Below, one piece after another: positions 1-64,000 of a stretch of DNA of 64,000 bases. The DNA lies in assembly GCF_003014485.1 (NCBI RefSeq), contig NZ_PYGA01000002.1, positions 434,001 to 498,000 on the forward strand, written 5' to 3'. The notes under the pieces were generated by a model. The model searched no databases. It was not told the origin of the DNA and saw only the letters and a list, made by a program, of their open reading frames with translations. The DNA comes from Murinocardiopsis flavida (lineage in GTDB: Bacteria > Actinomycetota > Actinomycetes > Streptosporangiales > Streptosporangiaceae). Positions within the stretch are counted from its first letter, which is position 1; each line of letters starts with the position of its first letter. Both the position numbers and the translations under genes were made by a program.

Positions 1-569
1 GGTGGGCAACAACAGCACCACAGGCAGCGGAGGGCTGGGCCCGGCGGCATCGAACCCGCTATCTGAGATCGGTCCGTCCGCTGGGCGGCCTTCTCGCCGA
101 GCCGCGTACGGGTGATCTACGGGAAGAGCAGCAACGACGGCGGGCGGAGGGCCAGGCCCGGCGAGATCGAGCCGGGTGCACGGTGGGCGGCAGCAGCAAC
201 GGCGGCGGCGAGGGGTCGGGCTCCGGTTGCCTCGGTCGGGGTGCGCGGGGGCCGGGGCAGCGATGGCCGGTGGGTGTCGGGGGGCGCGGTCGGCGGCGGG
301 GCCTCTCGGGGCCACCCGCACGCATGCGCGTCCCTCCGCAGCGAAAAGCACGGCTACCTGCGCAGAGCCCCACCCGCACAGGGCGATTGGCGGTGAATGC
401 CCCTTCTGACAGCGTGGTTCCCGGCGAAGAGGCGCCGATTCGGGCCCCGCACCAAGATCATGTCCATCATGCGAACGAGTGATCGGCCGAGACCGCCGTC
501 ACGCGCCCGGATTGCGGTGTGGTGTCCGGTTTTTGCGGGTGGTGTGGGCCTGCGGGTGGCGGGATGCCC

Positions 570-599
570 ACCCAGACGTCATACGGGTGACGTCTGGGT
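570..599. repeat. 12-bp perfect inverted repeat, hairpin or operator
   Basis: ACCCAGACGTCA at 570-581 is repeated inverted at 588-599, with a 6-base spacer. No T-run follows, so a terminator is only possible. The TGACGTC core also suits a protein-binding palindrome. No adjacent gene is identified. Confidence 0.5.
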
Positions 600-883
600 T
601 GACCCTCTCATCGAGTTCTCACGATGCGAGACACCCGGGATGGCGGGGTGCCGGACCCGGGCAGCTGACCTGCGCTTCTGCGCAGGACGATGCGCCCGCC
701 CACCCAACGCCGTCGACCCAACGGCAACGACGGCATGCTCACGCACCCACCGACCCGGGCACCAGAAGGACTGCCGCTACGCGGCACCGCACGGAAACGG
801 CCACGGGCACCCGGAGGCGAGACCGCCCCCGAAGCAAGGCGCCCGCGGGCAAGGGCGTCCGTGACCCCAAGGGAACAGGAGCC

Positions 884-1091
884 AGGCTGCCGGAAAGCCT
901 GCGCAGCAGCGACGGCCGACACACATCCCGCACTGCGACCGCCGGGCCCGGCACCGCACGGAACCCACCGCAACCACACCCGGGCGCCCCACCACACCAC
1001 CCCGGTCGCGCGCTCAGTACGTGGCGAGCCCTGGCGTCCAACCCCGGCGTCTGCTTCGGCCGTCGCTGCTGCGCAGGCTCCCCGGCAGCCC
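884..1091. repeat. Long-spaced inverted repeat, 36-bp arms
   Basis: The arms 884-919 and 1056-1091 are inverted copies with about 33 of 36 bases matching, separated by 136 bases. Weaker similarity extends outward to about 856 and 1118. The inner arm contains TCGGCCGTCGCTGCTGCGCA, which closely resembles the arm of the 54-bp palindrome at 17372-17425, so these appear to be members of one dispersed palindromic family. No transposase is visible between or beside the arms. Confidence 0.6.
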
Positions 1092-1378
1092 AGCCCAGGT
1101 CCGCTGGGGGCAAGGACGCTCTCGGCACCCACCCCCCGCACACCTCAGCCGATCCAACCGCGCCCCGACCACCCGCCGCAGTCGGCGCTACTTGTGACCA
1201 CCGACCACCCGCGCGCGGACCAGCGAGAAGGCCGCCCCTCCGACGGACCGACCCCCGCGCGCACCGCCCGATCCGCCAGGGCCGCCAGGGCCGCGCCCAG
1301 AAGGTAGGGCTCGCACCACCTGGCAGACGCTCCCCTGGGGGCGTGATCGGCGCAGGCCGGATCTCTAGCGTTATCGGC

Positions 1379-2119
1379 ATGACGAACCTTCTGCACCGCA
1401 TCGGCACCGACACCCGCTACCTGATCCTCGGCCTCCCCCTGGCGCTGGCGTCCTTCCCCCTCCTCGTCGCCGGGGTCGCGGCCGGTACCGGCCTCATGGT
1501 GGTCTTCGTCGGATTCCTCGTCCTCTCCGCGACCCTGGTCATGGCGCGTGGCTTCGCCTCCGTCGAGCGGAGCATGCTGCCCGAGATCACGGGCCGCCCC
1601 GTCACCCGACCGCGAAGCGGGCCGGTGCCGGCGGGCGCCGGGTGGGTCCGGACCTTCCTGCACCCCCTGACCCACGGGCAGAACTGGCTGGACCTCATGC
1701 ACGGCGTCGTGAAGCTCCCGCTCGCCATCGCCGGGTTCGTCGTGGCCGTCACCTGGTGGTCCGGCGCCATAGCCGGGTTGGCCTACCCCGCCTACGGGTG
1801 GATCCTGCGCGGCATCGGCGACAACGGGGGCCTCGTCGAGCTGATCGGACTCGGCGAAGGACCGCTGGTCGACATCGGGTTCCACGTGGCGATCGGCGCG
1901 CTCTTCGCGGCCACCCTCCCCTTCGTCCTGCGCGCCGCGGCGCTCCTCAACGCCGGGCTGGGCCAGGCCATGCTCGCCGGATCCGAGGACGACGCACCGC
2001 ACCCCGGCCACCTCGCCTACCCCGGCGGCCACCCCGGGCACCCGACCGACCCCGGATACGGCTACGGCTACCGTCCCGCCCAAACGCCCCCCGCGCAGAT
2101 GGCGGGCCATGCCTGGTGA
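1379..2119 (+). CDS. Stand-alone membrane sensor domain protein
   Basis: A 246-residue membrane protein resembling the N-terminal putative sensor domain found on many actinobacterial two-component histidine kinases, but with no kinase domain attached. Hydrophobic segments lie at about residues 17-60 and 120-145, and again near 175-200. A soluble loop between them has the family-like HPLTHGQNW motif. The C-terminus is a Gly/Pro/His/Tyr-rich tail. The ATG at 1379 is preferred because TAGCGT at 1366-1371 is a good -10 box seven bases upstream, implying a leaderless transcript, and because the upstream open frame has no protein character. The role could be membrane sensing or scaffolding; no partner kinase is nearby. 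Confidence 0.7.
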   Translation: MTNLLHRIGTDTRYLILGLPLALASFPLLVAGVAAGTGLMVVFVGFLVLSATLVMARGFASVERSMLPEITGRPVTRPRSGPVPAGAGWVRTFLHPLTHGQNWLDLMHGVVKLPLAIAGFVVAVTWWSGAIAGLAYPAYGWILRGIGDNGGLVELIGLGEGPLVDIGFHVAIGALFAATLPFVLRAAALLNAGLGQAMLAGSEDDAPHPGHLAYPGGHPGHPTDPGYGYGYRPAQTPPAQMAGHAW

Positions 2120-2231
2120 CCCGGCGTCCACCCCGACCTTCCCCGCCTGCCCCGGAGCCGCCATCGGCGCCGGGGCTCCGCCGGTCCCCGGCGAGCGAGA
2201 GGCCGGTACGGCCCCTCGGTATCGTGTTCGT

Positions 2232-3092
2232 GTGACGACAATCCCGATCCCGGCAGACGCCGCCTCCGGTGGAGAGCGGCAGAACCGGCGGCCCCGCTCC
2301 CTGATCGTGTCCTTCTTCGGCTCCTACGGACGCGAGATCGGCGCCTGGGTGTCGGTCGCGGACATCATCGCCCTAATGGCCGAACTGGACGTCGACCCGC
2401 CCGCCGTCCGCTCGGCGATCTCCCGCCTGAAACGCCGCGGCCTGCTGACCGCCGAGAAGGCCGACGGGGTCGCCGGGTACCGGTTGTCCGAGCACGGCAG
2501 GGCCGTCCTCGCAGACGGCGACCACCGGATCTTCGAGCGGCGCACCGCCGCCCTCGGCGACGGGTGGGTCCTGGTGGTCTTCTCCGTCCCCGAGTCCGAG
2601 CGCCACCGCCGCCACCTGCTGCGGTCCCGGCTCGCGTGGCTCGGCTTCGGGACCACGGCGGCCGGCGTGTGGATCGCGCCGGCGCACCTCGCCGACGAGG
2701 CCCGCCGCGCGCTGGACGACCTCGACATGACCCGCTACGTCCAGCTGTTCCGCGGCGACCACCTCGGCTTCGACGACCTCCGCGACGCCGTCGCCGGCTG
2801 GTGGGACCTCGCGGCGCTCCAGGACATGTACCGCACCTTCCTCGCCGACCACGAACCCGTCCTGACCCGGTGGACCCGGCGGCGCGACACCGACCCCTCG
2901 GCGGCGTTCGCCGACCACCTCCGCGCGGTCGACGCATGGCGGCGAATGCCGTTCCTCGACCCCGGGCTGCCGCCGGAGGTGCTCCCCGACCAGTGGGCGG
3001 GCAGCAGGGCCGCGACCGTCTTCTTCGACCTACACGCCCGCCTGTGCGATCAGGGCCTCGCGCACGTCCTGGCGGTCACCGGACGCGGTTGA
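2232..3092 (+). CDS. PaaX-family transcriptional regulator
   Basis: A 286-residue cytoplasmic regulator of the PaaX family. The N-terminal winged-helix region begins around RPRSLIVSFFGSYGRE and includes PAVRSAISRLKRRGLL (about residues 25-85). It is followed by the PaaX central domain with the GDGWVLVVFSVPESERHRR block and a C-terminal effector domain. PaaX proteins are typically repressors that respond to phenylacetyl-CoA or related acyl-CoAs. GTG at 2232 is chosen because TATCGT at 2220-2225 lies six bases upstream (leaderless). An ATG at 2109 is in frame, but would add an unlikely Pro/Ala tail. The convergent crotonase/SDR/RidA genes are plausible targets. Confidence 0.85.
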   Translation: MTTIPIPADAASGGERQNRRPRSLIVSFFGSYGREIGAWVSVADIIALMAELDVDPPAVRSAISRLKRRGLLTAEKADGVAGYRLSEHGRAVLADGDHRIFERRTAALGDGWVLVVFSVPESERHRRHLLRSRLAWLGFGTTAAGVWIAPAHLADEARRALDDLDMTRYVQLFRGDHLGFDDLRDAVAGWWDLAALQDMYRTFLADHEPVLTRWTRRRDTDPSAAFADHLRAVDAWRRMPFLDPGLPPEVLPDQWAGSRAATVFFDLHARLCDQGLAHVLAVTGRG

Positions 3093-3167
3093 GGCCGCCG
3101 CCCGCCCCCGCGCACAGCATGATCCGCCGCGACCCGGCACGGCGGCCGACCTCGCGGCCGAACCGGC

Positions 3168-3231
3168 GGCCTATCCGCCCCGATCCGGCGGCAGACCCGA
3201 CGGCCGATCCGCCCCGATCCGGCGGCAGCCC
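3168..3231. repeat. Two ~30-bp direct repeats, period 34
   Basis: Two nearly identical copies (3168-3197 and 3202-3231) of a unit containing TCCGCCCCGATCCGGCGGCAG-type sequence. Each contains an internal CCGATCCGG palindrome. They lie between the convergent PaaX and RidA genes, where they may act as a bidirectional stop. No clear T-tract is present. Confidence 0.6.
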
Positions 3232-3240
3232 TGGCGGCCG

Positions 3241-3768
3241 TCACTCCGGCAGGACCGCGACTCCGACCAGTTCGACCAGGGCCTCCTCGTCGAACAGCGC
3301 GCTCACGCCCAATAACGCCATGGCCGGGTAGTGCCGACCCATGCAGCCGCGGTAGGCGACGCCGATCTCGCGTAGTGCCGCCCGGTAGGCAGGCACGTCG
3401 GTGGTGTAGACCGTGAGCGCAGCGAGGTCGCCCGGAGCGCCCCCGGCCGCCTCCAGCGCGGTGCGCACGTTGGCGACGGCGATCGCGAACTGCTCGGCGA
3501 CCGTCGCGCCGCCGATGGAGCCGTCGGGCCGCTGCGCGGTCTGGCCGCCCAGCAGGACCGTGCGTCCCGGCGCGCACACCACCGCGTGCGCGAACCCGAC
3601 CGGCGGGGCGAGCCCCGGCGCGGTGACGATCGTGTGCGGCGTAGCCGTGCGCGGCGTCGCCGCCTGCGGGGTCGTCGCGTCCGGGGTCGTGGCCTGCGGG
3701 GTCGTGGCCGTCTGCGAGGCCGTGGTGTGCGGGGTCCCCGATTCGGGGCCCGCGGTCTGCCCGCCCAC
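3241..3768 (-). CDS. RidA-family protein with Thr/Pro/Ala repeat N-terminus
   Basis: A 175-residue protein. Residues ~47-175 form a YjgF/YER057c/UK114 (RidA) fold: GFAHAVVCAPGRTVLLGGQ, then the VANVRTALEAAGG helix and VYTTD. RidA proteins deaminate reactive enamine/imine intermediates. Residues ~10-45 are a degenerate TPQATT/TPDATT-type repeat, encoded by a GGGGTCGTGGCC-like DNA repeat at about 3650-3720. The site where canonical RidA has its imine-binding Arg (consensus PAR) reads PAMA, so deaminase activity is doubtful. Its stop-to-start junction with the crotonase is immediate (3768/3769), consistent with translation coupling in the SDR-crotonase-RidA operon. Confidence 0.8.
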   Translation of the reverse strand: MGGQTAGPESGTPHTTASQTATTPQATTPDATTPQAATPRTATPHTIVTAPGLAPPVGFAHAVVCAPGRTVLLGGQTAQRPDGSIGGATVAEQFAIAVANVRTALEAAGGAPGDLAALTVYTTDVPAYRAALREIGVAYRGCMGRHYPAMALLGVSALFDEEALVELVGVAVLPE

Positions 3769-4596
3769 TCAGCGCCCCTTCCACTGCGGGTCACGCTTGC
3801 CGGTGAACGCCGCGTGGAACTCGGCGTAGTCGGCGCTCTTCATCAGCAGCGCCTGGGTCATGGCCTCCAGCTCGATCGCGCCGGACAGGTTCATGTCGAG
3901 TTCGCGCGAGAGCAGAGCCTTGGTCTGGGCGTAGCCGAACGACGGCCCCGAAGCGAGCCGGGCGGCGAGTGCCGAGGCCGCGGTGTCGAGTTCGGCGTCC
4001 TCGACCAGCTCGCTCACCAGGCCGTAGCGGTCGGCCTCGGCGGCGTCGACCGTGTCGCCGAGCATCAGCAGCTTCGTCGCGTGGCCCAGCCCGACGACCC
4101 GCGGCAGCAGGTACGCCGCGCCCATGTCGGCGCCCGACAGGCCGACCTTGGTGAACAGGAACGCGAACCGCGCCGAGCGGGCCAGGATCCGGAAGTCGGC
4201 CGCCAGCGCGAGCACCGACCCGGCCCCCGCTGCGATGCCGTGCACGGCGGCGATGATCGGCACCGGGCATTCGCGCATCGCCTTGACCACCTCGCCGGTC
4301 ATGCGGGTGAACGCGAGCAGGTCGTCGGGCTCCATCGCCAGCGTCGCGCCGATGATCTCGTCCACGTCGCCGCCGGAGCAGAACCCGCGCCCCTGGCCGC
4401 GCAGCACCAGCACCCGGGTGTCGCCCCGGTGCGGCAGCTCCGCAAGGAGGTCGCGCAGATCGGCGTATGCGCCGAAGGTGAGCGCGTTGAGCTTGTCGGG
4501 GCGGGCGAAGGTGACCGTGGCGACCCCGTCGGCGCGGCGCACGTCGAAGTGCTCCCACGCGTCGGTGAACGGCACGGACCCCCGGAACGGGCTCAT
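3769..4596 (-). CDS. Crotonase (enoyl-CoA hydratase/isomerase family)
   Basis: A 275-residue crotonase-fold protein. The oxyanion-hole segments GQGRGFCSGGD and AVHGIAAGAG are clear. The usual glutamate pair of true enoyl-CoA hydratases is not at its expected places (GAGSVLAL and FTKVGLSGADMG instead), which points to a variant crotonase chemistry such as ring cleavage or isomerisation of an aryl/acyl-CoA. The ATG at 4596 overlaps the stop of the SDR gene in an ATGA junction, so the two are translationally coupled. An apparent 504-residue fusion read through the SDR is an out-of-frame artefact. Its neighbours suggest an aromatic acyl-CoA route like that for 2-aminobenzoyl- or salicylyl-CoA; this is inference. 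Confidence 0.85.
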   Translation of the reverse strand: MSPFRGSVPFTDAWEHFDVRRADGVATVTFARPDKLNALTFGAYADLRDLLAELPHRGDTRVLVLRGQGRGFCSGGDVDEIIGATLAMEPDDLLAFTRMTGEVVKAMRECPVPIIAAVHGIAAGAGSVLALAADFRILARSARFAFLFTKVGLSGADMGAAYLLPRVVGLGHATKLLMLGDTVDAAEADRYGLVSELVEDAELDTAASALAARLASGPSFGYAQTKALLSRELDMNLSGAIELEAMTQALLMKSADYAEFHAAFTGKRDPQWKGR

Positions 4597-5345
4597 TGCT
4601 GGATGCCTCCTCCGTCGAGAACCAGGGACTGGCCGTTGACGCACGCCGCTGCGCCGGAGGCCAGGTACGACACTGCCGCGGCGACCTCGTCGGGTGCGAC
4701 CAGGCGGCCCAGCGGGGCCGCTTCCGCAAGCGCCCGCTCGGCGTCCTCGGGACCGCGCCCCGTGCGCTCGGCGATGCGCCGCACCGACCGCTCGGTCATC
4801 GGGGAACGGACGAAGGCCGGGCACACGGCGTTGCTGGTGACCCCGGTCCCCGCGACTTCGGCGGCGACGGTCCGGGCCAGCCCCAGCATGGCGTGCTTGG
4901 ACGCCGTGTACGCGGCGGTGTAGGGGGTGCCGGCGTGCGCGGCGGTGGAGGCGATGAACACGACCCTGCCGTGGTCGCGCTCGCGCATTGCGGGCAGCAC
5001 CGCGCGCGTGAGCAGGAACGCCGATGTGGCGTTCACGGCGAAATGGGTGTTCCACGCCTCCAGCGTGGTGCGGTGCAGCGGCGCAGACTCGGCGGTGCCC
5101 GCGCTGTTGACCAGGACGGAGATCGGCTCGTGCGCGGCGATTTCGGCGACGGCCGCCGCCACCGCCGCCTCGTCGGTGACGTCGCAGACCCGTCCTTCGA
5201 CCGGCCGGGCGAGCCGGGCCAGGCGGCTCGGATCGCGGCCGAGCGCGACGACCCGGTGGCCGTCCCTGCTGAGGGCCGCACACACCGCGCCGCCGATACC
5301 GCCCGCCCCGCCGGAGACGACGGCGAGCGGAGTGGAGGTCCCCAT
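4593..5345 (-). CDS. SDR-family NAD(P)-dependent oxidoreductase
   Basis: A 250-residue classical short-chain dehydrogenase. It has the SGGAGGIGGAV nucleotide-binding loop near the N-terminus, then NSAG, a catalytic Ser in FIASTAAHAG, and the YTASK active site. The C-terminus VLDGGGIQQ is typical. The ATG at 5345 is preferred to an in-frame GTG nine bases upstream. It is the first gene of the SDR-crotonase-RidA operon, whose promoter region holds a short palindrome (5369-5382). The likely role is 3-hydroxyacyl-CoA or dihydrodiol-type oxidation in the same pathway as the crotonase. Confidence 0.88.
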   Translation of the reverse strand: MGTSTPLAVVSGGAGGIGGAVCAALSRDGHRVVALGRDPSRLARLARPVEGRVCDVTDEAAVAAAVAEIAAHEPISVLVNSAGTAESAPLHRTTLEAWNTHFAVNATSAFLLTRAVLPAMRERDHGRVVFIASTAAHAGTPYTAAYTASKHAMLGLARTVAAEVAGTGVTSNAVCPAFVRSPMTERSVRRIAERTGRGPEDAERALAEAAPLGRLVAPDEVAAAVSYLASGAAACVNGQSLVLDGGGIQQ

Positions 5346-5368
5346 GCGCGGCACGGTATCACGCTGAT

Positions 5369-5382
5369 ATGACCTTCGTCAT
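5369..5382. promoter_or_regulatory. Operator-like palindrome upstream of SDR operon
   Basis: ATGAC-cttc-GTCAT forms a perfect 5-bp-arm inverted repeat 24-37 bases upstream of the SDR start, in the interval shared with the divergent small membrane protein gene. The TGAC-N4-GTCA layout is typical of TetR-type sites. Which regulator binds is unknown; PaaX is the nearest candidate. Confidence 0.35.
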
Positions 5383-5445
5383 GAATTCGCTACACGCATC
5401 CGTCCGCCCTCGTGCCGCGGCCGAGCCCGCCGATAAGGTCGTCCC

Positions 5446-5595
5446 GTGATCAGCGTCTCGCCACCGGAGATCGTCCTCGGCCTCCTGCTCGGCCTCCTCG
5501 TCCTGCTGCTCGTCGTGCGGTCCCGGCGGCGCAACGGCCCGCCCCCTCCCGGCGGCCCTCAAGGCCCTCGCCCCGGCCCTCCGCATCACGGTTAG
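5446..5595 (+). CDS. 49-residue single-span membrane protein
   Basis: A short frame starting at GTG 5446 and ending at TAG 5593-5595. It encodes a hydrophobic helix (about residues 9-24, mostly Leu/Val/Gly) followed by RSRRR and a Gly/Pro tail, i.e. one membrane span with a positive cytoplasmic boundary. TAAGGT at 5434-5439, six bases before GTG, is a good -10 box for a leaderless message, which supports expression. No family is recognised. Confidence 0.5.
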   Translation: MISVSPPEIVLGLLLGLLVLLLVVRSRRRNGPPPPGGPQGPRPGPPHHG

Positions 5596-5690
5596 CGCCG
5601 ACACCGCCGCAGCCCGGTCGCCGCGCGGCTCCCCGCCGAGGGTGCTCCGCGGAACGCCGACCCGCTCGCGTCCGCCGGTTAGGGTCGCCT

Positions 5691-5861
5691 ATGATGGGCG
5701 GCATGGGAGCACTCGGAGTAGCAGAACTCATCGCACTGGTCGCGTTCATGGCCGTCCCCGTCTCGATCTTCATCGGCGGCGCGGTCTACGTCGCGAAGGT
5801 CGCCCGCAAGGGTCCCGAGGCCACGCTCGCCGCGGCGACCGTGCGGCGCGAACTCGCCTGA
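5691..5861 (+). CDS. 56-residue single-span membrane protein
   Basis: A small protein starting at ATG 5691 (ATGs at 5694 and 5703 are also in frame). One long hydrophobic segment covers about residues 9-32 (ELIALVAFMAVPVSIFIGGA), then a basic, helical tail. TAGGGT at 5680-5685 lies five bases upstream of the start, again a leaderless arrangement, and a strong terminator follows at 5882-5917. The promoter-gene-terminator layout makes this a believable monocistronic gene. Function is unknown. Confidence 0.6.
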   Translation: MMGGMGALGVAELIALVAFMAVPVSIFIGGAVYVAKVARKGPEATLAAATVRRELA

Positions 5862-5881
5862 GCGGCACCGCCGAACGTCAC

Positions 5882-5918
5882 AGGGCCCGCCGACCGTCCT
5901 ACGGTCGGCGGGCCCTTT
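5882..5918. terminator. Strong terminator, 16-bp perfect stem
   Basis: Arms 5882-5897 and 5901-5916 are perfectly complementary with a 3-base loop, GC-rich and followed by TTT-type sequence. It lies between the convergent small membrane protein gene and the aldo/keto reductase and can serve both strands. Confidence 0.9.
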
Positions 5919-5961
5919 CGCGCTCGCGGAGCACCCCTGGTTCAGGGTCCGGTCCACGGTC

Positions 5962-6786
5962 CTAGTTCACGGCGTCCGGGTGAAGGCCGAACCGCTGGTC
6001 GGCGTTGAGCTCCGAGAGCCGCTCGACGTCGGCGGCGTCGAGCTCGAAGTCGAACACCTCGATGTTGGCGCGGATCCGCGACGCGGTGACCGACTTGGGG
6101 ATGACCACGTTGCCGATGTCGAGGTGCCAGCGCAGGATCACCTGCGCCGGGGTCTTGCCGTAGGACTCAGCGATCGCGCCGATCTCCGGGTCCTTGAGCA
6201 GGTTGCCCTGCCCCAGCGGGCTCCACGCCTCGGTGGCGATGCCGTGCTTCTTGTGGAACCTGCGCAGCTCGGCCTGCGTGAGGCGGGGGTGCAGCTCGAT
6301 CTGGTTGACCGCGGGGATGACGCTGGTCTCCGCGATGAGCCGGGTGAGGTGGTCGACCTGGAAGTTGGAGACGCCGATGGCGCGGATGCGGCCGTCGGCG
6401 TACAGCTTCTCCATGGCCTTCCACGTCTCGATGTAGGTGTCGCGCTCCGGCAGCGGCCAGTGGATGAGGAACAGGTCGAGCGTGTCGATGCCGAGGCGCC
6501 GCATCGACTCGTCGAACGCGCGCAGGGTGGCGTCGCGGCCCTGGGAGTCGTTCGCGAGCTTCGACGTGATGAACAGGTCCTCGCGGGGCACCTCGGACCG
6601 CCGGACGGCCTCGCCCACGCCCGCCTCGTTGCCGTACAACTGCGCGGTGTCGATGTTGCGGTACCCGGCTTCGATGGCGGTCTGCACCGACTCAACGACC
6701 TCGTCGTTTCCGACCTGCCAAACACCGAACCCCAACTGCGGCATGCGCACGCGGTTGTTCAGCGTGACATCGGGAACCAAAGGCAT
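5962..6786 (-). CDS. Aldo/keto reductase (2,5-diketo-D-gluconate reductase type)
   Basis: A 274-residue NADPH-dependent aldo/keto reductase. The tetrad is visible: Asp in YRNIDTAQ, Tyr in QLYGNE, Lys in ITSKL and His in FLIHWPLP. The NADPH-binding C-terminal region includes VVIPKSVTASRIRAN. The start at ATG 6786 is chosen for the AGGGAG ribosome site just upstream and for matching family length. An in-frame start 23 codons earlier lacks this. It stands alone between two terminator/repeat regions. The substrate, a small aldehyde or keto sugar, cannot be set from sequence. Confidence 0.93.
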   Translation of the reverse strand: MPLVPDVTLNNRVRMPQLGFGVWQVGNDEVVESVQTAIEAGYRNIDTAQLYGNEAGVGEAVRRSEVPREDLFITSKLANDSQGRDATLRAFDESMRRLGIDTLDLFLIHWPLPERDTYIETWKAMEKLYADGRIRAIGVSNFQVDHLTRLIAETSVIPAVNQIELHPRLTQAELRRFHKKHGIATEAWSPLGQGNLLKDPEIGAIAESYGKTPAQVILRWHLDIGNVVIPKSVTASRIRANIEVFDFELDAADVERLSELNADQRFGLHPDAVN

Positions 6787-6901
6787 GAAAACTCCCTGAT
6801 CAGTAGGTCGTCGGATCTCGTCTTCACCGGACAACCCTCTCAGGTGGCACCACATTCCGCCCGAACACGCCGTGTGACACTCCGATACCCCGCGCCCTGA
6901 T

Positions 6902-6990
6902 GGGCGGGTCCGGGCGGGACCGGGCGGGACCGGGCAGGTCCGGGCGGGACCGGGCGGGACCGGGCAGGTCCGGGCGGGACCGGGCGGGTC
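6902..6990. repeat. Nine-unit 10-bp tandem repeat with 30-bp super-period
   Basis: An uninterrupted run of 10-bp units (CGGGCGGGAC, CGGGCAGGTC and close variants). The order GGAC-GGAC-AGGTC repeats as a 30-bp super-unit at least twice. It begins just after the reductase promoter region and ends 10 bases before the stop of the jelly-roll protein gene. It is G-rich on the plus strand (GGG every few bases), so G-quadruplex formation or variable copy number is possible. Confidence 0.9.
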
Positions 6991-7000
6991 CCGCGCTCCG

Positions 7001-7783
7001 TCAGGCGGGCCTGCCGGTGACCTTGAGGGCGCGGAGGCGGCCGTAGTTGTCGAAGGAGCCGAATCCGACCCGGCCGGAGTCGAACGTCCGGTCCTTCGCG
7101 GTCATCAGCGGGCGCTTGGCGCCGTCCACGAACACCGCGATCCGGCCCGAGCGCGGGTCGTGGCGGACGCTCACCGGGTGGTACTCGGCGTCGGTGATCG
7201 CGGGCGGCGCGCCCACCTCCCCGTCCCACTGGTCGTCGATCCGCTCCCGGTCGGCGCCGTCGACCTTGAAGATGCCGTTGTGCGGGTAGATCGTGTTGTC
7301 CTGCGACAGGTGGGCGTAGTAGAACTCCGTCGGCGAGCGGTAGCCGAACAGCACAACGACGTCGCGGTTGTCGACCTCCACGGGTTCGTCGATGCGCACC
7401 TCGGCGTCGATCCGCACCTCGCCGAAACGCGGCCCGGCGGTGAGCACGGCGTACTCGTAGGGCCGGCGCGGCGGCCCCGGGTCGGTGCCCGCCTCGGTGA
7501 GGACCACCTCCGAGCCGGGGAAGTCCCACTTCTCTGGGGTCACCGGCGCCCAGTGCTCCGGCCCGGTCGCGCCCTCTACCGTCGCCCTCCCGCCGCGCTC
7601 GGACACCTCGGCGTCGGCCATGGGGACAGTCCCGTTCGTCTCGGACCGCGGGGCGGGAGCTCCGGCGGGGCCCGCCCGTTCCGGTGCCGCGCGGGCGTCG
7701 GGGGCGGCGGCGAGCGTGAGCCCGAGGAGGGCGGCCGCGGCGGCCGGGGCCAGGATGTGCGGGCGGCGGGGATACGCGGTCAT
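7001..7783 (-). CDS. Secreted concanavalin-like jelly-roll protein (LamG/DUF1080-like)
   Basis: A 260-residue exported protein. Residues 1-32 are a Sec signal (basic start, Ala/Leu-rich core, ARAAP cleavage site). Residues ~75-260 look like a single beta-jelly-roll domain, with GEVRIDAEVRI, the FYYAHLSQ strand, HNGIFKVDG, ISVR/IAVFVDG strands and a closing RVGFGSFDNYG. Such domains bind or cleave glycans; the related DUF1080 group includes 3-keto-disaccharide hydrolases. The catalytic role here is not proven. The promoter at 7865-7892 and a double LacI-type operator tie it to the regulon of the neighbouring ABC operon. Confidence 0.7.
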   Translation of the reverse strand: MTAYPRRPHILAPAAAAALLGLTLAAAPDARAAPERAGPAGAPAPRSETNGTVPMADAEVSERGGRATVEGATGPEHWAPVTPEKWDFPGSEVVLTEAGTDPGPPRRPYEYAVLTAGPRFGEVRIDAEVRIDEPVEVDNRDVVVLFGYRSPTEFYYAHLSQDNTIYPHNGIFKVDGADRERIDDQWDGEVGAPPAITDAEYHPVSVRHDPRSGRIAVFVDGAKRPLMTAKDRTFDSGRVGFGSFDNYGRLRALKVTGRPA

Positions 7784-7829
7784 GGCTTCGCGCTTCTTTC
7801 GGTAGCGGCGAAAATCCGGAACAGACCTG

Positions 7830-7859
7830 CCCGGAAGCGCTTACGCAAGCGCTTCCGGG
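7830..7859 (-). promoter_or_regulatory. Double LacI-type operator of the jelly-roll gene
   Basis: CCCGGAAGCGCTT and its perfect inverse flank a 4-base spacer (ACGC), giving two AAGCGCTT cores 14 bp apart. The site lies 5 bp downstream of the -10 box, where a repressor would block transcription. The same double core with the same spacing occurs at 9095-9118. Confidence 0.85.
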
Positions 7860-7864
7860 TCAGT

Positions 7865-7892
7865 AGCGTAACCGCCGCGCACTCCCTGTCAA
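7865..7892 (-). promoter_or_regulatory. Promoter of the jelly-roll protein gene
   Basis: On the minus strand TTGACA (7892-7887) and TACGCT (7870-7865) are separated by 16 bases, a near-consensus housekeeping promoter for a high-GC actinomycete. The LacI-type double operator follows immediately. Confidence 0.8.
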
Positions 7893-7922
7893 GCCCCCGC
7901 GTGCCGCCGCCCAGGCCCGGCG

Positions 7923-7988
7923 CACCATGCCGTTGACGCAACGGGTGCGAGGGTGTTTTCGCGTCCCTGATGACCTGGGCACCAGGGA
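7923..7988 (-). repeat. Conserved intergenic block, copy 1
   Basis: A block sharing about 30 of 36 bases with 36898-36933, including AACGGGTGCGA and TTTTC. It is followed on the plus strand by a hairpin (GTCCCTG 7963-7969 with CAGGGAC 7982-7988). It lies about 140 bases upstream of the jelly-roll start in the same orientation as copy 2 relative to the amine oxidase. Translated on the minus strand it reads GHQGRENTLAPVAS, and most differences from copy 2 fall in third codon positions. Confidence 0.6.
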
Positions 7989-8016
7989 CGCGCCGCCGGC
8001 CGCCGCGCCGCCCGCC

Positions 8017-9048
8017 CTACCGGCGCGGGGGTGCGGTGGAGTCCCGGACGACGAGGGTGTGCGACGTGCGGCGTCGCCGCGGTTTCTCGGCCCGCGGCCC
8101 GAAGGTCATCTCCAGCGCGAGCGCGCCCATCTCGGCCATGGGCAGCCGGATGGTGGTCAGCGCCGGGGCGAGGTCGGCCGCGACGGTCACGTCGTCGAAG
8201 CCCACGAGGGAGACGTCGCCGGGAACCGACACCCCGGCCGACCGCAGCTCCGACAGGGCGCCCATCGCCATGACGTCCGACAGCGCGACGACCCCCGTGA
8301 CGTCCGGGTACTCCGTGCGCAGGCGGTGCGCCGCCTGCGCACCCCCTTCGCGGGAGAACGCGGATTCGAGCACGACGACGGCGCCGGGGTCGAGGCCGGC
8401 CTTCTTGGCGCCGGCGCGCACCCCCGCCAGCCGGTCGGCGACCGTGCACAGCCGCGGGTCCCCGGCGATGACGGCGATGCGGCGGTGCCCCAGTTCGGCC
8501 AGGTGGGCCGCCGCGGTCGCGCCGCCCGGCCGGTTCGCCGGCAGCACCGCGTCGACGGGGATGTGGTGCCGGCCCACCAGCGCGGCCCGCCCGCCGGACT
8601 CGATGTGGCCGCGCAGCTCGGCGGTCGCGTCGGCCTCCAGTTCGGGCTCGACGTAGCCGGACCCGGCGAGCACGATGGCGCCGACCTGCTGGGCGCGCAG
8701 GGTCCGGATGCGCGCGAGCTCGGTGTCGGAGCTGCGCTCGGACTGGTTGATCAGCACCATCATGCCGCGCTCCTCCGCCACCCGGAGCAGCCCGCGGGCG
8801 ATCTCGGCGAAGTAGGGGTCGGAGACGTCGTGCACGATCAGCCCGACCATGGGCTGCGCCGACCCGGCGAGCGCCCTGGCGTGGGCGTTGGGGATGTAGC
8901 CGAGGGAGGCGGCGACCGCGCGCACGTGCGCCGCCACCGAGGTGCTCACCCCGTCGCGCCCCGCCATCGAGCGGGATGCCGTCGCCAATGACACCCCCGC
9001 GGCCTCGGCCACGTCGACCAGCCGCAACGAGCGCTCCGAATCGGTCAC
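8017..9048 (-). CDS. LacI-family transcriptional regulator
   Basis: A 343-residue repressor. The N-terminal helix-turn-helix is LRLVDVAEAAGVSLATASRSMAG (about residues 8-30), followed by a hinge and a periplasmic-binding-like sensor domain (VGLIVHDVSDPYFAEIARG to the end). GTG at 9048 has a strong AAGGGGGA site upstream. It is divergent from the transporter operon and shares its control region with it. The two AAGCGCTT double palindromes (7830-7859, 9095-9118) are its evident targets, making it a local repressor of the transporter operon and of the secreted protein. The inducer is probably a sugar-like compound. Confidence 0.93.
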   Translation of the reverse strand: MTDSERSLRLVDVAEAAGVSLATASRSMAGRDGVSTSVAAHVRAVAASLGYIPNAHARALAGSAQPMVGLIVHDVSDPYFAEIARGLLRVAEERGMMVLINQSERSSDTELARIRTLRAQQVGAIVLAGSGYVEPELEADATAELRGHIESGGRAALVGRHHIPVDAVLPANRPGGATAAAHLAELGHRRIAVIAGDPRLCTVADRLAGVRAGAKKAGLDPGAVVVLESAFSREGGAQAAHRLRTEYPDVTGVVALSDVMAMGALSELRSAGVSVPGDVSLVGFDDVTVAADLAPALTTIRLPMAEMGALALEMTFGPRAEKPRRRRTSHTLVVRDSTAPPRR

Positions 9049-9060
9049 CGATCGTCCCCC

Positions 9061-9089
9061 TTGTCCGAAACATTTCCGTCATCTAGGGT
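9061..9089 (+). promoter_or_regulatory. Promoter of the LivHMGF-type operon
   Basis: TTGTCC (9061-9066) and TAGGGT (9084-9089) are separated by 17 bases, a good sigma-70-like promoter. The expected start point falls at the edge of the operator at 9095. Confidence 0.8.
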
Positions 9090-9094
9090 AGCGC

Positions 9095-9118
9095 GAAAGC
9101 GCTTACGAAAGCGCTTTC
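9095..9118 (+). promoter_or_regulatory. Double LacI-type operator of the transporter operon
   Basis: GAAAGCGCTT, a 4-base spacer (ACGA) and AAGCGCTTTC form a perfect inverted repeat containing two AAGCGCTT cores 14 bp apart, just downstream of the -10 box. The geometry is identical to 7830-7859. Confidence 0.88.
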
Positions 9119-9151
9119 TCCACCATCAAGTGCGTGAACGGAGGAGGGAAC

Positions 9152-10423
9152 ATGCGCGACCGCGGTCCGCTCGTCACCTCACTCGCCGCCTTCACCCTCC
9201 TGACGACCCTCTCAGCGTGCAGCACTCCCGAAGACCCCACGGCCGGTGCCGAAGGCGGGGCCGCGGGGACCTTCGACGCGGGCGCGGCAGGACTCGAAGG
9301 CGAACCGGTGCGCATCGGGATCTCCATGCCCCTGAGCGGCGACTTCTCCGAACCGGGGATCGGCGTCCGACAGGGCTACGAGACCTGGGCGGCGATGGTC
9401 AACGAGTCGGGCGGCCTGCTCGACCGCCCCGTCGAGCTCGTCTTCCGGGACGACGCCTCCGACCCCAACAAGGTGGTGTCGGACTACGAGTCCCTCATCA
9501 CGCAGGCAAAGGTCGATCTGGTCTTCGGCCCATTCTCCACCCGGCTCGTCATCCCCGCGGCCGAGGTCGCCGAGTCCTACGACATGCTCTTCGTCGAACC
9601 GGCCGGCGCCTCCGACGAGGTGTTCGAGCAGGGCTTCGAATACCTCTTCTACGCGGCCCCCGCCGTCGCCAGCGACCACTACGACAACCTCGCCGACTAC
9701 ATCGAGAAGCTGCCGGCCGACGAGCGCCCCCGCACCGCCGCGTACGCCAGCCTGGACGACCCCTTCGCCCAGGACACCGCCTACGGCCTGAAGGACCGCA
9801 TGGAGGCGGCCGGCGTCGAGACCGTGGCCGACGAGGTCTACCCGCCGGGGACCACCGGCTTCACCGCCATCGCCGCGCGCATCGCCGATACCGACGCCGA
9901 CCTCGTCGTGGGGGGCACCCAGTTCGAGGACTCCGTGGGGCTCGTCCGCGGCTTCCAGGAACTCGGCTACCAGCCGCGCATGGCCGCGTTCTCCACCGGC
10001 CCGACCATCCCCGAGTTCGAGGAGGCGGTCGGCGGCGCCACCGAGGGCATCATCTCCCCGGTGGGCTGGTCGCCCAGCGCCGACTACGGCCAGAACGCCG
10101 ACTTCGTCGCCCGGCACACCGAACTGCACGGCGCCCCGCCCTCCGAGGACGCCGCCAACGGGTTCACCACCGGCGAGGTCGTCGCGGCTGCCGTCGAGGA
10201 GGTCGGCTGCGCCGAGCAGGGGCGGAAGTGCCAGAAGGCGCTCGCCGACCACATCCGCGGCGCCGAGACCGAGACCATCGTCGGGCCGCTCCGGTTCGAC
10301 GAGCAGGGCCGCCCGCAGTCGGCCCACCTCATCCAGCAATGGCAGGCCGACGGTCCCGAGATCGTGCTGCCCGACGACGACGCCCGCACCGGCGACCTCG
10401 TCCACCCGAAAGCGGAGTGGTGA
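9152..10423 (+). CDS. ABC transporter substrate-binding lipoprotein, LivK type
   Basis: A 423-residue lipoprotein with the lipobox LSAC (Cys23) after a short signal peptide, followed by a type I periplasmic-binding fold: PVRIGISMPLSGDFSEPGIGVRQGYETW, VELVFRDDASDPNKVVSDYESLI, and a second lobe containing ATEGIISPVGWSPSADYG. This is the branched-chain-amino-acid/amide-type receptor family. The start follows the perfect ribosome site GGAGGAGGG. It heads an operon with two permeases and two ATPases. The downstream sugar-type enzymes suggest the ligand is not an amino acid. Confidence 0.92.
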   Translation: MRDRGPLVTSLAAFTLLTTLSACSTPEDPTAGAEGGAAGTFDAGAAGLEGEPVRIGISMPLSGDFSEPGIGVRQGYETWAAMVNESGGLLDRPVELVFRDDASDPNKVVSDYESLITQAKVDLVFGPFSTRLVIPAAEVAESYDMLFVEPAGASDEVFEQGFEYLFYAAPAVASDHYDNLADYIEKLPADERPRTAAYASLDDPFAQDTAYGLKDRMEAAGVETVADEVYPPGTTGFTAIAARIADTDADLVVGGTQFEDSVGLVRGFQELGYQPRMAAFSTGPTIPEFEEAVGGATEGIISPVGWSPSADYGQNADFVARHTELHGAPPSEDAANGFTTGEVVAAAVEEVGCAEQGRKCQKALADHIRGAETETIVGPLRFDEQGRPQSAHLIQQWQADGPEIVLPDDDARTGDLVHPKAEW

Positions 10424-11316
10424 TCGCCGTGCCCTCACTCTCGCTGCTCGCCCAGGGCCTCGCGCTGGGCGTGCTCACCGGCGGCGTGTACGCGCTGCTC
10501 GCCTCCGGGCTGACCCTGTACTTCGGGGTGATGCGCGTCGTCATGGTCGCGCACCCCGCCTTCCTGTTCCTCGCCGCCTACATCACCTACTTCCTGCACG
10601 CCGTCACCGGCATGGACCCGCTGCTCACCGCCGTGATCACGGTCCCGCTGTTCTTCCTCCTCGGTGTGGGGATCCAGCGGGTGCTGGTGGCGCGGATCCC
10701 GCAGGAGTCGCTGGCGATGATGTCGGTGCTGCTGACGTTCTCCCTCGCGCTGCTCATCGAGGGCGGGCTGGGCTACGTCGCGACCGGGTCCTACCGGTCC
10801 ATCACCGTCGACTACGCCACGACGTCGCTGCACCTGTTCGGCGTCGCGTTCCCCTACGACCGGCTGATCGGGTTCGGCCTCGCCGCGGCGACGTTCATCG
10901 CGATCTTCGCCGTGCTGCGGCTGACCCGGCTGGGCAAGGCGCTGCGCGCCACGATCCAGCACCCCGACGCCGCCCGGCTGGTCGGCATCGACACCGCCAA
11001 GGTCACCGGGATCGGCTTCGGGATCGGGCTGGCGACCGCAGCGCTCGGCGGCGCGGTGCTGTCCATCATCGACCCGTTCTTCCCCGCCGCCCACTGGGAC
11101 TACATCGGCAAGCTGATGGCGATCATCGTGGTCGGCGGGCTCGGCAGCGTCCGGGGCGCGGCGATCGCCGCGCTGATCCTCGGCACCATCGAGGCCGTCG
11201 TGCAGGTCTCCGGCGGCGCCACCGAGGCGGGACTGATGTTCTACGCCTTCCTCTTCGCGACGCTGCTGCTGCGGCCGCAGGGATTCTTCGGAGGTCGCCT
11301 TGCCGAACGCTTCTAG
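10420..11316 (+). CDS. ABC transporter permease, LivH type
   Basis: A 298-residue inner-membrane permease of the LivH family with about eight hydrophobic spans. Typical blocks are LLAQGLALGVLTGGVYALLASGLTL and the EAA-like loop TRLGKALRATIQHPDAARLVGID, ending with LLLRPQGFFG. The GTG at 10420 overlaps the stop of the receptor gene (GTGA); a GTG at 10429 is an alternative. It pairs with the next gene to form the channel. Confidence 0.92.
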   Translation: MIAVPSLSLLAQGLALGVLTGGVYALLASGLTLYFGVMRVVMVAHPAFLFLAAYITYFLHAVTGMDPLLTAVITVPLFFLLGVGIQRVLVARIPQESLAMMSVLLTFSLALLIEGGLGYVATGSYRSITVDYATTSLHLFGVAFPYDRLIGFGLAAATFIAIFAVLRLTRLGKALRATIQHPDAARLVGIDTAKVTGIGFGIGLATAALGGAVLSIIDPFFPAAHWDYIGKLMAIIVVGGLGSVRGAAIAALILGTIEAVVQVSGGATEAGLMFYAFLFATLLLRPQGFFGGRLAERF

Positions 11317-12367
11317 TGTCCGCTCCCCCGCGCCGACCGCGCTGCCGCACCTCCCCAGGTCGGTCCCGCTGCGGATCGGGCTGGGCCTGCTGCTGGTGCT
11401 GCTGCTCGCCTACCCGTGGATCGCGCCGGGTGGCTACCTCCGCTACGCCGGGGTGCTGGTGGTGATGTACGCGGTCCTCTCCACCTCCTGGAGCATGGTC
11501 GGCGGCTTCACCGGCTACGTGTCGCTGGGCCACGCCGCGTTCTTCGGGCTCGGCGCCTACGCCACCGGCATCGGCGTGGTGACGCTGGGCCTGCCGCACG
11601 CCGCCGCGTTCGTCCTCGGCGTGCTGGTGGTCGCGGTGTTCGCCGCGGTCGCCGGGCTGGCGGCGGTGCGGGCCCGCGGCGCGTCCTTCGTGATCGTCAC
11701 GATCGCGATGGTGACGATGCTCAGCCTGCTCGCCCAGGACATGACGTGGCTGACCGGCGGCTCCGCCGGGCTCCAGGTCCCCGGGGCCGTCGCGGGGATC
11801 AGCCGCACCGGCAACCACGCGCTGTTCTTCTACCTGTTCACCGTGCTGCTCCTGTTCGCGCTGCTCACCTGGTGGTTCATCGACCGGTCGCGCTACGGGG
11901 CCGGGTTGAAGGCGATCCGCGAGGACGAGGAGAAGGCGGAGGCGCTGGGCGTGCCCACCACCGCCTACAAGGTCGCGGCCCTCACCGTCTCGGCGGCGTT
12001 CACCGGCGCCGCGGGCGGGCTGTACGCGATGTGGTTCGGCAACCTCGACCCGATCTTCGTCTTCTCCCTGGTCCTCGGCTCGTCCATGGTGCTCATGGCG
12101 CTGCTGGGCGGCAGCAGGTACCTGCTCGGGCCGACGCTGGGCGCGTTCGTCGTCGCCCCTGCCAACGAGTACTTCCTCACCCAGCACGGCGAGAGCCAGC
12201 TCCACATCATCCTGTCCGGTGCGCTGCTGTTCGTCGTCGTGCTGTTCATGCCCGAGGGGGTCATCCCGGCCGTGCAGCGGGCCCTGCGCCGGTTCCGGCC
12301 GCAATCCGCCTCGATCCGCGAACAGACCCAGCAGGAACTGCACGAGAGCAGAGGGGCCGCCACGTGA
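11300..12367 (+). CDS. ABC transporter permease, LivM type
   Basis: A 355-residue LivM-family permease with about nine hydrophobic segments and the family motifs GGFTGYVSLGHAAFFGLGAYATG and RYGAGLKAIREDEEKAEALGV. It probably starts at TTG 11300, six bases after GGAGG, overlapping livH-like coding by 17 bp. A basic tail (RFRPQSASIREQTQQELHES) follows the last span. It completes the membrane part of the transporter. Confidence 0.9.
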   Translation: MPNASSVRSPAPTALPHLPRSVPLRIGLGLLLVLLLAYPWIAPGGYLRYAGVLVVMYAVLSTSWSMVGGFTGYVSLGHAAFFGLGAYATGIGVVTLGLPHAAAFVLGVLVVAVFAAVAGLAAVRARGASFVIVTIAMVTMLSLLAQDMTWLTGGSAGLQVPGAVAGISRTGNHALFFYLFTVLLLFALLTWWFIDRSRYGAGLKAIREDEEKAEALGVPTTAYKVAALTVSAAFTGAAGGLYAMWFGNLDPIFVFSLVLGSSMVLMALLGGSRYLLGPTLGAFVVAPANEYFLTQHGESQLHIILSGALLFVVVLFMPEGVIPAVQRALRRFRPQSASIREQTQQELHESRGAAT

Positions 12368-13095
12368 GCACGCTGAGCGCGAAGGGCCTGCGCAAGTCCT
12401 TCGGCGGGGTGGTCGCCGTCGACGGCGCAGACCTCGACCTGCACGAGGGCCGCATCAACGGCCTGATCGGGCCGAACGGCTCGGGCAAGACCACCCTGTT
12501 CAACATCGTCACCGGCATGATCAAGGCCGACTCCGGCACGGTGCGGCTGGGCGGAACCGAGGTCACCGGCTGGTCGCCGCACCGCATCGCGCACGCCGGC
12601 CTGGGCCGCACCTTCCAGCTGTGCCGGGTCTTCCCGCGGCTCACCGTCATGGAGAACATGCTCGTGTCGCTGCGCCGCCCGCGGCTGCGCGACATCCTCG
12701 GCGGCCTCACCAGCAAGGCCGACGTCGAGGTGGCGATGGGCTGGCTGGAGCGCGTGGGCCTGGACCACCTCGCGGGCACCGACGCCAGGGACCTGTCCTA
12801 CGGCCAGCAGAAACTGCTGGAGCTGGCCGCGGTCCTGATGGCCGACCCGCAGCTCATCCTGCTGGACGAACCGGCGGGCGGGGTCAACCCCGCCCTCATC
12901 GACCGCATCGGCGACCTGGTGCGCGACCTCAACGCCGAGGGCCGCACCTTCCTCATCGTGGAGCACAACATGGCGATGGTCATGAGCCTGTGCCAGCACA
13001 TCATCGTCTTCGACCGGGGGCGGCCCATCGCGGCCGGCCCGCCGGCGGAGATCCAGTCCGACCCCCGTGTCCTGGAGGCGTATCTCGGTGTCTGA
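12364..13095 (+). CDS. ABC transporter ATPase, LivG type
   Basis: A 243-residue ATPase with Walker A GPNGSGKTT, the LivG-typical AGLGRTFQ Q-loop region, signature LSYGQQK, Walker B LILLDEPAGGVNP and the H-loop EHNM. The GTG start overlaps the permease stop by four bases (GTGA). It works with the following LivF-type ATPase to energise uptake. Confidence 0.93.
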   Translation: MSTLSAKGLRKSFGGVVAVDGADLDLHEGRINGLIGPNGSGKTTLFNIVTGMIKADSGTVRLGGTEVTGWSPHRIAHAGLGRTFQLCRVFPRLTVMENMLVSLRRPRLRDILGGLTSKADVEVAMGWLERVGLDHLAGTDARDLSYGQQKLLELAAVLMADPQLILLDEPAGGVNPALIDRIGDLVRDLNAEGRTFLIVEHNMAMVMSLCQHIIVFDRGRPIAAGPPAEIQSDPRVLEAYLGV

Positions 13096-13981
13096 GCCGC
13101 GAACCGGCACCGGCGCCACCTCGGCGCGGGCCGACAACGAACAGGTCCCGGATCCCGTCTTCGAGATCCGCGACATCGAGGCGGGGTACGGGCGGGCGGC
13201 GCTCGTCCTGCGCGGGCTGAGCGTGACCGTCACCGCGGGGTCGGTGGTGTGCCTGGTCGGCCCCAACGGCGCCGGGAAGTCCACGGTGCTCAAGGTCGCC
13301 AGCGGGCTGCTCGCCCCCCGGTCGGGGAGCGTGCTGCTCAAGGGCGCCGACGTGACGGGGCTCGGCACCCGCGCCCTGCTCGCCAAGGGGATCGCGCACG
13401 TCCTCCAGGGGCACAGCGTGTTCCGCGAGATGACGGTGGAGGAGAACGTCCGGCTGGGCGCGTACACGGTCGGCGACGCCGAACTCGTGGAGCAGCGCTG
13501 CGCCCGCGTCCGCGAGGTCTTCCCCGTCGTCGGGGAGCGCTGGGACGCCACGGCCGGGCTGCTGTCCGGCGGGCAGCAGAAGCAGGTCGAACTCGCCCGC
13601 GCGATGATGCTGGACCCCGCGGTCGTGCTCCTCGACGAACCCTCCATGGGCCTCGACCCCAAGACCACCACGGCCCTGTTCGACCAGATCGCGCGGATGC
13701 GCGAACTCGGCACAGCGGTGCTGCTGGTCGAGCAGAACGCGCGCCGCGCACTGGAGATGGCGGACGTGGGCTGCGTCCTCGACCTGGGCCGGGTGCACAT
13801 CTCCGGCCCGGCCGCCGACCTCCTCGCCGACCCCGCGCTGGGCCGCCTCTACCTCGGGGCCGCGCCCAATGCGTCCGCTGCGTCCGGCGCGCCCGATGCG
13901 GCCACCGCGCCCGGCCCGCGGCCCCCCGCCGACGACGAACCGCCGACGAACACCGCACCCGACGACGGAAGCAGGCCATGA
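13088..13981 (+). CDS. ABC transporter ATPase, LivF type
   Basis: A 297-residue ATPase with Walker A GPNGAGKST, signature LSGGQQKQ, Walker B VVLLDEPSMGLDP and EQNARRAL. It is longer than usual LivF (about 235 residues), with an N-terminal extension of ~25 residues and an Ala/Pro-rich C-terminal tail of ~40 residues that looks disordered. The GTG at 13088 overlaps the end of the LivG-type gene by 8 bp. The stop overlaps the next ATG. Confidence 0.92.
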   Translation: MSEPRTGTGATSARADNEQVPDPVFEIRDIEAGYGRAALVLRGLSVTVTAGSVVCLVGPNGAGKSTVLKVASGLLAPRSGSVLLKGADVTGLGTRALLAKGIAHVLQGHSVFREMTVEENVRLGAYTVGDAELVEQRCARVREVFPVVGERWDATAGLLSGGQQKQVELARAMMLDPAVVLLDEPSMGLDPKTTTALFDQIARMRELGTAVLLVEQNARRALEMADVGCVLDLGRVHISGPAADLLADPALGRLYLGAAPNASAASGAPDAATAPGPRPPADDEPPTNTAPDDGSRP

Positions 13982-15144
13982 CCGAGAAGACCGTCACCAT
14001 CGCCATGAACGGCGTCACCGGCCGGATGGGGCGCAACCAGCACCTGCACCGCTCCATCCTGGCGATCCGCGACAGCGGCGGCATCGTGCTGCCGGGCGGC
14101 GACGTCATCATGCCCGATCCCGTGCTGGTGGGCCGCGACGAGCGGCGGCTCAAGGAGGTCGCCGACGCCGCCGGCGGGGCCCGCTGGAGCACCGACCTCG
14201 ACACGGTGCTCGGCGACCCGGCCGTCGACATCTACTTCGACGCCACCGCGACCGCGGCGCGCGCCGGGTCCGTGCGCCGCGCCATCGCCGCGGGCAAGGC
14301 CGTGTACTGCGAGAAACCGCTGGCGACCAGCGCCGACGAGGCGTTCGAGCTGGCGGGGCTCGCCGCGGCGGCCGGGATGAAGAACGGCATCGTCGCCGAC
14401 AAGCTGTTCCTGCCCGGCATCCGGGCGCTCGAACGGGCCCTGAAGTCCGGGTTCTTCGGCCGGGTGCTGAGCGTGCGCTGCGACTTCGGCTACTGGGTGT
14501 TCGAGGGCGGCCTCGAAGAGCCGCAGCGCCCGAGTTGGAACTACCGGGCCGAGGACGGCGGCGGGATGGTCCTCGACATGTTCCCGCACTGGCAGTACCT
14601 CTTCGAAGGACTGTTCGGGCAGATCACGGCGGTGCTGTGCCGCGCGGTCACGCACATCGGGGAACGGCGCGACGAGAACGGGGCGGTGTACACGCCGACC
14701 GCCGACGACGCCGCCTACGGCCTGCTGGAGATCGACAACGGTGCGCCCGGCGGGATCCTCGCCACCGTCACCTCCTCCTGGGCGACCCGGGTCAACCGCG
14801 ACGAACTGGTGGAGTTCCACGTCGACGGCACCGACGGCTCGGCGGTCGCCGGCCCGCGCGAATGCCGCCTCCAGCCCCGCTCCGCGACGCCGCGGCCCAC
14901 CTGGAACCCCGACGTGCCCAACCCGCTGGACTTCCGCGCCGGGTGGCTGCCCGTCCCCCCGCAGGAGGCCGAGGAGAACGCGTTCAAGCGGCAGTGGGCG
15001 TCGTTCCTGCGCCACGTGGTCACCGACGCGCCGTTCGCGCAGACCCTCGCCGAGGGCGCGCGCGGCAACCGGCTCGCCGAGCTCGCGTTGGCGTCCTCGG
15101 AGCAGCGGCGGTGGATCGACGTCCCCGGGCGGGCGGACCAGTGA
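13978..15144 (+). CDS. Gfo/Idh/MocA-family oxidoreductase
   Basis: A 388-residue NAD(P)-dependent oxidoreductase. The N-terminal Rossmann region starts IAMNGVTGRMGRNQHL (an unusual MNGVTGRMG loop). The family motif is VYCEKPLAT near residue ~110, followed by the C-terminal beta-sheet domain with DGGGMVLDMFPHW. Members oxidise a ring hydroxyl of sugars, glycosides or cyclitols, often at C3. The ATGA overlap with the ATPase gene places it firmly in the LacI-controlled operon. It is proposed to perform the first oxidation of the imported compound. Confidence 0.9.
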   Translation: MTEKTVTIAMNGVTGRMGRNQHLHRSILAIRDSGGIVLPGGDVIMPDPVLVGRDERRLKEVADAAGGARWSTDLDTVLGDPAVDIYFDATATAARAGSVRRAIAAGKAVYCEKPLATSADEAFELAGLAAAAGMKNGIVADKLFLPGIRALERALKSGFFGRVLSVRCDFGYWVFEGGLEEPQRPSWNYRAEDGGGMVLDMFPHWQYLFEGLFGQITAVLCRAVTHIGERRDENGAVYTPTADDAAYGLLEIDNGAPGGILATVTSSWATRVNRDELVEFHVDGTDGSAVAGPRECRLQPRSATPRPTWNPDVPNPLDFRAGWLPVPPQEAEENAFKRQWASFLRHVVTDAPFAQTLAEGARGNRLAELALASSEQRRWIDVPGRADQ

Positions 15145-16310
15145 GCGGCCTGCGCCTGCCCGGCGACGACGGCACCCTCAGCACCTGGCGGCCCTCCGGC
15201 GCCGCCGCCCCCGCACCCGCCGGGGGCGCCCTCCCGCCCGCCGGGGGCGCGGTGCGCCGCCGCACCGCCTACGCCGCGGCGCACGTCGTCGCCGACCCCC
15301 TCGCCCCCGATGCGCCCGGCGCCGTCGACTGGGACGCCACCATGGCGTTCCGGCGGCACCTGTGGTCCTGCGGCCTGGGGGTCGCCGACGCCATGGACAC
15401 CGCGCAGCGGGGCATGGGCCTGGACTGGCCCACCACCAGGGAACTGCTCCGGCGCACCGGGGCCGAGGCCCGCGAGAGCGGCGGCGCGTGGTGCGCCGGC
15501 GTGGGCACCGACCAGCTCCCGCCCGGGCCGGCGGAGATCGACGCCGTCGTCGGGGCGTGGCGCGAACAGCTCGCCGAGGTCGCGGCGGTCGGCGCGGTCC
15601 CGGTGGTCATGGCCAGCAGGGCGCTCGCCGCCGCGGCGCGCGGACCGCACGACTACCACGACGCGTACGGGCGGCTGCTCACCGACGCCGAGGGGCCGGT
15701 GCTGCTGCACTGGCTGGGCGAGGCGTTCGACCCCGCGCTCGCCGGATACTGGGGGCACGCCGACCCGGCCGATGCCGCGCGCGAACTCGCCGAGCTGTGC
15801 GCCCGGCACGAGGGCGCGATCGCCGGGGTGAAGGTGTCGATCCTGGACGCCGACGTGGAGGTGGCGTTCCGCAGGGCGCTGCCGCCCGGCGTCGCGTGCT
15901 ACACCGGCGACGACTTCGCATACCCGGAGCTCATCGCGGGCGACGCGAAGGGGCACAGCGAGGCACTGCTCGGCATCTTCGACCCGATCGCCCCGGTCGC
16001 CGGGGCCGCGCTCGCCCGGCTCGACGCAGACGACACCGCCGGGTTCCGGGCGCTGCTCGACCCGACCGTCCCGCTGTCCCGCGAGATCTTCCGGGCGCCC
16101 ACCCCCCACTACAAGGTCGGCGTGGTGCTGCTCGCGTACCTCAACGGCCACCAGTCGCACTTCACGATGCTGGGCGGACTGGAGTCGGCGCGCAGCATCA
16201 CGCACCTCGCGCGCGTACTGCGGTTGGCGGACACCGCCGGGGTGCTGGCCGACCCGGACCTCGCCGTCGCCCGCATGCGCCCGCTGCTGGAACGAGCGGG
16301 GGTGAGCTGA
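15141..16310 (+). CDS. DUF993 family TIM-barrel protein (DapA-like)
   Basis: A 389-residue protein resembling DUF993 proteins, uncharacterised relatives of dihydrodipicolinate-synthase-type aldolases. Visible blocks are HLWSCGLGVADAMDTAQRGMGLDW, GPHDYHDAYGRLLTDAEGPVLLHWLGEAFDP, EGAIAGVKVSILD (whose Lys is a candidate Schiff-base residue) and YLNGHQSHFTMLGGLESARS. The GTG at 15141 overlaps the oxidoreductase stop (GTGA). The N-terminal ~35 residues are Ala/Pro-rich and may be flexible. In this operon a retro-aldol or lyase step after the oxidoreductase is a reasonable guess, not a demonstrated function. Confidence 0.75.
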   Translation: MSGLRLPGDDGTLSTWRPSGAAAPAPAGGALPPAGGAVRRRTAYAAAHVVADPLAPDAPGAVDWDATMAFRRHLWSCGLGVADAMDTAQRGMGLDWPTTRELLRRTGAEARESGGAWCAGVGTDQLPPGPAEIDAVVGAWREQLAEVAAVGAVPVVMASRALAAAARGPHDYHDAYGRLLTDAEGPVLLHWLGEAFDPALAGYWGHADPADAARELAELCARHEGAIAGVKVSILDADVEVAFRRALPPGVACYTGDDFAYPELIAGDAKGHSEALLGIFDPIAPVAGAALARLDADDTAGFRALLDPTVPLSREIFRAPTPHYKVGVVLLAYLNGHQSHFTMLGGLESARSITHLARVLRLADTAGVLADPDLAVARMRPLLERAGVS

Positions 16311-16464
16311 CGTGCACCGCTTCAGCCTGAACCAGATCACCACGAAGAACCGGACCCTGCCGGAGGCGGTCGCCGCTGGACCAGACGGAGGTGAACCGAC
16401 GTGCACCGCTTCAGCCTGAACCAGATCACCACGAAGAACTGGACCCTGCCGGAGGCGGTCGCCG
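16309..16464 (+). repeat. Tandem partial duplication of the isomerase gene start
   Basis: Bases 16309-16375 are repeated at 16398-16464 (67 bp, one mismatch, period 89). The unit carries the start codon and first 21 codons of the isomerase gene. The first copy opens with GTG 16312, reads 35 codons and stops at 16417-16419 inside the second copy. The functional gene starts at GTG 16401. A codon for Trp in the true copy is Arg in the spare copy. Confidence 0.95.
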
Positions 16465-17234
16465 GGTGCGCCGAGGCCGGTGTCGAATGGATCGGCCTGT
16501 GGCGGGACCGGGTCGCCGAGGTCGGCGTCGACACGGCGGCGGCGCTGCTGCGCGACCACGGCGTGCGCGCGTCCTCGCTGTGCCGAGGCGGCTCCTTCAC
16601 CGGCGCGGGGCCCGACGGCCCGGTCGCCGACCCGATCGGCGACACCGCCGCCGCGATCGACGAGGCGGCGGCGCTCGGGGCGCCGGTGCTGGTCCTGGTG
16701 GTCGGCGGCATCGCGGGCGGCGACCTGCCGGGGTCCCGCGCCGCGGTCGCCGGGGCGCTGGAGCAGCTGGCGCCTTATGCCGCCGAGCGGGGGGTGCGGC
16801 TGGGGCTCGAACCGCTGCACCCCGTGCAGTGCGCCGAGCGTTCGGTGCTGTGCACACTCGACCAGGCGGTGGACCTGGCGGAGCCGTACCCGGAGGAGGT
16901 CGTCGGCGTGATCGTCGACGAGTTCCACGTGTGGTGGGATCCGCGCATCGAGGCCGCGATCGCGCGGGCCGGCCGCCGGATCGCCGGGTTCCACGCCTGC
17001 GATCAGCTGGTGCCGCTGCCCGATCCGCTGCTCGGCCGCGGCCTCCCCGGCGAAGGGCCCATCGACCACCGCCGCCTCCTCGGTCTGGCGACCGAGGCCG
17101 GGTACACCGGCCCGGTGGAGGTCGAGGTGTTCAACGCCGCCCTGTGGGCCCGCCCCCCGAAGGAGGCCCTGGCATCGGCGATCACCGCCTACCGCACCCA
17201 CGTCGCCGAACCGGCGGGAACGCCGTTGCCTTGA
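16401..17234 (+). CDS. Sugar phosphate isomerase/epimerase (TIM barrel)
   Basis: A 277-residue AP-endonuclease-2/xylose-isomerase-like TIM barrel. Candidate metal ligands fall in the expected blocks: GLEPLHP (Glu), VDEFHVWWD (Asp/His), FHACDQ and VEVEVFNAALW (Glu). The family includes IolE/IolI-type enzymes and 3-keto-glycoside lyases. It is the last gene of the LacI-controlled operon, spaced 90 bp from DUF993 only because of the partial duplication of its own 5' end. A hairpin at 17271 probably ends the transcript. Confidence 0.88.
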   Translation: MHRFSLNQITTKNWTLPEAVAGCAEAGVEWIGLWRDRVAEVGVDTAAALLRDHGVRASSLCRGGSFTGAGPDGPVADPIGDTAAAIDEAAALGAPVLVLVVGGIAGGDLPGSRAAVAGALEQLAPYAAERGVRLGLEPLHPVQCAERSVLCTLDQAVDLAEPYPEEVVGVIVDEFHVWWDPRIEAAIARAGRRIAGFHACDQLVPLPDPLLGRGLPGEGPIDHRRLLGLATEAGYTGPVEVEVFNAALWARPPKEALASAITAYRTHVAEPAGTPLP

Positions 17235-17270
17235 CGGGCAGGAGGAGGTTCCCACGATTCAGCTGACCTG

Positions 17271-17321
17271 GGCAATGGGGGTGACTGCCCCGTGGCCGCG
17301 GCGTCAGTCACCCCCATTGCC
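17271..17321 (+). terminator. 17-bp perfect hairpin after the transporter operon
   Basis: GGCAATGGGGGTGACTG (17271-17287) is perfectly inverted at 17305-17321, with a 17-base GC-rich loop. It lies 37 bases after the isomerase stop, so it likely terminates the 8-kb operon, though no T-run follows. Confidence 0.7.
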
Positions 17322-17371
17322 GGACGCAAGGCTGGGTGACTGGTGGGGGTGCCGGTCCGGATCCGGCAAAG

Positions 17372-17425
17372 AGGATGTGCTTCGGCGGTCGCTGCTGCGC
17401 AGCAGCGACCGCCGAAGCACATCCT
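17372..17425. repeat. 54-bp perfect palindrome
   Basis: A perfect palindrome with 27-bp arms meeting at 17398/17399 with no loop. The arm contains GGATGTGCTTCGGCGGTCGC followed by TGCTGC. The same arm, with one mismatch and unpaired, recurs at 26380-26403, and its core recurs in the inverted repeat at 884-1091. The remainder of the 17235-17646 intergenic interval holds the operon terminator and the GntR promoter. Confidence 0.95.
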
Positions 17426-17601
17426 GACCGGGACAGGCCAGACGGCACCCCGACGGCCTCTGAGCTGAGAGGGTGCGGGAGCCATCGCGCCCCTCGCGAT
17501 CGGCGGCGCCGGGCGCAGGGACGGTGACCGGATGTGGACGCTGCCGCGCGCGCGACCAGGCGGCGGCATCACGTGTCGCATGGGCGCGGCCCCAGGTCGG
17601 A

Positions 17602-17618
17602 TATTCTCGGTGTATACG
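17602..17618 (+). promoter_or_regulatory. GntR gene promoter with GTATAC operator
   Basis: TATTCT (17602-17607) is a likely -10 box. TGTATACG (17611-17618) overlaps the expected start point. GTATAC-centred palindromes are typical targets of FCD-type GntR regulators, so autoregulation is likely. The same octamer is found upstream of the SBP operon at 25319-25326. Confidence 0.6.
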
Positions 17619-17646
17619 TCACACTGAGTCGCCTCTGGAGCCGTCG

Positions 17647-18294
17647 ATGGCCGTGCAGCAGTCCGCCCAGCCCGCCCGTGTGCGGGCGTACGAATGGGTC
17701 CGCAACGGCATCCTCACCGGCCGTCTCGAATCGGGCAGCTTCATCGACGAGGCCACCGTGTGCCAGGCCGTCGGGGTGTCGCGCACCCCCGTCCGCGAGG
17801 CGTTCCACCAGTTGTCCGCCGAGAAGTTCATGGTGCACTCCCCGCGCCGCGGCGCGCAGGTGCGCACCGTGACCGCCACCGAGCTGATCGAGGTCTACGA
17901 CAGCCGCCGGCTCATCGAGGGCCACGCCGGGCGGCTGGTGTGCGAGCGCGAGCTCCCGCTGCCGGACGAGCTGACCGAGCTTTTGGACCGCATGGAGGCC
18001 GTCGACGCCGGGACCCTCGAAGGCACCGACCTGAACTACCGTTTCCACCGCGGGATCGTGTCGGCCGCGGGGAACACCGTCCTCACCGAGCTTTACGAGG
18101 CGCTCAGCCCGCGGCTGCTGCGCGTCTCGCTGATGGCGATGACCGCGCGGCCCGAGCGGCGCACCCACATCGACTCCGAGCACCGGCTGCTGCTGAAGGC
18201 CCTCCGCGAGCGCGACACCGACGGTTTCCTCGGCACCCTCGACGCCCACCTCCGCCCGATCGAGGCGGTGCTCGCCGCCCTCCCGGGAAGGTAG
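17647..18294 (+). CDS. GntR-family regulator, FCD type
   Basis: A 215-residue regulator. The winged helix-turn-helix is RAYEWVRNGILTGRLESGSFIDEATVCQAVGVSRTPVREAFHQL (given in part; about residues 13-56). It is followed by an all-helical FCD ligand domain with the metal-binding pattern (D...H in LNYRFHRGIV, EHRLLLKAL, DAHLRPIEAV). ATG 17647 has CTGGAG six bases upstream. It is convergent with, and the probable controller of, the peptide-type transporter operon at 18375-25239, based on the shared TGTATACG site. FCD regulators usually respond to organic or amino acids. Confidence 0.92.
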   Translation: MAVQQSAQPARVRAYEWVRNGILTGRLESGSFIDEATVCQAVGVSRTPVREAFHQLSAEKFMVHSPRRGAQVRTVTATELIEVYDSRRLIEGHAGRLVCERELPLPDELTELLDRMEAVDAGTLEGTDLNYRFHRGIVSAAGNTVLTELYEALSPRLLRVSLMAMTARPERRTHIDSEHRLLLKALRERDTDGFLGTLDAHLRPIEAVLAALPGR

Positions 18295-18374
18295 GGCACC
18301 GCAATCTCGCGCCGCGCTCCCCGGCGGGCGAGGGCGCGCCCCATACCGCCTTCCCCGGCAGGCAGGGGCCCGTC

Positions 18375-20093
18375 TCACACCTCGTCTGTGCCCGCTCGGG
18401 CGGTGCGGCGGCGGCGCTGCTCGACCGGGTCGGGCACCGGGGCCGCGGCGATGAGGTCGCGGGTGTAGTCCTCCTTAGGCGCGTGCAGCACCTGCTCACG
18501 TTTGCCCAGTTCCACGAGTCGGCCGTCGCGCAGCACGGCGATCCGGTCGGCGAGAGTCTCCACCACGGCGAGGTCGTGGCTGATGAACAGGGCGGAGAAG
18601 CCCAGCCGCTGCTGGAGGTCGAGGAACAGGTCGAGGACCCTGGCCTGCACCGAGACGTCGAGGGCCGACGTCGGCTCGTCGGCGATGAGCAGTTCCGGTT
18701 CCAGGGCGATCGCGCGCGCGATGCCGACCCGCTGGCGCTGCCCGCCCGACAGTTCGTGCGGGTAGCGGTCCCGCCACGACGCCGGGAGCTCCACGCTCTC
18801 CAGCAGTTCGCCGACCCGCGTGGTCAGCGGCGCCCCGCTCAGCACACGGTGCAGCCGGAACGGCTCGGCGATGCTGTCGCCGATGCTCGCGCGGGGGTTC
18901 AGCGACGACGCGGGGTCCTGGAACACCATCGCCACCGTGCGGCTCAGCCGGAGCCGCTGCGCGCGGTTCAGCCGACCACCGAGTCCGCACACCCCGATGC
19001 TGCCCGAGACCGGCCGGAGCAGGCCCACCACCGCCCGGCCGATGGTGGACTTGCCGGAGCCCGACTCCCCCACCAGGCCGAGGATCTCGCCGCGTTCGAT
19101 GTCGAGGCTCACCCCGTGCACGGCGCGGTACCCACGCCGGCCCAACCGCCCGGGGTACTCCAGCACGACGTCGTCGAGCACCAGGGTCGTGTCGCGGTCG
19201 GCGGCCCCGCCGCCGGGGTCGGCGGGGCTGTCGCGGGCCGCGGCCCGCTCCGGTCGGCGCCCCGCTCCGGTGCGGGTGCGCCCCAGGTGCGGGACCGCGT
19301 CGAGGAGGCGGCGGGTGTAGTCGTGCCGCGGCGACGCGAACAGGGTGTGGACGTCGGCCTCCTCGACCACCTCCCCTTCGCGCATCACCACCACGCGGTC
19401 GGCCAGGTCGGCGACCACCCCCATGTCGTGGGTGATCACCACGATGGCGGAGCCGAGCCGGTGCCGGAGGTCCCGCAGCAGGTCCAGGATCTCGGCCTGG
19501 ACGGTGACGTCGAGCGCCGTCGTCGGCTCGTCGGCGATGAGCACCTTGGGGTCGCCGGAGATCGCCATCGCGATCATCGCCCGCTGGCGCTGCCCGCCGG
19601 AGAGCTGGTGCGGGTAGGAGTCGGCCCGCACCTCCGGTTCGGGCATGTTGACCAGGGTGAGCAGCTCCACGGCCCGCTTCCGCGCCGCGGCCTTGGTGAC
19701 CCGCTGGTGGCAGCGGATCGCCTCGACGATCTGCTCGCCCACTGTGTACACGGGGTTGAGCGCCGTCATGGGCTCCTGGAAGATCATCGCGACTTCGCGG
19801 CCCCGGACCGCGAGCATCTCGGCGACCGTTGCGCGCAGCAGGTCGCGCTCTGCCAACCGGATCCCGCCGCTGCGGCGGGTGTTGGGCGGCAGCAGGCCGA
19901 GCACCGCCATGGTGCTCACCGACTTGCCCGACCCGGACTCCCCGACGACCGCGAGGATCTCCCCGGGGCGCACCCCGAAGGAGACCCCCTTGACGGCGGG
20001 CACCCATTCCCCGCCCAACCGGAAGTCCACGCTGAGCCCGTCCAGGCCGAGTACCGGCGCGACATCAGGCGCGTCGTCGTGCAGTGCGGTCAT
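18375..20093 (-). CDS. Fused dipeptide-type ABC ATPase (DppD-DppF in one chain)
   Basis: A 572-residue protein with two complete ATPase modules. Each has Walker A GESGSGKS, a [12 protein letters not shown] signature and Walker B LIADEPT(T/S)ALDV. The first module (about residues 15-265) is DppD-like ([19 protein letters not shown]). The second (about 310-550) is DppF-like ([19 protein letters not shown]). The linker is acidic and Ala/Gly-rich. It is the last gene of the SBP-DppB-DppC-creatininase-nitrilase operon and supplies both ATPases for the import channel. Confidence 0.94.
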
Positions 20094-20150
20094 GGCTTCC
20101 TCACCGGTTCGCGGGGCGGCAGGTCCGGGCTGGGCTGGGCTGGCGGGGTG

Positions 20151-20936
20151 TTACCGGGGCACGACGTCGAACCGCCGGTTGCGGATCGACGGCAGGGCCG
20201 CGCGGACCTCGTCGATCCGGTCCCGGTCGACGTCGGCGAACCCGATGCCGTTGCCGGCACCGAGGTCCAGCAGTTGCAGCCCGAGCGGGTCGAACGCCGC
20301 GGAGCGGCCGATGCACGCGGCGCCGGCCTCACCGCTGGCGAGGACGTAGGCGGTGTTCTCGATCGCGCGGGCGCGCAGCAGCGTCAGCCAGTGCTCCTCC
20401 TTCACCGGCCCGCGGATCCAGGCGGCGGGCAGCGCGAACGCGTGCGCGTCCAGGTCCACCAGCGCCCGGAAGATCTCGGGGAACCGCAGGTCGTAGCAGG
20501 TGACCAGGCCGAACCGGGTGCCGTCGAGGTCGAGGAAGCCGACCCCGCCGCGGCCGGGTTCGACCTTGTCGGACTCCACGTAGCTGAACGCGTCGTAGAG
20601 GTGCAGCTTGTCGTAGTGGGCAGCCAGCGACCCGTTGTCGACCGCCACGAGGGTGTTGCGCACGCGGGCGCCGTCCCCCGGGGTGTAGCTGCCCGCGACG
20701 ATGGCGGTCCCGTGCGCCGCGGACGACGCGGCGAGGTCGGTGACGAACTGGCCGTCGAGGGCCTGGGCGTACCCGGTGAGCGGCGCGTCCTTGTCGGGCA
20801 GCCGCACGAGCGCCGCCTCGGGGGCGATGAGCAGCCGCGCCCCTCCCGCTGCGGCCTCGGCGGCGAACCCGTCGATGATCCGCGCGTTGGCGACGGGGTC
20901 GTCGAGGACCTCGAACTGGCAGATGGCGACGCGCAT
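20151..20936 (-). CDS. Nitrilase-superfamily carbon-nitrogen hydrolase
   Basis: A 261-residue enzyme with the complete nitrilase triad: Glu in LLIAPEAALV, Lys in HYDKLHLYDAF and Cys in GLVTCYDLRFPE. The fold normally hydrolyses amides, carbamoyl groups or nitriles in the cytoplasm. Spacing of two bases from the creatininase-family gene indicates co-translation. Placed within a peptide-type importer operon, it probably hydrolyses an amide formed from, or present in, the imported compound. Confidence 0.92.
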   Translation of the reverse strand: MRVAICQFEVLDDPVANARIIDGFAAEAAAGGARLLIAPEAALVRLPDKDAPLTGYAQALDGQFVTDLAASSAAHGTAIVAGSYTPGDGARVRNTLVAVDNGSLAAHYDKLHLYDAFSYVESDKVEPGRGGVGFLDLDGTRFGLVTCYDLRFPEIFRALVDLDAHAFALPAAWIRGPVKEEHWLTLLRARAIENTAYVLASGEAGAACIGRSAAFDPLGLQLLDLGAGNGIGFADVDRDRIDEVRAALPSIRNRRFDVVPR

Positions 20937-20938
20937 GG

Positions 20939-21763
20939 TCAGACCTCCGTGGTTCCGGCCGCGCTGTCGGCGCGGGTGTTGCGGTCGTACTCGGCGACGT
21001 AGTCGGCGCAGAATCCGACGACGCGCTCGATCCAGAGCTTGCCGGTCTCGGCGTCGGCGAGCCGCGGGTCGCCCGACACACCCGTCGGGCTGACCTCGGA
21101 GAAGTCCCAGAAGATGGTGCCGCGCACGGCGTGCTCGCCGATCCGGGTCTCGTTGTAGCTGGTGGGCCGCCAGCCGTCGAAGCCGCTCATGCCGCCGCTC
21201 TCGACCCGGTCGGACTGCACCAGCTCCGGGAACATCGCCAGCATCGCGGAGTGTTCGGGTTCGGCCCCGTGGCCGTAGGCCGTCGCCGGGTCGTCGTAGA
21301 GGTCGCGCATCAGCGCGTAGCCGAGCTGCCACGGGTACAGGTGCCCGATCAGCACGCCGAGGTCGCGGCGGGCGTCGAAGGCCGCGCTGGACACGGGGCC
21401 GACGTTGCCGCCGTTGTTGTTGACCAGCACGATGCGCCGGAAGCCGGACTCCACCAGCGCCGCGATCAGCTCGCCGGTGACCAGTTCCAGCGTGCGCGCG
21501 CTCAGCGACAGGTTGCCGGTGAAGCCGCGGAACGTGGGCGAGTGGCCGTAGTTCAGCGACGGCGCGACGAGCGCGTCGGTGCGCGCCGCCACTTCGCGGG
21601 CCACCCACTCCGCGACGAAGGAGTCCTCCTCGATGGGCAGGTGCGGGCCGTGCTGTTCGACGGCGCCGATGGGCAGCAGCACCACCGGGTCGGCGGCGGC
21701 GGCCTCGCGCGCCTCGGTCCAGCTCATCTCGCCGAGCCGCCGGGTCCGGAAGGTGGTGGTCAT
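20939..21763 (-). CDS. Creatininase-family amidohydrolase
   Basis: A 274-residue member of the creatininase family. Metal-binding residues are visible in LPIGAVEQHGPHLPIEEDSF (Glu, His and Asp) and later in YGHGAEPEHSAML, with the VNNNGGN loop between. Family members open cyclic amides or lactams (creatinine, formamide derivatives, mycofactocin precursor). It lies between the transporter permease and the nitrilase gene, suggesting ring opening here followed by linear amide hydrolysis by the nitrilase. The exact substrate is unknown. Confidence 0.9.
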   Translation of the reverse strand: MTTTFRTRRLGEMSWTEAREAAAADPVVLLPIGAVEQHGPHLPIEEDSFVAEWVAREVAARTDALVAPSLNYGHSPTFRGFTGNLSLSARTLELVTGELIAALVESGFRRIVLVNNNGGNVGPVSSAAFDARRDLGVLIGHLYPWQLGYALMRDLYDDPATAYGHGAEPEHSAMLAMFPELVQSDRVESGGMSGFDGWRPTSYNETRIGEHAVRGTIFWDFSEVSPTGVSGDPRLADAETGKLWIERVVGFCADYVAEYDRNTRADSAAGTTEV

Positions 21764-21833
21764 GGGCTCCTCCGCTTTCGTTCGTGGTGTGCACCGGGTG
21801 GTGCCGTTCCCTGCGGGTGCCGGGGCGGGCGCG

Positions 21834-22697
21834 TCATCGGGCCGCGCGCCGGGGGTCGAGCAGGTCGCGCAGGCCGTCGCCGAGCACGTTGAGGGCCAGC
21901 ACGATCGCGATGATCACCACCGCGGGGTGGATGAGCAGGCTCGGCTGGACTTCGAGGAAGTCGCGCCCCGCGGCGACCATGGTCCCCAGCGACGGCAGCG
22001 GGGGCTGCGCGCCGAGGCCGAGGAAGCTGAGTCCCGCCTCGACCTGCACGGCGAAGCTGAGGGACAGGCTGGTCTGCACGATGATGGGCGCCGCGATGTT
22101 GGGCAGCACCGTGCGCAGCATGATGCGCATCGGTCCGGCGCCCATGACCCGGGCCGCGTCGACGTACTCGGCCGAGCGCACCGTGAGGACCTGGACGTAG
22201 ACGATCCGGGCGAAGCGCGGCACGTAGAGGACGCCGATGACGATCACCACGTTGCGCAGTTCCGGGCCGAGGATCGCGACGGCGGCGATCGCCAGCACCA
22301 CCGCGGGGAAGCTCAGCAGGATGTCGGCGCCGCGGGTGACCGCGACCGCGGTCCAGCCGCCGAGGTACCCGGCGACCAGCCCGGCGAGCACGCCGAGGAC
22401 CGCGGCGATGACCACGGCCGCCGCGGCGACGACCAGCGAGGTGCGCATGCCCATGACGAGCCGGGACAGCACGTCGCGCCCGAAGTCGTCGGTGCCGAGC
22501 AGGCCGCTGCCGGTGAGGGGCAGCGCCACCTGGTCGCGGTAGTCGAAGGGTGTGATCACGGGCGCGAGCGCCGCTGCGAGCGCCGCGACCAGCAGCAGCC
22601 CGCCGGCGATGCTGATGCGCGGGTTGCGCAGCGCGCGGCGCCAGGCCGGGGCGCGCCGGGATTCGGGCGGTGCGGCGGGTGGGACCGCGGTGGCCAT
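21834..22697 (-). CDS. ABC transporter permease, DppC type
   Basis: A 287-residue permease with a cytoplasmic N-terminus, about six membrane spans, the DppC marker GTDDFGRDVLSRL, the EAA loop EYVDAARVMGAGPMRIMLRTVLPN and the ending SFLGLGAQPPLPSLGTM...NVLGDGLRDLLDPR (given in part). ATG 22697 sits two bases from the stop of the DppB-type gene. Confidence 0.93.
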   Translation of the reverse strand: MATAVPPAAPPESRRAPAWRRALRNPRISIAGGLLLVAALAAALAPVITPFDYRDQVALPLTGSGLLGTDDFGRDVLSRLVMGMRTSLVVAAAAVVIAAVLGVLAGLVAGYLGGWTAVAVTRGADILLSFPAVVLAIAAVAILGPELRNVVIVIGVLYVPRFARIVYVQVLTVRSAEYVDAARVMGAGPMRIMLRTVLPNIAAPIIVQTSLSLSFAVQVEAGLSFLGLGAQPPLPSLGTMVAAGRDFLEVQPSLLIHPAVVIIAIVLALNVLGDGLRDLLDPRRAAR

Positions 22698-22699
22698 GG

Positions 22700-23644
22700 C
22701 TACACCGCCTCCGTTCGCGGGTCCAGTGCTCGGATGACGAGGTCGGCGGCGAAGTTCACGGCGATGACGATCGTCGCCGTGGACAGCACCACGGCCTGGA
22801 TGACGGGGTAGTCGCGGGAGCCCACGGCGTTCATCAGGAAGGAGCTCATCCCTGGCCAGCCGAAGATCGTCTCGACCAGGACGGTGCTGCCGATCAGTGT
22901 CGCGAGCTCCACCCCGGTGATCGACACGACCGGGATGAGCGCGGTGCGCAGGGCGTGGCGGCGCACGACCAGCGTCTCGGCGAGCCCTTTGGAGCGGGCG
23001 GTGCGCACGTAGTCGGCGCTGAGCGTCTCCAGCATGGACGACCTGGTCATCCGCGCGATGACGGCGGTCGAGGCGGCGGTCAGCGTGACCACGGGCAGGA
23101 CCAGGGCGCGCAGGTGCGCGGCGGGGTCCTGGCCGATGGTCACGAACCGCTCCGGCGGCAGGATCGGCAGCCACAGTGAGAACACCAGGAGCAGCAGCGT
23201 GCCGAGGACGAACACCGGCAGGGAGATGCCGAGGATCCCCGCCCCGGTCACGAGGTGGTCGCCGGCCCGGTCGGCGCGCAGCGCCGCCCACCGGCCGAGG
23301 GGGACGCCGATGAGCACCGCCAGCGCCAGCGCGATCAGCACGAGTTCCAGGGAGTTCGCCACGCGCGGCGGCAGGTCGAGCATGACCTCGCGGCCGCTGA
23401 TCAGGGACGTGCCGAGGTCGCCGCGGAGCAGCCCCGCCCAGAAGTCCAGGAACTGGCCCCACACCGGGCGGTCCAGCCCCATTTCGGCGCGGATCGCCGC
23501 GACCTGCTCCTTGGTGGCGATCTCCCCGGCGACGGCGCGGGCCGCGTCGCCGGGGATGAGCCGCACGAGCAGGAAGATCAGCGATGCGACGACGACGAGC
23601 TGGACGAGGGCCAGCCCGAGCCTGCGGACGAGGAAACCGCTCAT
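22700..23644 (-). CDS. ABC transporter permease, DppB type
   Basis: A 314-residue permease with the DppB start RRLGLALVQLVVVASLIFLL, the family signature MGLDRPVWGQFLDF, the EAA loop DYVRTARSKGLAETLVVRRH and closing DLVIRALDPR. ATG 23644 overlaps the receptor gene stop by four bases (ATGA). It forms the channel with the DppC-type protein. Confidence 0.94.
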   Translation of the reverse strand: MSGFLVRRLGLALVQLVVVASLIFLLVRLIPGDAARAVAGEIATKEQVAAIRAEMGLDRPVWGQFLDFWAGLLRGDLGTSLISGREVMLDLPPRVANSLELVLIALALAVLIGVPLGRWAALRADRAGDHLVTGAGILGISLPVFVLGTLLLLVFSLWLPILPPERFVTIGQDPAAHLRALVLPVVTLTAASTAVIARMTRSSMLETLSADYVRTARSKGLAETLVVRRHALRTALIPVVSITGVELATLIGSTVLVETIFGWPGMSSFLMNAVGSRDYPVIQAVVLSTATIVIAVNFAADLVIRALDPRTEAV

Positions 23645-25239
23645 CGCTCCTCCAACCAGGTCTGGCGCAGGGCGATCAGCGTCCACGCGCCCTTGGGCGG
23701 GTGGAAGAAGCCCCGGACGTAGGTGTGGAACGCCTCCCCCTGCTCCCTGCGCACGGTGAGCACCCAGGGGCAGAGGTCGAGGACGCGCTCCTCGGCCTTG
23801 TGGTACAGCTCCTCGCGCAGCCCGCGGTCGCGGGTGCGGCGGCCCTCCGCGAGCAGGCCGTCGACCTTGTCGTCGCTGAACTTCAGGTAGTCGGCCCACA
23901 CCCCGCCGGTGCCGACGAAGTCGCGCATGGCGTCGGGGTCGCCGTAGGCGGGCGCGGTGCCCCAGGAGAACGACGGGAAGGTGCGGGCCTGCACGGTGTC
24001 GCGGAAGGTCAGCCACTCCTGGCGCTCCAGGCTCACGTCGACGCCCGCGGTGCGCAGCGACTGGAGGGCGGCCTCGGCCGGCCGGGAGATCACCGAGTAG
24101 CTGCTGGTGGTGACCATCGACAGGTCCAGCCCGCGCACGCCGGCCTTCTTGAGCAGGTGCGCGGCCTGGTCGGGGTCGTACTCGTAGGTGCCTTCGAGGT
24201 CGTTGGCGTAGTCGGCGACACTGGGGGCGGTGAGGCCGCCCGTCATGGGTTCGCCGTTGCCGAGGAACGCGGTGTCGAGGATGGCCTTGCGGTCGATGGA
24301 CAGCGCGACGGCCTTGCGGACGCGCACGTCGTCGAACGGCGGCCGGTCGGTGACGAACCCGATACAGCCGAACCCGAACGTGGTGTCGGAGACGAGGTCC
24401 AGGCGGGGGTTGCGGCGGACGACGTCGAGGTGGGTGGCCGGGACGTAGTCGATCATGTCGACGGTGGCCGAGCGCAGCGCGGTCACGCGGGCGTAGTCGT
24501 CGATCATCGGCGTGAACTGGATGCCGTTGAGGTAGGGCAGTTCGGGGACGAAGTAGCGGTCGAACCGCTCGAACGTCAGGCTCACGCCGGGGATCCGCTC
24601 CACGAAGGTGAAGGGCCCGGTGCCCATCATCGACGTGCGGGGGTCGGCGCCACCCTCCCACCAGGCGCGGGAGACGACGTTGGCGCTGCGCGACGCCAGC
24701 GCGAACGGCAGGGTGGCGTTGGGTTCGGCGAGCTCGAACAGCACGGTGTCCGCCGACGGGGCGCTGACCTTCTCGACCCCGGCCAGCAGCGGGCCGGTGG
24801 TGGTGCCGTTGTCGGGGTCGAGCATCAGCTCGAAGGAGTGGACGACGTCGGCGGCGGTGAGCCGGGACCCGTCGTGGAAGTACACCTCGGAGTGCAGGGT
24901 GACCTCGTAGCGGGTGTCGGTGTCCCAGCCGAATTCGCGGGCGAGGTCGCCCACGATCTCGCCGTCCGCGTCGAAGGCGAGCAGCCCGTTGTAGACGAGC
25001 TGGACGACGGTGTCGCTCGCGCTGCCGGCGGAGATGTGCGGGTGGAAGTTGGACGGGTCGGTCGACAGGCCGAAGCGCAGGACCCCGCCGCGTGCGGGTT
25101 CGCCCTCTGCGCCGGGCCGGACGCGGTCCAGCGCCGGGTCGAGCCCGCCGGCCTGCGCGCATCCGGCGAGTGCCGTGGTGCCGAGGAGGGCCGCGCCGCC
25201 GCGGAGGACCTGTCGGCGATCGGGTTTGCCGTGACTCAT
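23641..25239 (-). CDS. ABC transporter substrate-binding protein, family 5
   Basis: A 532-residue receptor. The N-terminus has twin arginines (DRRQVLRGGAALL) and a lipobox LAGC, so it looks like a Tat-exported lipoprotein. The SBP family 5 core is visible: RYEVTLHSEVYFHDGSRLTAADVVHSFELML, MGTGPFTFVERIPG and VRKAVALSIDRKAIL. These bind peptides, opines, nickel or other amide compounds. It is the first gene of the operon, with a TGTATACG site 80 bases upstream. Confidence 0.94.
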   Translation of the reverse strand: MSHGKPDRRQVLRGGAALLGTTALAGCAQAGGLDPALDRVRPGAEGEPARGGVLRFGLSTDPSNFHPHISAGSASDTVVQLVYNGLLAFDADGEIVGDLAREFGWDTDTRYEVTLHSEVYFHDGSRLTAADVVHSFELMLDPDNGTTTGPLLAGVEKVSAPSADTVLFELAEPNATLPFALASRSANVVSRAWWEGGADPRTSMMGTGPFTFVERIPGVSLTFERFDRYFVPELPYLNGIQFTPMIDDYARVTALRSATVDMIDYVPATHLDVVRRNPRLDLVSDTTFGFGCIGFVTDRPPFDDVRVRKAVALSIDRKAILDTAFLGNGEPMTGGLTAPSVADYANDLEGTYEYDPDQAAHLLKKAGVRGLDLSMVTTSSYSVISRPAEAALQSLRTAGVDVSLERQEWLTFRDTVQARTFPSFSWGTAPAYGDPDAMRDFVGTGGVWADYLKFSDDKVDGLLAEGRRTRDRGLREELYHKAEERVLDLCPWVLTVRREQGEAFHTYVRGFFHPPKGAWTLIALRQTWLEER

Positions 25240-25318
25240 TGCTCGGCCCTCACAGGCGGCCTCCCGGGGTGCGGTGCGCGGGGGTCAGTGCGGTATCCGG
25301 TCCTGCGGTATCCGTCAT

Positions 25319-25326
25319 GTATACGC
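25319..25326. promoter_or_regulatory. TGTATACG site upstream of the SBP operon
   Basis: The octamer TGTATACG, identical to the site in the GntR promoter at 17611-17618, lies 80 bases upstream of the substrate-binding protein start. This links the operon to the GntR regulator. Confidence 0.55.
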
Positions 25327-25395
25327 AACGTCGCACATGTGGTCAATACCTCATCCGCAGGAAAACGCCCGGCCGTCGACGCCGACCCGCCATCC

Positions 25396-25423
25396 GCATG
25401 GTGAGACACTGCTCTCACCATGC
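25396..25423. promoter_or_regulatory. 11-bp-arm palindrome upstream of the methyltransferase
   Basis: GCATGGTGAGA and TCTCACCATGC are perfect inverted copies separated by CACTGC. The site lies in the divergent interval between the SBP operon and the methyltransferase gene, 54 bases before the methyltransferase start. It looks like an operator for a dimeric regulator that is not encoded next to it. Confidence 0.5.
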
Positions 25424-25476
25424 GGGACGTCGTGTTAGTGTCGCCGCGTCCGACGCGATCCGAAGGGGAGCAGACC

Positions 25477-26292
25477 ATGGGCGAGAACGGCGACCGGCCG
25501 GCCGTGTACACCCACGGCCACCACGAGTCCGTGCTGCGGTCGCACCGCTGGCGCACCGCCGAGAACTCCGCCGCCTACCTCACCGGCGCGCTGCGGTCCG
25601 GCATGAGCGTCCTCGACGTCGGCTGCGGCCCCGGCACCATCACCGCCGACCTCGCCGCGCTCGTGGCACCCGGGCGCGTGACCGCCGTGGAGGTCACCGA
25701 GGACGCCCTCGGCCTCGCGCGCGCCGAGGCCGCCCGGCGCGGCCGCGACGACATCACCTTCGCGGTGTCCGACGTGCACGCGCTCGCGTTCCCCGACGAC
25801 ACCTTCGACGTCGTCCACGCCCACCAGGTCCTCCAGCACGTCGCCGACCCCGTGGCGGCGCTGCGCGAGATGCGCAGGGTCTGCGCGCCCGGCGGCGTCG
25901 TCGCCGCCCGCGACAGCGACTACGCCGCGTTCACCTGGTACCCGGCGCTGCCCGAGCTCGACGAGTGGATGCACCTCTACCAGTCGGCCGCCCGCGCCAA
26001 CGGGGGCGAACCCGACGCGGGGCGGCGCATGCTGGCGTGGGCGCGCGCCGCCGGGTTCACCGACATCACCGCGACCTCCTCCACATGGTGCTTCGCCACC
26101 CCCGAGGACCGCGCGTGGTGGGGCGGGCTGTGGGCCGACCGGATCCGCCACTCCGACCTCGCCCGCCAGCTCCTCGCGGGCGGCACCCCCGGCGGCGACC
26201 TCGACCGGATCTCCGCCGGGTGGCGCGCCTGGGCGGCGGCCGACGACGGGTGGCTCTCCCTCCTCCACGGCGAGATCCTCTGCCGCGCCTGA
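25477..26292 (+). CDS. Class I SAM-dependent methyltransferase
   Basis: A 271-residue methyltransferase (UbiE/Methyltransf_11 type). The SAM-binding motif I is VLDVGCGPGTITADLA, followed by an acidic VEVTEDAL, FAVSDVHALAFPDDTFDVVHAHQVLQHV and the RRVCAPGGVV motif. The C-terminal cap contains many Trp residues (WWGGLWADRIRH). ATG 25477 follows GGGGAG; an in-frame start at 25420 has no ribosome site and overlaps the upstream palindrome. It is monocistronic and its substrate is unknown. Confidence 0.9.
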   Translation: MGENGDRPAVYTHGHHESVLRSHRWRTAENSAAYLTGALRSGMSVLDVGCGPGTITADLAALVAPGRVTAVEVTEDALGLARAEAARRGRDDITFAVSDVHALAFPDDTFDVVHAHQVLQHVADPVAALREMRRVCAPGGVVAARDSDYAAFTWYPALPELDEWMHLYQSAARANGGEPDAGRRMLAWARAAGFTDITATSSTWCFATPEDRAWWGGLWADRIRHSDLARQLLAGGTPGGDLDRISAGWRAWAAADDGWLSLLHGEILCRA

Positions 26293-26379
26293 CCCCCCAC
26301 CGGTAACGCCCACCCGGCCCGGCGAACTGGGCGACGTGGGCCGGTCCGCGTCCGGGGCCCGGCCCGGTGACCGATCGAC

Positions 26380-26403
26380 AGGATGTGCTTCGGCGGCCGC
26401 TGC
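26380..26403 (+). repeat. Half copy of the 54-bp palindrome arm
   Basis: 24 bases match the left arm of the palindrome at 17372-17398 with one mismatch, but the inverse arm is absent. It lies between the convergent methyltransferase and C45 genes, with a GCGGCCGC palindrome at its end. Confidence 0.7.
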
Positions 26404-26423
26404 GGCCCCCGAACCCGGTGGGT

Positions 26424-27503
26424 TCAGAAGGTCTGCCAGGTCGCCTCGTCGACCCCGCACGGTCCCCCGCGGTGGAACTCCAACCGCCCGGCCGCGACGT
26501 CCAGGCCGATCGTCAGCAGGGTCTCGGAGTCCTGGTCCACCGGCCGGCCGGGGACCGTGTGGCGGCACAGTGAGACGCCGTCGGCGCCGGTGCCGCGCAT
26601 CGCGCGGGCGCGGTCGATCGGCTCCGGGGACGACAGCCCGGCCGTGCGCTCGCCGAGCATGGCGAGGCGGCCGAACGTCGTGGACTCCGCCGGGGTCACC
26701 GTCTCGCCCTTCGCCAGGGCGGGGTCGACGAAGTGGTTGGTGTGCAGCAGCACCCCGTCGTCGCCCGCGCGCACCTCGGCGACACCGTCCGGGCACAGTT
26801 CGAGCGCCGCGGCGTCGCCCTGCGCGCCGTCGAACGCGACCGCCGTGACCACGGTGGACGCCGAGACGCGCGCCGAGCGTGCGATCTCCGCCGCCGCCCC
26901 GACCGTGTCCGCCTCGTCCAGGATCCGGCGCGCCACCACGTGCACCGGCACGCCGATCCGGTCGTGGTCGGAGGCGTGCCGCAGGATGTTGAAGTGCACC
27001 CCCAGCCCGGCACTGTTGACCCCCACCTTGCCGAGCACCCCGAGCTCGGTGAAGCAGCGCACCGTGCGCCCCTCGCTCGGCTCGAACGCCCACACCACCA
27101 CGCCGCCGCCCAGGGCGGCGTGCCAGTCCCAGGTCTGCATCGTGCGCGGCGGCGCTCCCCCGCCGGGCAGCACGACCGCGGTCGAGCACTCGCCGTCGCC
27201 GGTGTAGCGCGCGGCGGCGAGGACCTCCGTGCGCGCGTTGAGGGCCCCCGCCTGCCACACGGCCAGCCCGGACCCGGCCGCCATCCCCTCGATTTCCGCT
27301 GCGAGCCCTGGCGCCCATTCCGCCGTGCGCTCCAGGGCCTGCTCGCTCCACGACCGGACCTGCGCCGGTTCGGCGCCGTACGCGGCGAACAGGCCGAGGT
27401 AGCGGTCGAAGCCGGCGCGGATCTCGGCGCTCCACGCCCGCCCGAACTCGCGGGCCCGGCCCGGGCCGTCGGCGCGGGAGGAGGTGAAAGTCGGGACGCT
27501 CAT
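26424..27503 (-). CDS. C45-family acyltransferase/peptidase
   Basis: A 359-residue protein resembling acyl-CoA:6-aminopenicillanate acyltransferase-type Ntn hydrolases. The predicted autocleavage site precedes Cys106 in DGECSTAVVLPGG, close to the Cys103 position of the penicillin enzyme. Supporting blocks are MQTWDWHAALGGG, NSAGLGVHFNILRH and LLHTNHFVDPAL. Members cleave or form amide bonds between small acyl groups and amines. It lies last in the co-directional run from the amine oxidase at 36698, 52 bases after the PaiB-like gene. Confidence 0.85.
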   Translation of the reverse strand: MSVPTFTSSRADGPGRAREFGRAWSAEIRAGFDRYLGLFAAYGAEPAQVRSWSEQALERTAEWAPGLAAEIEGMAAGSGLAVWQAGALNARTEVLAAARYTGDGECSTAVVLPGGGAPPRTMQTWDWHAALGGGVVVWAFEPSEGRTVRCFTELGVLGKVGVNSAGLGVHFNILRHASDHDRIGVPVHVVARRILDEADTVGAAAEIARSARVSASTVVTAVAFDGAQGDAAALELCPDGVAEVRAGDDGVLLHTNHFVDPALAKGETVTPAESTTFGRLAMLGERTAGLSSPEPIDRARAMRGTGADGVSLCRHTVPGRPVDQDSETLLTIGLDVAAGRLEFHRGGPCGVDEATWQTF

Positions 27504-27555
27504 GCGTCGGTTCCTCTCTGCTGGGGGTGATGGCTCGGAGTACCGGTGTACCCCT

Positions 27556-28209
27556 TCACGCCCCGCCGCCGTGGGCGCGGGGGTCGACCCGCCGCATCAG
27601 CTCGGCGAGCTCGGGGGCGGCGTGCGGCCCCTCCGCCGCCGCACCGTGCACCCGGTCGTGCAGGTCGGCGGGCAGGTCCTGGCCGAGTTTGAACACGCTG
27701 CGCTGCGCCGACACCCGGATCCGGAACGCCACGACCCCGGACACGAGCTCGGCGAACCGGCCCCGCGACGCCGCCATGTCCCACGACGGGGAGCGCAGCG
27801 ACTCCAGCGCGCGCACCGTCTCCTCCAGGACGGCGAGCGTGTCGTCGGGCCCGTCCGCCACCTCCACCCGCCCGGTCAGGTGGACGGCGGCGTAGTTCCA
27901 GGTCGGCACCGACGGGTCGCGGCCGTAGGTCGTCGGCGACACGTAGGAGTCCGGCCCGGAGAACACGGCCAGGACGTCCGGGGCCGCCGCGAACGAGCGC
28001 CACTGCGGATTGGCCCGCGCCATGTGGCCCAGCAGCGTCGCGCCGGCGAAGGAGTCACCGACGGGGGTCGCGGGGTCGGCCACGACCGGAACGTGCGTCG
28101 CGACGGGCACACCGCCGTCCGCGCTCACCACGAGGGCGAACGGGTGCGTGCGCACGAGTTCCACCGCGTGCCGCGGGTCGTCCGGTGAGTACCTCTCGAA
28201 CTCGTGCAT
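27556..28209 (-). CDS. PaiB-like FMN-binding protein
   Basis: A 217-residue member of the PaiB/FMN-binding split-barrel family: VSADGGVPVATHVPVV, GATLLGHMARANPQW, VFSGPDSYVSPTTY, VPTWNYAAVHLTGRVEV and the SVFKLGQDLP motif. PaiB is annotated as a negative regulator, but the fold is that of flavin oxidoreductases and pyridoxamine-phosphate-oxidase relatives. It starts at ATG 28209 after GAAGGGAAGG. Its position between P1 peptidase and C45 genes is compatible with an enzymatic role in the same pathway. Confidence 0.88.
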   Translation of the reverse strand: MHEFERYSPDDPRHAVELVRTHPFALVVSADGGVPVATHVPVVADPATPVGDSFAGATLLGHMARANPQWRSFAAAPDVLAVFSGPDSYVSPTTYGRDPSVPTWNYAAVHLTGRVEVADGPDDTLAVLEETVRALESLRSPSWDMAASRGRFAELVSGVVAFRIRVSAQRSVFKLGQDLPADLHDRVHGAAAEGPHAAPELAELMRRVDPRAHGGGA

Positions 28210-28281
28210 GCCTTCCCTTCAGGTCCTTCCCATCATCGGATGTCCGTCGGCCGCGCGGCGCGCGGCGAACGTCGTGCCCGC

Positions 28282-29319
28282 TCACACCGCGCTGCTGAGC
28301 ACCGCGTCCCAGGCGACCTCCGAGGCGAGCGCCCCGAACCCGGTCGGGGTCGCGCCCGCCAGCTCGATCTCGTCGGTGGTCAGCGCGAACAGCACGTCGC
28401 CGTCGGTCTCGGTGTGGAACGGCTGGATGGCGCGGTGCATGGAGCTGTGCACCTGGCGGGCGAACTGCTGGAGCGACGCGTCGGGCAGCCGGACGTTCGT
28501 GACCAGCACGGTCAGCGTGGTGTTGCCGGAGACGGGGACGGCGGGGCCGCCGCCGATCCCGGCCCGGATGTCCTCGGCCGGGTGCCGCCGCACGCCGTCG
28601 CCGTGGCGGTTGCCGCGCACCACCGCGCCGTCGCGGTTGACGATCACCCCGACCGCATTGACGACGGTGCCCACGAGCACCTTCGCCGGCCCGTTCACCG
28701 TGTCGAACGAGGCGTAGGCCGCGCCCTGACCGGCGAACTCGGCACGGGGGGTGTCGATCGCCAGCTTGCCCACTGACGCGCCGATCCCCGCGCCGCACCG
28801 CCCGACCGGGAACTCGCCCGCGCGGGCGTTGTCCAGCGCGGCGCGGCCGAGCTCCGCGTCGGGCACCACTGCGGTGTCGCGCGCCGAGAAGTCGTAGATG
28901 ACCGCGCCGGAGACGAGCTTGAGGTCGGCCCAGTGCGTGCGGTTGTCGCCGCGCCGCAGCAGCTCGGCGCTGACGCCCGCGGCGGCGGCCAGCCCGTAGA
29001 CGGAGCCCCCGGCGAAGCAGACGGCGTGGTTGCGGTCGAACCCGCCGACCATCCCCACGGCGCCGCCGCGCACGTCGGCTGCCGTCCGCGCCCCGGCGGG
29101 GACGTGCACGACGGTGCACCCCGTGGGCCCTTCGCCGTACTCGGCCGTGCCGACGAGGACACCGGGGATGTCGAAGGGCACGCTCTCCCGCCCCTTGCTC
29201 GCCTGCGGGACCAGCGGGCCGTCGGCGTTGCCGCGCGCGCCGGGGGCGAACGCGGACGGCCGCACCGGGCGGGGCTCGGGCGCGGGCCGCTCGACCCCGG
29301 GGACGTCTGTGCTGCTCAC
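28282..29319 (-). CDS. P1 family peptidase (DmpA-like aminopeptidase)
   Basis: A 345-residue S58/P1-type Ntn hydrolase. The likely self-cleavage site is Asn266-Thr267 in VSGNTTLTVLVTN, making Thr267 the N-terminal nucleophile of the small subunit. AVGMVGGFDRNHAVCFAGGS and GRCGAGIGASVGKL are family blocks. These enzymes release N-terminal residues from peptides or amides, including beta- and D-aminoacyl amides. The GTG at 29319 overlaps the stop of the ATPase gene (GTGA). An apparent 968-residue read-through frame is not real. The N-terminal ~50 residues are a Pro-rich extension. Confidence 0.88.
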   Translation of the reverse strand: MSSTDVPGVERPAPEPRPVRPSAFAPGARGNADGPLVPQASKGRESVPFDIPGVLVGTAEYGEGPTGCTVVHVPAGARTAADVRGGAVGMVGGFDRNHAVCFAGGSVYGLAAAAGVSAELLRRGDNRTHWADLKLVSGAVIYDFSARDTAVVPDAELGRAALDNARAGEFPVGRCGAGIGASVGKLAIDTPRAEFAGQGAAYASFDTVNGPAKVLVGTVVNAVGVIVNRDGAVVRGNRHGDGVRRHPAEDIRAGIGGGPAVPVSGNTTLTVLVTNVRLPDASLQQFARQVHSSMHRAIQPFHTETDGDVLFALTTDEIELAGATPTGFGALASEVAWDAVLSSAV

Positions 29320-31097
29320 ATGGCCTCCATCAGCTGCTTCGAGTATTCGTGTTCGGGCGCGGTCCAGAAGACCTCGGTGTCGGCGGTCTCCACGATCTCG
29401 CCCGCGCGCATCACGGCGATCCGGTCGGCGACGTAGCGCACGGCGCCCAGGTCGTGGGAGATGAACAGCGCGCCGAACCCCAGTTCGCCTTGCAGATCCT
29501 TGATCAGGTTCAGGATCTGGGCCTGCACCGACACGTCCAGTGCGCTCACCGCCTCGTCGAAGACGATGAACCGGGGGGCGGTGATGAGGGCGCGCGCGAT
29601 CGACACCCGCTGCCGCTGCCCGCCCGACAGCTCGTGCGGGTAGCGGTCGGCCAGCCCGCTCTCCAGGCCGACCCGGTCGAGCATCCCGCGCACGGCCCGC
29701 CCGTCGCGGTCGGCGCGGCCCAGGACCGCGAGCGGCTCGGCGATGCTGGTCCCCACGCGCATCCGCGGGTTCAGCGACCACTGCGGGTGTTGCAGCACCG
29801 CCTGCATCCGCCCGGCGAGGCTGCGGCGCCGCTTCGGGAACGGGGCGCCGTCGAAGCGGACCGCGCCGGCGGCGGGCCGCAGCAGTCCCAGTGCGACCGC
29901 GCCGAGCGTGGTCTTGCCCGACCCGGACTCGCCGACGAGGCCGACCATCTCGCCGCCGGCGACCGCCAGGGAGACGCCGCGCAGCGCCCTGGTGTCGGGG
30001 CGCCGCGACAGCGGTCCGGCGCCGAAGACGACCTCGACCCGGTCGAGTTCGAGGGCCGGCCCGCTGCCGACCGTTCCCGCGTCCGCCGGCCGCGCGGCGG
30101 CGCCGTCGCGCGGCGCGGGCGGGGCGAGGCGCACCGGGGGCGCGGCGCCGACGAGCTCCTCGGCCCGGTGGCACAGCACGTCCCTGCCGCGGACCCGGAC
30201 CGGGCGCGGCCGCTCCTCGGTGCAGCGCACCACGCTGAACGCGCAGCGGGGCGCGAAAGAGCACCCGGGCGCGGCGCCGTCGAGCACCGGGGGGCGGCCC
30301 CGGACGGGTTCGATGCGGGCGCCCGGCGGCGCGGTCCCCGGCGCCGAGCGCGCGAGCGCCGCCGTGTACGGGTGCGCGGGGTCGGCCATGACCTCCGCCG
30401 ACGGCCCCTCCTCCACCACGCGGCCGCCGTACATCACGGCGACGCGCGCGCACCGGCGCACGACCTCGGGGAGGTCGTGGCTGAGCAGCAGCAGACCCGT
30501 GCCCGTCTCGGCGGCGATCGCGAACACCATGTCCATGACCTGGTCGCGGACCTGGCGGTCCAGCGCGGCGGTCGGCTCGTCGGCGACCAGGAGCCGCGGT
30601 TCCGCCGCCATCGCCATGGCGATGGCGACGCGCTGGGCCATCCCGCCGGACAGCTCGTGCGGGTAGCTCCGCAGCACCCGTTCCGGGTCGGGCAGCCGGA
30701 CCCGTTCCAGGTGGCGCCGCAGCGCGGCGGGCCCGCCCGCGTCCGGCACGACGAGGCGCAGTTGGCGGCCGATGCGCATCGTGGGGTCCAGCGACCCGAC
30801 GGGGTCCTGGAACACGAAGCCGAGCCGCTCGCGGCGCAGCCGCCGCAGCTCGGCCGGTGCCAGCAGCGGCACCGCCAGCCCGTCGACGGTGACCTCCGCG
30901 CCGGCGGGGACCGCGCCCCGCGGGAGGAGCCCGCCCACGGCGAGGCCGAGCGTGGACTTGCCCGACCCGCTCTCCCCCACGATGCCGACGGTCGCACCGG
31001 CGGCCACCGCGAGGTCGGCGCCGTCGACCGCGCGCACCCGCCCGCCCCCGGCCGTGTACTCCACGACCAGGTCCCGCACGTTCAGCAGCTCTGTCAT
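29316..31097 (-). CDS. Fused peptide-type ABC ATPase (DppD-DppF)
   Basis: A 593-residue protein with two ATPase modules. Module 1 (about residues 3-245) has [26 protein letters not shown], the signature LSGGMAQRV and LLVADEPTAALD. Module 2 (about 340-590) has [34 protein letters not shown] and FIVFDEAVSALDV. Between them a Cys-rich segment (CSFAPRCAFSVVRC) matches the DppD C-terminal motif. ATG 31097 overlaps the permease stop (ATGA). It powers the transporter of the amine oxidase operon. Confidence 0.93.
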   Translation of the reverse strand: MTELLNVRDLVVEYTAGGGRVRAVDGADLAVAAGATVGIVGESGSGKSTLGLAVGGLLPRGAVPAGAEVTVDGLAVPLLAPAELRRLRRERLGFVFQDPVGSLDPTMRIGRQLRLVVPDAGGPAALRRHLERVRLPDPERVLRSYPHELSGGMAQRVAIAMAMAAEPRLLVADEPTAALDRQVRDQVMDMVFAIAAETGTGLLLLSHDLPEVVRRCARVAVMYGGRVVEEGPSAEVMADPAHPYTAALARSAPGTAPPGARIEPVRGRPPVLDGAAPGCSFAPRCAFSVVRCTEERPRPVRVRGRDVLCHRAEELVGAAPPVRLAPPAPRDGAAARPADAGTVGSGPALELDRVEVVFGAGPLSRRPDTRALRGVSLAVAGGEMVGLVGESGSGKTTLGAVALGLLRPAAGAVRFDGAPFPKRRRSLAGRMQAVLQHPQWSLNPRMRVGTSIAEPLAVLGRADRDGRAVRGMLDRVGLESGLADRYPHELSGGQRQRVSIARALITAPRFIVFDEAVSALDVSVQAQILNLIKDLQGELGFGALFISHDLGAVRYVADRIAVMRAGEIVETADTEVFWTAPEHEYSKQLMEAM

Positions 31098-31969
31098 GTG
31101 AGCGACCTCGACTCTCGGGGTTCCAGGCGGTCGCGCAGACCGTCGCCGAACACGTTGATCGACAGCATCGCGGCGACCAGCACGACACCGGGCCCCAGGA
31201 GCAGCCACGGCGCCGCGACCATGTACACGCCGCCCTGCTGGATGAGCACGCCCAGGGACGACTCCGGCGGTTGCACGCCGAGGCCCAGGAAGCTCAGCCC
31301 GCCCTCGACCAGGATCCCGACGGACAGCGCGTAGGTCCCCTGCACCGCGACCGTGCCGGACACGTTCACCAGGATGTGGCGGAGCAGGATCCGCGGGGTG
31401 CGCGCGCCGCTGATCACCGCCGCGGTGACGTAGTCGCGCCGCGCCACACTCGCCGCCGCGGCCCGCACCACCCGCGTCATCAGCGGCACCGTCACCAGGA
31501 CGATGCTCGCCAGCGCCGCCGTGCGCCCCGGCCCGATCACCGCCGCGACCAGCACGGCGAGGACGATGGAGGGGAACGCGTACAGCACGTCGACCAGCCG
31601 CAGCACCGCCTCGTTGACGGCGCCGCCCCGGTAGCCCGCCACGATCCCCAGCAGGGTGCTCAGCGCCGCCGTCACCAGGACCGCGCTCGACGACAGCAGC
31701 AGCGTCGTGCCGACGCCCTCGATCACCCGCGGCACCATCGAGCGCCCCAGGGAGTCGGTGCCGAGCCACCACTCCGGCCCCGGCGGGAGCAGCCGGCCGC
31801 CGACGATCTCCGCCGGGTCGCCGCCGAGACCGGCCGCCTGCCCGAGCGCGGCGACGGCGGCGAGAGCGACCAGGCAGGCCAGTGCCGCGCGCGAGAGCAG
31901 GTCGATCCGGCGGCGGCCGGCGCCGCCGGCCCCCGTGCGTCGCCGCGGCGACCAGGTGCGGGTCCCCAT
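31094..31969 (-). CDS. ABC transporter permease, DppC type (amine oxidase operon)
   Basis: A 291-residue permease with GTDSLGRSMVPRV, the EAA loop DYVTAAVISGARTPRILLRH and LSFLGLGVQPPESSLGVLI; it ends in NVFGDGLRDRLEPR. Its start codon shares one base with the stop of the DppB-type gene (TGATG). Confidence 0.93.
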   Translation of the reverse strand: MGTRTWSPRRRTGAGGAGRRRIDLLSRAALACLVALAAVAALGQAAGLGGDPAEIVGGRLLPPGPEWWLGTDSLGRSMVPRVIEGVGTTLLLSSSAVLVTAALSTLLGIVAGYRGGAVNEAVLRLVDVLYAFPSIVLAVLVAAVIGPGRTAALASIVLVTVPLMTRVVRAAAASVARRDYVTAAVISGARTPRILLRHILVNVSGTVAVQGTYALSVGILVEGGLSFLGLGVQPPESSLGVLIQQGGVYMVAAPWLLLGPGVVLVAAMLSINVFGDGLRDRLEPRESRSLT

Positions 31970-32940
31970 CACACACCTCCGTTGCGCGCGGCCGCGCCGA
32001 GCCGCGGGTCGACCACCCCGACCACGAAGTCGGCGATGACGTTCATCAGGATGAACACAGTTGCGGCGAGCAGCACCCCGGCCTGCACGACCGCGTAGTC
32101 GCGGCGGCCGACCGCCTGCACGATGTAGGAGCCGACCCCCGGCAGGTCGAACAGGTACTCCACGATGAGCGCCCCGCCCAGCAGCGAGGCGGTGATCACG
32201 GTGAGCACGATGACCACCGGCACCGCCGCGTTGCGCAGCACGTGGTGCCGGACGATGAACCACGGCGGTTCGCCGCGGGCGACGGCCGCGGTCACGTACT
32301 GCTCGGTGAGCACGTTCATGACCGCGTCGCGCGTCGTCCGGGCGACCGCCGTGGTCGCCGCGACGGCGAGGACGGTCGCCGGCAGCGCCATGGCGCGCAG
32401 GTTCGCGCCGGGGTCGGCGGCGAACGGCACGTAGCCGCCGACCGTCAGGCCCAGCGCGTAGCGCGAGAACACGAAGACCAGCAGGCTGCCGAGCACGAAC
32501 TCCGGGACGCTGACGCCGAGCCCGCTCGCGAGCCGTCCCGCGGCGGCACCGCCCCCGTCGCGCGACCGGACCGCGGTGAGCACCCCCAGCGGGACGCCCA
32601 CCAGGACGGCGGCGACCGCGGCCAGCACCGCCAGCTCCGCGGTCACCGGCAGCCGCTGCACCAGCTCCGCCGCCACCGGCTCCTTGCTGAGCAGGGAGGT
32701 GCCGAAGTCGCCGCGTCCCACGGACGCGATCCAGCGGCCGTACTGGACGACGAGGGGGTCCTCCAGCCCGTAGCGGGCCGCAAGGGCGGCCCGCTCCCCC
32801 GGGGTCGCGAACGGACCGAGGACGATCTGGGCGTAGCCGCCCGGCATGAACCGGACGGCGGCGAAGATCAGCACCGAGACGCCCAGCAGCGTGCCGGCCG
32901 CGCTCGCGACGCGCCCGATCCACCAGCTCGCAAACCGCAT
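31969..32940 (-). CDS. ABC transporter permease, DppB type (amine oxidase operon)
   Basis: A 323-residue permease with YGLEDPLVVQYGRWIASV, GDFGTSLLSKEPV, the EAA loop QYVTAAVARGEPPWFIVRHH and closing DFVVGVVDPRLG. ATG 32940 is preferred over GTG 32946 because the GGAGGGGGAG site is correctly spaced only for the ATG. Confidence 0.92.
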   Translation of the reverse strand: MRFASWWIGRVASAAGTLLGVSVLIFAAVRFMPGGYAQIVLGPFATPGERAALAARYGLEDPLVVQYGRWIASVGRGDFGTSLLSKEPVAAELVQRLPVTAELAVLAAVAAVLVGVPLGVLTAVRSRDGGGAAAGRLASGLGVSVPEFVLGSLLVFVFSRYALGLTVGGYVPFAADPGANLRAMALPATVLAVAATTAVARTTRDAVMNVLTEQYVTAAVARGEPPWFIVRHHVLRNAAVPVVIVLTVITASLLGGALIVEYLFDLPGVGSYIVQAVGRRDYAVVQAGVLLAATVFILMNVIADFVVGVVDPRLGAAARNGGV

Positions 32941-32968
32941 GCTCACTCCCCCTCCACGTCGCGCCGCG

Positions 32969-34573
32969 CTACTTCGCCGCGCGGAAGTCGGCGGCCAGGC
33001 GCAGCGCGTTGCCGTAGCCTTCGGTGCCGTAGAGGCTGGGGCTCACGGCGTCCTTCCGGTAGCCCACGATCAGCGGCCGGGTCACCAGCGGGATCATCTG
33101 CGCGTCGGCGTCGACCGCAGCGCACAGCTTCTCCAGCGCCGCTGCGCGGCCCTTGCCCTCGGGTTCGGACACCGCGGTGTCGATCGCCTTGTCCAGCGCG
33201 GGATCGGGGGTCATGAACCCCTGGTTGAAGCCCGCCGACTCCGGGTTCCACCACTGGCCGACCATCGCCGGGTCGGCGTATCCGGCGAACCACGACAGCG
33301 CGGCGTCGAACTTCGCCGGGGAGGCGCCGTAGACCTCGTCGGCCCAGCTCCCCTCGTCGAGCTGCTGGATGTCGACCGTGACGCCGATCTTCTCCAGGTT
33401 CTGCTGGACGACCTGCGCGATAGCAGGCGCCGGCTCCGTCGAGTAGATGGCGAGCTTGAAGGAGAGGTCCTCGGCGCCCGCGTCCTCGAGGAGCTTGCGC
33501 GCCCGGTCCAGGTCCTCCTTTGCCGCGGGCAGCTCCGCGGGGTCGCAGGCGCCGGGCAGGCCCGCCGGTGTGACAGCGGTGGGGCTGCCCAGCCCGCCGG
33601 TGCCCGCGTCCGCCATCAGCTGCCGGTCCATCGCGATGTTGACGGCGGACCGGACCCGCTTGTCGGCGAACTTCGAACCGGCGGCCTTCGTGTTGAGCAT
33701 CAGGTAGAAGAAGTCGGTCGTGGCCTGGGTGCCGACCTCGACGTCGCGCGCGCCCTTGAGGACCTGCGGGGCGTCGACGTTGTCGAGGATCGCCATGCCC
33801 GAACTGCCGTCCTGGAGCCCGGCGATGCGCGTGGAGCCCTGGGGCGCGACGCTGATGTCGATGCCGTCCAGCGCCGGGGCGCCATCGGCCCAGTAGTGCT
33901 CGTTGCGGTCGAAGCGCCACGACACGTCCTGGCGGTGCTTCGCCATGACGAACGGGCCGGTGCCGAGCATGTCCTTCGCCGGGTCCACCGAACCGTCGGC
34001 CACCTCCTTCATCGGCAGGACGGCGGCGGGCACGTTGGCGAGCGCGGCGAGGAACGGCGTGTAGGGGCGGTCGAGGGTGAACTCGACCGTGCCCGCGTCG
34101 ACCTTGTCGACGGACTTGAGCGGGCCGAGCTGCCCCTTCCAGGTGGCGCTGCCGTCGAGCAGCCGCTCCATGCTGCCGACGACGTCGTCGGCCGTCATGG
34201 CGCGGCCGTTGGAGAACTCGACGTCGTCGCGCAGGTGGAACACGTACTTGGTCGGGCTCGGCTGCTCCCACTTCTCGGCGAGCCCCGGCTCCGGGTCGAA
34301 GTCCGACCCGACCGTCACGAGGGTCTCGTAGACCAGCGACATCAGCTGCCAGGACGTCGCCGTGTCCGCCCCCTGCGGGTCGAGGCCCGTGGCGGCCCCG
34401 GAGTCCACGTGGATCTGGAGGTCGAGGCGGCCGCCTTCGGGCAGCCCGGTGTCCGCCTCGGCGAGGTAGGCGGGCTGCTTCTGCGGGCCCGCGGGCGGGC
34501 CGCCGCCCGCGCCGCAGCCCGACGCCGCCAGCACGGCGATCGCGGCGCCGCCCGCCAGCCATCTGGTTCTCAT
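32969..34573 (-). CDS. ABC transporter substrate-binding lipoprotein, family 5 (amine oxidase operon)
   Basis: A 534-residue receptor with lipobox ASGC in the first 20 residues. The SBP5 core is clear: KYVFHLRDDVEFSNGRAMTADDVVGSMERLL, MLGTGPFVMAKHRQDVSW and VRSAVNIAMDRQLM. It begins at ATG 34573 and lies 40 bases after the amine oxidase. Its ligand is probably an amine- or aminoacyl-containing compound processed by the operon's amine oxidase and peptidase; this is inferred from context only. Confidence 0.92.
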   Translation of the reverse strand: MRTRWLAGGAAIAVLAASGCGAGGGPPAGPQKQPAYLAEADTGLPEGGRLDLQIHVDSGAATGLDPQGADTATSWQLMSLVYETLVTVGSDFDPEPGLAEKWEQPSPTKYVFHLRDDVEFSNGRAMTADDVVGSMERLLDGSATWKGQLGPLKSVDKVDAGTVEFTLDRPYTPFLAALANVPAAVLPMKEVADGSVDPAKDMLGTGPFVMAKHRQDVSWRFDRNEHYWADGAPALDGIDISVAPQGSTRIAGLQDGSSGMAILDNVDAPQVLKGARDVEVGTQATTDFFYLMLNTKAAGSKFADKRVRSAVNIAMDRQLMADAGTGGLGSPTAVTPAGLPGACDPAELPAAKEDLDRARKLLEDAGAEDLSFKLAIYSTEPAPAIAQVVQQNLEKIGVTVDIQQLDEGSWADEVYGASPAKFDAALSWFAGYADPAMVGQWWNPESAGFNQGFMTPDPALDKAIDTAVSEPEGKGRAAALEKLCAAVDADAQMIPLVTRPLIVGYRKDAVSPSLYGTEGYGNALRLAADFRAAK

Positions 34574-34613
34574 AGGGCCTCGTCCTCTCGGCGAACAGGG
34601 ATGATGCGGGGGG

Positions 34614-36698
34614 TCAGCAGTGGCACGCGTCATCGCCGGGCCCGGCGCAGTGCCCCGTTGCGCCCGAGGGCACGTCGAGGGTCGGGTTGCGGTCGAAGAA
34701 GCCCACCGGCTTCAGGCTGAAACCGCACGAGTCCACCGGCATGACCGGCCAGTCCTCGGTGCGGGGGAAATGGGTCAGGCCGAAGGTGTGCCACAGCACG
34801 ATGTCCTGGCCGTCGATGTCGCGGTCGGCCCGGACGTAGGCGGGCAGGCCGGCCCCGCCGGGGCTCTGGTTCACGAAGTCGCCGGCCGGGTAGCGCTCCG
34901 CCGGGTCGTACCGGGTCACCCACAGGTGGTGGGTCGCGAACTCCGCCCGGCGGGCGATCGAGGAGCGCCCGTCGGCGAGCAGGGTCGGCTTGCCTTCGGG
35001 GTGCAGCGCGTAGGCGACCGGGCGGCCCAGCCGGTTGTGCACCGACGGGTTCACCACGTGCCAGGTGCGGTCGAGGTGCGGCGCAGCGGGGCGCCGGGCG
35101 CCCTGCTCGGTCCGCAGCCGCGTGGCGGACCGGGCGAACGCGTTGCCGTGCGGGTTCTCCGGACCCATGGCGACGGACGCCACCTCGACCTCGTCCACCG
35201 CGTTCTCGGTGCCGCCGACCGCCATGTCCAGGCGCGCACTGAAAAGGTGCTGGTGGAAGGGTGCCCCCAGCCCGGGCGCGACCTCCGAGTTGTAGGGGCT
35301 GGACCGCTGGTCGTACACCCCCGTGAAGACGACCCCGGTGGCCTTGGCCTCGAACGCGATCGTCCCGTCGAGGTAGAGGTACCAGTAGAAGCCGTAGTCG
35401 TAGTTGCCCACGGTCACGAAGAACGAGATGACCAGCCGCCGCTGGCGCCGGGTCTCGGCGGTGCCGTTGAACGTCTCGGTGTGCTTCCACAGCACCCCGG
35501 CGTCCTCCTCGTGCATGCAGATCGCATTGCGGAGCACCACGGGCTCGCCGTCGGCGTTGGCGACGGTCGCGTCGAGGTAGGTGATGTCGCCGAGGCAGTC
35601 GCAGCCCAGCTCGAGCGCGTTGGCGAGCGAGCCGAGCTGGTACTCGCCGGTGTCGAAGTAGCCCTGCCAGAACCGCACCGGGCTCGGGTCGCCGTAGGGC
35701 ACCACCATCTCCGCGACGGACGCGCGGTGCACGATGGGCCGCACCCGGCCGCCGTCGGCGAAGCCGAGCTGGTGCAGCACGAGGCCCTCGCGCATGTCGT
35801 ACCCCAGCCGCAGGCTCCAGTTCTGCCAGGTGACCACGTTGCCGTCAACCGTGAAGCTCGGCCCCTGGGGCTGGGTGATCTCGATGGGCCGCAGGTCCGT
35901 GCGCGCCGGGCCGGTGAACCCGGGGTCGTGGTAGTCGCCGGACTCCGCCGGGATCGGCTGCGCCCCGGTGTCGACCACCTCGACGACCGCCCGCTTCACC
36001 AGGTCGACGTAGGCCACGAGGCCGTCGAGGGGGTGCGCCCAGGGCAGCTCGCCCGGATGCCGCTGCACGTGGGCGAGCACCCGTGCGATGCGGCGGCCGT
36101 CCTCGCCCGGTATCCCGTGGCGGCCGGCGGAGAGGGCCGCGAGGCACACCTGCTCGGGGTCGGTGATCCCGCGGGACCGCAGCGCCGCCGTGAAGTCCGG
36201 GTCGGCGCGCAGCACCTCGCGGACCAGGGCGTGCTCCTCGCCGAGCAGCGGGAGCTGCCCTTCGGACACGGGGTCGATCGGGGTCCGCGACTCCACCCGC
36301 TCGTCGTGGAGCGCGACGATGACGTCCTCCGATGCCTCCGCGGCGAGGTCGATGAGCAGGACGCGGGCCCGGCGCTCGGGGCGCGTCCCGGGGGTGAAGG
36401 CGAGGACGGTGTCCTTGTGCGGCTCGGCCAGGCCGATGTACGCGATACGCGCCGACTCCGTGAGGACCCCCGCCGCGGTGAGGACCGCGCGGGCCGTGCC
36501 GATCTCCTCGGCGCCCAGCGGATCCAGCGGATGCGGCACCACCCCGGGCCCCAAGACCAGCGCCTCCGCCGGGTCCCCCGCGCTGTGGGGGTGGTCGTGC
36601 GGGGGGTGCTGGTGGTCGTGCGGGGACTGCCCTTGGCCATGCGGGGAGCGCCCGTCGTCGTGCGGGGGGTGCTGGTGCTGCGAGAGGTCTGCTGACAT
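34614..36698 (-). CDS. Copper-containing primary amine oxidase
   Basis: A 694-residue copper amine oxidase. It has the topaquinone precursor Tyr433 in VGNYDYGF, catalytic base Asp349 in YFDTGEYQLG, and copper ligands His482 and His484 (FHQHLFSARLD) and His643 (LTHFPRTEDWP). It oxidises a primary amine to an aldehyde with release of ammonia and H2O2. The start ATG 36698 has GAGGAG eight bases upstream; ATG 36707 is an alternative. Odd features: residues 8-38 are a His-rich stretch (HQHPPHDD...HDHQHPPHDHPH), and the protein ends CAGPGDDACHC, both potential metal-binding tails. No signal peptide is seen. It is the first gene of a roughly 10-kb run. Confidence 0.95.
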   Translation of the reverse strand: MSADLSQHQHPPHDDGRSPHGQGQSPHDHQHPPHDHPHSAGDPAEALVLGPGVVPHPLDPLGAEEIGTARAVLTAAGVLTESARIAYIGLAEPHKDTVLAFTPGTRPERRARVLLIDLAAEASEDVIVALHDERVESRTPIDPVSEGQLPLLGEEHALVREVLRADPDFTAALRSRGITDPEQVCLAALSAGRHGIPGEDGRRIARVLAHVQRHPGELPWAHPLDGLVAYVDLVKRAVVEVVDTGAQPIPAESGDYHDPGFTGPARTDLRPIEITQPQGPSFTVDGNVVTWQNWSLRLGYDMREGLVLHQLGFADGGRVRPIVHRASVAEMVVPYGDPSPVRFWQGYFDTGEYQLGSLANALELGCDCLGDITYLDATVANADGEPVVLRNAICMHEEDAGVLWKHTETFNGTAETRRQRRLVISFFVTVGNYDYGFYWYLYLDGTIAFEAKATGVVFTGVYDQRSSPYNSEVAPGLGAPFHQHLFSARLDMAVGGTENAVDEVEVASVAMGPENPHGNAFARSATRLRTEQGARRPAAPHLDRTWHVVNPSVHNRLGRPVAYALHPEGKPTLLADGRSSIARRAEFATHHLWVTRYDPAERYPAGDFVNQSPGGAGLPAYVRADRDIDGQDIVLWHTFGLTHFPRTEDWPVMPVDSCGFSLKPVGFFDRNPTLDVPSGATGHCAGPGDDACHC

Positions 36699-36777
36699 CG
36701 GCGGCATCTCCTCGGAGTCGGGCGCGGGCCCTGGGGACACAGGCGTCGCCTCGGCGCAGCGGCATGCCGCACCGTTC

Positions 36778-36795
36778 TGCCGGAACGTTCCGGCA
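36778..36795 (-). promoter_or_regulatory. Perfect 18-bp LacI-type palindrome before the amine oxidase
   Basis: TGCCGGAACGTTCCGGCA is a perfect palindrome with a central CG, 80 bases upstream of the amine oxidase start. Its form is typical of LacI-family operators, and the divergent LacI gene at 37201 is the obvious binder. ATTATG immediately upstream on the minus strand could be the -10 box. Confidence 0.75.
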
Positions 36796-36885
36796 TAATG
36801 GTCGAGGCTAGGCTCCGGCCTCTCCGCGGTCAATATCTCCAGTGACACGAAACACAGATTTGACCCACAGCCCCACCCCATTAAC

Positions 36886-36958
36886 ACCAACGCCATCGAC
36901 GTAACGGGTGCGACGGTCTTTTCACGACCCTGGTACCCCTGAGCAAAGGGGGGTGGGT
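36886..36958 (-). repeat. Conserved intergenic block, copy 2
   Basis: The counterpart of 7923-7988, with about 30/36 identical bases across the core (AACGGGTGCGA, TTTTC). It is again followed by a small hairpin-forming run (CCCCT / AGGGG). It lies about 190 bases upstream of the amine oxidase in the same orientation as copy 1 lies upstream of the jelly-roll gene. The minus-strand translation reads GYQGREKTVAPVTS. The rest of 36699-37200 shows no gene. It contains the operator at 36778-36795 and the leaderless promoter of the LacI gene. Confidence 0.6.
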
Positions 36959-37188
36959 TGCCGTCGCGGGCCCCCGCTGCGCGATACTCCGCGAAGCGGG
37001 CGCAGTAGGGGCATGCGCAGCACCCGGCGGCACGGAGCACCACGCCGAAGAGTCCCCGCCAGACCCGCGCCCCTGACGGCAGCGGCACCGAGCCGCCGTA
37101 CCCGCGGCCCCGCGCCACGACAGTCGAGCCCTTCGGGGGAGCGCGTCCACGTGTCGCCCGGCAGCGGGGCGCACGGGGTCCGGTCTCA

Positions 37189-37194
37189 TACGAT
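37189..37194 (+). promoter_or_regulatory. Leaderless -10 box of the second LacI gene
   Basis: TACGAT ends six bases before GTG 37201, the spacing expected when transcription starts at the first codon. GGAG lies too close to the start to act as a ribosome site. Confidence 0.6.
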
Positions 37195-37200
37195 CGGAGC

Positions 37201-38202
37201 GTGCGCGAATCCCGTCCGGTCACCCTCATCACCGTCGCCCGACAGGCCGGCGTCTCCAAGACGACCGCCTCCGACGCCCTCACCGGCACCGGCCGCGTCT
37301 CCCCCGCAACACGGGACCGCGTCATGCAGACCGCCACGATGCTCGGCTACGTCCCCAACAGCTCGGCGCGGCACCTGCGCCGCGCCGTCACCGGGACCAT
37401 CGGCCTGCACCTGCCCGAGGTCCTCACCCGCTCCGACTACTACATGCGCTTCGTGTTCGGCGCCGTCGACCAGGCCGCGGCCCACGGGTACGACCTCACC
37501 CTCATCACCTCCGGCCACGGGTCGGTCCGGCCGCGGCTGCCGCGCGTCGACGGCATCGTGCTCGGCGACCCGCTCGGCGGCGACGCCGCCGTCGAGCACC
37601 TGATCGGCTCCGAACTGCCGATCGTCACCTGCGAGCGCTTCCCCGGCAGGGACGTCCTCGACGGGGTGGTCCGCTCAGAGCACGACGCCGCGCTGCGCGT
37701 CCTGCTCGACCACCTCCACGACGCCGGCGCCCGCCGCCCCGCACTGGTGGTGTCGAGCGGGGAGAGCGACTGGGCCGCCGACCTCGGTCGCGGCTACCGG
37801 GAATGGTGCCGCGAACACCGCGTCGAACCCCGCATCCGCACCATCACCTTCGGCTCCGGGACCGAAGCCGCCGCCCCGGCAGCGGCCGACCTCCTGTCGG
37901 CACACCCCGACACCGACGCACTGGTCTGCGGGCCCGACGGCGCCGCCGCTGCCGCCCTGCCGGTCATCCGCGCGGCGGGCCGCGAAGCAGGCCGCGACCT
38001 CCTCCTCGCCTCGTGCGTGGACAGCCCGGCCATGGCCGAGGCCGACCCGCCGATCACGGCGATCGACCTCCGGCCGCGCGAGGCCGGCGCCCGCTGCGCC
38101 GAACTGCTCTTCGAGGTCCTCAACGGCAGCGCGCCCCCAGGAACCGAGCGCATCCACCCCATCGCCCTCGTCCCCCGCGCCTCCACCCAGGGAACCCACT
38201 GA
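37201..38202 (+). CDS. LacI-family transcriptional regulator (amine oxidase operon)
   Basis: A 333-residue regulator. The N-terminal helix-turn-helix is VTLITVARQAGVSKTTASDALTG (about residues 7-29), followed by SSARHLRRAVTGTIGLHLP and a sensor domain. The recognition region (SKTTASDAL) differs from the first LacI protein (SLATASRSM), matching the different operator (CGGAACGTTCCG rather than AAGCGCTT). It is divergent from the amine oxidase operon and probably controls it and possibly itself. LacI control of amine catabolism is unusual, so the inducer may carry a sugar part. Confidence 0.92.
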   Translation: MRESRPVTLITVARQAGVSKTTASDALTGTGRVSPATRDRVMQTATMLGYVPNSSARHLRRAVTGTIGLHLPEVLTRSDYYMRFVFGAVDQAAAHGYDLTLITSGHGSVRPRLPRVDGIVLGDPLGGDAAVEHLIGSELPIVTCERFPGRDVLDGVVRSEHDAALRVLLDHLHDAGARRPALVVSSGESDWAADLGRGYREWCREHRVEPRIRTITFGSGTEAAAPAAADLLSAHPDTDALVCGPDGAAAAALPVIRAAGREAGRDLLLASCVDSPAMAEADPPITAIDLRPREAGARCAELLFEVLNGSAPPGTERIHPIALVPRASTQGTH

Positions 38203-38215
38203 CCACAGGCCCCCT

Positions 38216-38282
38216 GACCACCGGCCAGCGACCGCCGGACACCGGCCACTGATCGCCGACCGCCGGACACCGATCGCCGACC
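38216..38282. repeat. Imperfect short direct repeats
   Basis: GACCGCCGGACACCG occurs twice and ATCGCCGACC occurs twice within this stretch, after the LacI stop. It is GC-rich and gives weak hairpins. It may act as a bidirectional terminator between convergent genes. Confidence 0.5.
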
Positions 38283-38321
38283 CACCACCTCCGCCCAGCG
38301 GACCAGTGTCCGTCCCGCGCT

Positions 38322-39077
38322 CTAGACGGACCAGGTACGCCGCCAGCGTCGGGGGGACCGCTCCTCGGCGACCAACCTGCCGTGCGACATCCGCCCAACC
38401 CGGTCGCAGAGGGTGCGCGCCCTACCGGGATTGCGGCTGGCGATCACAACGGTGTGCCCCCACCCTGCGAGCGACCGGAGCAGCCTGCCCAACTCGCGGA
38501 CCCCGGCCGGGTCGACCCCCGCGATCGGTTCGTCCAGCAGCAGGAGTTCCGGGTCGTCGAGTAGCGCCGCGGCGATCCCGAACCGCCACGTAGCGGCCGA
38601 CGGCAGCGCCCCCGCCGCCCATTCGGCCCGGTCGGACAGCCCCACGGTCTCCAGCACGGCCTCGGCCCGCGCCGGGGTCACGTCCGAAATGGGCCCTCCG
38701 GAGGCCTGAGCGGGCACGGTGTCGCGGGACTGCCCATACCCAGTGAGGGAACGCAGCACAGCCGACCCGGACCCATCCCGCGGCAGCGCGGGACACTCCA
38801 CCAGGGCCGCCACCCGGTCCAACTCGCCGCGGTCGTACGGGGAGCGGCGAACCACGCGCACCTCACCCGATGTCGCCGCCAACCGGCCGGCCAGCAGCCG
38901 CAGCACCGTGCTCTTCCCCGCGCCGCGGGGCCCCACAATCCCGTAGATCTCCCCCCGGCGGACCACCAGGTCCACCCCGTCCACGGCAACCCGATCCCCG
39001 AAGTACCTGGTCAGCCCGGTCGCGGCCACCAGAACGCCAGGGCGACCGTCCACCACCGCCTGAGCTGTGCTCTCCAT
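38322..39077 (-). CDS. Orphan ABC transporter ATPase
   Basis: A 251-residue ABC ATPase with Walker A GPRGAGKST and a strong Walker B LLLLDEPIAGVDP. The signature motif region reads LPSAATWRFGIAAALLDDP, where drug-export ATPases have LSGGM-type sequence. Start is at ATG 39077 (a GTG-type start at 39119 would add an unlikely tail). No permease gene is adjacent. The degenerate signature raises doubt about full ATPase coupling. It resembles DrrA/CcmA-type exporter ATPases in general layout. Confidence 0.85.
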   Translation of the reverse strand: MESTAQAVVDGRPGVLVAATGLTRYFGDRVAVDGVDLVVRRGEIYGIVGPRGAGKSTVLRLLAGRLAATSGEVRVVRRSPYDRGELDRVAALVECPALPRDGSGSAVLRSLTGYGQSRDTVPAQASGGPISDVTPARAEAVLETVGLSDRAEWAAGALPSAATWRFGIAAALLDDPELLLLDEPIAGVDPAGVRELGRLLRSLAGWGHTVVIASRNPGRARTLCDRVGRMSHGRLVAEERSPRRWRRTWSV

Positions 39078-39290
39078 GCGACGAGCATCACCGGTCCGGC
39101 GCCCGTCCACATCACCCACCGAGCGACACTCGCCCTACCCACCAGAGCGCAGCCGCCTACGACCCACGCTGTACACCCCCCGCCCCACCGTCGGCGGCAC
39201 GCCGCCGACCACGACAGGGCGGTCCCCGGCGCGGGTGCGCAGGACCACGTGAGGGCGGAAAACCCGTCCTGCACACCGGTTCGGATGCGC

Positions 39291-39296
39291 TAGAGT
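39291..39296 (+). promoter_or_regulatory. Probable tRNA promoter -10 box
   Basis: TAGAGT lies 43 bases upstream of the tRNA. With CCTGCA 17 bases further upstream it forms a plausible but weak -35/-10 pair. The rest of 39078-39338 contains no gene. Confidence 0.5.
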
Positions 39297-39338
39297 GGTG
39301 CCTGTTCGCAGGGGCGTAGGGCGCCTCCGACGAACACA

Positions 39339-39412
<74 letters not shown>

Positions 39413-39419
39413 CGCAGGT

Positions 39420-39456
39420 CAGAAGGGGTGTCGCCCATCGGGTGACACCCCTTCTG
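39420..39456 (+). terminator. Terminator after tRNA-Pro
   Basis: CAGAAGGGGTGTC pairs with GACACCCCTTCTG, with a further inner CCC/GGG pair around the loop. It begins eight bases after the tRNA, an expected place for the tRNA terminator. Confidence 0.88.
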
Positions 39457-39546
39457 CTGTCCCTGGGAGCCTAGTTGGGAGCCAAGCCCACCGGATCCGG
39501 ACGTAGTGACGGTGGGCGCTCCGCCGCTCGCGCGGATGTGTGGGGA

Positions 39547-40836
39547 TCAGTAGGCGTCGAACCGGACGTCCACGGATGTGGCGCCTCGGAGGGGTGTGAT
39601 CTGTTCGGCCTCGTGGCGGAGTGCCATTGTGACCCGCTCTCGCGGCGGGGCGAAGGTCGTGATGGTGATGAGCAGCTTGCGGCCGCTCTTGCGGGGGCGC
39701 CATATGCCGATGACCTCGCCGTCGGCGAGGACCGTGCCCGGTTCGCCGACCGACTTCCACACGTCGCGGTGGTACTTCTTGTCGACGATCGTCTCGCGGT
39801 CGCGCAGCTGGGTGTAGGGGTCCCGGGGCGGGAGCAGGCGCACACCCTTCGGGGCCGGTGCCGACCGCAGCGCGTCGAGATCTGAGGTGAGGACCCATGC
39901 CGTGCCGTCGAATTCGACCGGGGTCAGTTCGTCCTCGACCAGGCTCCACCAGGGGTCGGTGTCACCGGCGCGGATGCCCAGCCATGCGGCGAAGGCGCCG
40001 CGTGTCGACGGCCCGTAGCAGCGCAGGTAGCGGCGGAGCAGTTCGGCACGCGCGGACTCCGGACTGACCGCCGGGGCGGACTCCGGACTGACTGCCGGGG
40101 CGACCGCCTGGTCTACCTCCTGGCCGACTGTCGAGTTGGCGGCCGCCGTGTCGGCTGCCGGGGCGACCTCCGGGGGCGGGTGGCCCAGCCACTCTTCGAT
40201 CAGGACGAATGGGGCCTTGTTCCCGGAGCGCGCCGCGAAGCAGACGACTCCCTGCAAGGTGAGGATGCGGAGGCAGAAGTGCACCACGCCCTCGCCGAGC
40301 GGCTGGCCCGCTGCGTAGGGACCTTCTTCGTCCCAGATGGCGCGTCGGCTCGGCGGCAGCGTGGGTGCGATGCGCGCGGCGATCTCCGCGCCCAGCTCAT
40401 TGATGGCGAGCCGGCGCCCGGACAGCACGTCCGCGATCTCGGCGCCGGTGCGCTCGACCGCCTCCGTGAGGCTCATGCCGAGCCGGTCCACCGCCGGACC
40501 CACGCCGAGAACGAAGTGGCGCCGCGCCTCCTCGGTCGGCGGCAGCACGCCGGTGGTGAACACCGGTGTGTCGGCGACCGGGAAGAAGTACGGCGAGCCG
40601 CGCATGCACCAGGTCTGGAGCAGACTCTTCTCCTCGGCGACCGCTTCGGCCATGCGCTCCTGCGTGAGGCCGTCCACTCGGGCGTGCAGCGCGAGCAGCG
40701 CCGACCCCGGCGGAGTGTTCTGGATGCCGCACAGCCCGGCCGCCTCGACCAGTCCGTCGCCGCTCAGCTGCTCGGCGAGGCGGTGGGCGCCCAGCCGGAA
40801 CGCGGTCACGTCGCGCTTGGAAACCTTGTCGGCCAC
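39547..40836 (-). CDS. Winged-helix DNA-binding protein (AlkX/YcaQ-like, HTH_42)
   Basis: A 429-residue protein of the winged-helix family that contains AlkX-type DNA-binding proteins and is related to YcaQ/AlkZ DNA glycosylases. Visible blocks are FRLGAHRLAEQL, GIQNTPPGSALLALHARVDGLT, LLQTWCMRGSPYFFP, LLRRYLRCYGPSTRGAFAAWLGI and the C-terminal GEVIGIWRPRKSGRKLLITI. A short duplicated insert, AVSPESAPAVSPESA, sits near residue 250. It lacks the obvious QxQ-type glycosylase motif, so base excision activity is uncertain. It is monocistronic. Confidence 0.85.
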   Translation of the reverse strand: MADKVSKRDVTAFRLGAHRLAEQLSGDGLVEAAGLCGIQNTPPGSALLALHARVDGLTQERMAEAVAEEKSLLQTWCMRGSPYFFPVADTPVFTTGVLPPTEEARRHFVLGVGPAVDRLGMSLTEAVERTGAEIADVLSGRRLAINELGAEIAARIAPTLPPSRRAIWDEEGPYAAGQPLGEGVVHFCLRILTLQGVVCFAARSGNKAPFVLIEEWLGHPPPEVAPAADTAAANSTVGQEVDQAVAPAVSPESAPAVSPESARAELLRRYLRCYGPSTRGAFAAWLGIRAGDTDPWWSLVEDELTPVEFDGTAWVLTSDLDALRSAPAPKGVRLLPPRDPYTQLRDRETIVDKKYHRDVWKSVGEPGTVLADGEVIGIWRPRKSGRKLLITITTFAPPRERVTMALRHEAEQITPLRGATSVDVRFDAY

Positions 40837-40883
40837 CGGCCGACATTATCGCGGCCCGCCGACCGACCCGCGTGAGACGCTCC

Positions 40884-40932
40884 GTCAGCCCGCCAGCCCG
40901 TCAGCCCGTCAGCCCGTCAGCCCGTCAGCCCG
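40884..40932. repeat. 8-bp tandem repeat (GTCAGCCC), about six units
   Basis: GTCAGCCC repeated in tandem, with one CGCCAGCCC variant, in the 129-bp gap between the winged-helix gene start and the last ATPase gene of the hydantoin operon. It is a candidate variable-number tract. Confidence 0.9.
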
Positions 40933-40965
40933 CGGCCAGGGTGTTCTCGCGCTCACGGCGGCGGA

Positions 40966-41751
40966 TCACGGCTCCGCGGTCTCCTCGAAGGTCATGCGCT
41001 CGCCCAGCACCGGAACAGCGCTGAGAAGCTCCCGGGTGTAGGGGGCCGAAGGGTTGTCCAACAGCGACTCCGTGGGCCCCGAGTCGACGATGCCGCCGTC
41101 GCGCATGACGTGTATCGCGTCGCTGATGTAGCGGACGACCGCCAGGTTGTGCGAGATGAAGACGATCGAGAGCCCCAGCGCCTGCAGGAGCTCGCGCAGG
41201 AGGTTCAGGACGGTGCTCTGCACGGAGACGTCGAGTGCGGACGTCACCTCATCGGCGATCAGCACGTCCGGTTCGCCGGCCAGGGCCCGTGCGATGGTGA
41301 TGCGCTGGCGTTGGCCTCCGGAGAACGCGCTGGGCAGGGCGCCTGCGCGGTCCGGGTCCAGGTGCACCTGCTCGAGCAGCTCGCGTACGCGGCTGCGCCG
41401 TTGCGCGCGGGTCCACGTGCGCCCCGTGGCCAGAGTGGCCTCGGCGATCGACGCACCGACGGGCATCCGGGGGTCGAGGGCGGAGTACGGGTCCTGGAAG
41501 ATCAACTGCATGCGGCGGCGGGCGGCGCGGGCCCGCCCGCCCCGCCCCACAGCGCTGACGCCGTTGACCCGGATGTCACCTGAGCTGATCGGAGCCAGGC
41601 CCACGGCGGCATTGGCGATCGAGGACTTTCCGGAACCCGATTCACCCACCAGGCCGATGGTGCGCCCGCGTTCGAGGCGCAATGACACGTCCGAGACCAC
41701 GGGTCGCGCACCGTACCGGATACTCAGATTCTCGATCTCCAGAGCCGTCAC
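40966..41751 (-). CDS. ABC transporter ATPase, DppF type (hydantoin operon)
   Basis: A 261-residue ATPase with Walker [11 protein letters not shown]-loop LIFQDPYSALDPRMPVG, signature FSGGQRQR and Walker B VLIADEVTSALDV. GTG 41751 is preferred because AGGAG lies eight bases upstream. GTG 41769 overlaps the previous stop but lacks a site. It supplies the second ATPase for the transporter whose first ATPase is fused to the permease. Confidence 0.92.
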   Translation of the reverse strand: MTALEIENLSIRYGARPVVSDVSLRLERGRTIGLVGESGSGKSSIANAAVGLAPISSGDIRVNGVSAVGRGGRARAARRRMQLIFQDPYSALDPRMPVGASIAEATLATGRTWTRAQRRSRVRELLEQVHLDPDRAGALPSAFSGGQRQRITIARALAGEPDVLIADEVTSALDVSVQSTVLNLLRELLQALGLSIVFISHNLAVVRYISDAIHVMRDGGIVDSGPTESLLDNPSAPYTRELLSAVPVLGERMTFEETAEP

Positions 41752-41765
41752 AGTGAAGTCTCCTC

Positions 41766-43610
41766 TCACGTCGCCGAAGGGCGGGATCGGGTGCCGGTGT
41801 CCCCGGCGGGGACCTTCGCGACCGCGCCGCCCTGCACCGCCTCGTCCGGCGGTGCCACGGCAGACAGCGGGGCATCGATCACCGGAAGCGGTCGATCGCG
41901 GTCGGAACGCATATCGGGCAGGCAGGCGATGAGCCCCTTGGTGTGGGGATGCCCGGCCTCCTCGCGGATCCGCCGGGCATCGAGTTCCTCGACCACCGCG
42001 CCGTCCTTCATCACCACCACCCGGTCGCAGAACCCGGAGACCAGGGCGATGTCATGGGAGATGAGGACGATGGCGGCACCCGTGGCCTGCTGGGCCTGGT
42101 GCAGCACGCCGAGCACCTGCTTCTGCACGGTGACGTCCAGGGCCGTGGTGGGCTCGTCGGCGATGATCAGGCGGGGGTTGCCCGTGAGCGCCATGCCGAT
42201 CATGGCGCGCTGGCGCATCCCCCCGGAGAACTGGTGCGGGTAGTCCCGCAACCGGTCGCCGGGGTCGGGGATCCCGACGGCGCGGAGCCGGGCCGCCGCG
42301 CGTTCCCGCGCCTCGCCGCGGTTCATGCCCAGGTGCGTCCGGGACACCTCGGTCAATTGGCGTCCGATCGTCAGCGCGGGGTTCAACGAGGTCAGCGGAT
42401 CCTGGAAGACGATGCCCAGTTCGGTCCCCAGTCGCTTGCCCTCCCCGCGCGCCAGAGGTGTGTTCAGGTCGATGTCGTCGAACCGGCGGGTCGCCGACCG
42501 AACGACCGCCGACGCGTCCGACAGGTCGGCCAGCGCCATCGCGGTCAGGGACTTCCCGGAGCCGGACTCGCCCACGATGCCGACGATCTCCCCGGGCCGC
42601 ACGGAGAGGCTGACCCCGTGGACACGCTCCACGAGTCCGCCCTCGCCGTCGGGGAACGCGATCCGCAGGTCGGTGACCTCCGCCAGCGCGGTTCCCGCGC
42701 CCTGTGGAACCGCCCCGTCCGGGGCGGCGGCGTCCTCGGCCCGTGCCGCCCGCCCGGGCCCGGTCGGCGCCATGGACGCCCGGCCGGCCGCCGTCACGCT
42801 GCGCACTCCCTGCCCCGCCTGGTCGGCGAGTGCTTCGGCGACCAGGGTGAAGACCAGTCCGGCGAAGACGATGGTGATCCCCGGGCCGATGGCGCCCATG
42901 GGGTTGGTGTAGATGCTCCCGATCCCCTCGTTGAGGAGGCGCCCCCAGTCGTATTCGGGCGCCTGGACCCCCAGGTCGAGGAAGGAGAGCCCCGCGAAGG
43001 CGAGCAGGGTGACGCTCGCGGACGCGGCCGCCTGGACGAGCAGCGGATTGGCGATGTTCGGCAGGATGTGGCGGAAGAGGACGCCGAAGGGCCCCACCCC
43101 GACCACGCGCGCCGCACGGACGTAGTCCTGCCCGGAGACCGACGCGGCCAGGTTGTAGACGAGCCTGGTGAGGTTGGGGATGCCGGCCAGGCCGATGGCG
43201 AGCATCGCCCCGGTCGCGGTGGCGCCCCAGATGACGGTGCAGAACAGGACCAGCAGCAGCCAGGGGAACGCCAGCAGCATGTCCATGACCCAGACGAGGG
43301 CCCTGCGCGGGTACTTCGGCAGGACGGCCGCCGTCAGGCCGACGAGCACGCCGCCCAGGACGCCGATGGCGGTGGCCCCCGCCGTCAGCAGCAGCGAGAG
43401 CCGGGCGGCGACCATGACGCGGGCGAAGATGTCGCGCCCCAGGTCGTCGGTGCCGAAGAGGTGCTCGGCCCCCGCGGGTGCCAGCCGGTCGACGATGGCG
43501 GGCTCGGTTGCGGCCCCTCCCCACGTTCCGGGGCCGGCGAGGGCGGCGGACAGCAGGACGGCCGTGCCGAGAACAGCGGCGATGCCTGCGGGACTGACGA
43601 GCTTGCGCAT
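41766..43610 (-). CDS. Fused DppC permease-DppD ATPase (hydantoin operon)
   Basis: A 614-residue single chain joining a DppC-type permease (residues ~1-265; FGTDDLGRDIFARVM, EAA loop DYVRAARVVGVGPFGVLFRH, LSFLDLGVQAPEYDWGRLL) to a DppD-type ATPase (residues ~305-560; [54 protein letters not shown]). The linker is about 40 residues, Ala/Gly/Pro-rich. Both halves keep all key motifs and the frame is unbroken over 1.8 kb, so this is a true fusion. A second example begins at 62932. Confidence 0.95.
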   Translation of the reverse strand: MRKLVSPAGIAAVLGTAVLLSAALAGPGTWGGAATEPAIVDRLAPAGAEHLFGTDDLGRDIFARVMVAARLSLLLTAGATAIGVLGGVLVGLTAAVLPKYPRRALVWVMDMLLAFPWLLLVLFCTVIWGATATGAMLAIGLAGIPNLTRLVYNLAASVSGQDYVRAARVVGVGPFGVLFRHILPNIANPLLVQAAASASVTLLAFAGLSFLDLGVQAPEYDWGRLLNEGIGSIYTNPMGAIGPGITIVFAGLVFTLVAEALADQAGQGVRSVTAAGRASMAPTGPGRAARAEDAAAPDGAVPQGAGTALAEVTDLRIAFPDGEGGLVERVHGVSLSVRPGEIVGIVGESGSGKSLTAMALADLSDASAVVRSATRRFDDIDLNTPLARGEGKRLGTELGIVFQDPLTSLNPALTIGRQLTEVSRTHLGMNRGEARERAAARLRAVGIPDPGDRLRDYPHQFSGGMRQRAMIGMALTGNPRLIIADEPTTALDVTVQKQVLGVLHQAQQATGAAIVLISHDIALVSGFCDRVVVMKDGAVVEELDARRIREEAGHPHTKGLIACLPDMRSDRDRPLPVIDAPLSAVAPPDEAVQGGAVAKVPAGDTGTRSRPSAT

Positions 43611-43614
43611 GTGA

Positions 43615-44631
43615 TCACCCCTCCGAGATCGACGTACGCGGATCGATGGTGATCAGGATGAGGTCCACGATGAGGTTCACGGCCAGCACCATCAGCGCGA
43701 AGACGAGGACGACCCCTTGGATCATCGGGTAGTCCTTGGTCTGCACGGCCGAGATCAGCGTGTTCCCCATACCGGGGATGGCGAAGACCGTCTCGATGAC
43801 CACGGTTCCGGCGGTGAGCCCGGAGAGCAGCAGGCCCCCGACGGTCAACGTCGCGGTGACGATGTTCGGCAGCGCGTGCCGGAAGAGGACGATCCGCTGA
43901 GGCAGTCGCTTGGCCCGCGCGGTGGTCATGTAGGTGGAGTCGAGGACCTTGATCATCTCCACCTGGACGATCCGGGCGAGGTAGGCCATCGGCCCCAGCG
44001 ACAGGCCGAGTACCGGCAGCACCGAGGAACGGAGATCACCCCAACCCGCGGGCGAGAAGAGCCCCAGCCACACGCTGAAGACCGCGATGAGACCGACGGA
44101 GAGCAGGAAGTCGGGCACGGCGATGAGCACCCCGAGTCCGCCGGAGACGACCGGGTTGGCGGACCTCCCCCTTGCGGTGCGGGCGAGGAGCGCGGCCCCC
44201 ATGCCTATGGGCAGGGCCCCGGCGATCGCCACGAGGAAGCCGAGCGATGCCAGGGTCAGGGTCGTGGGGAACCGGGCGGCGATCACCTCGGCGACGTCCT
44301 GGCGGGTCTGGATGGAGGTCCCCAGGTCGCCTTGGAGCAGGCCGGCGACGTAGTCGGCGAACTGCCGGGTGACGGGCTCGTCGAGTCCGAGGTCCGCCCG
44401 CGTGTTCTCCACCAGCCCCACCGGCGCGGTGGGCCCGAGGGCCGCGCGTACCGGGTCCCCGGGCACCAGGTGGATCACGAGGAAACTGGCCACGACGACG
44501 ATCAGCAGGGAGGCGACCAGGCGTCCGGTCCTGCGGATGGCGAAGGAGGCGCGCGGAGAGAGCCGGTCGGTGAACCGTGCGGAGGCGGGCGCGGGCTCGG
44601 CGGGGCGGACCGGTCCTGGTGCGGTTGCCAT
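43615..44631 (-). CDS. ABC transporter permease, DppB type (hydantoin operon)
   Basis: A 338-residue permease with a ~35-residue cytoplasmic leader, then FLVIHLVPGDPVRAALG, LGLDEPVTRQFADYVAGLLQGDLG, the EAA loop TYMTTARAKRLPQRIVLFRH and the ending DLILITIDPR. ATG 44631 is five bases after the receptor stop. It lies four bases before the fused permease-ATPase gene. Confidence 0.94.
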   Translation of the reverse strand: MATAPGPVRPAEPAPASARFTDRLSPRASFAIRRTGRLVASLLIVVVASFLVIHLVPGDPVRAALGPTAPVGLVENTRADLGLDEPVTRQFADYVAGLLQGDLGTSIQTRQDVAEVIAARFPTTLTLASLGFLVAIAGALPIGMGAALLARTARGRSANPVVSGGLGVLIAVPDFLLSVGLIAVFSVWLGLFSPAGWGDLRSSVLPVLGLSLGPMAYLARIVQVEMIKVLDSTYMTTARAKRLPQRIVLFRHALPNIVTATLTVGGLLLSGLTAGTVVIETVFAIPGMGNTLISAVQTKDYPMIQGVVLVFALMVLAVNLIVDLILITIDPRTSISEG

Positions 44632-44636
44632 GGGGG

Positions 44637-46226
44637 CTACTCGGTCATCCGGATGGAGGGCGCCTGGATGTAGGAGGTCTCCTCGAACACCGCACCGTTC
44701 ATGAAGGTGGGGAGCACGGTTCCGGCCAGGGGGAAGGTGTGGAACTCCTCCACCAGCAGCCGCTCGGCGTCCTCCCAGTGCCCGCATGCCTCGTCGGGAG
44801 CGGCGCTGAACGCCCGTTCGGCGATCTCGTCGTACTCGTCGCTGCTGGTCGCCATGAAGTTCAGGCCGTCCTTGTCGGGGGTGGCGCCGCCGTAGAAGGC
44901 GTGCTGGATGGTGGGGCCGCCTGAGGAGATCTGGATCCAGCCGGTGTCCCAGTCGAAGGTCTCGTAGAGGTGCTCGGACCACGCGGCACCGTCCATGGCC
45001 TCGAGGTCCGTCTCGACACCGATCTCCAGCCAGTACTCGCGGAGCAGCTCCGCGGCGGGGGCGTGCGTCGCACTGGCGGCGTCGTAGGCGAAGGCGATCT
45101 CCAGCTTCTCGCCGTCGCGGTGGCGGCGGCCGTCGGCGCCGAGTTTCCAGCCCGCCTCGTCGAGCAGCGCACCGGCCCGCTTCGGGTCGTGCTCCGGGGT
45201 GTCCCAGAGCGGGCCGTTCTCGGGAACACACAGGTAGGGGGATTCCGTGATGAGGGATTCGAGTTCGACCGGGTGCCCGCCGGTGACCACCTCGGCGGCC
45301 TCCTTGTGGTCGAACCCGGTCACCAGTGCCTCGCGTACCAGCGGATCGTGGGTGGGGCGTTCGTCCCGCTCGTTGAAGAGCATCTGGCCGATGGGGTTGG
45401 TGACGCCCGTGAAGTCGTACCCCGCGTCCTCGACGCGGGCCCGGTCGGTACCGGAGATCCGTGCCGCGTTGAGCTCGCCGGAGATCAGCAGGTTCGCGCG
45501 GGTGGACTCGTCGGTGACGACCCGGACCTCCATGCCGTCGGGGACGCCCTTCGTCTTCGAGGTCAGCCCGCCCGGCCCCCAGTCGTAGTCCTTCCGCGTG
45601 GTGTAGACGAAGGCGTCGGGGCGCGTCTCGGTGAGCTCGTAGAGGCCGGTGCCGTTCGAGGCGCCCTGGAGGCTGTCCGGGTCCTCGAGTCCGGCCGCGC
45701 AGACCATCTCCACTGTGCCGATCTTGCTCAGCAGGAAGGGGTCTGTGCCCGGGGCGGTGACCTCCAGGGTGCGCCCGTCGCCCGTCGCCTTCAGGCCCGC
45801 CGGGACCAGTGAGTCCGTGTGGACGGAGGTGTTGTCCGGATCCGCGTGGTAGTTCAGGTTCGCGGCAGCGGCCTCAGCGGTGAAGTCCGTGCCGTCGTGG
45901 CAGGTCACGCCCTCCTTCAGCGTGAAGGTGACGGAGGTGCCGTCGTCGCCCTCCTCCCACGATTCGGCCAGCCAGGGCTCGGATTCCCCCTTCTCGTCGG
46001 AATAGATCAGGGATTCATAGGCATAGACCATGACCTGGCGTTCCTGGGGTTGGCTGCCGGTCATGGGGATGGTGTTGTTCACCTCGCCGTTCACGGCGGT
46101 GACGAAGGTCCCCCCGGAGACGAGTTCCGGATCGTCGCCGCCGCCTCCGGCCCCGCCGCAGGCGGTGAGGCCGAGGACGCCGACGCTCACCAGCGCGGCG
46201 GATCGGGTGATGATGCTGGTACACAT
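44637..46226 (-). CDS. ABC transporter substrate-binding lipoprotein, family 5 (hydantoin operon)
   Basis: A 529-residue receptor with lipobox LTAC (Cys23) and a Gly-rich linker, then the SBP5 fold: SVTFTLKEGVTCHDGTDFTAEAAAANLNY, LVREALVTGFDHKEAAEVV. The protein carries several Cys-Trp-containing segments, but these are not diagnostic. It lies 71 bases after the HyuA-like gene and feeds the transporter of the hydantoin operon. The ligand is predicted to be a hydantoin, thiohydantoin or similar cyclic amide. Confidence 0.92.
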   Translation of the reverse strand: MCTSIITRSAALVSVGVLGLTACGGAGGGGDDPELVSGGTFVTAVNGEVNNTIPMTGSQPQERQVMVYAYESLIYSDEKGESEPWLAESWEEGDDGTSVTFTLKEGVTCHDGTDFTAEAAAANLNYHADPDNTSVHTDSLVPAGLKATGDGRTLEVTAPGTDPFLLSKIGTVEMVCAAGLEDPDSLQGASNGTGLYELTETRPDAFVYTTRKDYDWGPGGLTSKTKGVPDGMEVRVVTDESTRANLLISGELNAARISGTDRARVEDAGYDFTGVTNPIGQMLFNERDERPTHDPLVREALVTGFDHKEAAEVVTGGHPVELESLITESPYLCVPENGPLWDTPEHDPKRAGALLDEAGWKLGADGRRHRDGEKLEIAFAYDAASATHAPAAELLREYWLEIGVETDLEAMDGAAWSEHLYETFDWDTGWIQISSGGPTIQHAFYGGATPDKDGLNFMATSSDEYDEIAERAFSAAPDEACGHWEDAERLLVEEFHTFPLAGTVLPTFMNGAVFEETSYIQAPSIRMTE

Positions 46227-46297
46227 GATCGGTGCCTTCTCTGCACGTATTCCAATGGCGCGATTCCAACGGGCGGATGGTGCGGTTCAGCGGATTC

Positions 46298-47932
46298 CTA
46301 TGGGTTCGCGGCCGGCGTCGTTGTCCTGGAACCGAGTCTGGCCAGCGGCCCGGCGGCCTTGGCCGACACCCGGATGGTGTGCTGGGTGCTGTAGGAGACG
46401 GGGCTCTCGATGATGTCGATCACCGCCACCTTCAGCGGGTCCGCGCCCGCCTCGATGGCGCGTTCGACGGCCGCCCGAGAGGCCTTGGCCACGGCCTTGT
46501 CGCGCTCCTCGAAGGTCCCGATCTGCTGTGCCCGGCCGCCGACCAGCGACATGGCGGCTCCGACGGCGTTGGCCACGTCCCCGTGTTCGGGACGCAGGAC
46601 GGTTCCGGCCCCGGGGAGGTCGTCGGGGACCAGGAACCCGCCGCCGCCGACGACCACGAGCGGCAGGTCCTGCTTTCCGTGCGAGAGCCGCTCCACGGAG
46701 TCCTGGAGCCACTCGTGGGCACGCACCAGCGCCGACTCCAGGGCGCGGCCCATGTCCCGCTCGACGGTGAGGCTCCACTCGGCGGAAGCGCCGCCGGCCC
46801 GTCCGGTGTGGACGGCCGCGTCGGTGAGCGTGGCGGTCGCGCCGCCGAAGGTGAGCGCGGCCGTGTGCAGCCGGTGGCCGACGGAGTCGGGACCGAGCCG
46901 CCCGGTCGAGGGATCCACGCGGGTGCCGCCGCCGACACCGATGCTGAGGATGTCCGGCATGCGGAAGTTGGTGCGCACTCCCCCGATCTCGCGCGGCAGC
47001 GTCGACTCGCGCGGGAACCCGCCGACGACCACGCCCAGGTCGCTGGTCGTGCCGCCGACGTCGACGACGATGGCGTTCTCGGCGCCGGAGAGGTAGGCCG
47101 CCCCGCGGATGGAGTTCGCCGGCCCGGAACCGATGGTCAGCACCGGGTAGCGCACCGCGAAGTCCAGTGCCATGAGCGTGCCGTCGTTCTGCGCGAAGTA
47201 CACGGAGGCGTCGGTGAGCCCCTCTTCCGCCACCACCGTCAGCAGCGCGTCGGTGACCTTTCGGGCGATCCCGTAGAGCGCCGCGTTGAGCACGGTGGCG
47301 TTCTCGCGTTCGAGCAGGCCGATGGCGCCGATGTCCTGGCTGAGGGAGACGGGGACGTCCCGGCCGAGTTCGGCGTGGGCGATCTCCTTGACGCGCGTTT
47401 CCTGCTCCGGAAAGGAGGTGCTGAAGATCCCGCAGACGGCGACGGCGTCGACCGGTCCGTCGATGCCGCCGAGGAACTCCCTGACGGCATCGGGGTCGAG
47501 CGGGGAGATCGGCATCCCGTCCACCATGTGACCGCCGGGAAGCACGGCCGATCCCGCCAGGACAGCGGCCTTGAGCTCCTCCGGCCATCCGGTCAGCGGT
47601 GGAAAGCCGGTGGCGGCCGGTGCGCCGAGGCGGATGACGGCGACACGGCCCAGGTCCCGGCGGCCCACGATGGCGTTGGTGGCGTGGGTGGTGCCCAGCA
47701 TGACGCGGGCGACCTCGTGCCTGCGTTCTCCCAGGCACTCCAGCACGGCGGCGATCGCCGCACGGATACCGCCGGTGACGTCGTCGTCGGTCGGCTGCTT
47801 GGTGCACGCGATCACGGCGTTGGACGAATCCAGTACAACGGCGTCCGTATTGGTCCCGCCGACGTCCACCCCGAGGCGGAGGTCGCCCTGGACGGGGCGC
47901 GGGGTTCCGGGGTCCACCGTGCCGCCGCTCAC
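46298..47932 (-). CDS. Hydantoinase/oxoprolinase family protein (HyuA-like)
   Basis: A 544-residue ATP-dependent cyclic-amide hydrolase subunit. The nucleotide-binding core is LGVDVGGTNTDAVVLDSS at the N-terminus, then GTTHATNAIVGR, GSGPANSIRGAAYLSG and VVDVGGTTSDLGVVVGG, and a C-terminal VVVGGGGFLVPDDLPG. It is shorter than full-length HyuA/oxoprolinase (650-700 residues or more), matching the type that occurs with DUF917 proteins. GTG 47932 overlaps the DUF917 stop (GTGA), so the two proteins are made together and probably act as one enzyme system. Confidence 0.92.
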   Translation of the reverse strand: MSGGTVDPGTPRPVQGDLRLGVDVGGTNTDAVVLDSSNAVIACTKQPTDDDVTGGIRAAIAAVLECLGERRHEVARVMLGTTHATNAIVGRRDLGRVAVIRLGAPAATGFPPLTGWPEELKAAVLAGSAVLPGGHMVDGMPISPLDPDAVREFLGGIDGPVDAVAVCGIFSTSFPEQETRVKEIAHAELGRDVPVSLSQDIGAIGLLERENATVLNAALYGIARKVTDALLTVVAEEGLTDASVYFAQNDGTLMALDFAVRYPVLTIGSGPANSIRGAAYLSGAENAIVVDVGGTTSDLGVVVGGFPRESTLPREIGGVRTNFRMPDILSIGVGGGTRVDPSTGRLGPDSVGHRLHTAALTFGGATATLTDAAVHTGRAGGASAEWSLTVERDMGRALESALVRAHEWLQDSVERLSHGKQDLPLVVVGGGGFLVPDDLPGAGTVLRPEHGDVANAVGAAMSLVGGRAQQIGTFEERDKAVAKASRAAVERAIEAGADPLKVAVIDIIESPVSYSTQHTIRVSAKAAGPLARLGSRTTTPAANP

Positions 47933-49050
47933 TGGACCGCCCCCGCGGTGCCCGGCTCGCTGCCGCGCTCTGCCGATGCCCATCGGGGGTCTCCGGCGTC
48001 GAACGGCACGTAGTCGATGTCGTAGCCGAAGGCCCGCGGGCCGGCGATGTCGAGTCCGCGCTCCGTACGCCAGAGCGGGTCGCAGGACCATGCCAGTACC
48101 GAGACCCGCTGGCCGAAGCGCAGGAGCTCCGTTGAGATCGCGTGGCCGGTCTCGCTGTCCACCAGTGTGATCAGGTCGGGCACGCTGACCAGGACCTCGC
48201 CGTCCGCCAGCACGATGAGGTTCTCGTTCTGGAGCTCCACTCTGAGCAGCCGGTCCCGGTCCGTTCCGGTACCGGCGATCGTGACCGAACCGCGGACGAA
48301 CCCCCCTTCGGTGCGGCGCGCGACGTCGATGATCTTCCCGCTGATCAGGACCGCGGCGCCCAGGGTCTCGGCCAGTGCGGGTACCGGCTCCGCCGCGTCG
48401 AGCACGGCGTGGCCGACCTCGATGGCACGGCCGACCGTTCCCTCGATGACGGCCCCGGGGACGTCCTCCGCGTAGAGCGGGGAGGCGCCGAGGCACAGCG
48501 AGCCGCTGGCGACGGAGAAGGCCCGGACGTGGCGCTCCAGCCAGGTGGCGTCGATGGTCCGCATCACGGTCACGTTGCCGACCACGTCCGAGAGCACCGT
48601 GAGCCGGCGCGGCACCCCGGCCACGTTCATGGCCACCATCGTGGCTTCGGGGAACGCCCGGCCCATGCCGTCGGCGTCCAGCACGTCGAGGCCCAGTTGG
48701 GCGGCCCAGCCGACCGGGCCCACACCATTGGTGCCGCCGATCTCCGTTGCCATCACCGCTGTGGCCCGCCGGCCCGCGGCCCGCTCGGTCTCCCGCAGCA
48801 GGGTCTCGGGCTGCGCTGCCGAGGGGAGCATCTCGATCCCCACGGTCGGGGCCCCGATTCCCGACATCACGATGACCATGTCCTGCCCGGTCAGTTCCGC
48901 GACCGTGCGGAGCCGTACGGGGCCGTGCTTGCGCAGCGCGTCCGCGGTGCCGAATCGGGACGTGGTGACGGCACCACCGCCGCCGGTTCCGAAGATGGCG
49001 GCACCGGCAGCGAGGGCCGCGACATCGTCGGAGGTTATCTCTCTCGTCAT
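47929..49050 (-). CDS. DUF917 family protein (S-methyl thiohydantoin desulfurase type)
   Basis: A 373-residue DUF917 protein: IFGTGGGGAVTT, VIVMSGIGAPTVGIEMLPS, ATEIGGTNGVGPVGWAAQLGLDVLDADGMGRAFPEATM and the C-terminal VSVPDLITLVDSETG. The family is now associated with S-methyl thiohydantoin desulfurisation and occurs next to HyuA-like ATPases. ATG 49050 is chosen as the family-length start. It heads the six-gene hydantoin operon. Confidence 0.88.
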   Translation of the reverse strand: MTREITSDDVAALAAGAAIFGTGGGGAVTTSRFGTADALRKHGPVRLRTVAELTGQDMVIVMSGIGAPTVGIEMLPSAAQPETLLRETERAAGRRATAVMATEIGGTNGVGPVGWAAQLGLDVLDADGMGRAFPEATMVAMNVAGVPRRLTVLSDVVGNVTVMRTIDATWLERHVRAFSVASGSLCLGASPLYAEDVPGAVIEGTVGRAIEVGHAVLDAAEPVPALAETLGAAVLISGKIIDVARRTEGGFVRGSVTIAGTGTDRDRLLRVELQNENLIVLADGEVLVSVPDLITLVDSETGHAISTELLRFGQRVSVLAWSCDPLWRTERGLDIAGPRAFGYDIDYVPFDAGDPRWASAERGSEPGTAGAVQ

Positions 49051-49084
49051 ATTTCGAGCCTTAGGCAGACGCAGGCCAAAGACA

Positions 49085-49117
49085 ATGTTGTGAGGAAACA
49101 TGGAACCTGAGTAATTT
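49085..49117. promoter_or_regulatory. Divergent control region with leaderless PucR promoter
   Basis: TAATTT (49112-49117) lies six bases before ATG 49124 of the PucR gene, the leaderless layout. ATGTT (49085-49089) and AACAT (49097-49101) form a short AT-rich inverted repeat that could be the PucR binding site between the two divergent units. Confidence 0.45.
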
Positions 49118-49123
49118 GTTCTC

Positions 49124-50632
49124 ATGGCACATATCGGCATTGAGCGCGTTCTTCGGCAGGCGTCGCGGCTGGGAATTCACCCCGTCGCGGGTCCGCGAAC
49201 GGGCGGCACGATTTCCCGAGTGGAGATCGCCGATATCGGTTCCATCGACGCTCTTCCGGCCGGGACACTGGTGATCGCCGACGTATCCGAGCCGCCTTCG
49301 GCCTACCGCTTGGACATCGCGATCCGGCAGGCCAGTGCCCGGCAGTTGGGCGGGCTCGTCTTCCCCGCGGCCCTGCTGCCCGCCCTGACCTCTCAGAACC
49401 TCGCGTCGCGCGGCGGGGTCCCCGTGCTCCAGGCGCCCGGCCGGAGTGCGTCCGACCTGGCCGTGGCGATCGACCGCATGGTCAACAGCCAGGCGGCCGA
49501 CGTCCTGGCTCGGGCGCGCTTCGCGATGGAGCGGGTGCGTGCGGCCGCCGCGGGCACGTCGGAGAACCCGCTGGACACGGTGCTCGCCGCAGCGGGCGAG
49601 GCACTCGGCGGGAGGGTCGAGCTGACGACGGACCCGCAGGTCGACTGGGCCGCCGACAGCGCCGTGTTCATCGGCGAGGTACCGCGCGGCAGGCTGGTCT
49701 TCGAGCCCGCCGGACAGGACGGCTGCGCGGGCGACGATGCCGCCGGGCTCGCCCTGCCCGGGATCGCCTCCGTGGTCTCCAAGGTGCTGCTCAGGGAGGT
49801 GCAGCACCGGTTCGCCCCCCGGCGGACGTCGGCGGAGCTCATCGCCCAGCTGGTGGTGGCCGAATCCGCCCGGGTGGAGTCGCTGGCCGACCAGGCCTAT
49901 CGGCTCGGTTTCCCGCTCCAGCTCTCGCATGTGGTGGCCTGGGTGGAGTTCACCGATCCCGGCGATACGAGCCGCCATCCACCGCGCGCCATGCAATCGG
50001 CGCTCGAACTCTACGCCCTGGAGCTCTTCGAGAGCCGCGAGGAGCTCTGGCATATCGCCTTCATCCACGACGACGCGCTCCTCGTCTCCTCGGAGAGCCC
50101 CGGCAACGGCGACCACCAGCGCAGACTCCGCGAGGTCGCCGCAGGAATCGCCGACCACGCCCAGGTCCTGACCGGTGGCCGCTGGGAGTCGACCGTCGGC
50201 CTGGGGACCCCGCAGATGGGTGCGGCCGGACTGCGGCAGTCGGCGGCGGAGGCCAGGATCGCCGCCGAGACGGCCATCGCCTCCGGCAGGATCGGCCGCA
50301 TCGAGGCCACCGACGCCACCGGCCTGAAACGCGTCCTCCTGGACTTCTACGCCTCCCCCATCAGCCGCGAACTGCTGGAGGACCTGCTGCATCCGCTCGA
50401 TTCCCTCGATCCGCGAAAGACCGAGACGGCCGTCAGGACGCTGTTGGCGTATCTGAGCCATCGGAACTCGCCCGCGAAGGCAGCCCGGGAGCTGCTGCTG
50501 CATCCCAACGCGGTCAGCTACCGGATGCGGAAGATCACGAAGGCCCTCCAACTGGATCTCGACGATCCCGACACCCGGTTCGCCGTCGAGCTCGCCTGCC
50601 GCGTTCGGCTGCTCGGCGCGAAGACGCACTAG
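49124..50632 (+). CDS. PucR-family transcriptional regulator
   Basis: A 502-residue regulator. The N-terminal half (~1-140) resembles the PucR ligand domain, with SLDTLPAG-like SIDALPAGTLVIADV. A central GGDEF-like/CdaR region follows, and the C-terminal helix-turn-helix is TLLAYLSHRNSPAKAARELLLHPNAVSYRMRKI (given in part). PucR proteins act as sensors or activators of purine/hydantoin and other nitrogen-compound catabolic genes. It is divergent from the DUF917 gene, which makes it the likely regulator of the hydantoin operon. Confidence 0.92.
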   Translation: MAHIGIERVLRQASRLGIHPVAGPRTGGTISRVEIADIGSIDALPAGTLVIADVSEPPSAYRLDIAIRQASARQLGGLVFPAALLPALTSQNLASRGGVPVLQAPGRSASDLAVAIDRMVNSQAADVLARARFAMERVRAAAAGTSENPLDTVLAAAGEALGGRVELTTDPQVDWAADSAVFIGEVPRGRLVFEPAGQDGCAGDDAAGLALPGIASVVSKVLLREVQHRFAPRRTSAELIAQLVVAESARVESLADQAYRLGFPLQLSHVVAWVEFTDPGDTSRHPPRAMQSALELYALELFESREELWHIAFIHDDALLVSSESPGNGDHQRRLREVAAGIADHAQVLTGGRWESTVGLGTPQMGAAGLRQSAAEARIAAETAIASGRIGRIEATDATGLKRVLLDFYASPISRELLEDLLHPLDSLDPRKTETAVRTLLAYLSHRNSPAKAARELLLHPNAVSYRMRKITKALQLDLDDPDTRFAVELACRVRLLGAKTH

Positions 50633-50784
50633 CCGCCGGAATGGAACACCGCTCTCCGTTTAAAGGGCGCCCGGCGGCCGTGTCGCCCTGGCACAGAATG
50701 GCCCGAATTCCTGTGTTCATCGCATAATCGATCGCACATTGGCGGACCGTAGGCTGGGCCCACCCGAACAGACCCGAGGAATCC

Positions 50785-51684
50785 ATGCCCTACGCCCCCT
50801 CCGCCAAGAGCAGGATCTACTACGAGACATTCGGCGGTTCCGACGGCATGCCGCTGGTGCTCATCGAGGGTGGATTCACCCAGATGGTGGGCTGGGCACC
50901 GGAGTTCATCGAACAGCTCACCGAGGCCGGATTCCTCGTCGTCGCCTTCGACAACCGGGACTCGGGTCTCTCGACGCACTTCGGCGGGCCGGACGACCTC
51001 GACGGCGGCTACGGGATCGAGGACCTCGCCGACGACGTCACCGCCGTCCTCGACCACGCCGCCATCGCCTCGGCACATGTCGCCGGCCGCTCGATGGGCG
51101 GGATGATCGCGCAGATGCTGGCGATCCGGTCCCCGGAGCGGGTCCGCAGCCTTGGCCTGTTCTACTCGATCCCGGGCCGCGACAAGCGCTACATCCTGCA
51201 CGGGGACCGCGAGGAGCTGGACTCGCCCCAGCGCCGATTCCCGCTCGGCGAACTGCTGGAGAACGCCTTGGCGGCGCACCGGGCGTTCATGCCCCATGGC
51301 GACGCCTGGGGCGAGAGCAGGTGGTACGAGGATGAGACGCGGCGCTACATCACTCGGGCCTATGAACGGCGCTACTCCCCGGACGGCGCCCCGCGCCAGT
51401 GGCGCGCCCTGAAGCGGGCGCCCGAACGCCTTGAGCGGCTGAAGGCCGTCGACGTTCCCACAGCGGTGATCCACGGGCGCGCGGACCATGTGCTCCACTG
51501 GTGCGCCGCCGTGGACATCGCCGCGGCCATGCCCGCCTCAGAGCTGCATGTGTACCCGGGGATGGGGCACTTCTTCCCGCCGGCCCTCATCCCGGACTTC
51601 GTGCGGATCCTGCTGCGGACGGCCCGACAGGCCGAGCGCCGGCCGGGTCACGCCCGCCACTCCGCCTCTTCGGCCGGCCGGTAG
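50785..51684 (+). CDS. Alpha/beta hydrolase
   Basis: A 299-residue alpha/beta-hydrolase with oxyanion segment LVLIEGGFTQMVGW (Gly-Gly in place of the common HG), the nucleophile elbow AGRSMGGMIAQ, Asp in VIHGRADHVLHW and His in YPGMGHFFPP. It resembles small esterases or lactonases. GAGGA provides the ribosome site and TAGGCT at 50750-50755 a possible -10. It is convergent with the HTD2/CoA-transferase/HMG-CoA reductase operon. A lactone or ester substrate related to that pathway is possible. Confidence 0.9.
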   Translation: MPYAPSAKSRIYYETFGGSDGMPLVLIEGGFTQMVGWAPEFIEQLTEAGFLVVAFDNRDSGLSTHFGGPDDLDGGYGIEDLADDVTAVLDHAAIASAHVAGRSMGGMIAQMLAIRSPERVRSLGLFYSIPGRDKRYILHGDREELDSPQRRFPLGELLENALAAHRAFMPHGDAWGESRWYEDETRRYITRAYERRYSPDGAPRQWRALKRAPERLERLKAVDVPTAVIHGRADHVLHWCAAVDIAAAMPASELHVYPGMGHFFPPALIPDFVRILLRTARQAERRPGHARHSASSAGR

Positions 51685-51734
51685 CGGGGCCGCCCCGGCG
51701 CCCCCGAACCCGTACCCGGGTCCGGCCCCGCGTC

Positions 51735-52553
51735 TCACCACTGCACGGTGGCCTTGGCGGCGAGGTCCCCATTGCCGTCCGCGACCACCGCGTGCGACGC
51801 GTCGTCCCCGTCGGCCACGGCCACCGTGATCTCGCGGTCGACGAAGAGCGGCGCGGTCGCGGTGAACGCGCAGCGGGCGGGTGTCCGCACCGGTGGGCGG
51901 GCGCCCCCGTCGCCGCGCATGACGGCGTCCAGCACCAGCAGCCGGGTGAGCGGACCGTGGACGAGCAGGTCCTCGAGTCCCTCCACGTGCCGGGCCCAGT
52001 GCCGGTCGTAGTGCACGCGGTGGGTGTTGAAGGTGATCGCGGAGAACCGGAAGAGGTGCCGGGAGTCCAGCGTGTGCCGGTGTGCGCGCCTGCCCTCCGT
52101 GTCGGCCCTGCGCGCCGGGGCCGGTGCCGCGCCCTCCTCCAGGAAGACGTCGTGCCACGTGCTCTCGACGGCCAGCTCGCCGGCCACGAAGTACCGCCTT
52201 TCGATGTCGGCGAAGACGAGCCGCCCGCTCTTGCCGACCTTCTCCGCGATGCGCCCCGGCCGCACACGCTGCTCGACGGTGTCCCCCAGCCGGATCGGCC
52301 GGTGGAAGAGCGTGTCCTCACCGGCGTACATCCTGCGCGGCAGATCGATCCCCGGCAGCACGTCGTCCTGCGGCGTACCGTCCGGGCGCAGCCCCTCCAC
52401 ACTGGAGGAGAAGGGGAAGTACAGCCCCTCCCACCCCGGGGGGAGCGGATCGCCCAGTGACAGCTCCGAGCGCTGCGGGGCGAAGGTCCCCCGGTAGTCC
52501 TCCGCCGGCGCGAGGTCCATGCGCTGCGTCCGTGACACGGTGTCGGCGCCCAT
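51735..52553 (-). CDS. HTD2/MaoC-type hydratase (itaconyl/mesaconyl-CoA hydratase-like)
   Basis: A 272-residue double-hotdog hydratase. The hydratase-2 motif is FRFSAITFNTHRVHYDRHWA near residue ~185. The N-terminal hotdog has RRMYAGEDTLFHRPIRLGD. Such proteins hydrate unsaturated dicarboxylyl-CoAs such as itaconyl- or mesaconyl-CoA, or act as FAS1-type dehydratases. Its start codon shares one base with the stop of the CoA-transferase gene (TGATG), so they are co-expressed. Confidence 0.88.
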   Translation of the reverse strand: MGADTVSRTQRMDLAPAEDYRGTFAPQRSELSLGDPLPPGWEGLYFPFSSSVEGLRPDGTPQDDVLPGIDLPRRMYAGEDTLFHRPIRLGDTVEQRVRPGRIAEKVGKSGRLVFADIERRYFVAGELAVESTWHDVFLEEGAAPAPARRADTEGRRAHRHTLDSRHLFRFSAITFNTHRVHYDRHWARHVEGLEDLLVHGPLTRLLVLDAVMRGDGGARPPVRTPARCAFTATAPLFVDREITVAVADGDDASHAVVADGNGDLAAKATVQW

Positions 52554-53830
52554 CAGAGTGTCCTCCGCTCCTTCAGCGCGGCGATCTCCTCAGGCGAGTA
52601 GCCGACGGCCGCGAGCACCTGATCGTTGTGCTCGCCGAGCCGGTTGGCGGTCCTCGCAGGGTCGGCGGGGGTCTCGCTCAGCTTGATCGGCTGACCGAAC
52701 ATCCGCAACCGGCCCATGGCCCCGTAGTCCGCCTCGACGACCATGTCGCGCTCCGCCGTGCCGGGATCCTCGACCACGTCCGCGATGGTGCGGAGCGCGG
52801 TCAGCGGCACCACGTCTCCCGCGAGCTTCTCCAGTTCGGCCTGGGTGCGGTTCGCGAACCAGGAGTCGACCAGCGGTTTGACCTTCCGGTCGTAGACATC
52901 CTTGTCGAAGCGCTTGCGCATGGTGTCGGTCTCCGGGTCGTCGGCGGCCTCGGGGGTGCCGAACAGCTCGCAGCTGACCTTCCACAGCTTGTCCGTGTAC
53001 CCGGCGAAGAACACCTGCCCATCGGCGCAGTCGAAGAGTTCGTACGGCCGCACCCACGCGTGCTCGTTGCCCGCGGGTTCGGCGGTCGTGCCGTTGACCG
53101 TGTAGTCGACCACGGCCGTCTCGGTGAGCGCGATGATGCTGTCGACCTGGGCGACGTCGACCTTCTGCCCGTCACCGCCGCGCTCGACGTGGCGGACCGC
53201 AGCCAAGGTGCCGATGACGGCGAACAGGGCCGCCGAGAGGTCGCCGATGGTGGTCCCGACGCGGACCGGCGCCATGCCGGGATATCCGTTCATGGACCAC
53301 AGGCCGCCCGCCGCCTGGGCCGTACTGTCGAAGGCCGGACGGCGGCTCCGGGAGCCGGTGTGGCCGTAGCCGGAGATCGCGGTGTACACGATCTTCGGGT
53401 TGACCTCCTTGAGCACGTCGTAGCCGACGCCGAGCTTCTCCATGGTGCCGGGCCGGAAGTTCTCCACCAGCACGTCCGCCTTTGCCACGAGGTCCTTGAG
53501 GACCTTCGTGCCCTCCTCGTGGGCGAGGTTGACCGTCATACCCAGTTTGCCCCGGTTGTACTGCCCGTAGTAGCCGCTGAACTCCTGCGCGGCCGCTGCC
53601 CCGGCGCCCTCGGCGCCCTCCTGGTCCTGCGCGGTCAGGTACGGGGGGAACCCGCGGGAGACGTCGGGATCGTTGGGGTTCTCGATCTTGACGACCGTGG
53701 CCCCCATGTCGGCGAGGATCTGGGCGGCGTAGGGGCCGGCCAGCACCCGCGAAAGATCCAGCACGACGATCCCGTCGAGTGCCCCGTCTCCGCCGCCGAG
53801 CTGGCGGATGAGGTCCGGCGTGGCGTCCAT
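52553..53830 (-). CDS. CaiB/BaiF family CoA-transferase
   Basis: A 425-residue family III CoA-transferase. It has VLDLSRVLAGPYAAQILADMGATVVKIE at the N-terminus (given in part) with the following catalytic Asp region (NRGKLGMTVNL, VENFRPGTMEKLG), then ISGYGHTGSRSRRPAFDSTAQAAGG. It moves CoA between carboxylic acids. ATG 53830 is used because the longer frame adds only a Pro-rich tail. In this operon it probably activates a branched or unsaturated acid, passed to the hydratase. Confidence 0.9.
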   Translation of the reverse strand: MDATPDLIRQLGGGDGALDGIVVLDLSRVLAGPYAAQILADMGATVVKIENPNDPDVSRGFPPYLTAQDQEGAEGAGAAAAQEFSGYYGQYNRGKLGMTVNLAHEEGTKVLKDLVAKADVLVENFRPGTMEKLGVGYDVLKEVNPKIVYTAISGYGHTGSRSRRPAFDSTAQAAGGLWSMNGYPGMAPVRVGTTIGDLSAALFAVIGTLAAVRHVERGGDGQKVDVAQVDSIIALTETAVVDYTVNGTTAEPAGNEHAWVRPYELFDCADGQVFFAGYTDKLWKVSCELFGTPEAADDPETDTMRKRFDKDVYDRKVKPLVDSWFANRTQAELEKLAGDVVPLTALRTIADVVEDPGTAERDMVVEADYGAMGRLRMFGQPIKLSETPADPARTANRLGEHNDQVLAAVGYSPEEIAALKERRTL

Positions 53831-53922
53831 GGTCGTCTCACTCCCTGGTGTCGGGCTTGGGGTCGGAGGCCGCGCGGGGTGCCGCTCGGGCGGCGGGCAC
53901 CGGGTCGCGTCCTCCTCATCGG

Positions 53923-55188
53923 TCAATCGGAGGATCCTCGCAGTTCAGCGAGCGCCTCGCGGGCGTACTCCCCCCGGATGCGCCCTGCCGCGACCATCCG
54001 GGCGGCCACCTCCGACACCTCCGCACCCACCGCGCCGGCCGAGGCCGCGAGGGTGCGGGCGTGCAGCGCCATGTGCCCGCGCTGGATCCCCTCCGCGGCC
54101 AGGGCCCGGCAGGCGGCCAGGTTCTGCACGAGGCCCACGGCCGCGATGACCTCTCCGAGTTCGAGGGCCGAACCGACTCCGAGAAGCGCGATCGCGGCCT
54201 GGGCGGTGGGGTGTGCCCGGGTGGCGCCGCCAACCAGGCCCACGGCAAGGGGCACCTCCAGCGTGCCCACCAGGTTGCCCGCCGCGTTCTTCTCGAAGCG
54301 CGAGAGCGCGGTGTAGCGGCCGTCCTTGACGGCATGGGAGTGGCATCCGGCCTCGACGGCGCGGGTGTCGTTCCCGGTGGCGAGCACGACGGCGCTGATG
54401 CCGTTCATGATCCCCTTGTTGTGGGTGGCGGCCCGGTAGGGGTCCGCGGCGGCGAAGGCGCCCGCGAGGACGATGTCGTCGACCACCCGGGAGCCGCCCA
54501 GCAGCGCCGCGTCGAACTCGCCGCGCACCCGCACGAGCCGCCGGTCGGCCTTGTTGCTGAGAATGCGCAGGAGCGAGCGGCCGCCGGAGAGCTCGGCCAG
54601 CCGGGGGGCGAGGGCCTCCGCCATCGTGTTGACGGCATTGGCGCCCATGGCGTCGCGGACGTCCACGATCAGGTGCACGACGAGATGGGTCCCCGAGGCC
54701 GTGGGTACCGCGCGGACCTCAAGGGACCGGGCTCCGCCGCCCAGCGTCACCAGGACGGGGTCCTGCTCGTTGGCGTGGGCGATGATCTCCTCTTCGGCCT
54801 CGAGGATCGCGAAACGGGCGTCCTCCGGGTTGGGGACGTCCACGAGCTGGACCTGGGAGATCATCACCGGCCCCGTGGTGGCGGCCCGGAGTCCGCCGAG
54901 CCCGCGGGCCATCCGTGCCGCGTTGGACGCGGCGGCCACCACGCTCGGCTCTTCGATGGCCATGGGAACGAGGTAGTCGCGGCCGTTGAGGGTCAGGTTG
55001 GTCGCGACTCCCAGCGGGACGCCGAAGACCCCGACGGCGTTCTCGATCATCTGGTCGGCCTGGTCGAGGCCGAGGCCGTCCCGGGGCTCGAAGGCGCCGG
55101 GGTCCGCCGCGGAATGCTCGGTGACCTTCGCGCGGCGGTCCTGGACACTGAGCTCTCGGAGCCCGGGGATACGGCTGTTGACCGGCAC
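53923..55188 (-). CDS. Class II HMG-CoA reductase (degradative type)
   Basis: A 421-residue HMG-CoA reductase of the bacterial degradative class: ENAVGVFGVPLGVATN, catalytic Glu80 in AIEEPSVVAAAS, DAMGANAVNTMAE, catalytic Lys in THNKGIMNG, Asp in NDTRAVEAG and His in GHMALHAR. It has no membrane anchor. The family oxidises mevalonate to HMG-CoA in mevalonate users, or makes mevalonate in some bacteria. GTG 55188 follows a perfect AGGAGGT site. Clustering with CoA-transferase and hydratase genes points to catabolism rather than isoprenoid synthesis. Confidence 0.93.
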   Translation of the reverse strand: MPVNSRIPGLRELSVQDRRAKVTEHSAADPGAFEPRDGLGLDQADQMIENAVGVFGVPLGVATNLTLNGRDYLVPMAIEEPSVVAAASNAARMARGLGGLRAATTGPVMISQVQLVDVPNPEDARFAILEAEEEIIAHANEQDPVLVTLGGGARSLEVRAVPTASGTHLVVHLIVDVRDAMGANAVNTMAEALAPRLAELSGGRSLLRILSNKADRRLVRVRGEFDAALLGGSRVVDDIVLAGAFAAADPYRAATHNKGIMNGISAVVLATGNDTRAVEAGCHSHAVKDGRYTALSRFEKNAAGNLVGTLEVPLAVGLVGGATRAHPTAQAAIALLGVGSALELGEVIAAVGLVQNLAACRALAAEGIQRGHMALHARTLAASAGAVGAEVSEVAARMVAAGRIRGEYAREALAELRGSSD

Positions 55189-55337
55189 GAAGCCACCTCC
55201 TGCGCACGGCACCCGGCAGGAGCGCCGGGCAGCCTTCTCACGATTCAGTGGCGAGGCTAGTGCCGGGCCGCGACGCACCGCATGGTCCGGGATCACATGA
55301 AAAACGCGCTTCACTGTGCCATGCGTCCATGCCGTGC

Positions 55338-57323
55338 TCATCCGCCCCCGCCGATGAGGCGTTCCCGCATCTCGTCCATGCGTACCGCCAGGGAGATCCG
55401 GAAGTAGTCCTCGTCGTCGCGCCAGCCGCGGTCGAGGATCCGGTCCAGTCGATCGAGCCGCTGGAGGATCGTGTTGACGTGGAAGTTGAGGGCGCGCGCG
55501 GCCTGGGTGGGGCTGGCTCCGTGGTGGACGTAGGCCCTCAGGGTGCGGAGCAGTTCCGTCCCTCGCTCGGCGTCGTAGCGCTTGACCTGCCCGAGGGTCC
55601 GGTGCAGGAAGTGCGTCATCGCGGGGGCGTCGGCGTCGAAGACGGCGGCGTAGGGAAGGTAGTCGCTCGTCCGGGCCAGGACATCGGAGACCTTGAGCGC
55701 CTCCAGCAGCCGCACCGTCTTCTTGACGAGGGGGAACTGCGTGCTCGACTCCCCCGGGGGCGGCATCACGCCGAGCACCTCGCCCTCGATGTGGTGGGCG
55801 ATTCCCCTCCGGATCTCCTCGGCCCGGTCCTCCAGCCCGGGCCCGCCCAAGACGACGACGAGCCCTTGGTGCTCTCCCCCGAGTGACGGCGCGGGTGCCA
55901 GCGACGCCGCCAGGCGCACCGCGCGGCCGCGCTGCCCGGCCGGCACGGAGAGCGCGAGGAGCGAGGTGAGGTCCGCGACGTCCACACCCCGCTGCCTGCC
56001 CCGGGCGGAGGCGTCCTGCCGGCGCCCGCCGTCCGCCGAGAGCAGGTCGGCGATGAGTTCGCTGTGCACGCGGTACTCCACCTCGGCGACGGCCTCCTGC
56101 GAGAGGAGGAGCAGGGCGCACACCTGCGCCGCGCGCTCGACGGTGCGTGCGTCCACATCGCTGAGGGGGAATCCGCCCCCGCCGAGGAAGACGGTGCCCA
56201 GGTGCCGCTCTCCCGCTGCGAACGCGGCGACCGCGTCGACGGGGCCGTCGTCCAGCGCGATGAGGCGCCCCGACTCCGCGCTGCGCCGCACCGCCTGGAG
56301 CAGTTCGGGGTCCTGGGGCGCGCCGGCCGCCGCCAGGCCGCCGCCCGCCGCGGCCAACGGGTTTCCCGCCTGGTCGCTCAGTGCCACGGGCCGCGCGAGC
56401 TCCTCGGCGAGCGTCGCCGCCACCGTGCTGAAGTCTCCGCCGGTCAGAACGGCTTCCACCAGCTTCCGGTGCACGGTGTGGGCCCTGTCCCGCTGGACGA
56501 GGTGTTCGGTCAGGCGCGAGAGCGCCCGGCGGGACTCGTCCTCGGCGCGCTGGAGGCTCCGCAGCGTCCGCGCGGTCTGGAGGACAACGGAGGCGTGATT
56601 GGCGAGCGCGGTCAGCAGCGCGGTGTCCTCAGGGGTGAACGCGTGCTCCTCCCTGGTCGCGACGAAGACCACCCCGAGGACCTCGTCCTCCGCCAGCATG
56701 GGGACGCCGAGCATGGAGACGATGCCCTCCGCGGCCACCGCCGCGTCGATCCCGGCCTCGTGGCGGCCGGTCTCGAAATCCGCGTATCGGAGCACCGACT
56801 CCCCGGAACGGCGCTCCACCACGAAACTCGCCAACCCCTTCCCCGGCGGCACCCGCAGCGCCTGGAACTCGGGGGAGACGGAGCCGATGGTCCTGCGGAC
56901 GAACAGTTCACGGGTCTGCGGGTCGTACTCCGAGAGGTACGTCAGATCGCTGCCCATCATCTGGTGGGCGCGGTCGACGATCTTCTCCAGCAGGACCTCG
57001 CCGTCACGCTCGGCGGCGAGCTCCCGTGCGCTGGAGAACAACGCTCCCAGCTCGTGCTCCCGGCGGCGCAGCCGCGCCCGCTCGCGCCTGCTCCTGGCGA
57101 TCCGCTCGGAGAGGTCCCGGACCGTGCGTCCGTCCAGGCCGAGAGAGGACAGGGCCCTGGAGGCGTCGGCCGCGCTCTCGGTGTCGCCGTCGGTGATCGA
57201 GGCGACGAGCATCGCCACCGCCGCGTCCCTGGACAAGGCCGGTTCGTCGGCGGGCCGGCCGGTCCCTGCCTGGTGTTCCACGCAGACCTCCACGTGACGC
57301 GCATGAGTGGGATGAGAGCTCAT
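55338..57323 (-). CDS. GAF-domain PucR/CdaR-type transcriptional regulator
   Basis: A 661-residue regulator. The N-terminal ~85 residues include a basic coiled coil (RIARSRRERARLRRREHEL). A GAF sensor domain follows (about 90-260; LVRRTIGSVSPEF-like ELFVRRTIGSVSPEF, GLASFVVERRSGESV, MLGVPMLAEDEVLGVVFVA). A second sensor-like region follows. The PucR C-terminal helix-turn-helix is LRTLRAYVHHGASPTQAARALNFHVNTILQRLDRL (given in part). It lies just upstream of the HMG-CoA reductase operon and divergent from the MFS gene, and probably controls both. Confidence 0.9.
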   Translation of the reverse strand: MSSHPTHARHVEVCVEHQAGTGRPADEPALSRDAAVAMLVASITDGDTESAADASRALSSLGLDGRTVRDLSERIARSRRERARLRRREHELGALFSSARELAAERDGEVLLEKIVDRAHQMMGSDLTYLSEYDPQTRELFVRRTIGSVSPEFQALRVPPGKGLASFVVERRSGESVLRYADFETGRHEAGIDAAVAAEGIVSMLGVPMLAEDEVLGVVFVATREEHAFTPEDTALLTALANHASVVLQTARTLRSLQRAEDESRRALSRLTEHLVQRDRAHTVHRKLVEAVLTGGDFSTVAATLAEELARPVALSDQAGNPLAAAGGGLAAAGAPQDPELLQAVRRSAESGRLIALDDGPVDAVAAFAAGERHLGTVFLGGGGFPLSDVDARTVERAAQVCALLLLSQEAVAEVEYRVHSELIADLLSADGGRRQDASARGRQRGVDVADLTSLLALSVPAGQRGRAVRLAASLAPAPSLGGEHQGLVVVLGGPGLEDRAEEIRRGIAHHIEGEVLGVMPPPGESSTQFPLVKKTVRLLEALKVSDVLARTSDYLPYAAVFDADAPAMTHFLHRTLGQVKRYDAERGTELLRTLRAYVHHGASPTQAARALNFHVNTILQRLDRLDRILDRGWRDDEDYFRISLAVRMDEMRERLIGGGG

Positions 57324-57332
57324 GAATCGAGC

Positions 57333-57394
57333 CCATCAATGTGGCGAAGATACATGTCACGGCTGTGGTGCCCCTCACTACCTTGCATTGATGG
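57333..57394. promoter_or_regulatory. Paired CCATCAATG operator-like sites
   Basis: CCATCAATG (57333-57341) and its inverse CATTGATGG (57386-57394) are 53 bases apart centre to centre, i.e. on the same DNA face. They lie between the divergent GAF-PucR regulator and MFS genes, suggesting a looping or dual-site operator for that regulator. Confidence 0.45.
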
Positions 57395-57465
57395 CGCACA
57401 TGGGCACCGGCAGCAGCCCCCATGCACCCGCCCCGACCGCACGGGTTGACCCGAGGGAGAGTGGT

Positions 57466-58821
57466 ATGACCGCCGCACACGACATCGACCGTGCCGGTCT
57501 GGACTCCCGCCGCCAACGGCGGCGTGCCGTCATCGGCAGCTCCGTGGGCACCATCATCGAGTGGTACGACTTCACGCTGTACGGTCTTGCCGCTGCGCTG
57601 GTCTTCGCTCCGCTGTTCTTCGGCGGGAGCGATCTCGCCGGCACCCTCGGCGCCTTCGCCACCTTCGCCGTCGGCTTCCTGGCCCGACCCATCGGCGGCC
57701 TGCTGCTCTCCCACTTCGGCGACAGGATCGGCCGCAAGGGGACCCTGCTGGTCACCCTGCTGATCATGGGCGGTGCCACAACGCTCATCGGCGTCCTGCC
57801 CACCCACGAGTCGATCGGCCTGTGGGCGCCGGTCCTGCTGATCTTCCTGCGGATCTTCCAGGGCGCCGGGGCGGGCGCGGAGTTCGCCGGGGCCATGACC
57901 ATGGCCAGCGAATCCTCGGCGACGGGACGGCGCGCCTTCACCGCCGGGTTCCCGGGCGCCTCCGTCTACGTGGGAATGGCCCTGGCGACGGCCACCTTCG
58001 CCGCCCTCACCGGGTCGATGTCCGATGAGACGTTCCTCGCCTGGGGGTGGCGCCTGCCGTTCCTCGCCAGTGTGGTGATCGTCGCCGTCGCGCTGTACTT
58101 CCGGTTCCGGGTGAAGGAGACCGCCGCCTTCGAGGCCGCGGAGGAGGCGGCCGCCGTCAGCCGTGCGCCCGTCGTGGACGCGGTGCGCAGCCACTGGCGC
58201 TTCCTCCTGCCGGGTATGGCGCTCTTCGTCTTCACGCTCCCCTGGGTCTACATCGTGCAGACGTTCGCGGTCTCCTACACCACCGGGACCCTGAACGTGG
58301 ACTCCACGCACACGCTCATCGGCCTGCTCACCGCCATGCTGCTCACCATTCCGGCGACCCTCGCCGCGGGGGCCCTCGCGGACCGGATCGGCCGCAAGCC
58401 CCTCCTCATGGGGGCCGCCGTCTTCGGCGTGGTCTTCGCCTTCCCCATGTTCATGCTCTACGAGACCGAGAACTCCCTCCTCGTGGCGCTGGGGCTCATC
58501 CTCGGTCTCGCCGTGATCCAGGGAGCGACCATCGGCGTCTCCGCGGCGATGATCGCCGAGATCTTCCCGACCCGGATGCGCTGGAGCGGCATCGCGCTCT
58601 CGCGAGAGCTGCCCGCCGCCGCCGCGGGCGGCACCGCGCCCATGGCGGCCACCTGGCTGGTCTCGATGGGCGGCGGAACCCCGTGGCTGGTGGCGGGCTA
58701 CCTGGTCGTGCTCAGCCTCATCGGCGTCGTCGGCATCCTGTACCTGCCCGAGACCCTCGTCAAGGCGCCTACGGGCGGCGGTACACCCGTTGCCCGCGGA
58801 ACCACGTCTCCTCGACCCTGA
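57466..58821 (+). CDS. MFS metabolite:H+ symporter (MHS family)
   Basis: A 451-residue major facilitator with 12 predicted spans of the metabolite:H+ symporter subfamily (ShiA/ProP/CitA type). It has SSVGTIIEWYDFTLYG at the first span, both DRIGRKG/DRIGRKP loop motifs, RIFQGAGAGAEFAGAM in span 4 and EIFPTRMRWSGIALSRELPA in the second half. ATG 57466 follows GAGGGAGAG. It probably imports an organic acid for the HMG-CoA-linked pathway. Its last 53 bases overlap the 3' end of the convergent amidohydrolase gene. Confidence 0.92.
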   Translation: MTAAHDIDRAGLDSRRQRRRAVIGSSVGTIIEWYDFTLYGLAAALVFAPLFFGGSDLAGTLGAFATFAVGFLARPIGGLLLSHFGDRIGRKGTLLVTLLIMGGATTLIGVLPTHESIGLWAPVLLIFLRIFQGAGAGAEFAGAMTMASESSATGRRAFTAGFPGASVYVGMALATATFAALTGSMSDETFLAWGWRLPFLASVVIVAVALYFRFRVKETAAFEAAEEAAAVSRAPVVDAVRSHWRFLLPGMALFVFTLPWVYIVQTFAVSYTTGTLNVDSTHTLIGLLTAMLLTIPATLAAGALADRIGRKPLLMGAAVFGVVFAFPMFMLYETENSLLVALGLILGLAVIQGATIGVSAAMIAEIFPTRMRWSGIALSRELPAAAAGGTAPMAATWLVSMGGGTPWLVAGYLVVLSLIGVVGILYLPETLVKAPTGGGTPVARGTTSPRP

Positions 58822-60388
58822 CCCGGGAGATCTCGTCCTCGGGGACGGTGAATACGTCGTCGCCGAGCACAACGAAGCAGGCATGGTGGCCGGGGGCGAT
58901 CCGCCCCAGCCCGGCCAAGCGGGTGAGCCGGGCGGCGCGGGCCGTGTAGAGCAGTACGGCCTGGGGCACCGTCACCGCTGCGGCCTGGCCGATGTCGGCG
59001 CCGGTGTAGGCGCGGCGGCGCACCGCCGCCTCGATGGAGACGAAGGGGTCGTCGGCCTCGCTCCACGCGGTGGCGGGGCAGTCCGAGGAGAGCGCCAGCG
59101 ATTCCACCTCCCGGTAGAGGGAGCGGATCGGATAGGCGTCCGGCACCTGGTCCGGGCGCAGGTTGTGCTCATACGCCTCGTACTCCGAGTACAGGAAGAT
59201 CGTGTGCGTGGCGATGCCGAAGGTCATCCGGGCCTTCCGGAGCCGCCCGACCAGCGCGGGGCTCATCAGGGTCGCGTGCTCGATCCGCACCGAGGGCCGA
59301 CCGTCCAGCCACGGCTCCTGGTCCCCGAATGCCTCCACCACGTGCGCGATGGCGCGGTCCCCCATGGCGTGCACGGCCAACTGCACCTCGTTGCGGCGGG
59401 CCCAGTCCGCCGCCGCCCGCAGGTCCGCGTCGGTGATGGTCCGCATCCCGTGGTCCGCCGACTCCGGATACGGCGTGCAGACCCAGGCCGTGCGGTTGGA
59501 GTAGGTGCCGTCCATGAGCACTTTGACCCCGCCCACGTACACGGGGCCCTCGCGTTCGTCGCCGCGGAGGTCCTCAAGGGGGGATTCCGGGTCCCATCCG
59601 AGGAACAGTGCGCTGTGCGGGAACGGTGTGCGCGCGGCGACCGAGCGGTACAGGGCGAGGGGGTCCGGCATCGCGGTGGCCAGCAGGTCGCACACGCCGA
59701 CGATGCCGCGGCGGAAGAGCCTCTCGCCCACCGCGCTGAGGAGATACTCGCGCTCGGAGACGCCGCGCCGCGGAATGTGGCGGCTCACCGCCAGGGTCGC
59801 CTCCCTCTCGGTCAGGATGCCGTTGGGGCGGCCCGACGCATCGCGTTCGAACCTGGCACCCGGCGGGTCCGGTGTCTGGGCGGTGATCCCGGCGAGCTCC
59901 AGCGCGCGGGTGTTGCACACCGCCGAGTGGCGGTCGGCGCGCCAGACCATCACCGGCCGCCCGGTGGACACGCGGTCGAGGTCGGCTGCGGTCGGCGAGC
60001 GCCCCTCCGGATACTTCGTCTCGTCGTAGCCCGTGCCGATGATCCACGCCCCGTCTCCGGCACCGCGCGCGGGGTTGGCGCGCAGCGCGTCGACCAGGCC
60101 GTCCAGTGAGCCCACCCGGGGCGGGAGGCACTCGGTCGCGTCGGCGGTGTCGGCCATGAGCGCGGGGTGGAGGTGCATGTCCAGCAGCCCGGGGAGCACC
60201 GTTCGACCCCCCAGGTCGCGGGCGCGGCGCCGGGCCGCGCCCGACAGCTCGGCGGCGTCCCCCACCCAGTCGATGACGCCCCCGCTGATGCGGAAGGCCG
60301 AGGCGAAGTCGGTCTCGCTCTCGGCCGTGAACACCTTGGCGTTGACGAAGACCTGCTCGTCGGCCTGCCCGTTGACCTGCTCGTTCAT
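58769..60388 (-). CDS. YtcJ-like amidohydrolase 1
   Basis: A 539-residue metal-dependent amidohydrolase of the YtcJ group: beta-sandwich start, GRTVLPGLLDMHLHP with the HxH metal pair, VHAMGDRAIAHVVEAFGD, RIEHATLMSP and LSSDCPATAWSEADDP (metal Asp). These enzymes act on N-formyl or cyclic amide substrates. ATG 60388 follows AAGGG. It is the last gene in the operon that begins beyond the window with the fused permease-ATPase. Its 3' end overlaps the MFS gene by 53 bp. Confidence 0.9.
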   Translation of the reverse strand: MNEQVNGQADEQVFVNAKVFTAESETDFASAFRISGGVIDWVGDAAELSGAARRRARDLGGRTVLPGLLDMHLHPALMADTADATECLPPRVGSLDGLVDALRANPARGAGDGAWIIGTGYDETKYPEGRSPTAADLDRVSTGRPVMVWRADRHSAVCNTRALELAGITAQTPDPPGARFERDASGRPNGILTEREATLAVSRHIPRRGVSEREYLLSAVGERLFRRGIVGVCDLLATAMPDPLALYRSVAARTPFPHSALFLGWDPESPLEDLRGDEREGPVYVGGVKVLMDGTYSNRTAWVCTPYPESADHGMRTITDADLRAAADWARRNEVQLAVHAMGDRAIAHVVEAFGDQEPWLDGRPSVRIEHATLMSPALVGRLRKARMTFGIATHTIFLYSEYEAYEHNLRPDQVPDAYPIRSLYREVESLALSSDCPATAWSEADDPFVSIEAAVRRRAYTGADIGQAAAVTVPQAVLLYTARAARLTRLAGLGRIAPGHHACFVVLGDDVFTVPEDEISRVRVEETWFRGQRVYRRP

Positions 60389-60420
60389 TGGTGCCCTTCT
60401 CTTGAGGTCGCCGGCGCCGC

Positions 60421-62079
60421 TCACGCCAGGGCATCGGCGCCGTGGACGACCCTGCCGCCCACGACGGTGGCGACAACCGCGATGTCGGCCAGGTCCCGGG
60501 GGTCGACGGCGAACGGGTCCGCGTCCAGCACCGCCAGATCCGCCAGCAGTCCCGGCACGATCCTGCCCTTGATCCCCTCCTCGCCGGCGGCGTAGGCCGA
60601 TCCGTGGGTGTAGGCGCGGACGGCCTGCTCCACCGTGAGCCGCTCCTGCGGCCCGATCAGCCGCCCCTGGGCGGTACGGCGGTTCACCATGGCGTGGATC
60701 CCCTTCATCGGATGGGCGTCCACCACGGGGGTGTCGGAACTTCCGGGCAGGACCACCCCGGCGTCCAGGAAGCTCTTCATCCGGTAGACCGAACGGCTGC
60801 GCTGCTCCCCGAGGGCGTCGAGGAAGCCGTCGCCGAGTTCCCACAGGAACCGGCCTTGGGGTACCGGCACGATTCCGGCGCGCGCGATCCGCTGCACCGC
60901 CTCCGGCGAGGCGATGCCGCAGTGCTCGATGCGGTGCCTGGCGTCATGGCGGGGGTGGCGCCGCTGCGCCTCCTCCACGTGGCCGACCGCGAGGTCGACG
61001 GCGCGGTCCCCGATGGCGTGCACCGCGAGCTGCCATCCGCTGCGATGCAGCAGCCCCAGGGTCTCCGCAAGGCGCTCGGGGTCGAAGGCCAGCATCCCCC
61101 GGCCGGGCTCCTCCCCGGGGGCGTGGGCGCAGTAGGGCTCGTGCAGTGCGGAGGTCCGGCCGATGAGCGAGCCGTCGCTGAGGACCTTGACCGCGCCCAA
61201 CCGCAGGAACTCGTCCCCGAAACCGGTTCTCAGGCCCAGGTCGAGCCCCCATCCGTCCACTCCGGGCTCGAGCCCCGCCAAGGCGTGCGTCGTGGTGATG
61301 TACGGCATGGCGGTGACCCGGACTCCGAGGCTGCCGCGCTCGCGGGCCGTGAGGTAGCCGTGCAGGTCCGCGCGGCCCATGCCGATCCCGTCCAGCCCCC
61401 CGACGCCCGGATCGGTGATGCTGGTGATGCCTTCGGCGAGCGCGGTGCGGGACGCCGTGTCCAGGAAGCCGACCAGTTCGTCGATCCGGTGCGGCTTCAG
61501 CGTGGCGTCGAACCACTTCTTGGCGTTCTCCAGCAGCAGGCCCGTGGCGGCGCCGTCGGCACCGAGGACGATCCGCCCGCCGGGGATGTCCGGCGGTCTC
61601 CGCAGGTCCGCGATCCCAGCGGCGCGCAGGGCCGCGGTGCTGGCCACCGCGATGTGCTCCGACACGTGGGAGAGCAGCACCGGGCGCCCGCCCCCGGCGG
61701 CGTCGAGCTCCTCCCGGGTGGGGAACCCGCCGATCCTGTTCTGGTCGAATCCCCCGCCGCGGACCCACTCGTCCGGGGCCAGTTCCCGGGCCTTGTGCGC
61801 CACGAGGCCGAGGAGCCTGTCCCGGGTCGGGGCCGCCGCGTGGCCGACGTCCAGCGTGGCGAGCCGGCGGCCCCGGAGGGCCAGGTGGTGGTGTGCGTCG
61901 TTGAAACCCGGGACGACGGTGCGTCCCCCGAGGTCGACGGTCTCATGCGCCGCAGCGCACTCCCTGTCGTCGTCGAGGGCCGCCACCCGTCCGTACGTGA
62001 CGCAGAGCGACCGCGCCCAGGGCCGTCCCGGGTCCCCGGTCCAGATCGCACCGTTGACGAAGGCCACGTCTGCTCGCAC
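60421..62079 (-). CDS. YtcJ-like amidohydrolase 2
   Basis: A 552-residue paralogue of the downstream amidohydrolase: GRTVVPGFNDAHHHLALRG (metal HxH), VHAIGDRAVDLAVGHVEEAQ, RIEHCGIASPEAVQ and LPGSSDTPVVDAHPMKGIHAMVNRR. GTG 62079 has AGGAG nine bases upstream. Two related amidohydrolases next to one importer suggest sequential cleavage of one compound or use of two related compounds. Confidence 0.9.
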   Translation of the reverse strand: MRADVAFVNGAIWTGDPGRPWARSLCVTYGRVAALDDDRECAAAHETVDLGGRTVVPGFNDAHHHLALRGRRLATLDVGHAAAPTRDRLLGLVAHKARELAPDEWVRGGGFDQNRIGGFPTREELDAAGGGRPVLLSHVSEHIAVASTAALRAAGIADLRRPPDIPGGRIVLGADGAATGLLLENAKKWFDATLKPHRIDELVGFLDTASRTALAEGITSITDPGVGGLDGIGMGRADLHGYLTARERGSLGVRVTAMPYITTTHALAGLEPGVDGWGLDLGLRTGFGDEFLRLGAVKVLSDGSLIGRTSALHEPYCAHAPGEEPGRGMLAFDPERLAETLGLLHRSGWQLAVHAIGDRAVDLAVGHVEEAQRRHPRHDARHRIEHCGIASPEAVQRIARAGIVPVPQGRFLWELGDGFLDALGEQRSRSVYRMKSFLDAGVVLPGSSDTPVVDAHPMKGIHAMVNRRTAQGRLIGPQERLTVEQAVRAYTHGSAYAAGEEGIKGRIVPGLLADLAVLDADPFAVDPRDLADIAVVATVVGGRVVHGADALA

Positions 62080-62107
62080 GGTTCGATGCTCCTTCTCTGC
62101 TCGGCGG

Positions 62108-62935
62108 TCAGTCTCTGATCCGGAAGCCCGGGGCGCCGGGGACGGAGTCCAGCAGCCGGGACGTGTACTCGTCCCGCGGGGCGGTGAAGATCTGCTCGAC
62201 CGCGCCGAACTCCCGCAGTTCCCCCGACCTGAGCACGGCGACTTCGTCGCTGACGTGCCGGACGACGGCGAGGTCGTGCGAGATGAACAGCATGGTGAGC
62301 CCCAGTTCCGCCCGGAGCTGCGCGAGCAGTTCGAGCACCTCCACCTGGACGGAGAGGTCCAGTGCGGAGGTGATCTCGTCGGCGACCACGATCCGGGGGC
62401 GCGTGCACAGCGCCCGGGCTATGGCGATCCGCTGGCGCTGCCCGCCGGAGAACTCGTGGGGGTACTTCGCCGCCGCGGACGCCGGGAGCTCGACCCGCTC
62501 GAACCACTCCTCGATGGCGGAGCGGTGCCGCCGGGCGTCGGCGCGCAGCGGGTCCATCGCCTCGGCGAGGGCCTGCCCGGCCGTGCGTCGCGGACTCAGC
62601 GAGGAGAACGGGTCCTGGGGGATGAGCTGGAGCAGGCCGGGGTCGCGCCTGCGGCGACTGGTGCCGGCCGAGAACCGCTCCCCGCCGATGACGACGCGTC
62701 CCGTATCGATCGGCACCAGCCCGGCGAGCACCTTCGCCAGGGTCGACTTCCCGGAGCCCGACTCCCCCACCAGCCCCACCGACCGGGAGTAGGGGATGGT
62801 GAAGGAGACGCCGCGCAGCGCCTCGGTCCGGGCGGTGCCGGACCCGAGGACCACGCCGAGCCCGTCGACCTCCACCGCGGGGCGCTCAGGGACGGCCTGC
62901 TCCGAGGCCGCGCCGTCCGCCGTCTCCCTGCTCAT
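62108..62935 (-). CDS. ABC transporter ATPase, DppF type (amidohydrolase operon)
   Basis: A 275-residue ATPase with Walker [11 protein letters not shown]-loop LQLIPQDPFSSLSPRRTAG, signature FSGGQRQR and Walker B IVVADEITSALDL. ATG 62935 overlaps the stop of the fused permease-ATPase gene (ATGA). It supplies the second ATPase of that importer. Confidence 0.93.
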   Translation of the reverse strand: MSRETADGAASEQAVPERPAVEVDGLGVVLGSGTARTEALRGVSFTIPYSRSVGLVGESGSGKSTLAKVLAGLVPIDTGRVVIGGERFSAGTSRRRRDPGLLQLIPQDPFSSLSPRRTAGQALAEAMDPLRADARRHRSAIEEWFERVELPASAAAKYPHEFSGGQRQRIAIARALCTRPRIVVADEITSALDLSVQVEVLELLAQLRAELGLTMLFISHDLAVVRHVSDEVAVLRSGELREFGAVEQIFTAPRDEYTSRLLDSVPGAPGFRIRD

Positions 62936-64000
62936 TCGTTCGCCTCCTCGGCCGAGGGCTCCATGTACTGCGCCGCTGCCAGCAGCGACCGGGTGTACGG
63001 GTGCTTGACCTCGCCCCGGGCGAGCTGCTCACGGGTGAGCTCCTCGACGACCTCTCCCTCCTTCATCACCAGCACCCGGTCGCAGAGCGCCTCCACGACG
63101 CCGAGGTCGTGGGAGATGAACAGCACCGCGGCGCCGAGGGAGCCGCTCGCCGCGACGAACTGCCGGAGCACCTCGGCCTGGACCGTCACGTCCAGGGCGG
63201 TGGTGGGCTCGTCCGCGATGATCAGCTTCGCGTCGGTGAGCAGCGCGGAGGCGATCATCGCCCGCTGGAGCATCCCGCCGGAGAGTTCGTGCGGGTGCTG
63301 CCTGCCCCTGCTGTCCGGTTCGCTGATGTGCAGCCGGCGGAACTCCGCGGCCAGCGCCCGGCGGGCCGCGCGCCGGTTCATCCCCTGGTGGACCCGGGCG
63401 ACCTCGGTGAGCTGGTTCTCCAGCCGCAGCGCGGGGTTGAAGGTGGAGACGGGGTCCTGATAGATCAGGGCGACGTCGCGGGCCAGGTCGCCGGAGCGGA
63501 CCGGGCCGAGCAGGTCGTGGCCGACGGTGGTCACCTCCGCGGCCGTGGCGTCGACCCCGTCGGGCACCAGTCCGGCGGCCGACATGGCGGTGAGCGACTT
63601 GCCCGACCCGGACTCGCCCACCAGGCCGAGGATCTCGCCGGGGGCGACGTCGAAGGACACCCCCCGGACCAGCTCCCTGCCCTGGGCGGTCGCCACCTTC
63701 AGGCCCCGGACCCGCAGCGCGGCCGCCCCGGCCGCCCCGCCCTGCTCCCTGTGCGCGGCCGCCATCTCCTGTGACAGCTCGTCGGCCCGGTGCAGCATGC
63801 CGCTGCGGCGGCCGCGCACGAGCCGCCGCAGGCGCGGGTTGCTCCGCGCGGCGAGGCCGTCGCCGATGAACATCGCCGCCACGCCGGTGAGCACGAGCAT
63901 CACGCTGGGCCCGACGATCTGGATCGGCTGCGTGTAGGTGTTCGGGAGTCCGTCGGCGAGGAGGCGGCCGAAGTCGTAGTCCGGGTTCTGCACGCCCAGG
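62932..64000 (-). CDS. Fused DppC permease-DppD ATPase, 5' end beyond window
   Basis: A partial gene: 356 codons are inside the window and the frame is open to the right edge. The first visible residues read LGVQNPDYDFGRLLADG, matching the end of a DppC permease (compare LGVQAPEYDWGRLL in the 41766-43610 protein). A last membrane span and a ~45-residue linker follow, then a complete DppD ATPase ([52 protein letters not shown]). It has the same fusion architecture as the hydantoin operon protein. It belongs to the importer linked to the two amidohydrolases. Confidence 0.93.
   Translation of the reverse strand, partial: LGVQNPDYDFGRLLADGLPNTYTQPIQIVGPSVMLVLTGVAAMFIGDGLAARSNPRLRRLVRGRRSGMLHRADELSQEMAAAHREQGGAAGAAALRVRGLKVATAQGRELVRGVSFDVAPGEILGLVGESGSGKSLTAMSAAGLVPDGVDATAAEVTTVGHDLLGPVRSGDLARDVALIYQDPVSTFNPALRLENQLTEVARVHQGMNRRAARRALAAEFRRLHISEPDSRGRQHPHELSGGMLQRAMIASALLTDAKLIIADEPTTALDVTVQAEVLRQFVAASGSLGAAVLFISHDLGVVEALCDRVLVMKEGEVVEELTREQLARGEVKHPYTRSLLAAAQYMEPSAEEANE

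Follow-up and report, generated by a model that had tools for sequence, protein, structure and literature searches.

Among the closest described systems are sets of genes for the breakdown of levoglucosan and of glycosides. The levoglucosan set LgdA-LgdB1-LgdB2-LgdC, in the parts of PMC7676230 and PMC10066097 consulted, brings together a Gfo/Idh/MocA oxidoreductase, sugar-phosphate-isomerase-type proteins and an ABC importer, and the same combination is found in the window, i.e., the whole 64-kb stretch of DNA analysed here. The window differs from that set in having no match at the level of LgdA and in having DUF993, a Liv-type importer and a candidate secreted GSDH partner. The Agrobacterium O-glycoside system AtOGE/AtHYD/Gfo, whose account (PMC10628242) makes no mention of DUF993 in the sections consulted, and the C-glycoside system DgpABC likewise combine an oxidoreductase with a metal-dependent TIM barrel, there acting on 3-keto sugars. 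The oxidoreductase of the window is only weakly similar to DgpA (7xr9, 1.6e-6). DgpABC also has a small beta subunit beside its barrel. In S. meliloti, SMc04130 (3ju2) and SMc04132 (4dnh), both with solved structures, are homologous to the barrel and the DUF993 protein of the window, respectively, and the oxidoreductase SMc04133 belongs to the same run of numbers. A table in the consulted part of PMC12542648 holds SMc04132, SMc04133 and SMc04135, the last a receptor annotated as amino acid or peptide binding, while in the part of PMC11387232 consulted SMc04134 is named as a network regulator only. A structure of the DUF993 family has been solved since 2012; no function for it was found in the literature searched, and searches on pAO1, neighbour products, transporter displacement and ThuA/sorbosone gave nothing relevant among the matches listed.

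The locus (8017–17234) consists of a LacI-family repressor gene, a five-gene Liv-type importer, and genes for a Gfo/Idh/MocA NAD(P) oxidoreductase (GFO), a DUF993 protein and an AP_endonuc_2 (xylose-isomerase-like) barrel (APE2). The repressor gene (8017–9048, reverse strand; PF00356 at 1.3e-11, PF13377 at 9.9e-35) is divergent from the liv operon. The latter runs on the forward strand from a LivK-type receptor (9152–10423; PF13458 at 4.2e-56) through LivH- and LivM-type permeases (10420–11316 and 11300–12367; PF02653 at 2.5e-19 and 1.9e-36 for the pair), a LivG-type ATPase (12364–13095; PF00005, Liv-type C-terminus PF12399) and a LivF-type ATPase (13088–13981; PF00005, start placed by eye from the sequence) to GFO (13978–15144; PF22725/PF02894/PF01408), DUF993 (15141–16310; PF06187) and APE2 (16401–17234; PF01261 at 2.4e-33). 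With its receptor, two PF02653 permeases and two ATPases in one operon, the Liv/HAAT importer is complete in make-up, and Pfam matches and gene order thus confirm the initial annotation, which had described such an importer together with an oxidoreductase, DUF993, an isomerase and LacI. The translational coupling that it had also claimed extends to the importer genes, GFO and DUF993, where stop/start overlaps were seen by eye at receptor/LivH (GTGA, 10420), LivH/LivM (TTG, 11300), LivM/LivG (GTGA, 12364), LivG/LivF (GTG, 13088), LivF/GFO (ATGA, 13978) and GFO/DUF993 (GTGA, 15141), but not to the isomerase. APE2 starts 90 nt 3' of the DUF993 stop, with no direct coupling, and an 89-nt tandem duplication (16282–16459, copies 90% identical) lies at this junction.

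The DUF993 protein matches PF06187 with 545 bits (1e-163, cut-off 24); this was the only family reported, with no match to PF00701 at 1e-3. Its predicted model (pLDDT 93.4) folds like class I aldolases of the DHDPS/NAL superfamily (VIA alignment with DHDPS over about 290 residues at Z about 31 and rmsd about 2.4; Foldseek match to the superfamily at 5.5e-10) and matches 4dnh with a Z of 56.6. Class I aldolases of this superfamily carry their Schiff-base lysine on strand 6. Lys231 of DUF993, invariant in 148 of 148 rows, is placed by the model on strand 227–233, the sixth, and we infer that it is a candidate Schiff-base lysine. The pyruvate site of DHDPS is marked by the motifs GTTGE and Tyr133. 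DUF993 shares the fold and the sixth-strand lysine with the DHDPS/NAL superfamily (PF00701), but differs from it in the pyruvate-site motifs, with MDTAQRG and HWLG at their likely places, and in additional N- and C-terminal parts; a sequence-profile comparison with four ordinary DHDPS-family proteins was weak (1.7% probability). Judged from the predicted model, DUF993 is a structural relative of class I aldolases, a fold that would hint equally at C-C cleavage of a keto-sugar and at elimination or hydrolysis of a 3-keto-glycoside.

The two enzymes encoded on either side of DUF993 also keep invariant residues. GFO, with 3oqb as a solved relative (5e-137), conserves E112-K113-P114, D200 and H204 throughout its 132 rows, and in APE2 (solved relatives 7vpf, 3qc0 and 3ju2) E137, D173, E240 and E242 are found in all 143 rows and H176 in 142 of them.

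The initial annotation had called for a neighbourhood analysis of DUF993 and had not known 3-keto-glycoside chemistry with a Liv-type importer and DUF993 as a described set. Here, 149 loci were chosen, not drawn at random: 80 are the best-scoring of at least 595 matching stretches, 59 are chosen genome places (60 were fetched, and L149 was dropped as tblastn found no relative of the window's DUF993 there), and the remaining 10 were picked from 147 plasmid records. In 127 of these 149 loci, DUF993 has both GFO and APE2 on its own strand at a distance of no more than 2 kb, and in 101 there is a LacI gene no further than 5 kb away. The enzyme trio is therefore no rarity, and only the pairing with a Liv importer, found at 2/149 loci, is unusual. 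Among 150 genomes sampled from the host's family, 101 carry DUF993, as do 147 of 72,556 plasmid records.

The putative regulatory sequences appear to connect the operon to secreted proteins. An identical double palindromic LacI-type operator sequence, AAGCGCTTnnGnAAGCGCTT, precedes both the liv-DUF993 operon (9097–9116) and a reverse-strand gene at 7001–7783 (operator at 7835–7854). The sequence gave 4 strand-matches where shuffles averaged 0.04. The 7.38-Mb genome has four double sites, all of them exact on one strand or both: the two in the window, one 5' of a secreted GSDH gene (C1 GSDH) and one beside another LacI. No match to the LacI of the window was found in the 20 kb around the C1 GSDH gene. 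A genome scan allowing two mismatches gave 4 forward and 4 reverse matches, no excess over the reversed control pattern (4 and 5), so that the argument for the operator comes from the exactness and the places of the four sites. In another family, L137 has an operator-type site with one mismatch 5' of its liv operon. In L137/L235, L161, L168, L175, L183, L003 and L005, the half-site motif lies 5' of a GSDH-type gene and also 5' of the operon for the importer or DUF993; in L048 it lies 5' of a GSDH-type gene alone, and it is missing from L142, L146 and L147. The liv-DUF993 operon, the 7001–7783 gene and the secreted GSDH gene thus appear, from sequence, to have common control sites. Of the initial annotation, the presence of sugar-type enzymes next to a LacI gene and of a secreted domain under an identical operator sequence is supported, and a secreted GSDH protein can be added to the set; the LacI of the window would be the predicted regulator.

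The 7001–7783 protein (DUF1080L) has a hydrophobic N-terminus in translation and is classed as a secreted protein whose domain is probably concanavalin-A-like. At 1e-3 neither Pfam nor NCBIfam recognised it; beyond that threshold Pfam gave TSP_C alone, weakly (E 0.2), and laminin-G-type matches were weak as well; a single-sequence model was unusable (pLDDT 34.6). As PF06439 (DUF1080) has no match in this protein, nor in the whole genome, membership of that Pfam family was rejected: the earlier description of a co-regulated, DUF1080-like secreted domain stands for the shared operator, but Pfam does not bear out the label. Homologues of the domain are fused behind GSDH in L161, L168 and L175, within 9.5 kb of the DUF993 cluster, which are the only 3 of the 149 loci with a homologue at that distance; of 198 genomes sampled, 2 gave a homologue, one of them the host. 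The C1 GSDH protein matches PF07995 (83.5 bits, cut-off 25), but is more similar to hedgehog-interacting protein than to PQQ dehydrogenases. PQQ enzymes have a catalytic H-x-G-G motif. This motif is absent from C1 GSDH and was found in the GSDH part of only the L048 protein among eight, the pattern in the L161 protein lying outside that part. Because of this likeness and the missing motif, an enzymatic role of C1 GSDH is only putative.

From gene content, operator sequences, conservation, predicted fold, invariant residues and linkage, we infer a LacI-controlled, two-compartment oxidative carbohydrate pathway in which DUF993 would cleave a keto-sugar, and we give this proposal, with its reactions, order of steps, LacI binding and substrate, about an even chance. 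Outside the cell, the GSDH-LamG protein encoded elsewhere and the 7001–7783 protein, under the same operator, would bind or oxidise a sugar, and the oxidised or released product would enter through the Liv-type importer. Inside, GFO would turn a hydroxyl into a ketone, and this product would be isomerised or epimerised by APE2, a metal-dependent barrel. DUF993 would then cleave it through a Schiff base at Lys231, in a class I retro-aldol reaction or a related one. The resulting C3 compound would, in some genomes, probably be converted to glycerate and then taken by glycerate kinase, whose gene lies near DUF993 at 9 of the 149 loci; genes for KdgD-like enzymes do so at 21.

A sugar-acid version overlaps with this explanation and is possible, though clearly less than an even prospect: a uronate, aldonate or hexarate would be imported and turned by the trio into a C3 acid (glycerate or tartronate semialdehyde). 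It draws on genes near DUF993 in the 149 loci, namely uronate-dehydrogenase-like (12), KdgD-like (21), enolase-superfamily (24), pectate-lyase-like (4) and glycerate kinase (9), all counted with probes built on few query proteins, as well as on heparinase II/III (Pfam) in L194 and on L197 and L080, which have genes of a tripartite carboxylate transporter. However, the glycerate-kinase, KdgD-like, enolase-type and uronate-dehydrogenase-like probes have no match in the 64-kb window, and at other loci these genes may be part of an adjacent pathway of their own.

The route favoured by the initial annotation, breakdown through 3-keto-glycosides, is in our view doubtful. Here, GFO would oxidise C3 of an imported glycoside, APE2 would eliminate or hydrate (as LgdB1/LgdB2 or AtOGE/AtHYD), DUF993 would add a further lyase step and the secreted domain would be a 3-keto-glycoside hydrolase. 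Proteins of the Gfo/Idh/MocA and sugar-phosphate-isomerase types do act so on levoglucosan and O-glycosides in the consulted parts of PMC7676230 and PMC10628242. DUF993 has ThuA-GSDH-type proteins nearby in L003 and L048 (Pfam) and L005 (tblastn), and hhalign aligned DUF1080L with a six-sequence DUF1080 alignment at 94% over 56 of 255 columns, C-terminal and between small alignments. Against this, GFO reaches only 59.8 bits for levoglucosan dehydrogenase (NF052479, cut-off 650), an identity that was rejected; PF06439 has no match; and an aldolase-like third enzyme is absent from those same accounts, as far as consulted, while the DUF993 fold points equally to C-C cleavage.

A role of the locus in degrading cyclitols or aminocyclitols, in which GFO would act as a dehydrogenase of the inositol type and APE2 would resemble IolE/IolO, is improbable. 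The weak matches did include IolO and the dehydrogenases for inositol and scyllo-inositol, but in the Pfam/NCBIfam scans, which covered ten window genes, all fell far under the family cut-offs, and inositol dehydrogenase identity was rejected for GFO.

Liv/HAAT receptors bind the amino group of their ligand through an acidic residue. The window's receptor has Thr where 4n0q, 3ip5, 3ipc and 2lbp have Glu or Asp, and by this sequence comparison the importer would probably not take ordinary amino acids through the customary contacts. That it carries an ordinary amino acid and stands beside sugar enzymes by accident is highly improbable: the receptor's nearest solved relatives do bind amino acids, but its acidic position is replaced, the genes overlap in a single operon, and their order is kept in L137 (receptor homologue, 76%) and, up to its contig end, in L138, from two other families.

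The importer type around the DUF993 trio, assigned with a few query proteins, varies, the tree requiring at least two changes (L174, the sole Opp row, left out), and several relatives have an NMT1/Ssu-type importer in place of Liv; the type 'none' at 121 of 149 loci means no probe match by the rule used, and an importer may still exist there. This suggests that importer class is a poor guide to cargo. More broadly, and tentatively, since we consider it on the unlikely side, DUF993 may found a new family of class I aldolases, central to a widespread sugar pathway of the type 'oxidise outside, import, oxidise and cleave inside'. Its importer would be exchangeable (Liv, NMT1/Ssu, CUT1, CUT2, tripartite, MFS), and its LacI regulon would also take in secreted GSDH-lectin proteins. 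The operator and fusion evidence ties DUF993 to secreted proteins, and such a pathway would offer a concrete chemistry for the family.

The LacI-type regulator, the five Liv genes and the three enzyme genes proposed in the initial annotation were all found at their places. LacI lies on the minus strand (8017-9048); on the plus strand follow a Liv-type receptor, two permeases and two ATPases (9152-13981), a Gfo/Idh/MocA oxidoreductase (GFO, 13978-15144), DUF993 (15141-16310; 545 bits, cut-off 24) and an AP_endonuc_2 barrel (APE2, the supposed isomerase, 16401-17234). The proposed translational coupling holds from the receptor through DUF993, where the genes overlap as judged by eye, but not for the APE2 gene, which has no overlap and a duplication at its junction. 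This tandem duplication (89 nt, 90% identical, window 16282-16459) covers the last part of DUF993 and the first part of the isomerase gene; of the two copies of the isomerase start, the first reads into a stop codon. Probes also matched three distinct Opp/Dpp-type importer sets on the minus strand of the window (21852-25086, 31106-34333 and 42822-46019).

Occurrence of the enzyme trio was assessed in 149 DUF993 loci, a chosen and not a random set comprising the 80 best-scoring relatives of at least 595 matched, 59 chosen genome places and 10 plasmid places. GFO was found within 2 kb of DUF993 on the same strand in 128 of the 149, APE2 in 142 and both in 127, and LacI lay within 5 kb in 101. 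Thus, the trio is a conserved module and not a novel combination. Of the genomes sampled in the window's family, 101 of 150 carried DUF993; in the sample of the phylum the figure was 24 of 296. It was found in none of 14 control genomes and in 147 of 72,556 plasmid records. On Paracoccus and rhizobial plasmids (L200, L201, L204), DUF993 and the isomerase stand beside genes for CoA-transferase, acyl-CoA dehydrogenase, enoyl-CoA hydratase and electron-transfer flavoprotein, and a gene annotated as 3-ketoacyl-ACP reductase occupies the usual GFO position upstream of DUF993. In Paenarthrobacter pAO1 (L203:8736-12280), GFO, DUF993 and a glycerate kinase adjoin an aldehyde dehydrogenase and a GMC oxidoreductase, and the isomerase is absent.

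The predicted DUF993 model (mean pLDDT 93.4) matches best the uncharacterised SMc04132 (4dnh, Z 56.6) and next the DHDPS/NAL enzymes (Z about 31, rmsd about 2.4, about 290 residues), a kinship barely detected by sequence-profile comparison (1.7%). All 148 rows share Lys231, which sits on barrel strand 6, where the Schiff-base lysine of DHDPS/NAL enzymes is found; their usual pyruvate-site motifs are replaced in DUF993. GFO keeps E-K-P and D-x3-H in 132/132 rows, and its top solved relative, 3oqb, is named merely 'oxidoreductase'. In APE2 the acids E137, D173, E240 and E242 are kept in all 143 rows and H176 in 142, position 198 being His in 24 and Gln in 119. Neither DUF993 by name nor PF06187 with the PDB codes yielded anything relevant in the open-licence literature searched, where subscription work could be missed. 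SMc04132, SMc04133 and SMc04135 are tabulated in a PhaR study, with no function given there (PMC12542648).

A double palindrome, AAGCGCTTnnGnAAGCGCTT, the putative LacI operator, lies upstream of both the liv operon and a secreted-protein gene (7001-7783, minus strand). A whole-genome scan allowing 2 mismatches placed the pattern at four positions, with an exact match on one strand or both in every case: two in the window, one before a secreted GSDH-LamG gene elsewhere in the genome (C1) and one beside another LacI. Since a reversed control pattern matched no less often (4 and 5 vs 4 and 4 for the operator), the number of matches proves nothing by itself; what counts is the exactness and placement of the four sites. 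No match to the window's LacI was found in 20 kb around the C1 site. At L214:8978-16513, another LacI with a double operator of the same type adjoins an ABC importer, a nucleoside hydrolase and an adenine-deaminase-type gene.

Of the 149 loci, 8 gave a match to GSDH-type probes near DUF993 (C1 type 5, ThuA-GSDH type 3). Three loci (L161, L168 and L175) encode, at most 9.5 kb from DUF993, a fusion of GSDH followed by a homologue of the secreted domain (60-62% identity), the LamG part being a gene of its own. The half-site AARCGYTT, expected 0.05-0.5 times per locus under a Markov model, was sought in 18 loci in addition to the window and L235; GSDH loci were singled out and the tally is not a rate. 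It precedes both the GSDH-type gene and the importer/DUF993 operon in L137/L235, L161, L168, L175, L183, L003 and L005, the L235 sites lying within the open frame ahead of the likely signal-peptide start, so that how far they are from the true start is only estimated. In L048 it precedes the GSDH-type gene alone; in L002, L004 and L006-L009 it lies directly upstream of DUF993, with no GSDH probe match; in L172 one copy sits between LacI and the adjacent gene. The search found none in L142, L146 and L147, and further copies within genes in L172, L175, L006, L007 and L009.

By Pfam the secreted protein is not a DUF1080 member, a family whose proteins are proposed to be 3-keto-glycoside hydrolases (PMC9007349). 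A small-profile comparison matched it to DUF1080 over 56 C-terminal columns, and a PDB profile search gave weak matches including laminin-G-type proteins and also peptide deformylase. The C1 GSDH protein is matched better by hedgehog-interacting protein than by PQQ dehydrogenases, and H-x-G-G is missing from the propeller of 7 of 8 GSDH-type proteins. The secreted-protein gene is directly followed by GC-rich short repeat units (gggaccgggc, 6885-7000, by eye) and adjoined by an aldo/keto-reductase-type gene (5962-6855), 34% identical to AKR1 from DUF993 clusters of rhizobial plasmids.

The closest solved relatives of the receptor bind amino acids. In amino-acid-binding receptors an acidic residue contacts the amino group of the ligand; in our alignments this position is Glu or Asp in 4n0q, 3ip5, 3ipc and 2lbp, and Thr in both the window and L137 receptors, which argues against ordinary amino acids as ligand without naming the ligand. 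Neighbours of DUF993 among the 149 loci included KdgD-like (21), enolase-superfamily (24), uronate-dehydrogenase-like (12), glycerate-kinase (9) and pectate-lyase-like (4) genes, hinting at oxidised or acidic sugars as substrate. Probes for these five had no match within the window; two glycerate kinases are encoded on other contigs of this genome. The route proposed for the module would comprise oxidation outside the cell, import of the product, oxidation to a ketone, isomerisation and cleavage by DUF993. The closest worked-out chemistry is that of PMC7676230, PMC10628242 and PMC10066097.

Importers near the module, by probe search in the 149 loci, were NMT1/Ssu (12), CUT1 (8), Liv, tripartite and CUT2 (2 each), Opp and MFS (1 each), the other 121 having no probe match by the rule used, which is not importer absence. 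L137 and L138, the two Liv loci, belong to genomes of two families other than the window's. The L137 gene order is that of the window save one inserted gene; L138 agrees up to the end of its contig, which lies within LivH. The insert (L137:15040-15786, Liv-type cluster of genome G428) is a TauE/SafE-family exporter gene that separates DUF993 from the isomerase. A quick tree of 69 DUF993 rows groups the window with L137 and with rows from Actinophytocola, Prauserella, Saccharomonospora and Amycolatopsis as an 8-row clade (support 100); L138 is placed outside this clade. The three Liv rows need at least two changes, forced by well-supported branches, and the fewest importer changes among the 28 rows carrying an importer label is 13. 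Gain, loss and transfer are indistinguishable here, and the plain reading is that the enzyme core is fixed and the importer is swapped around it.
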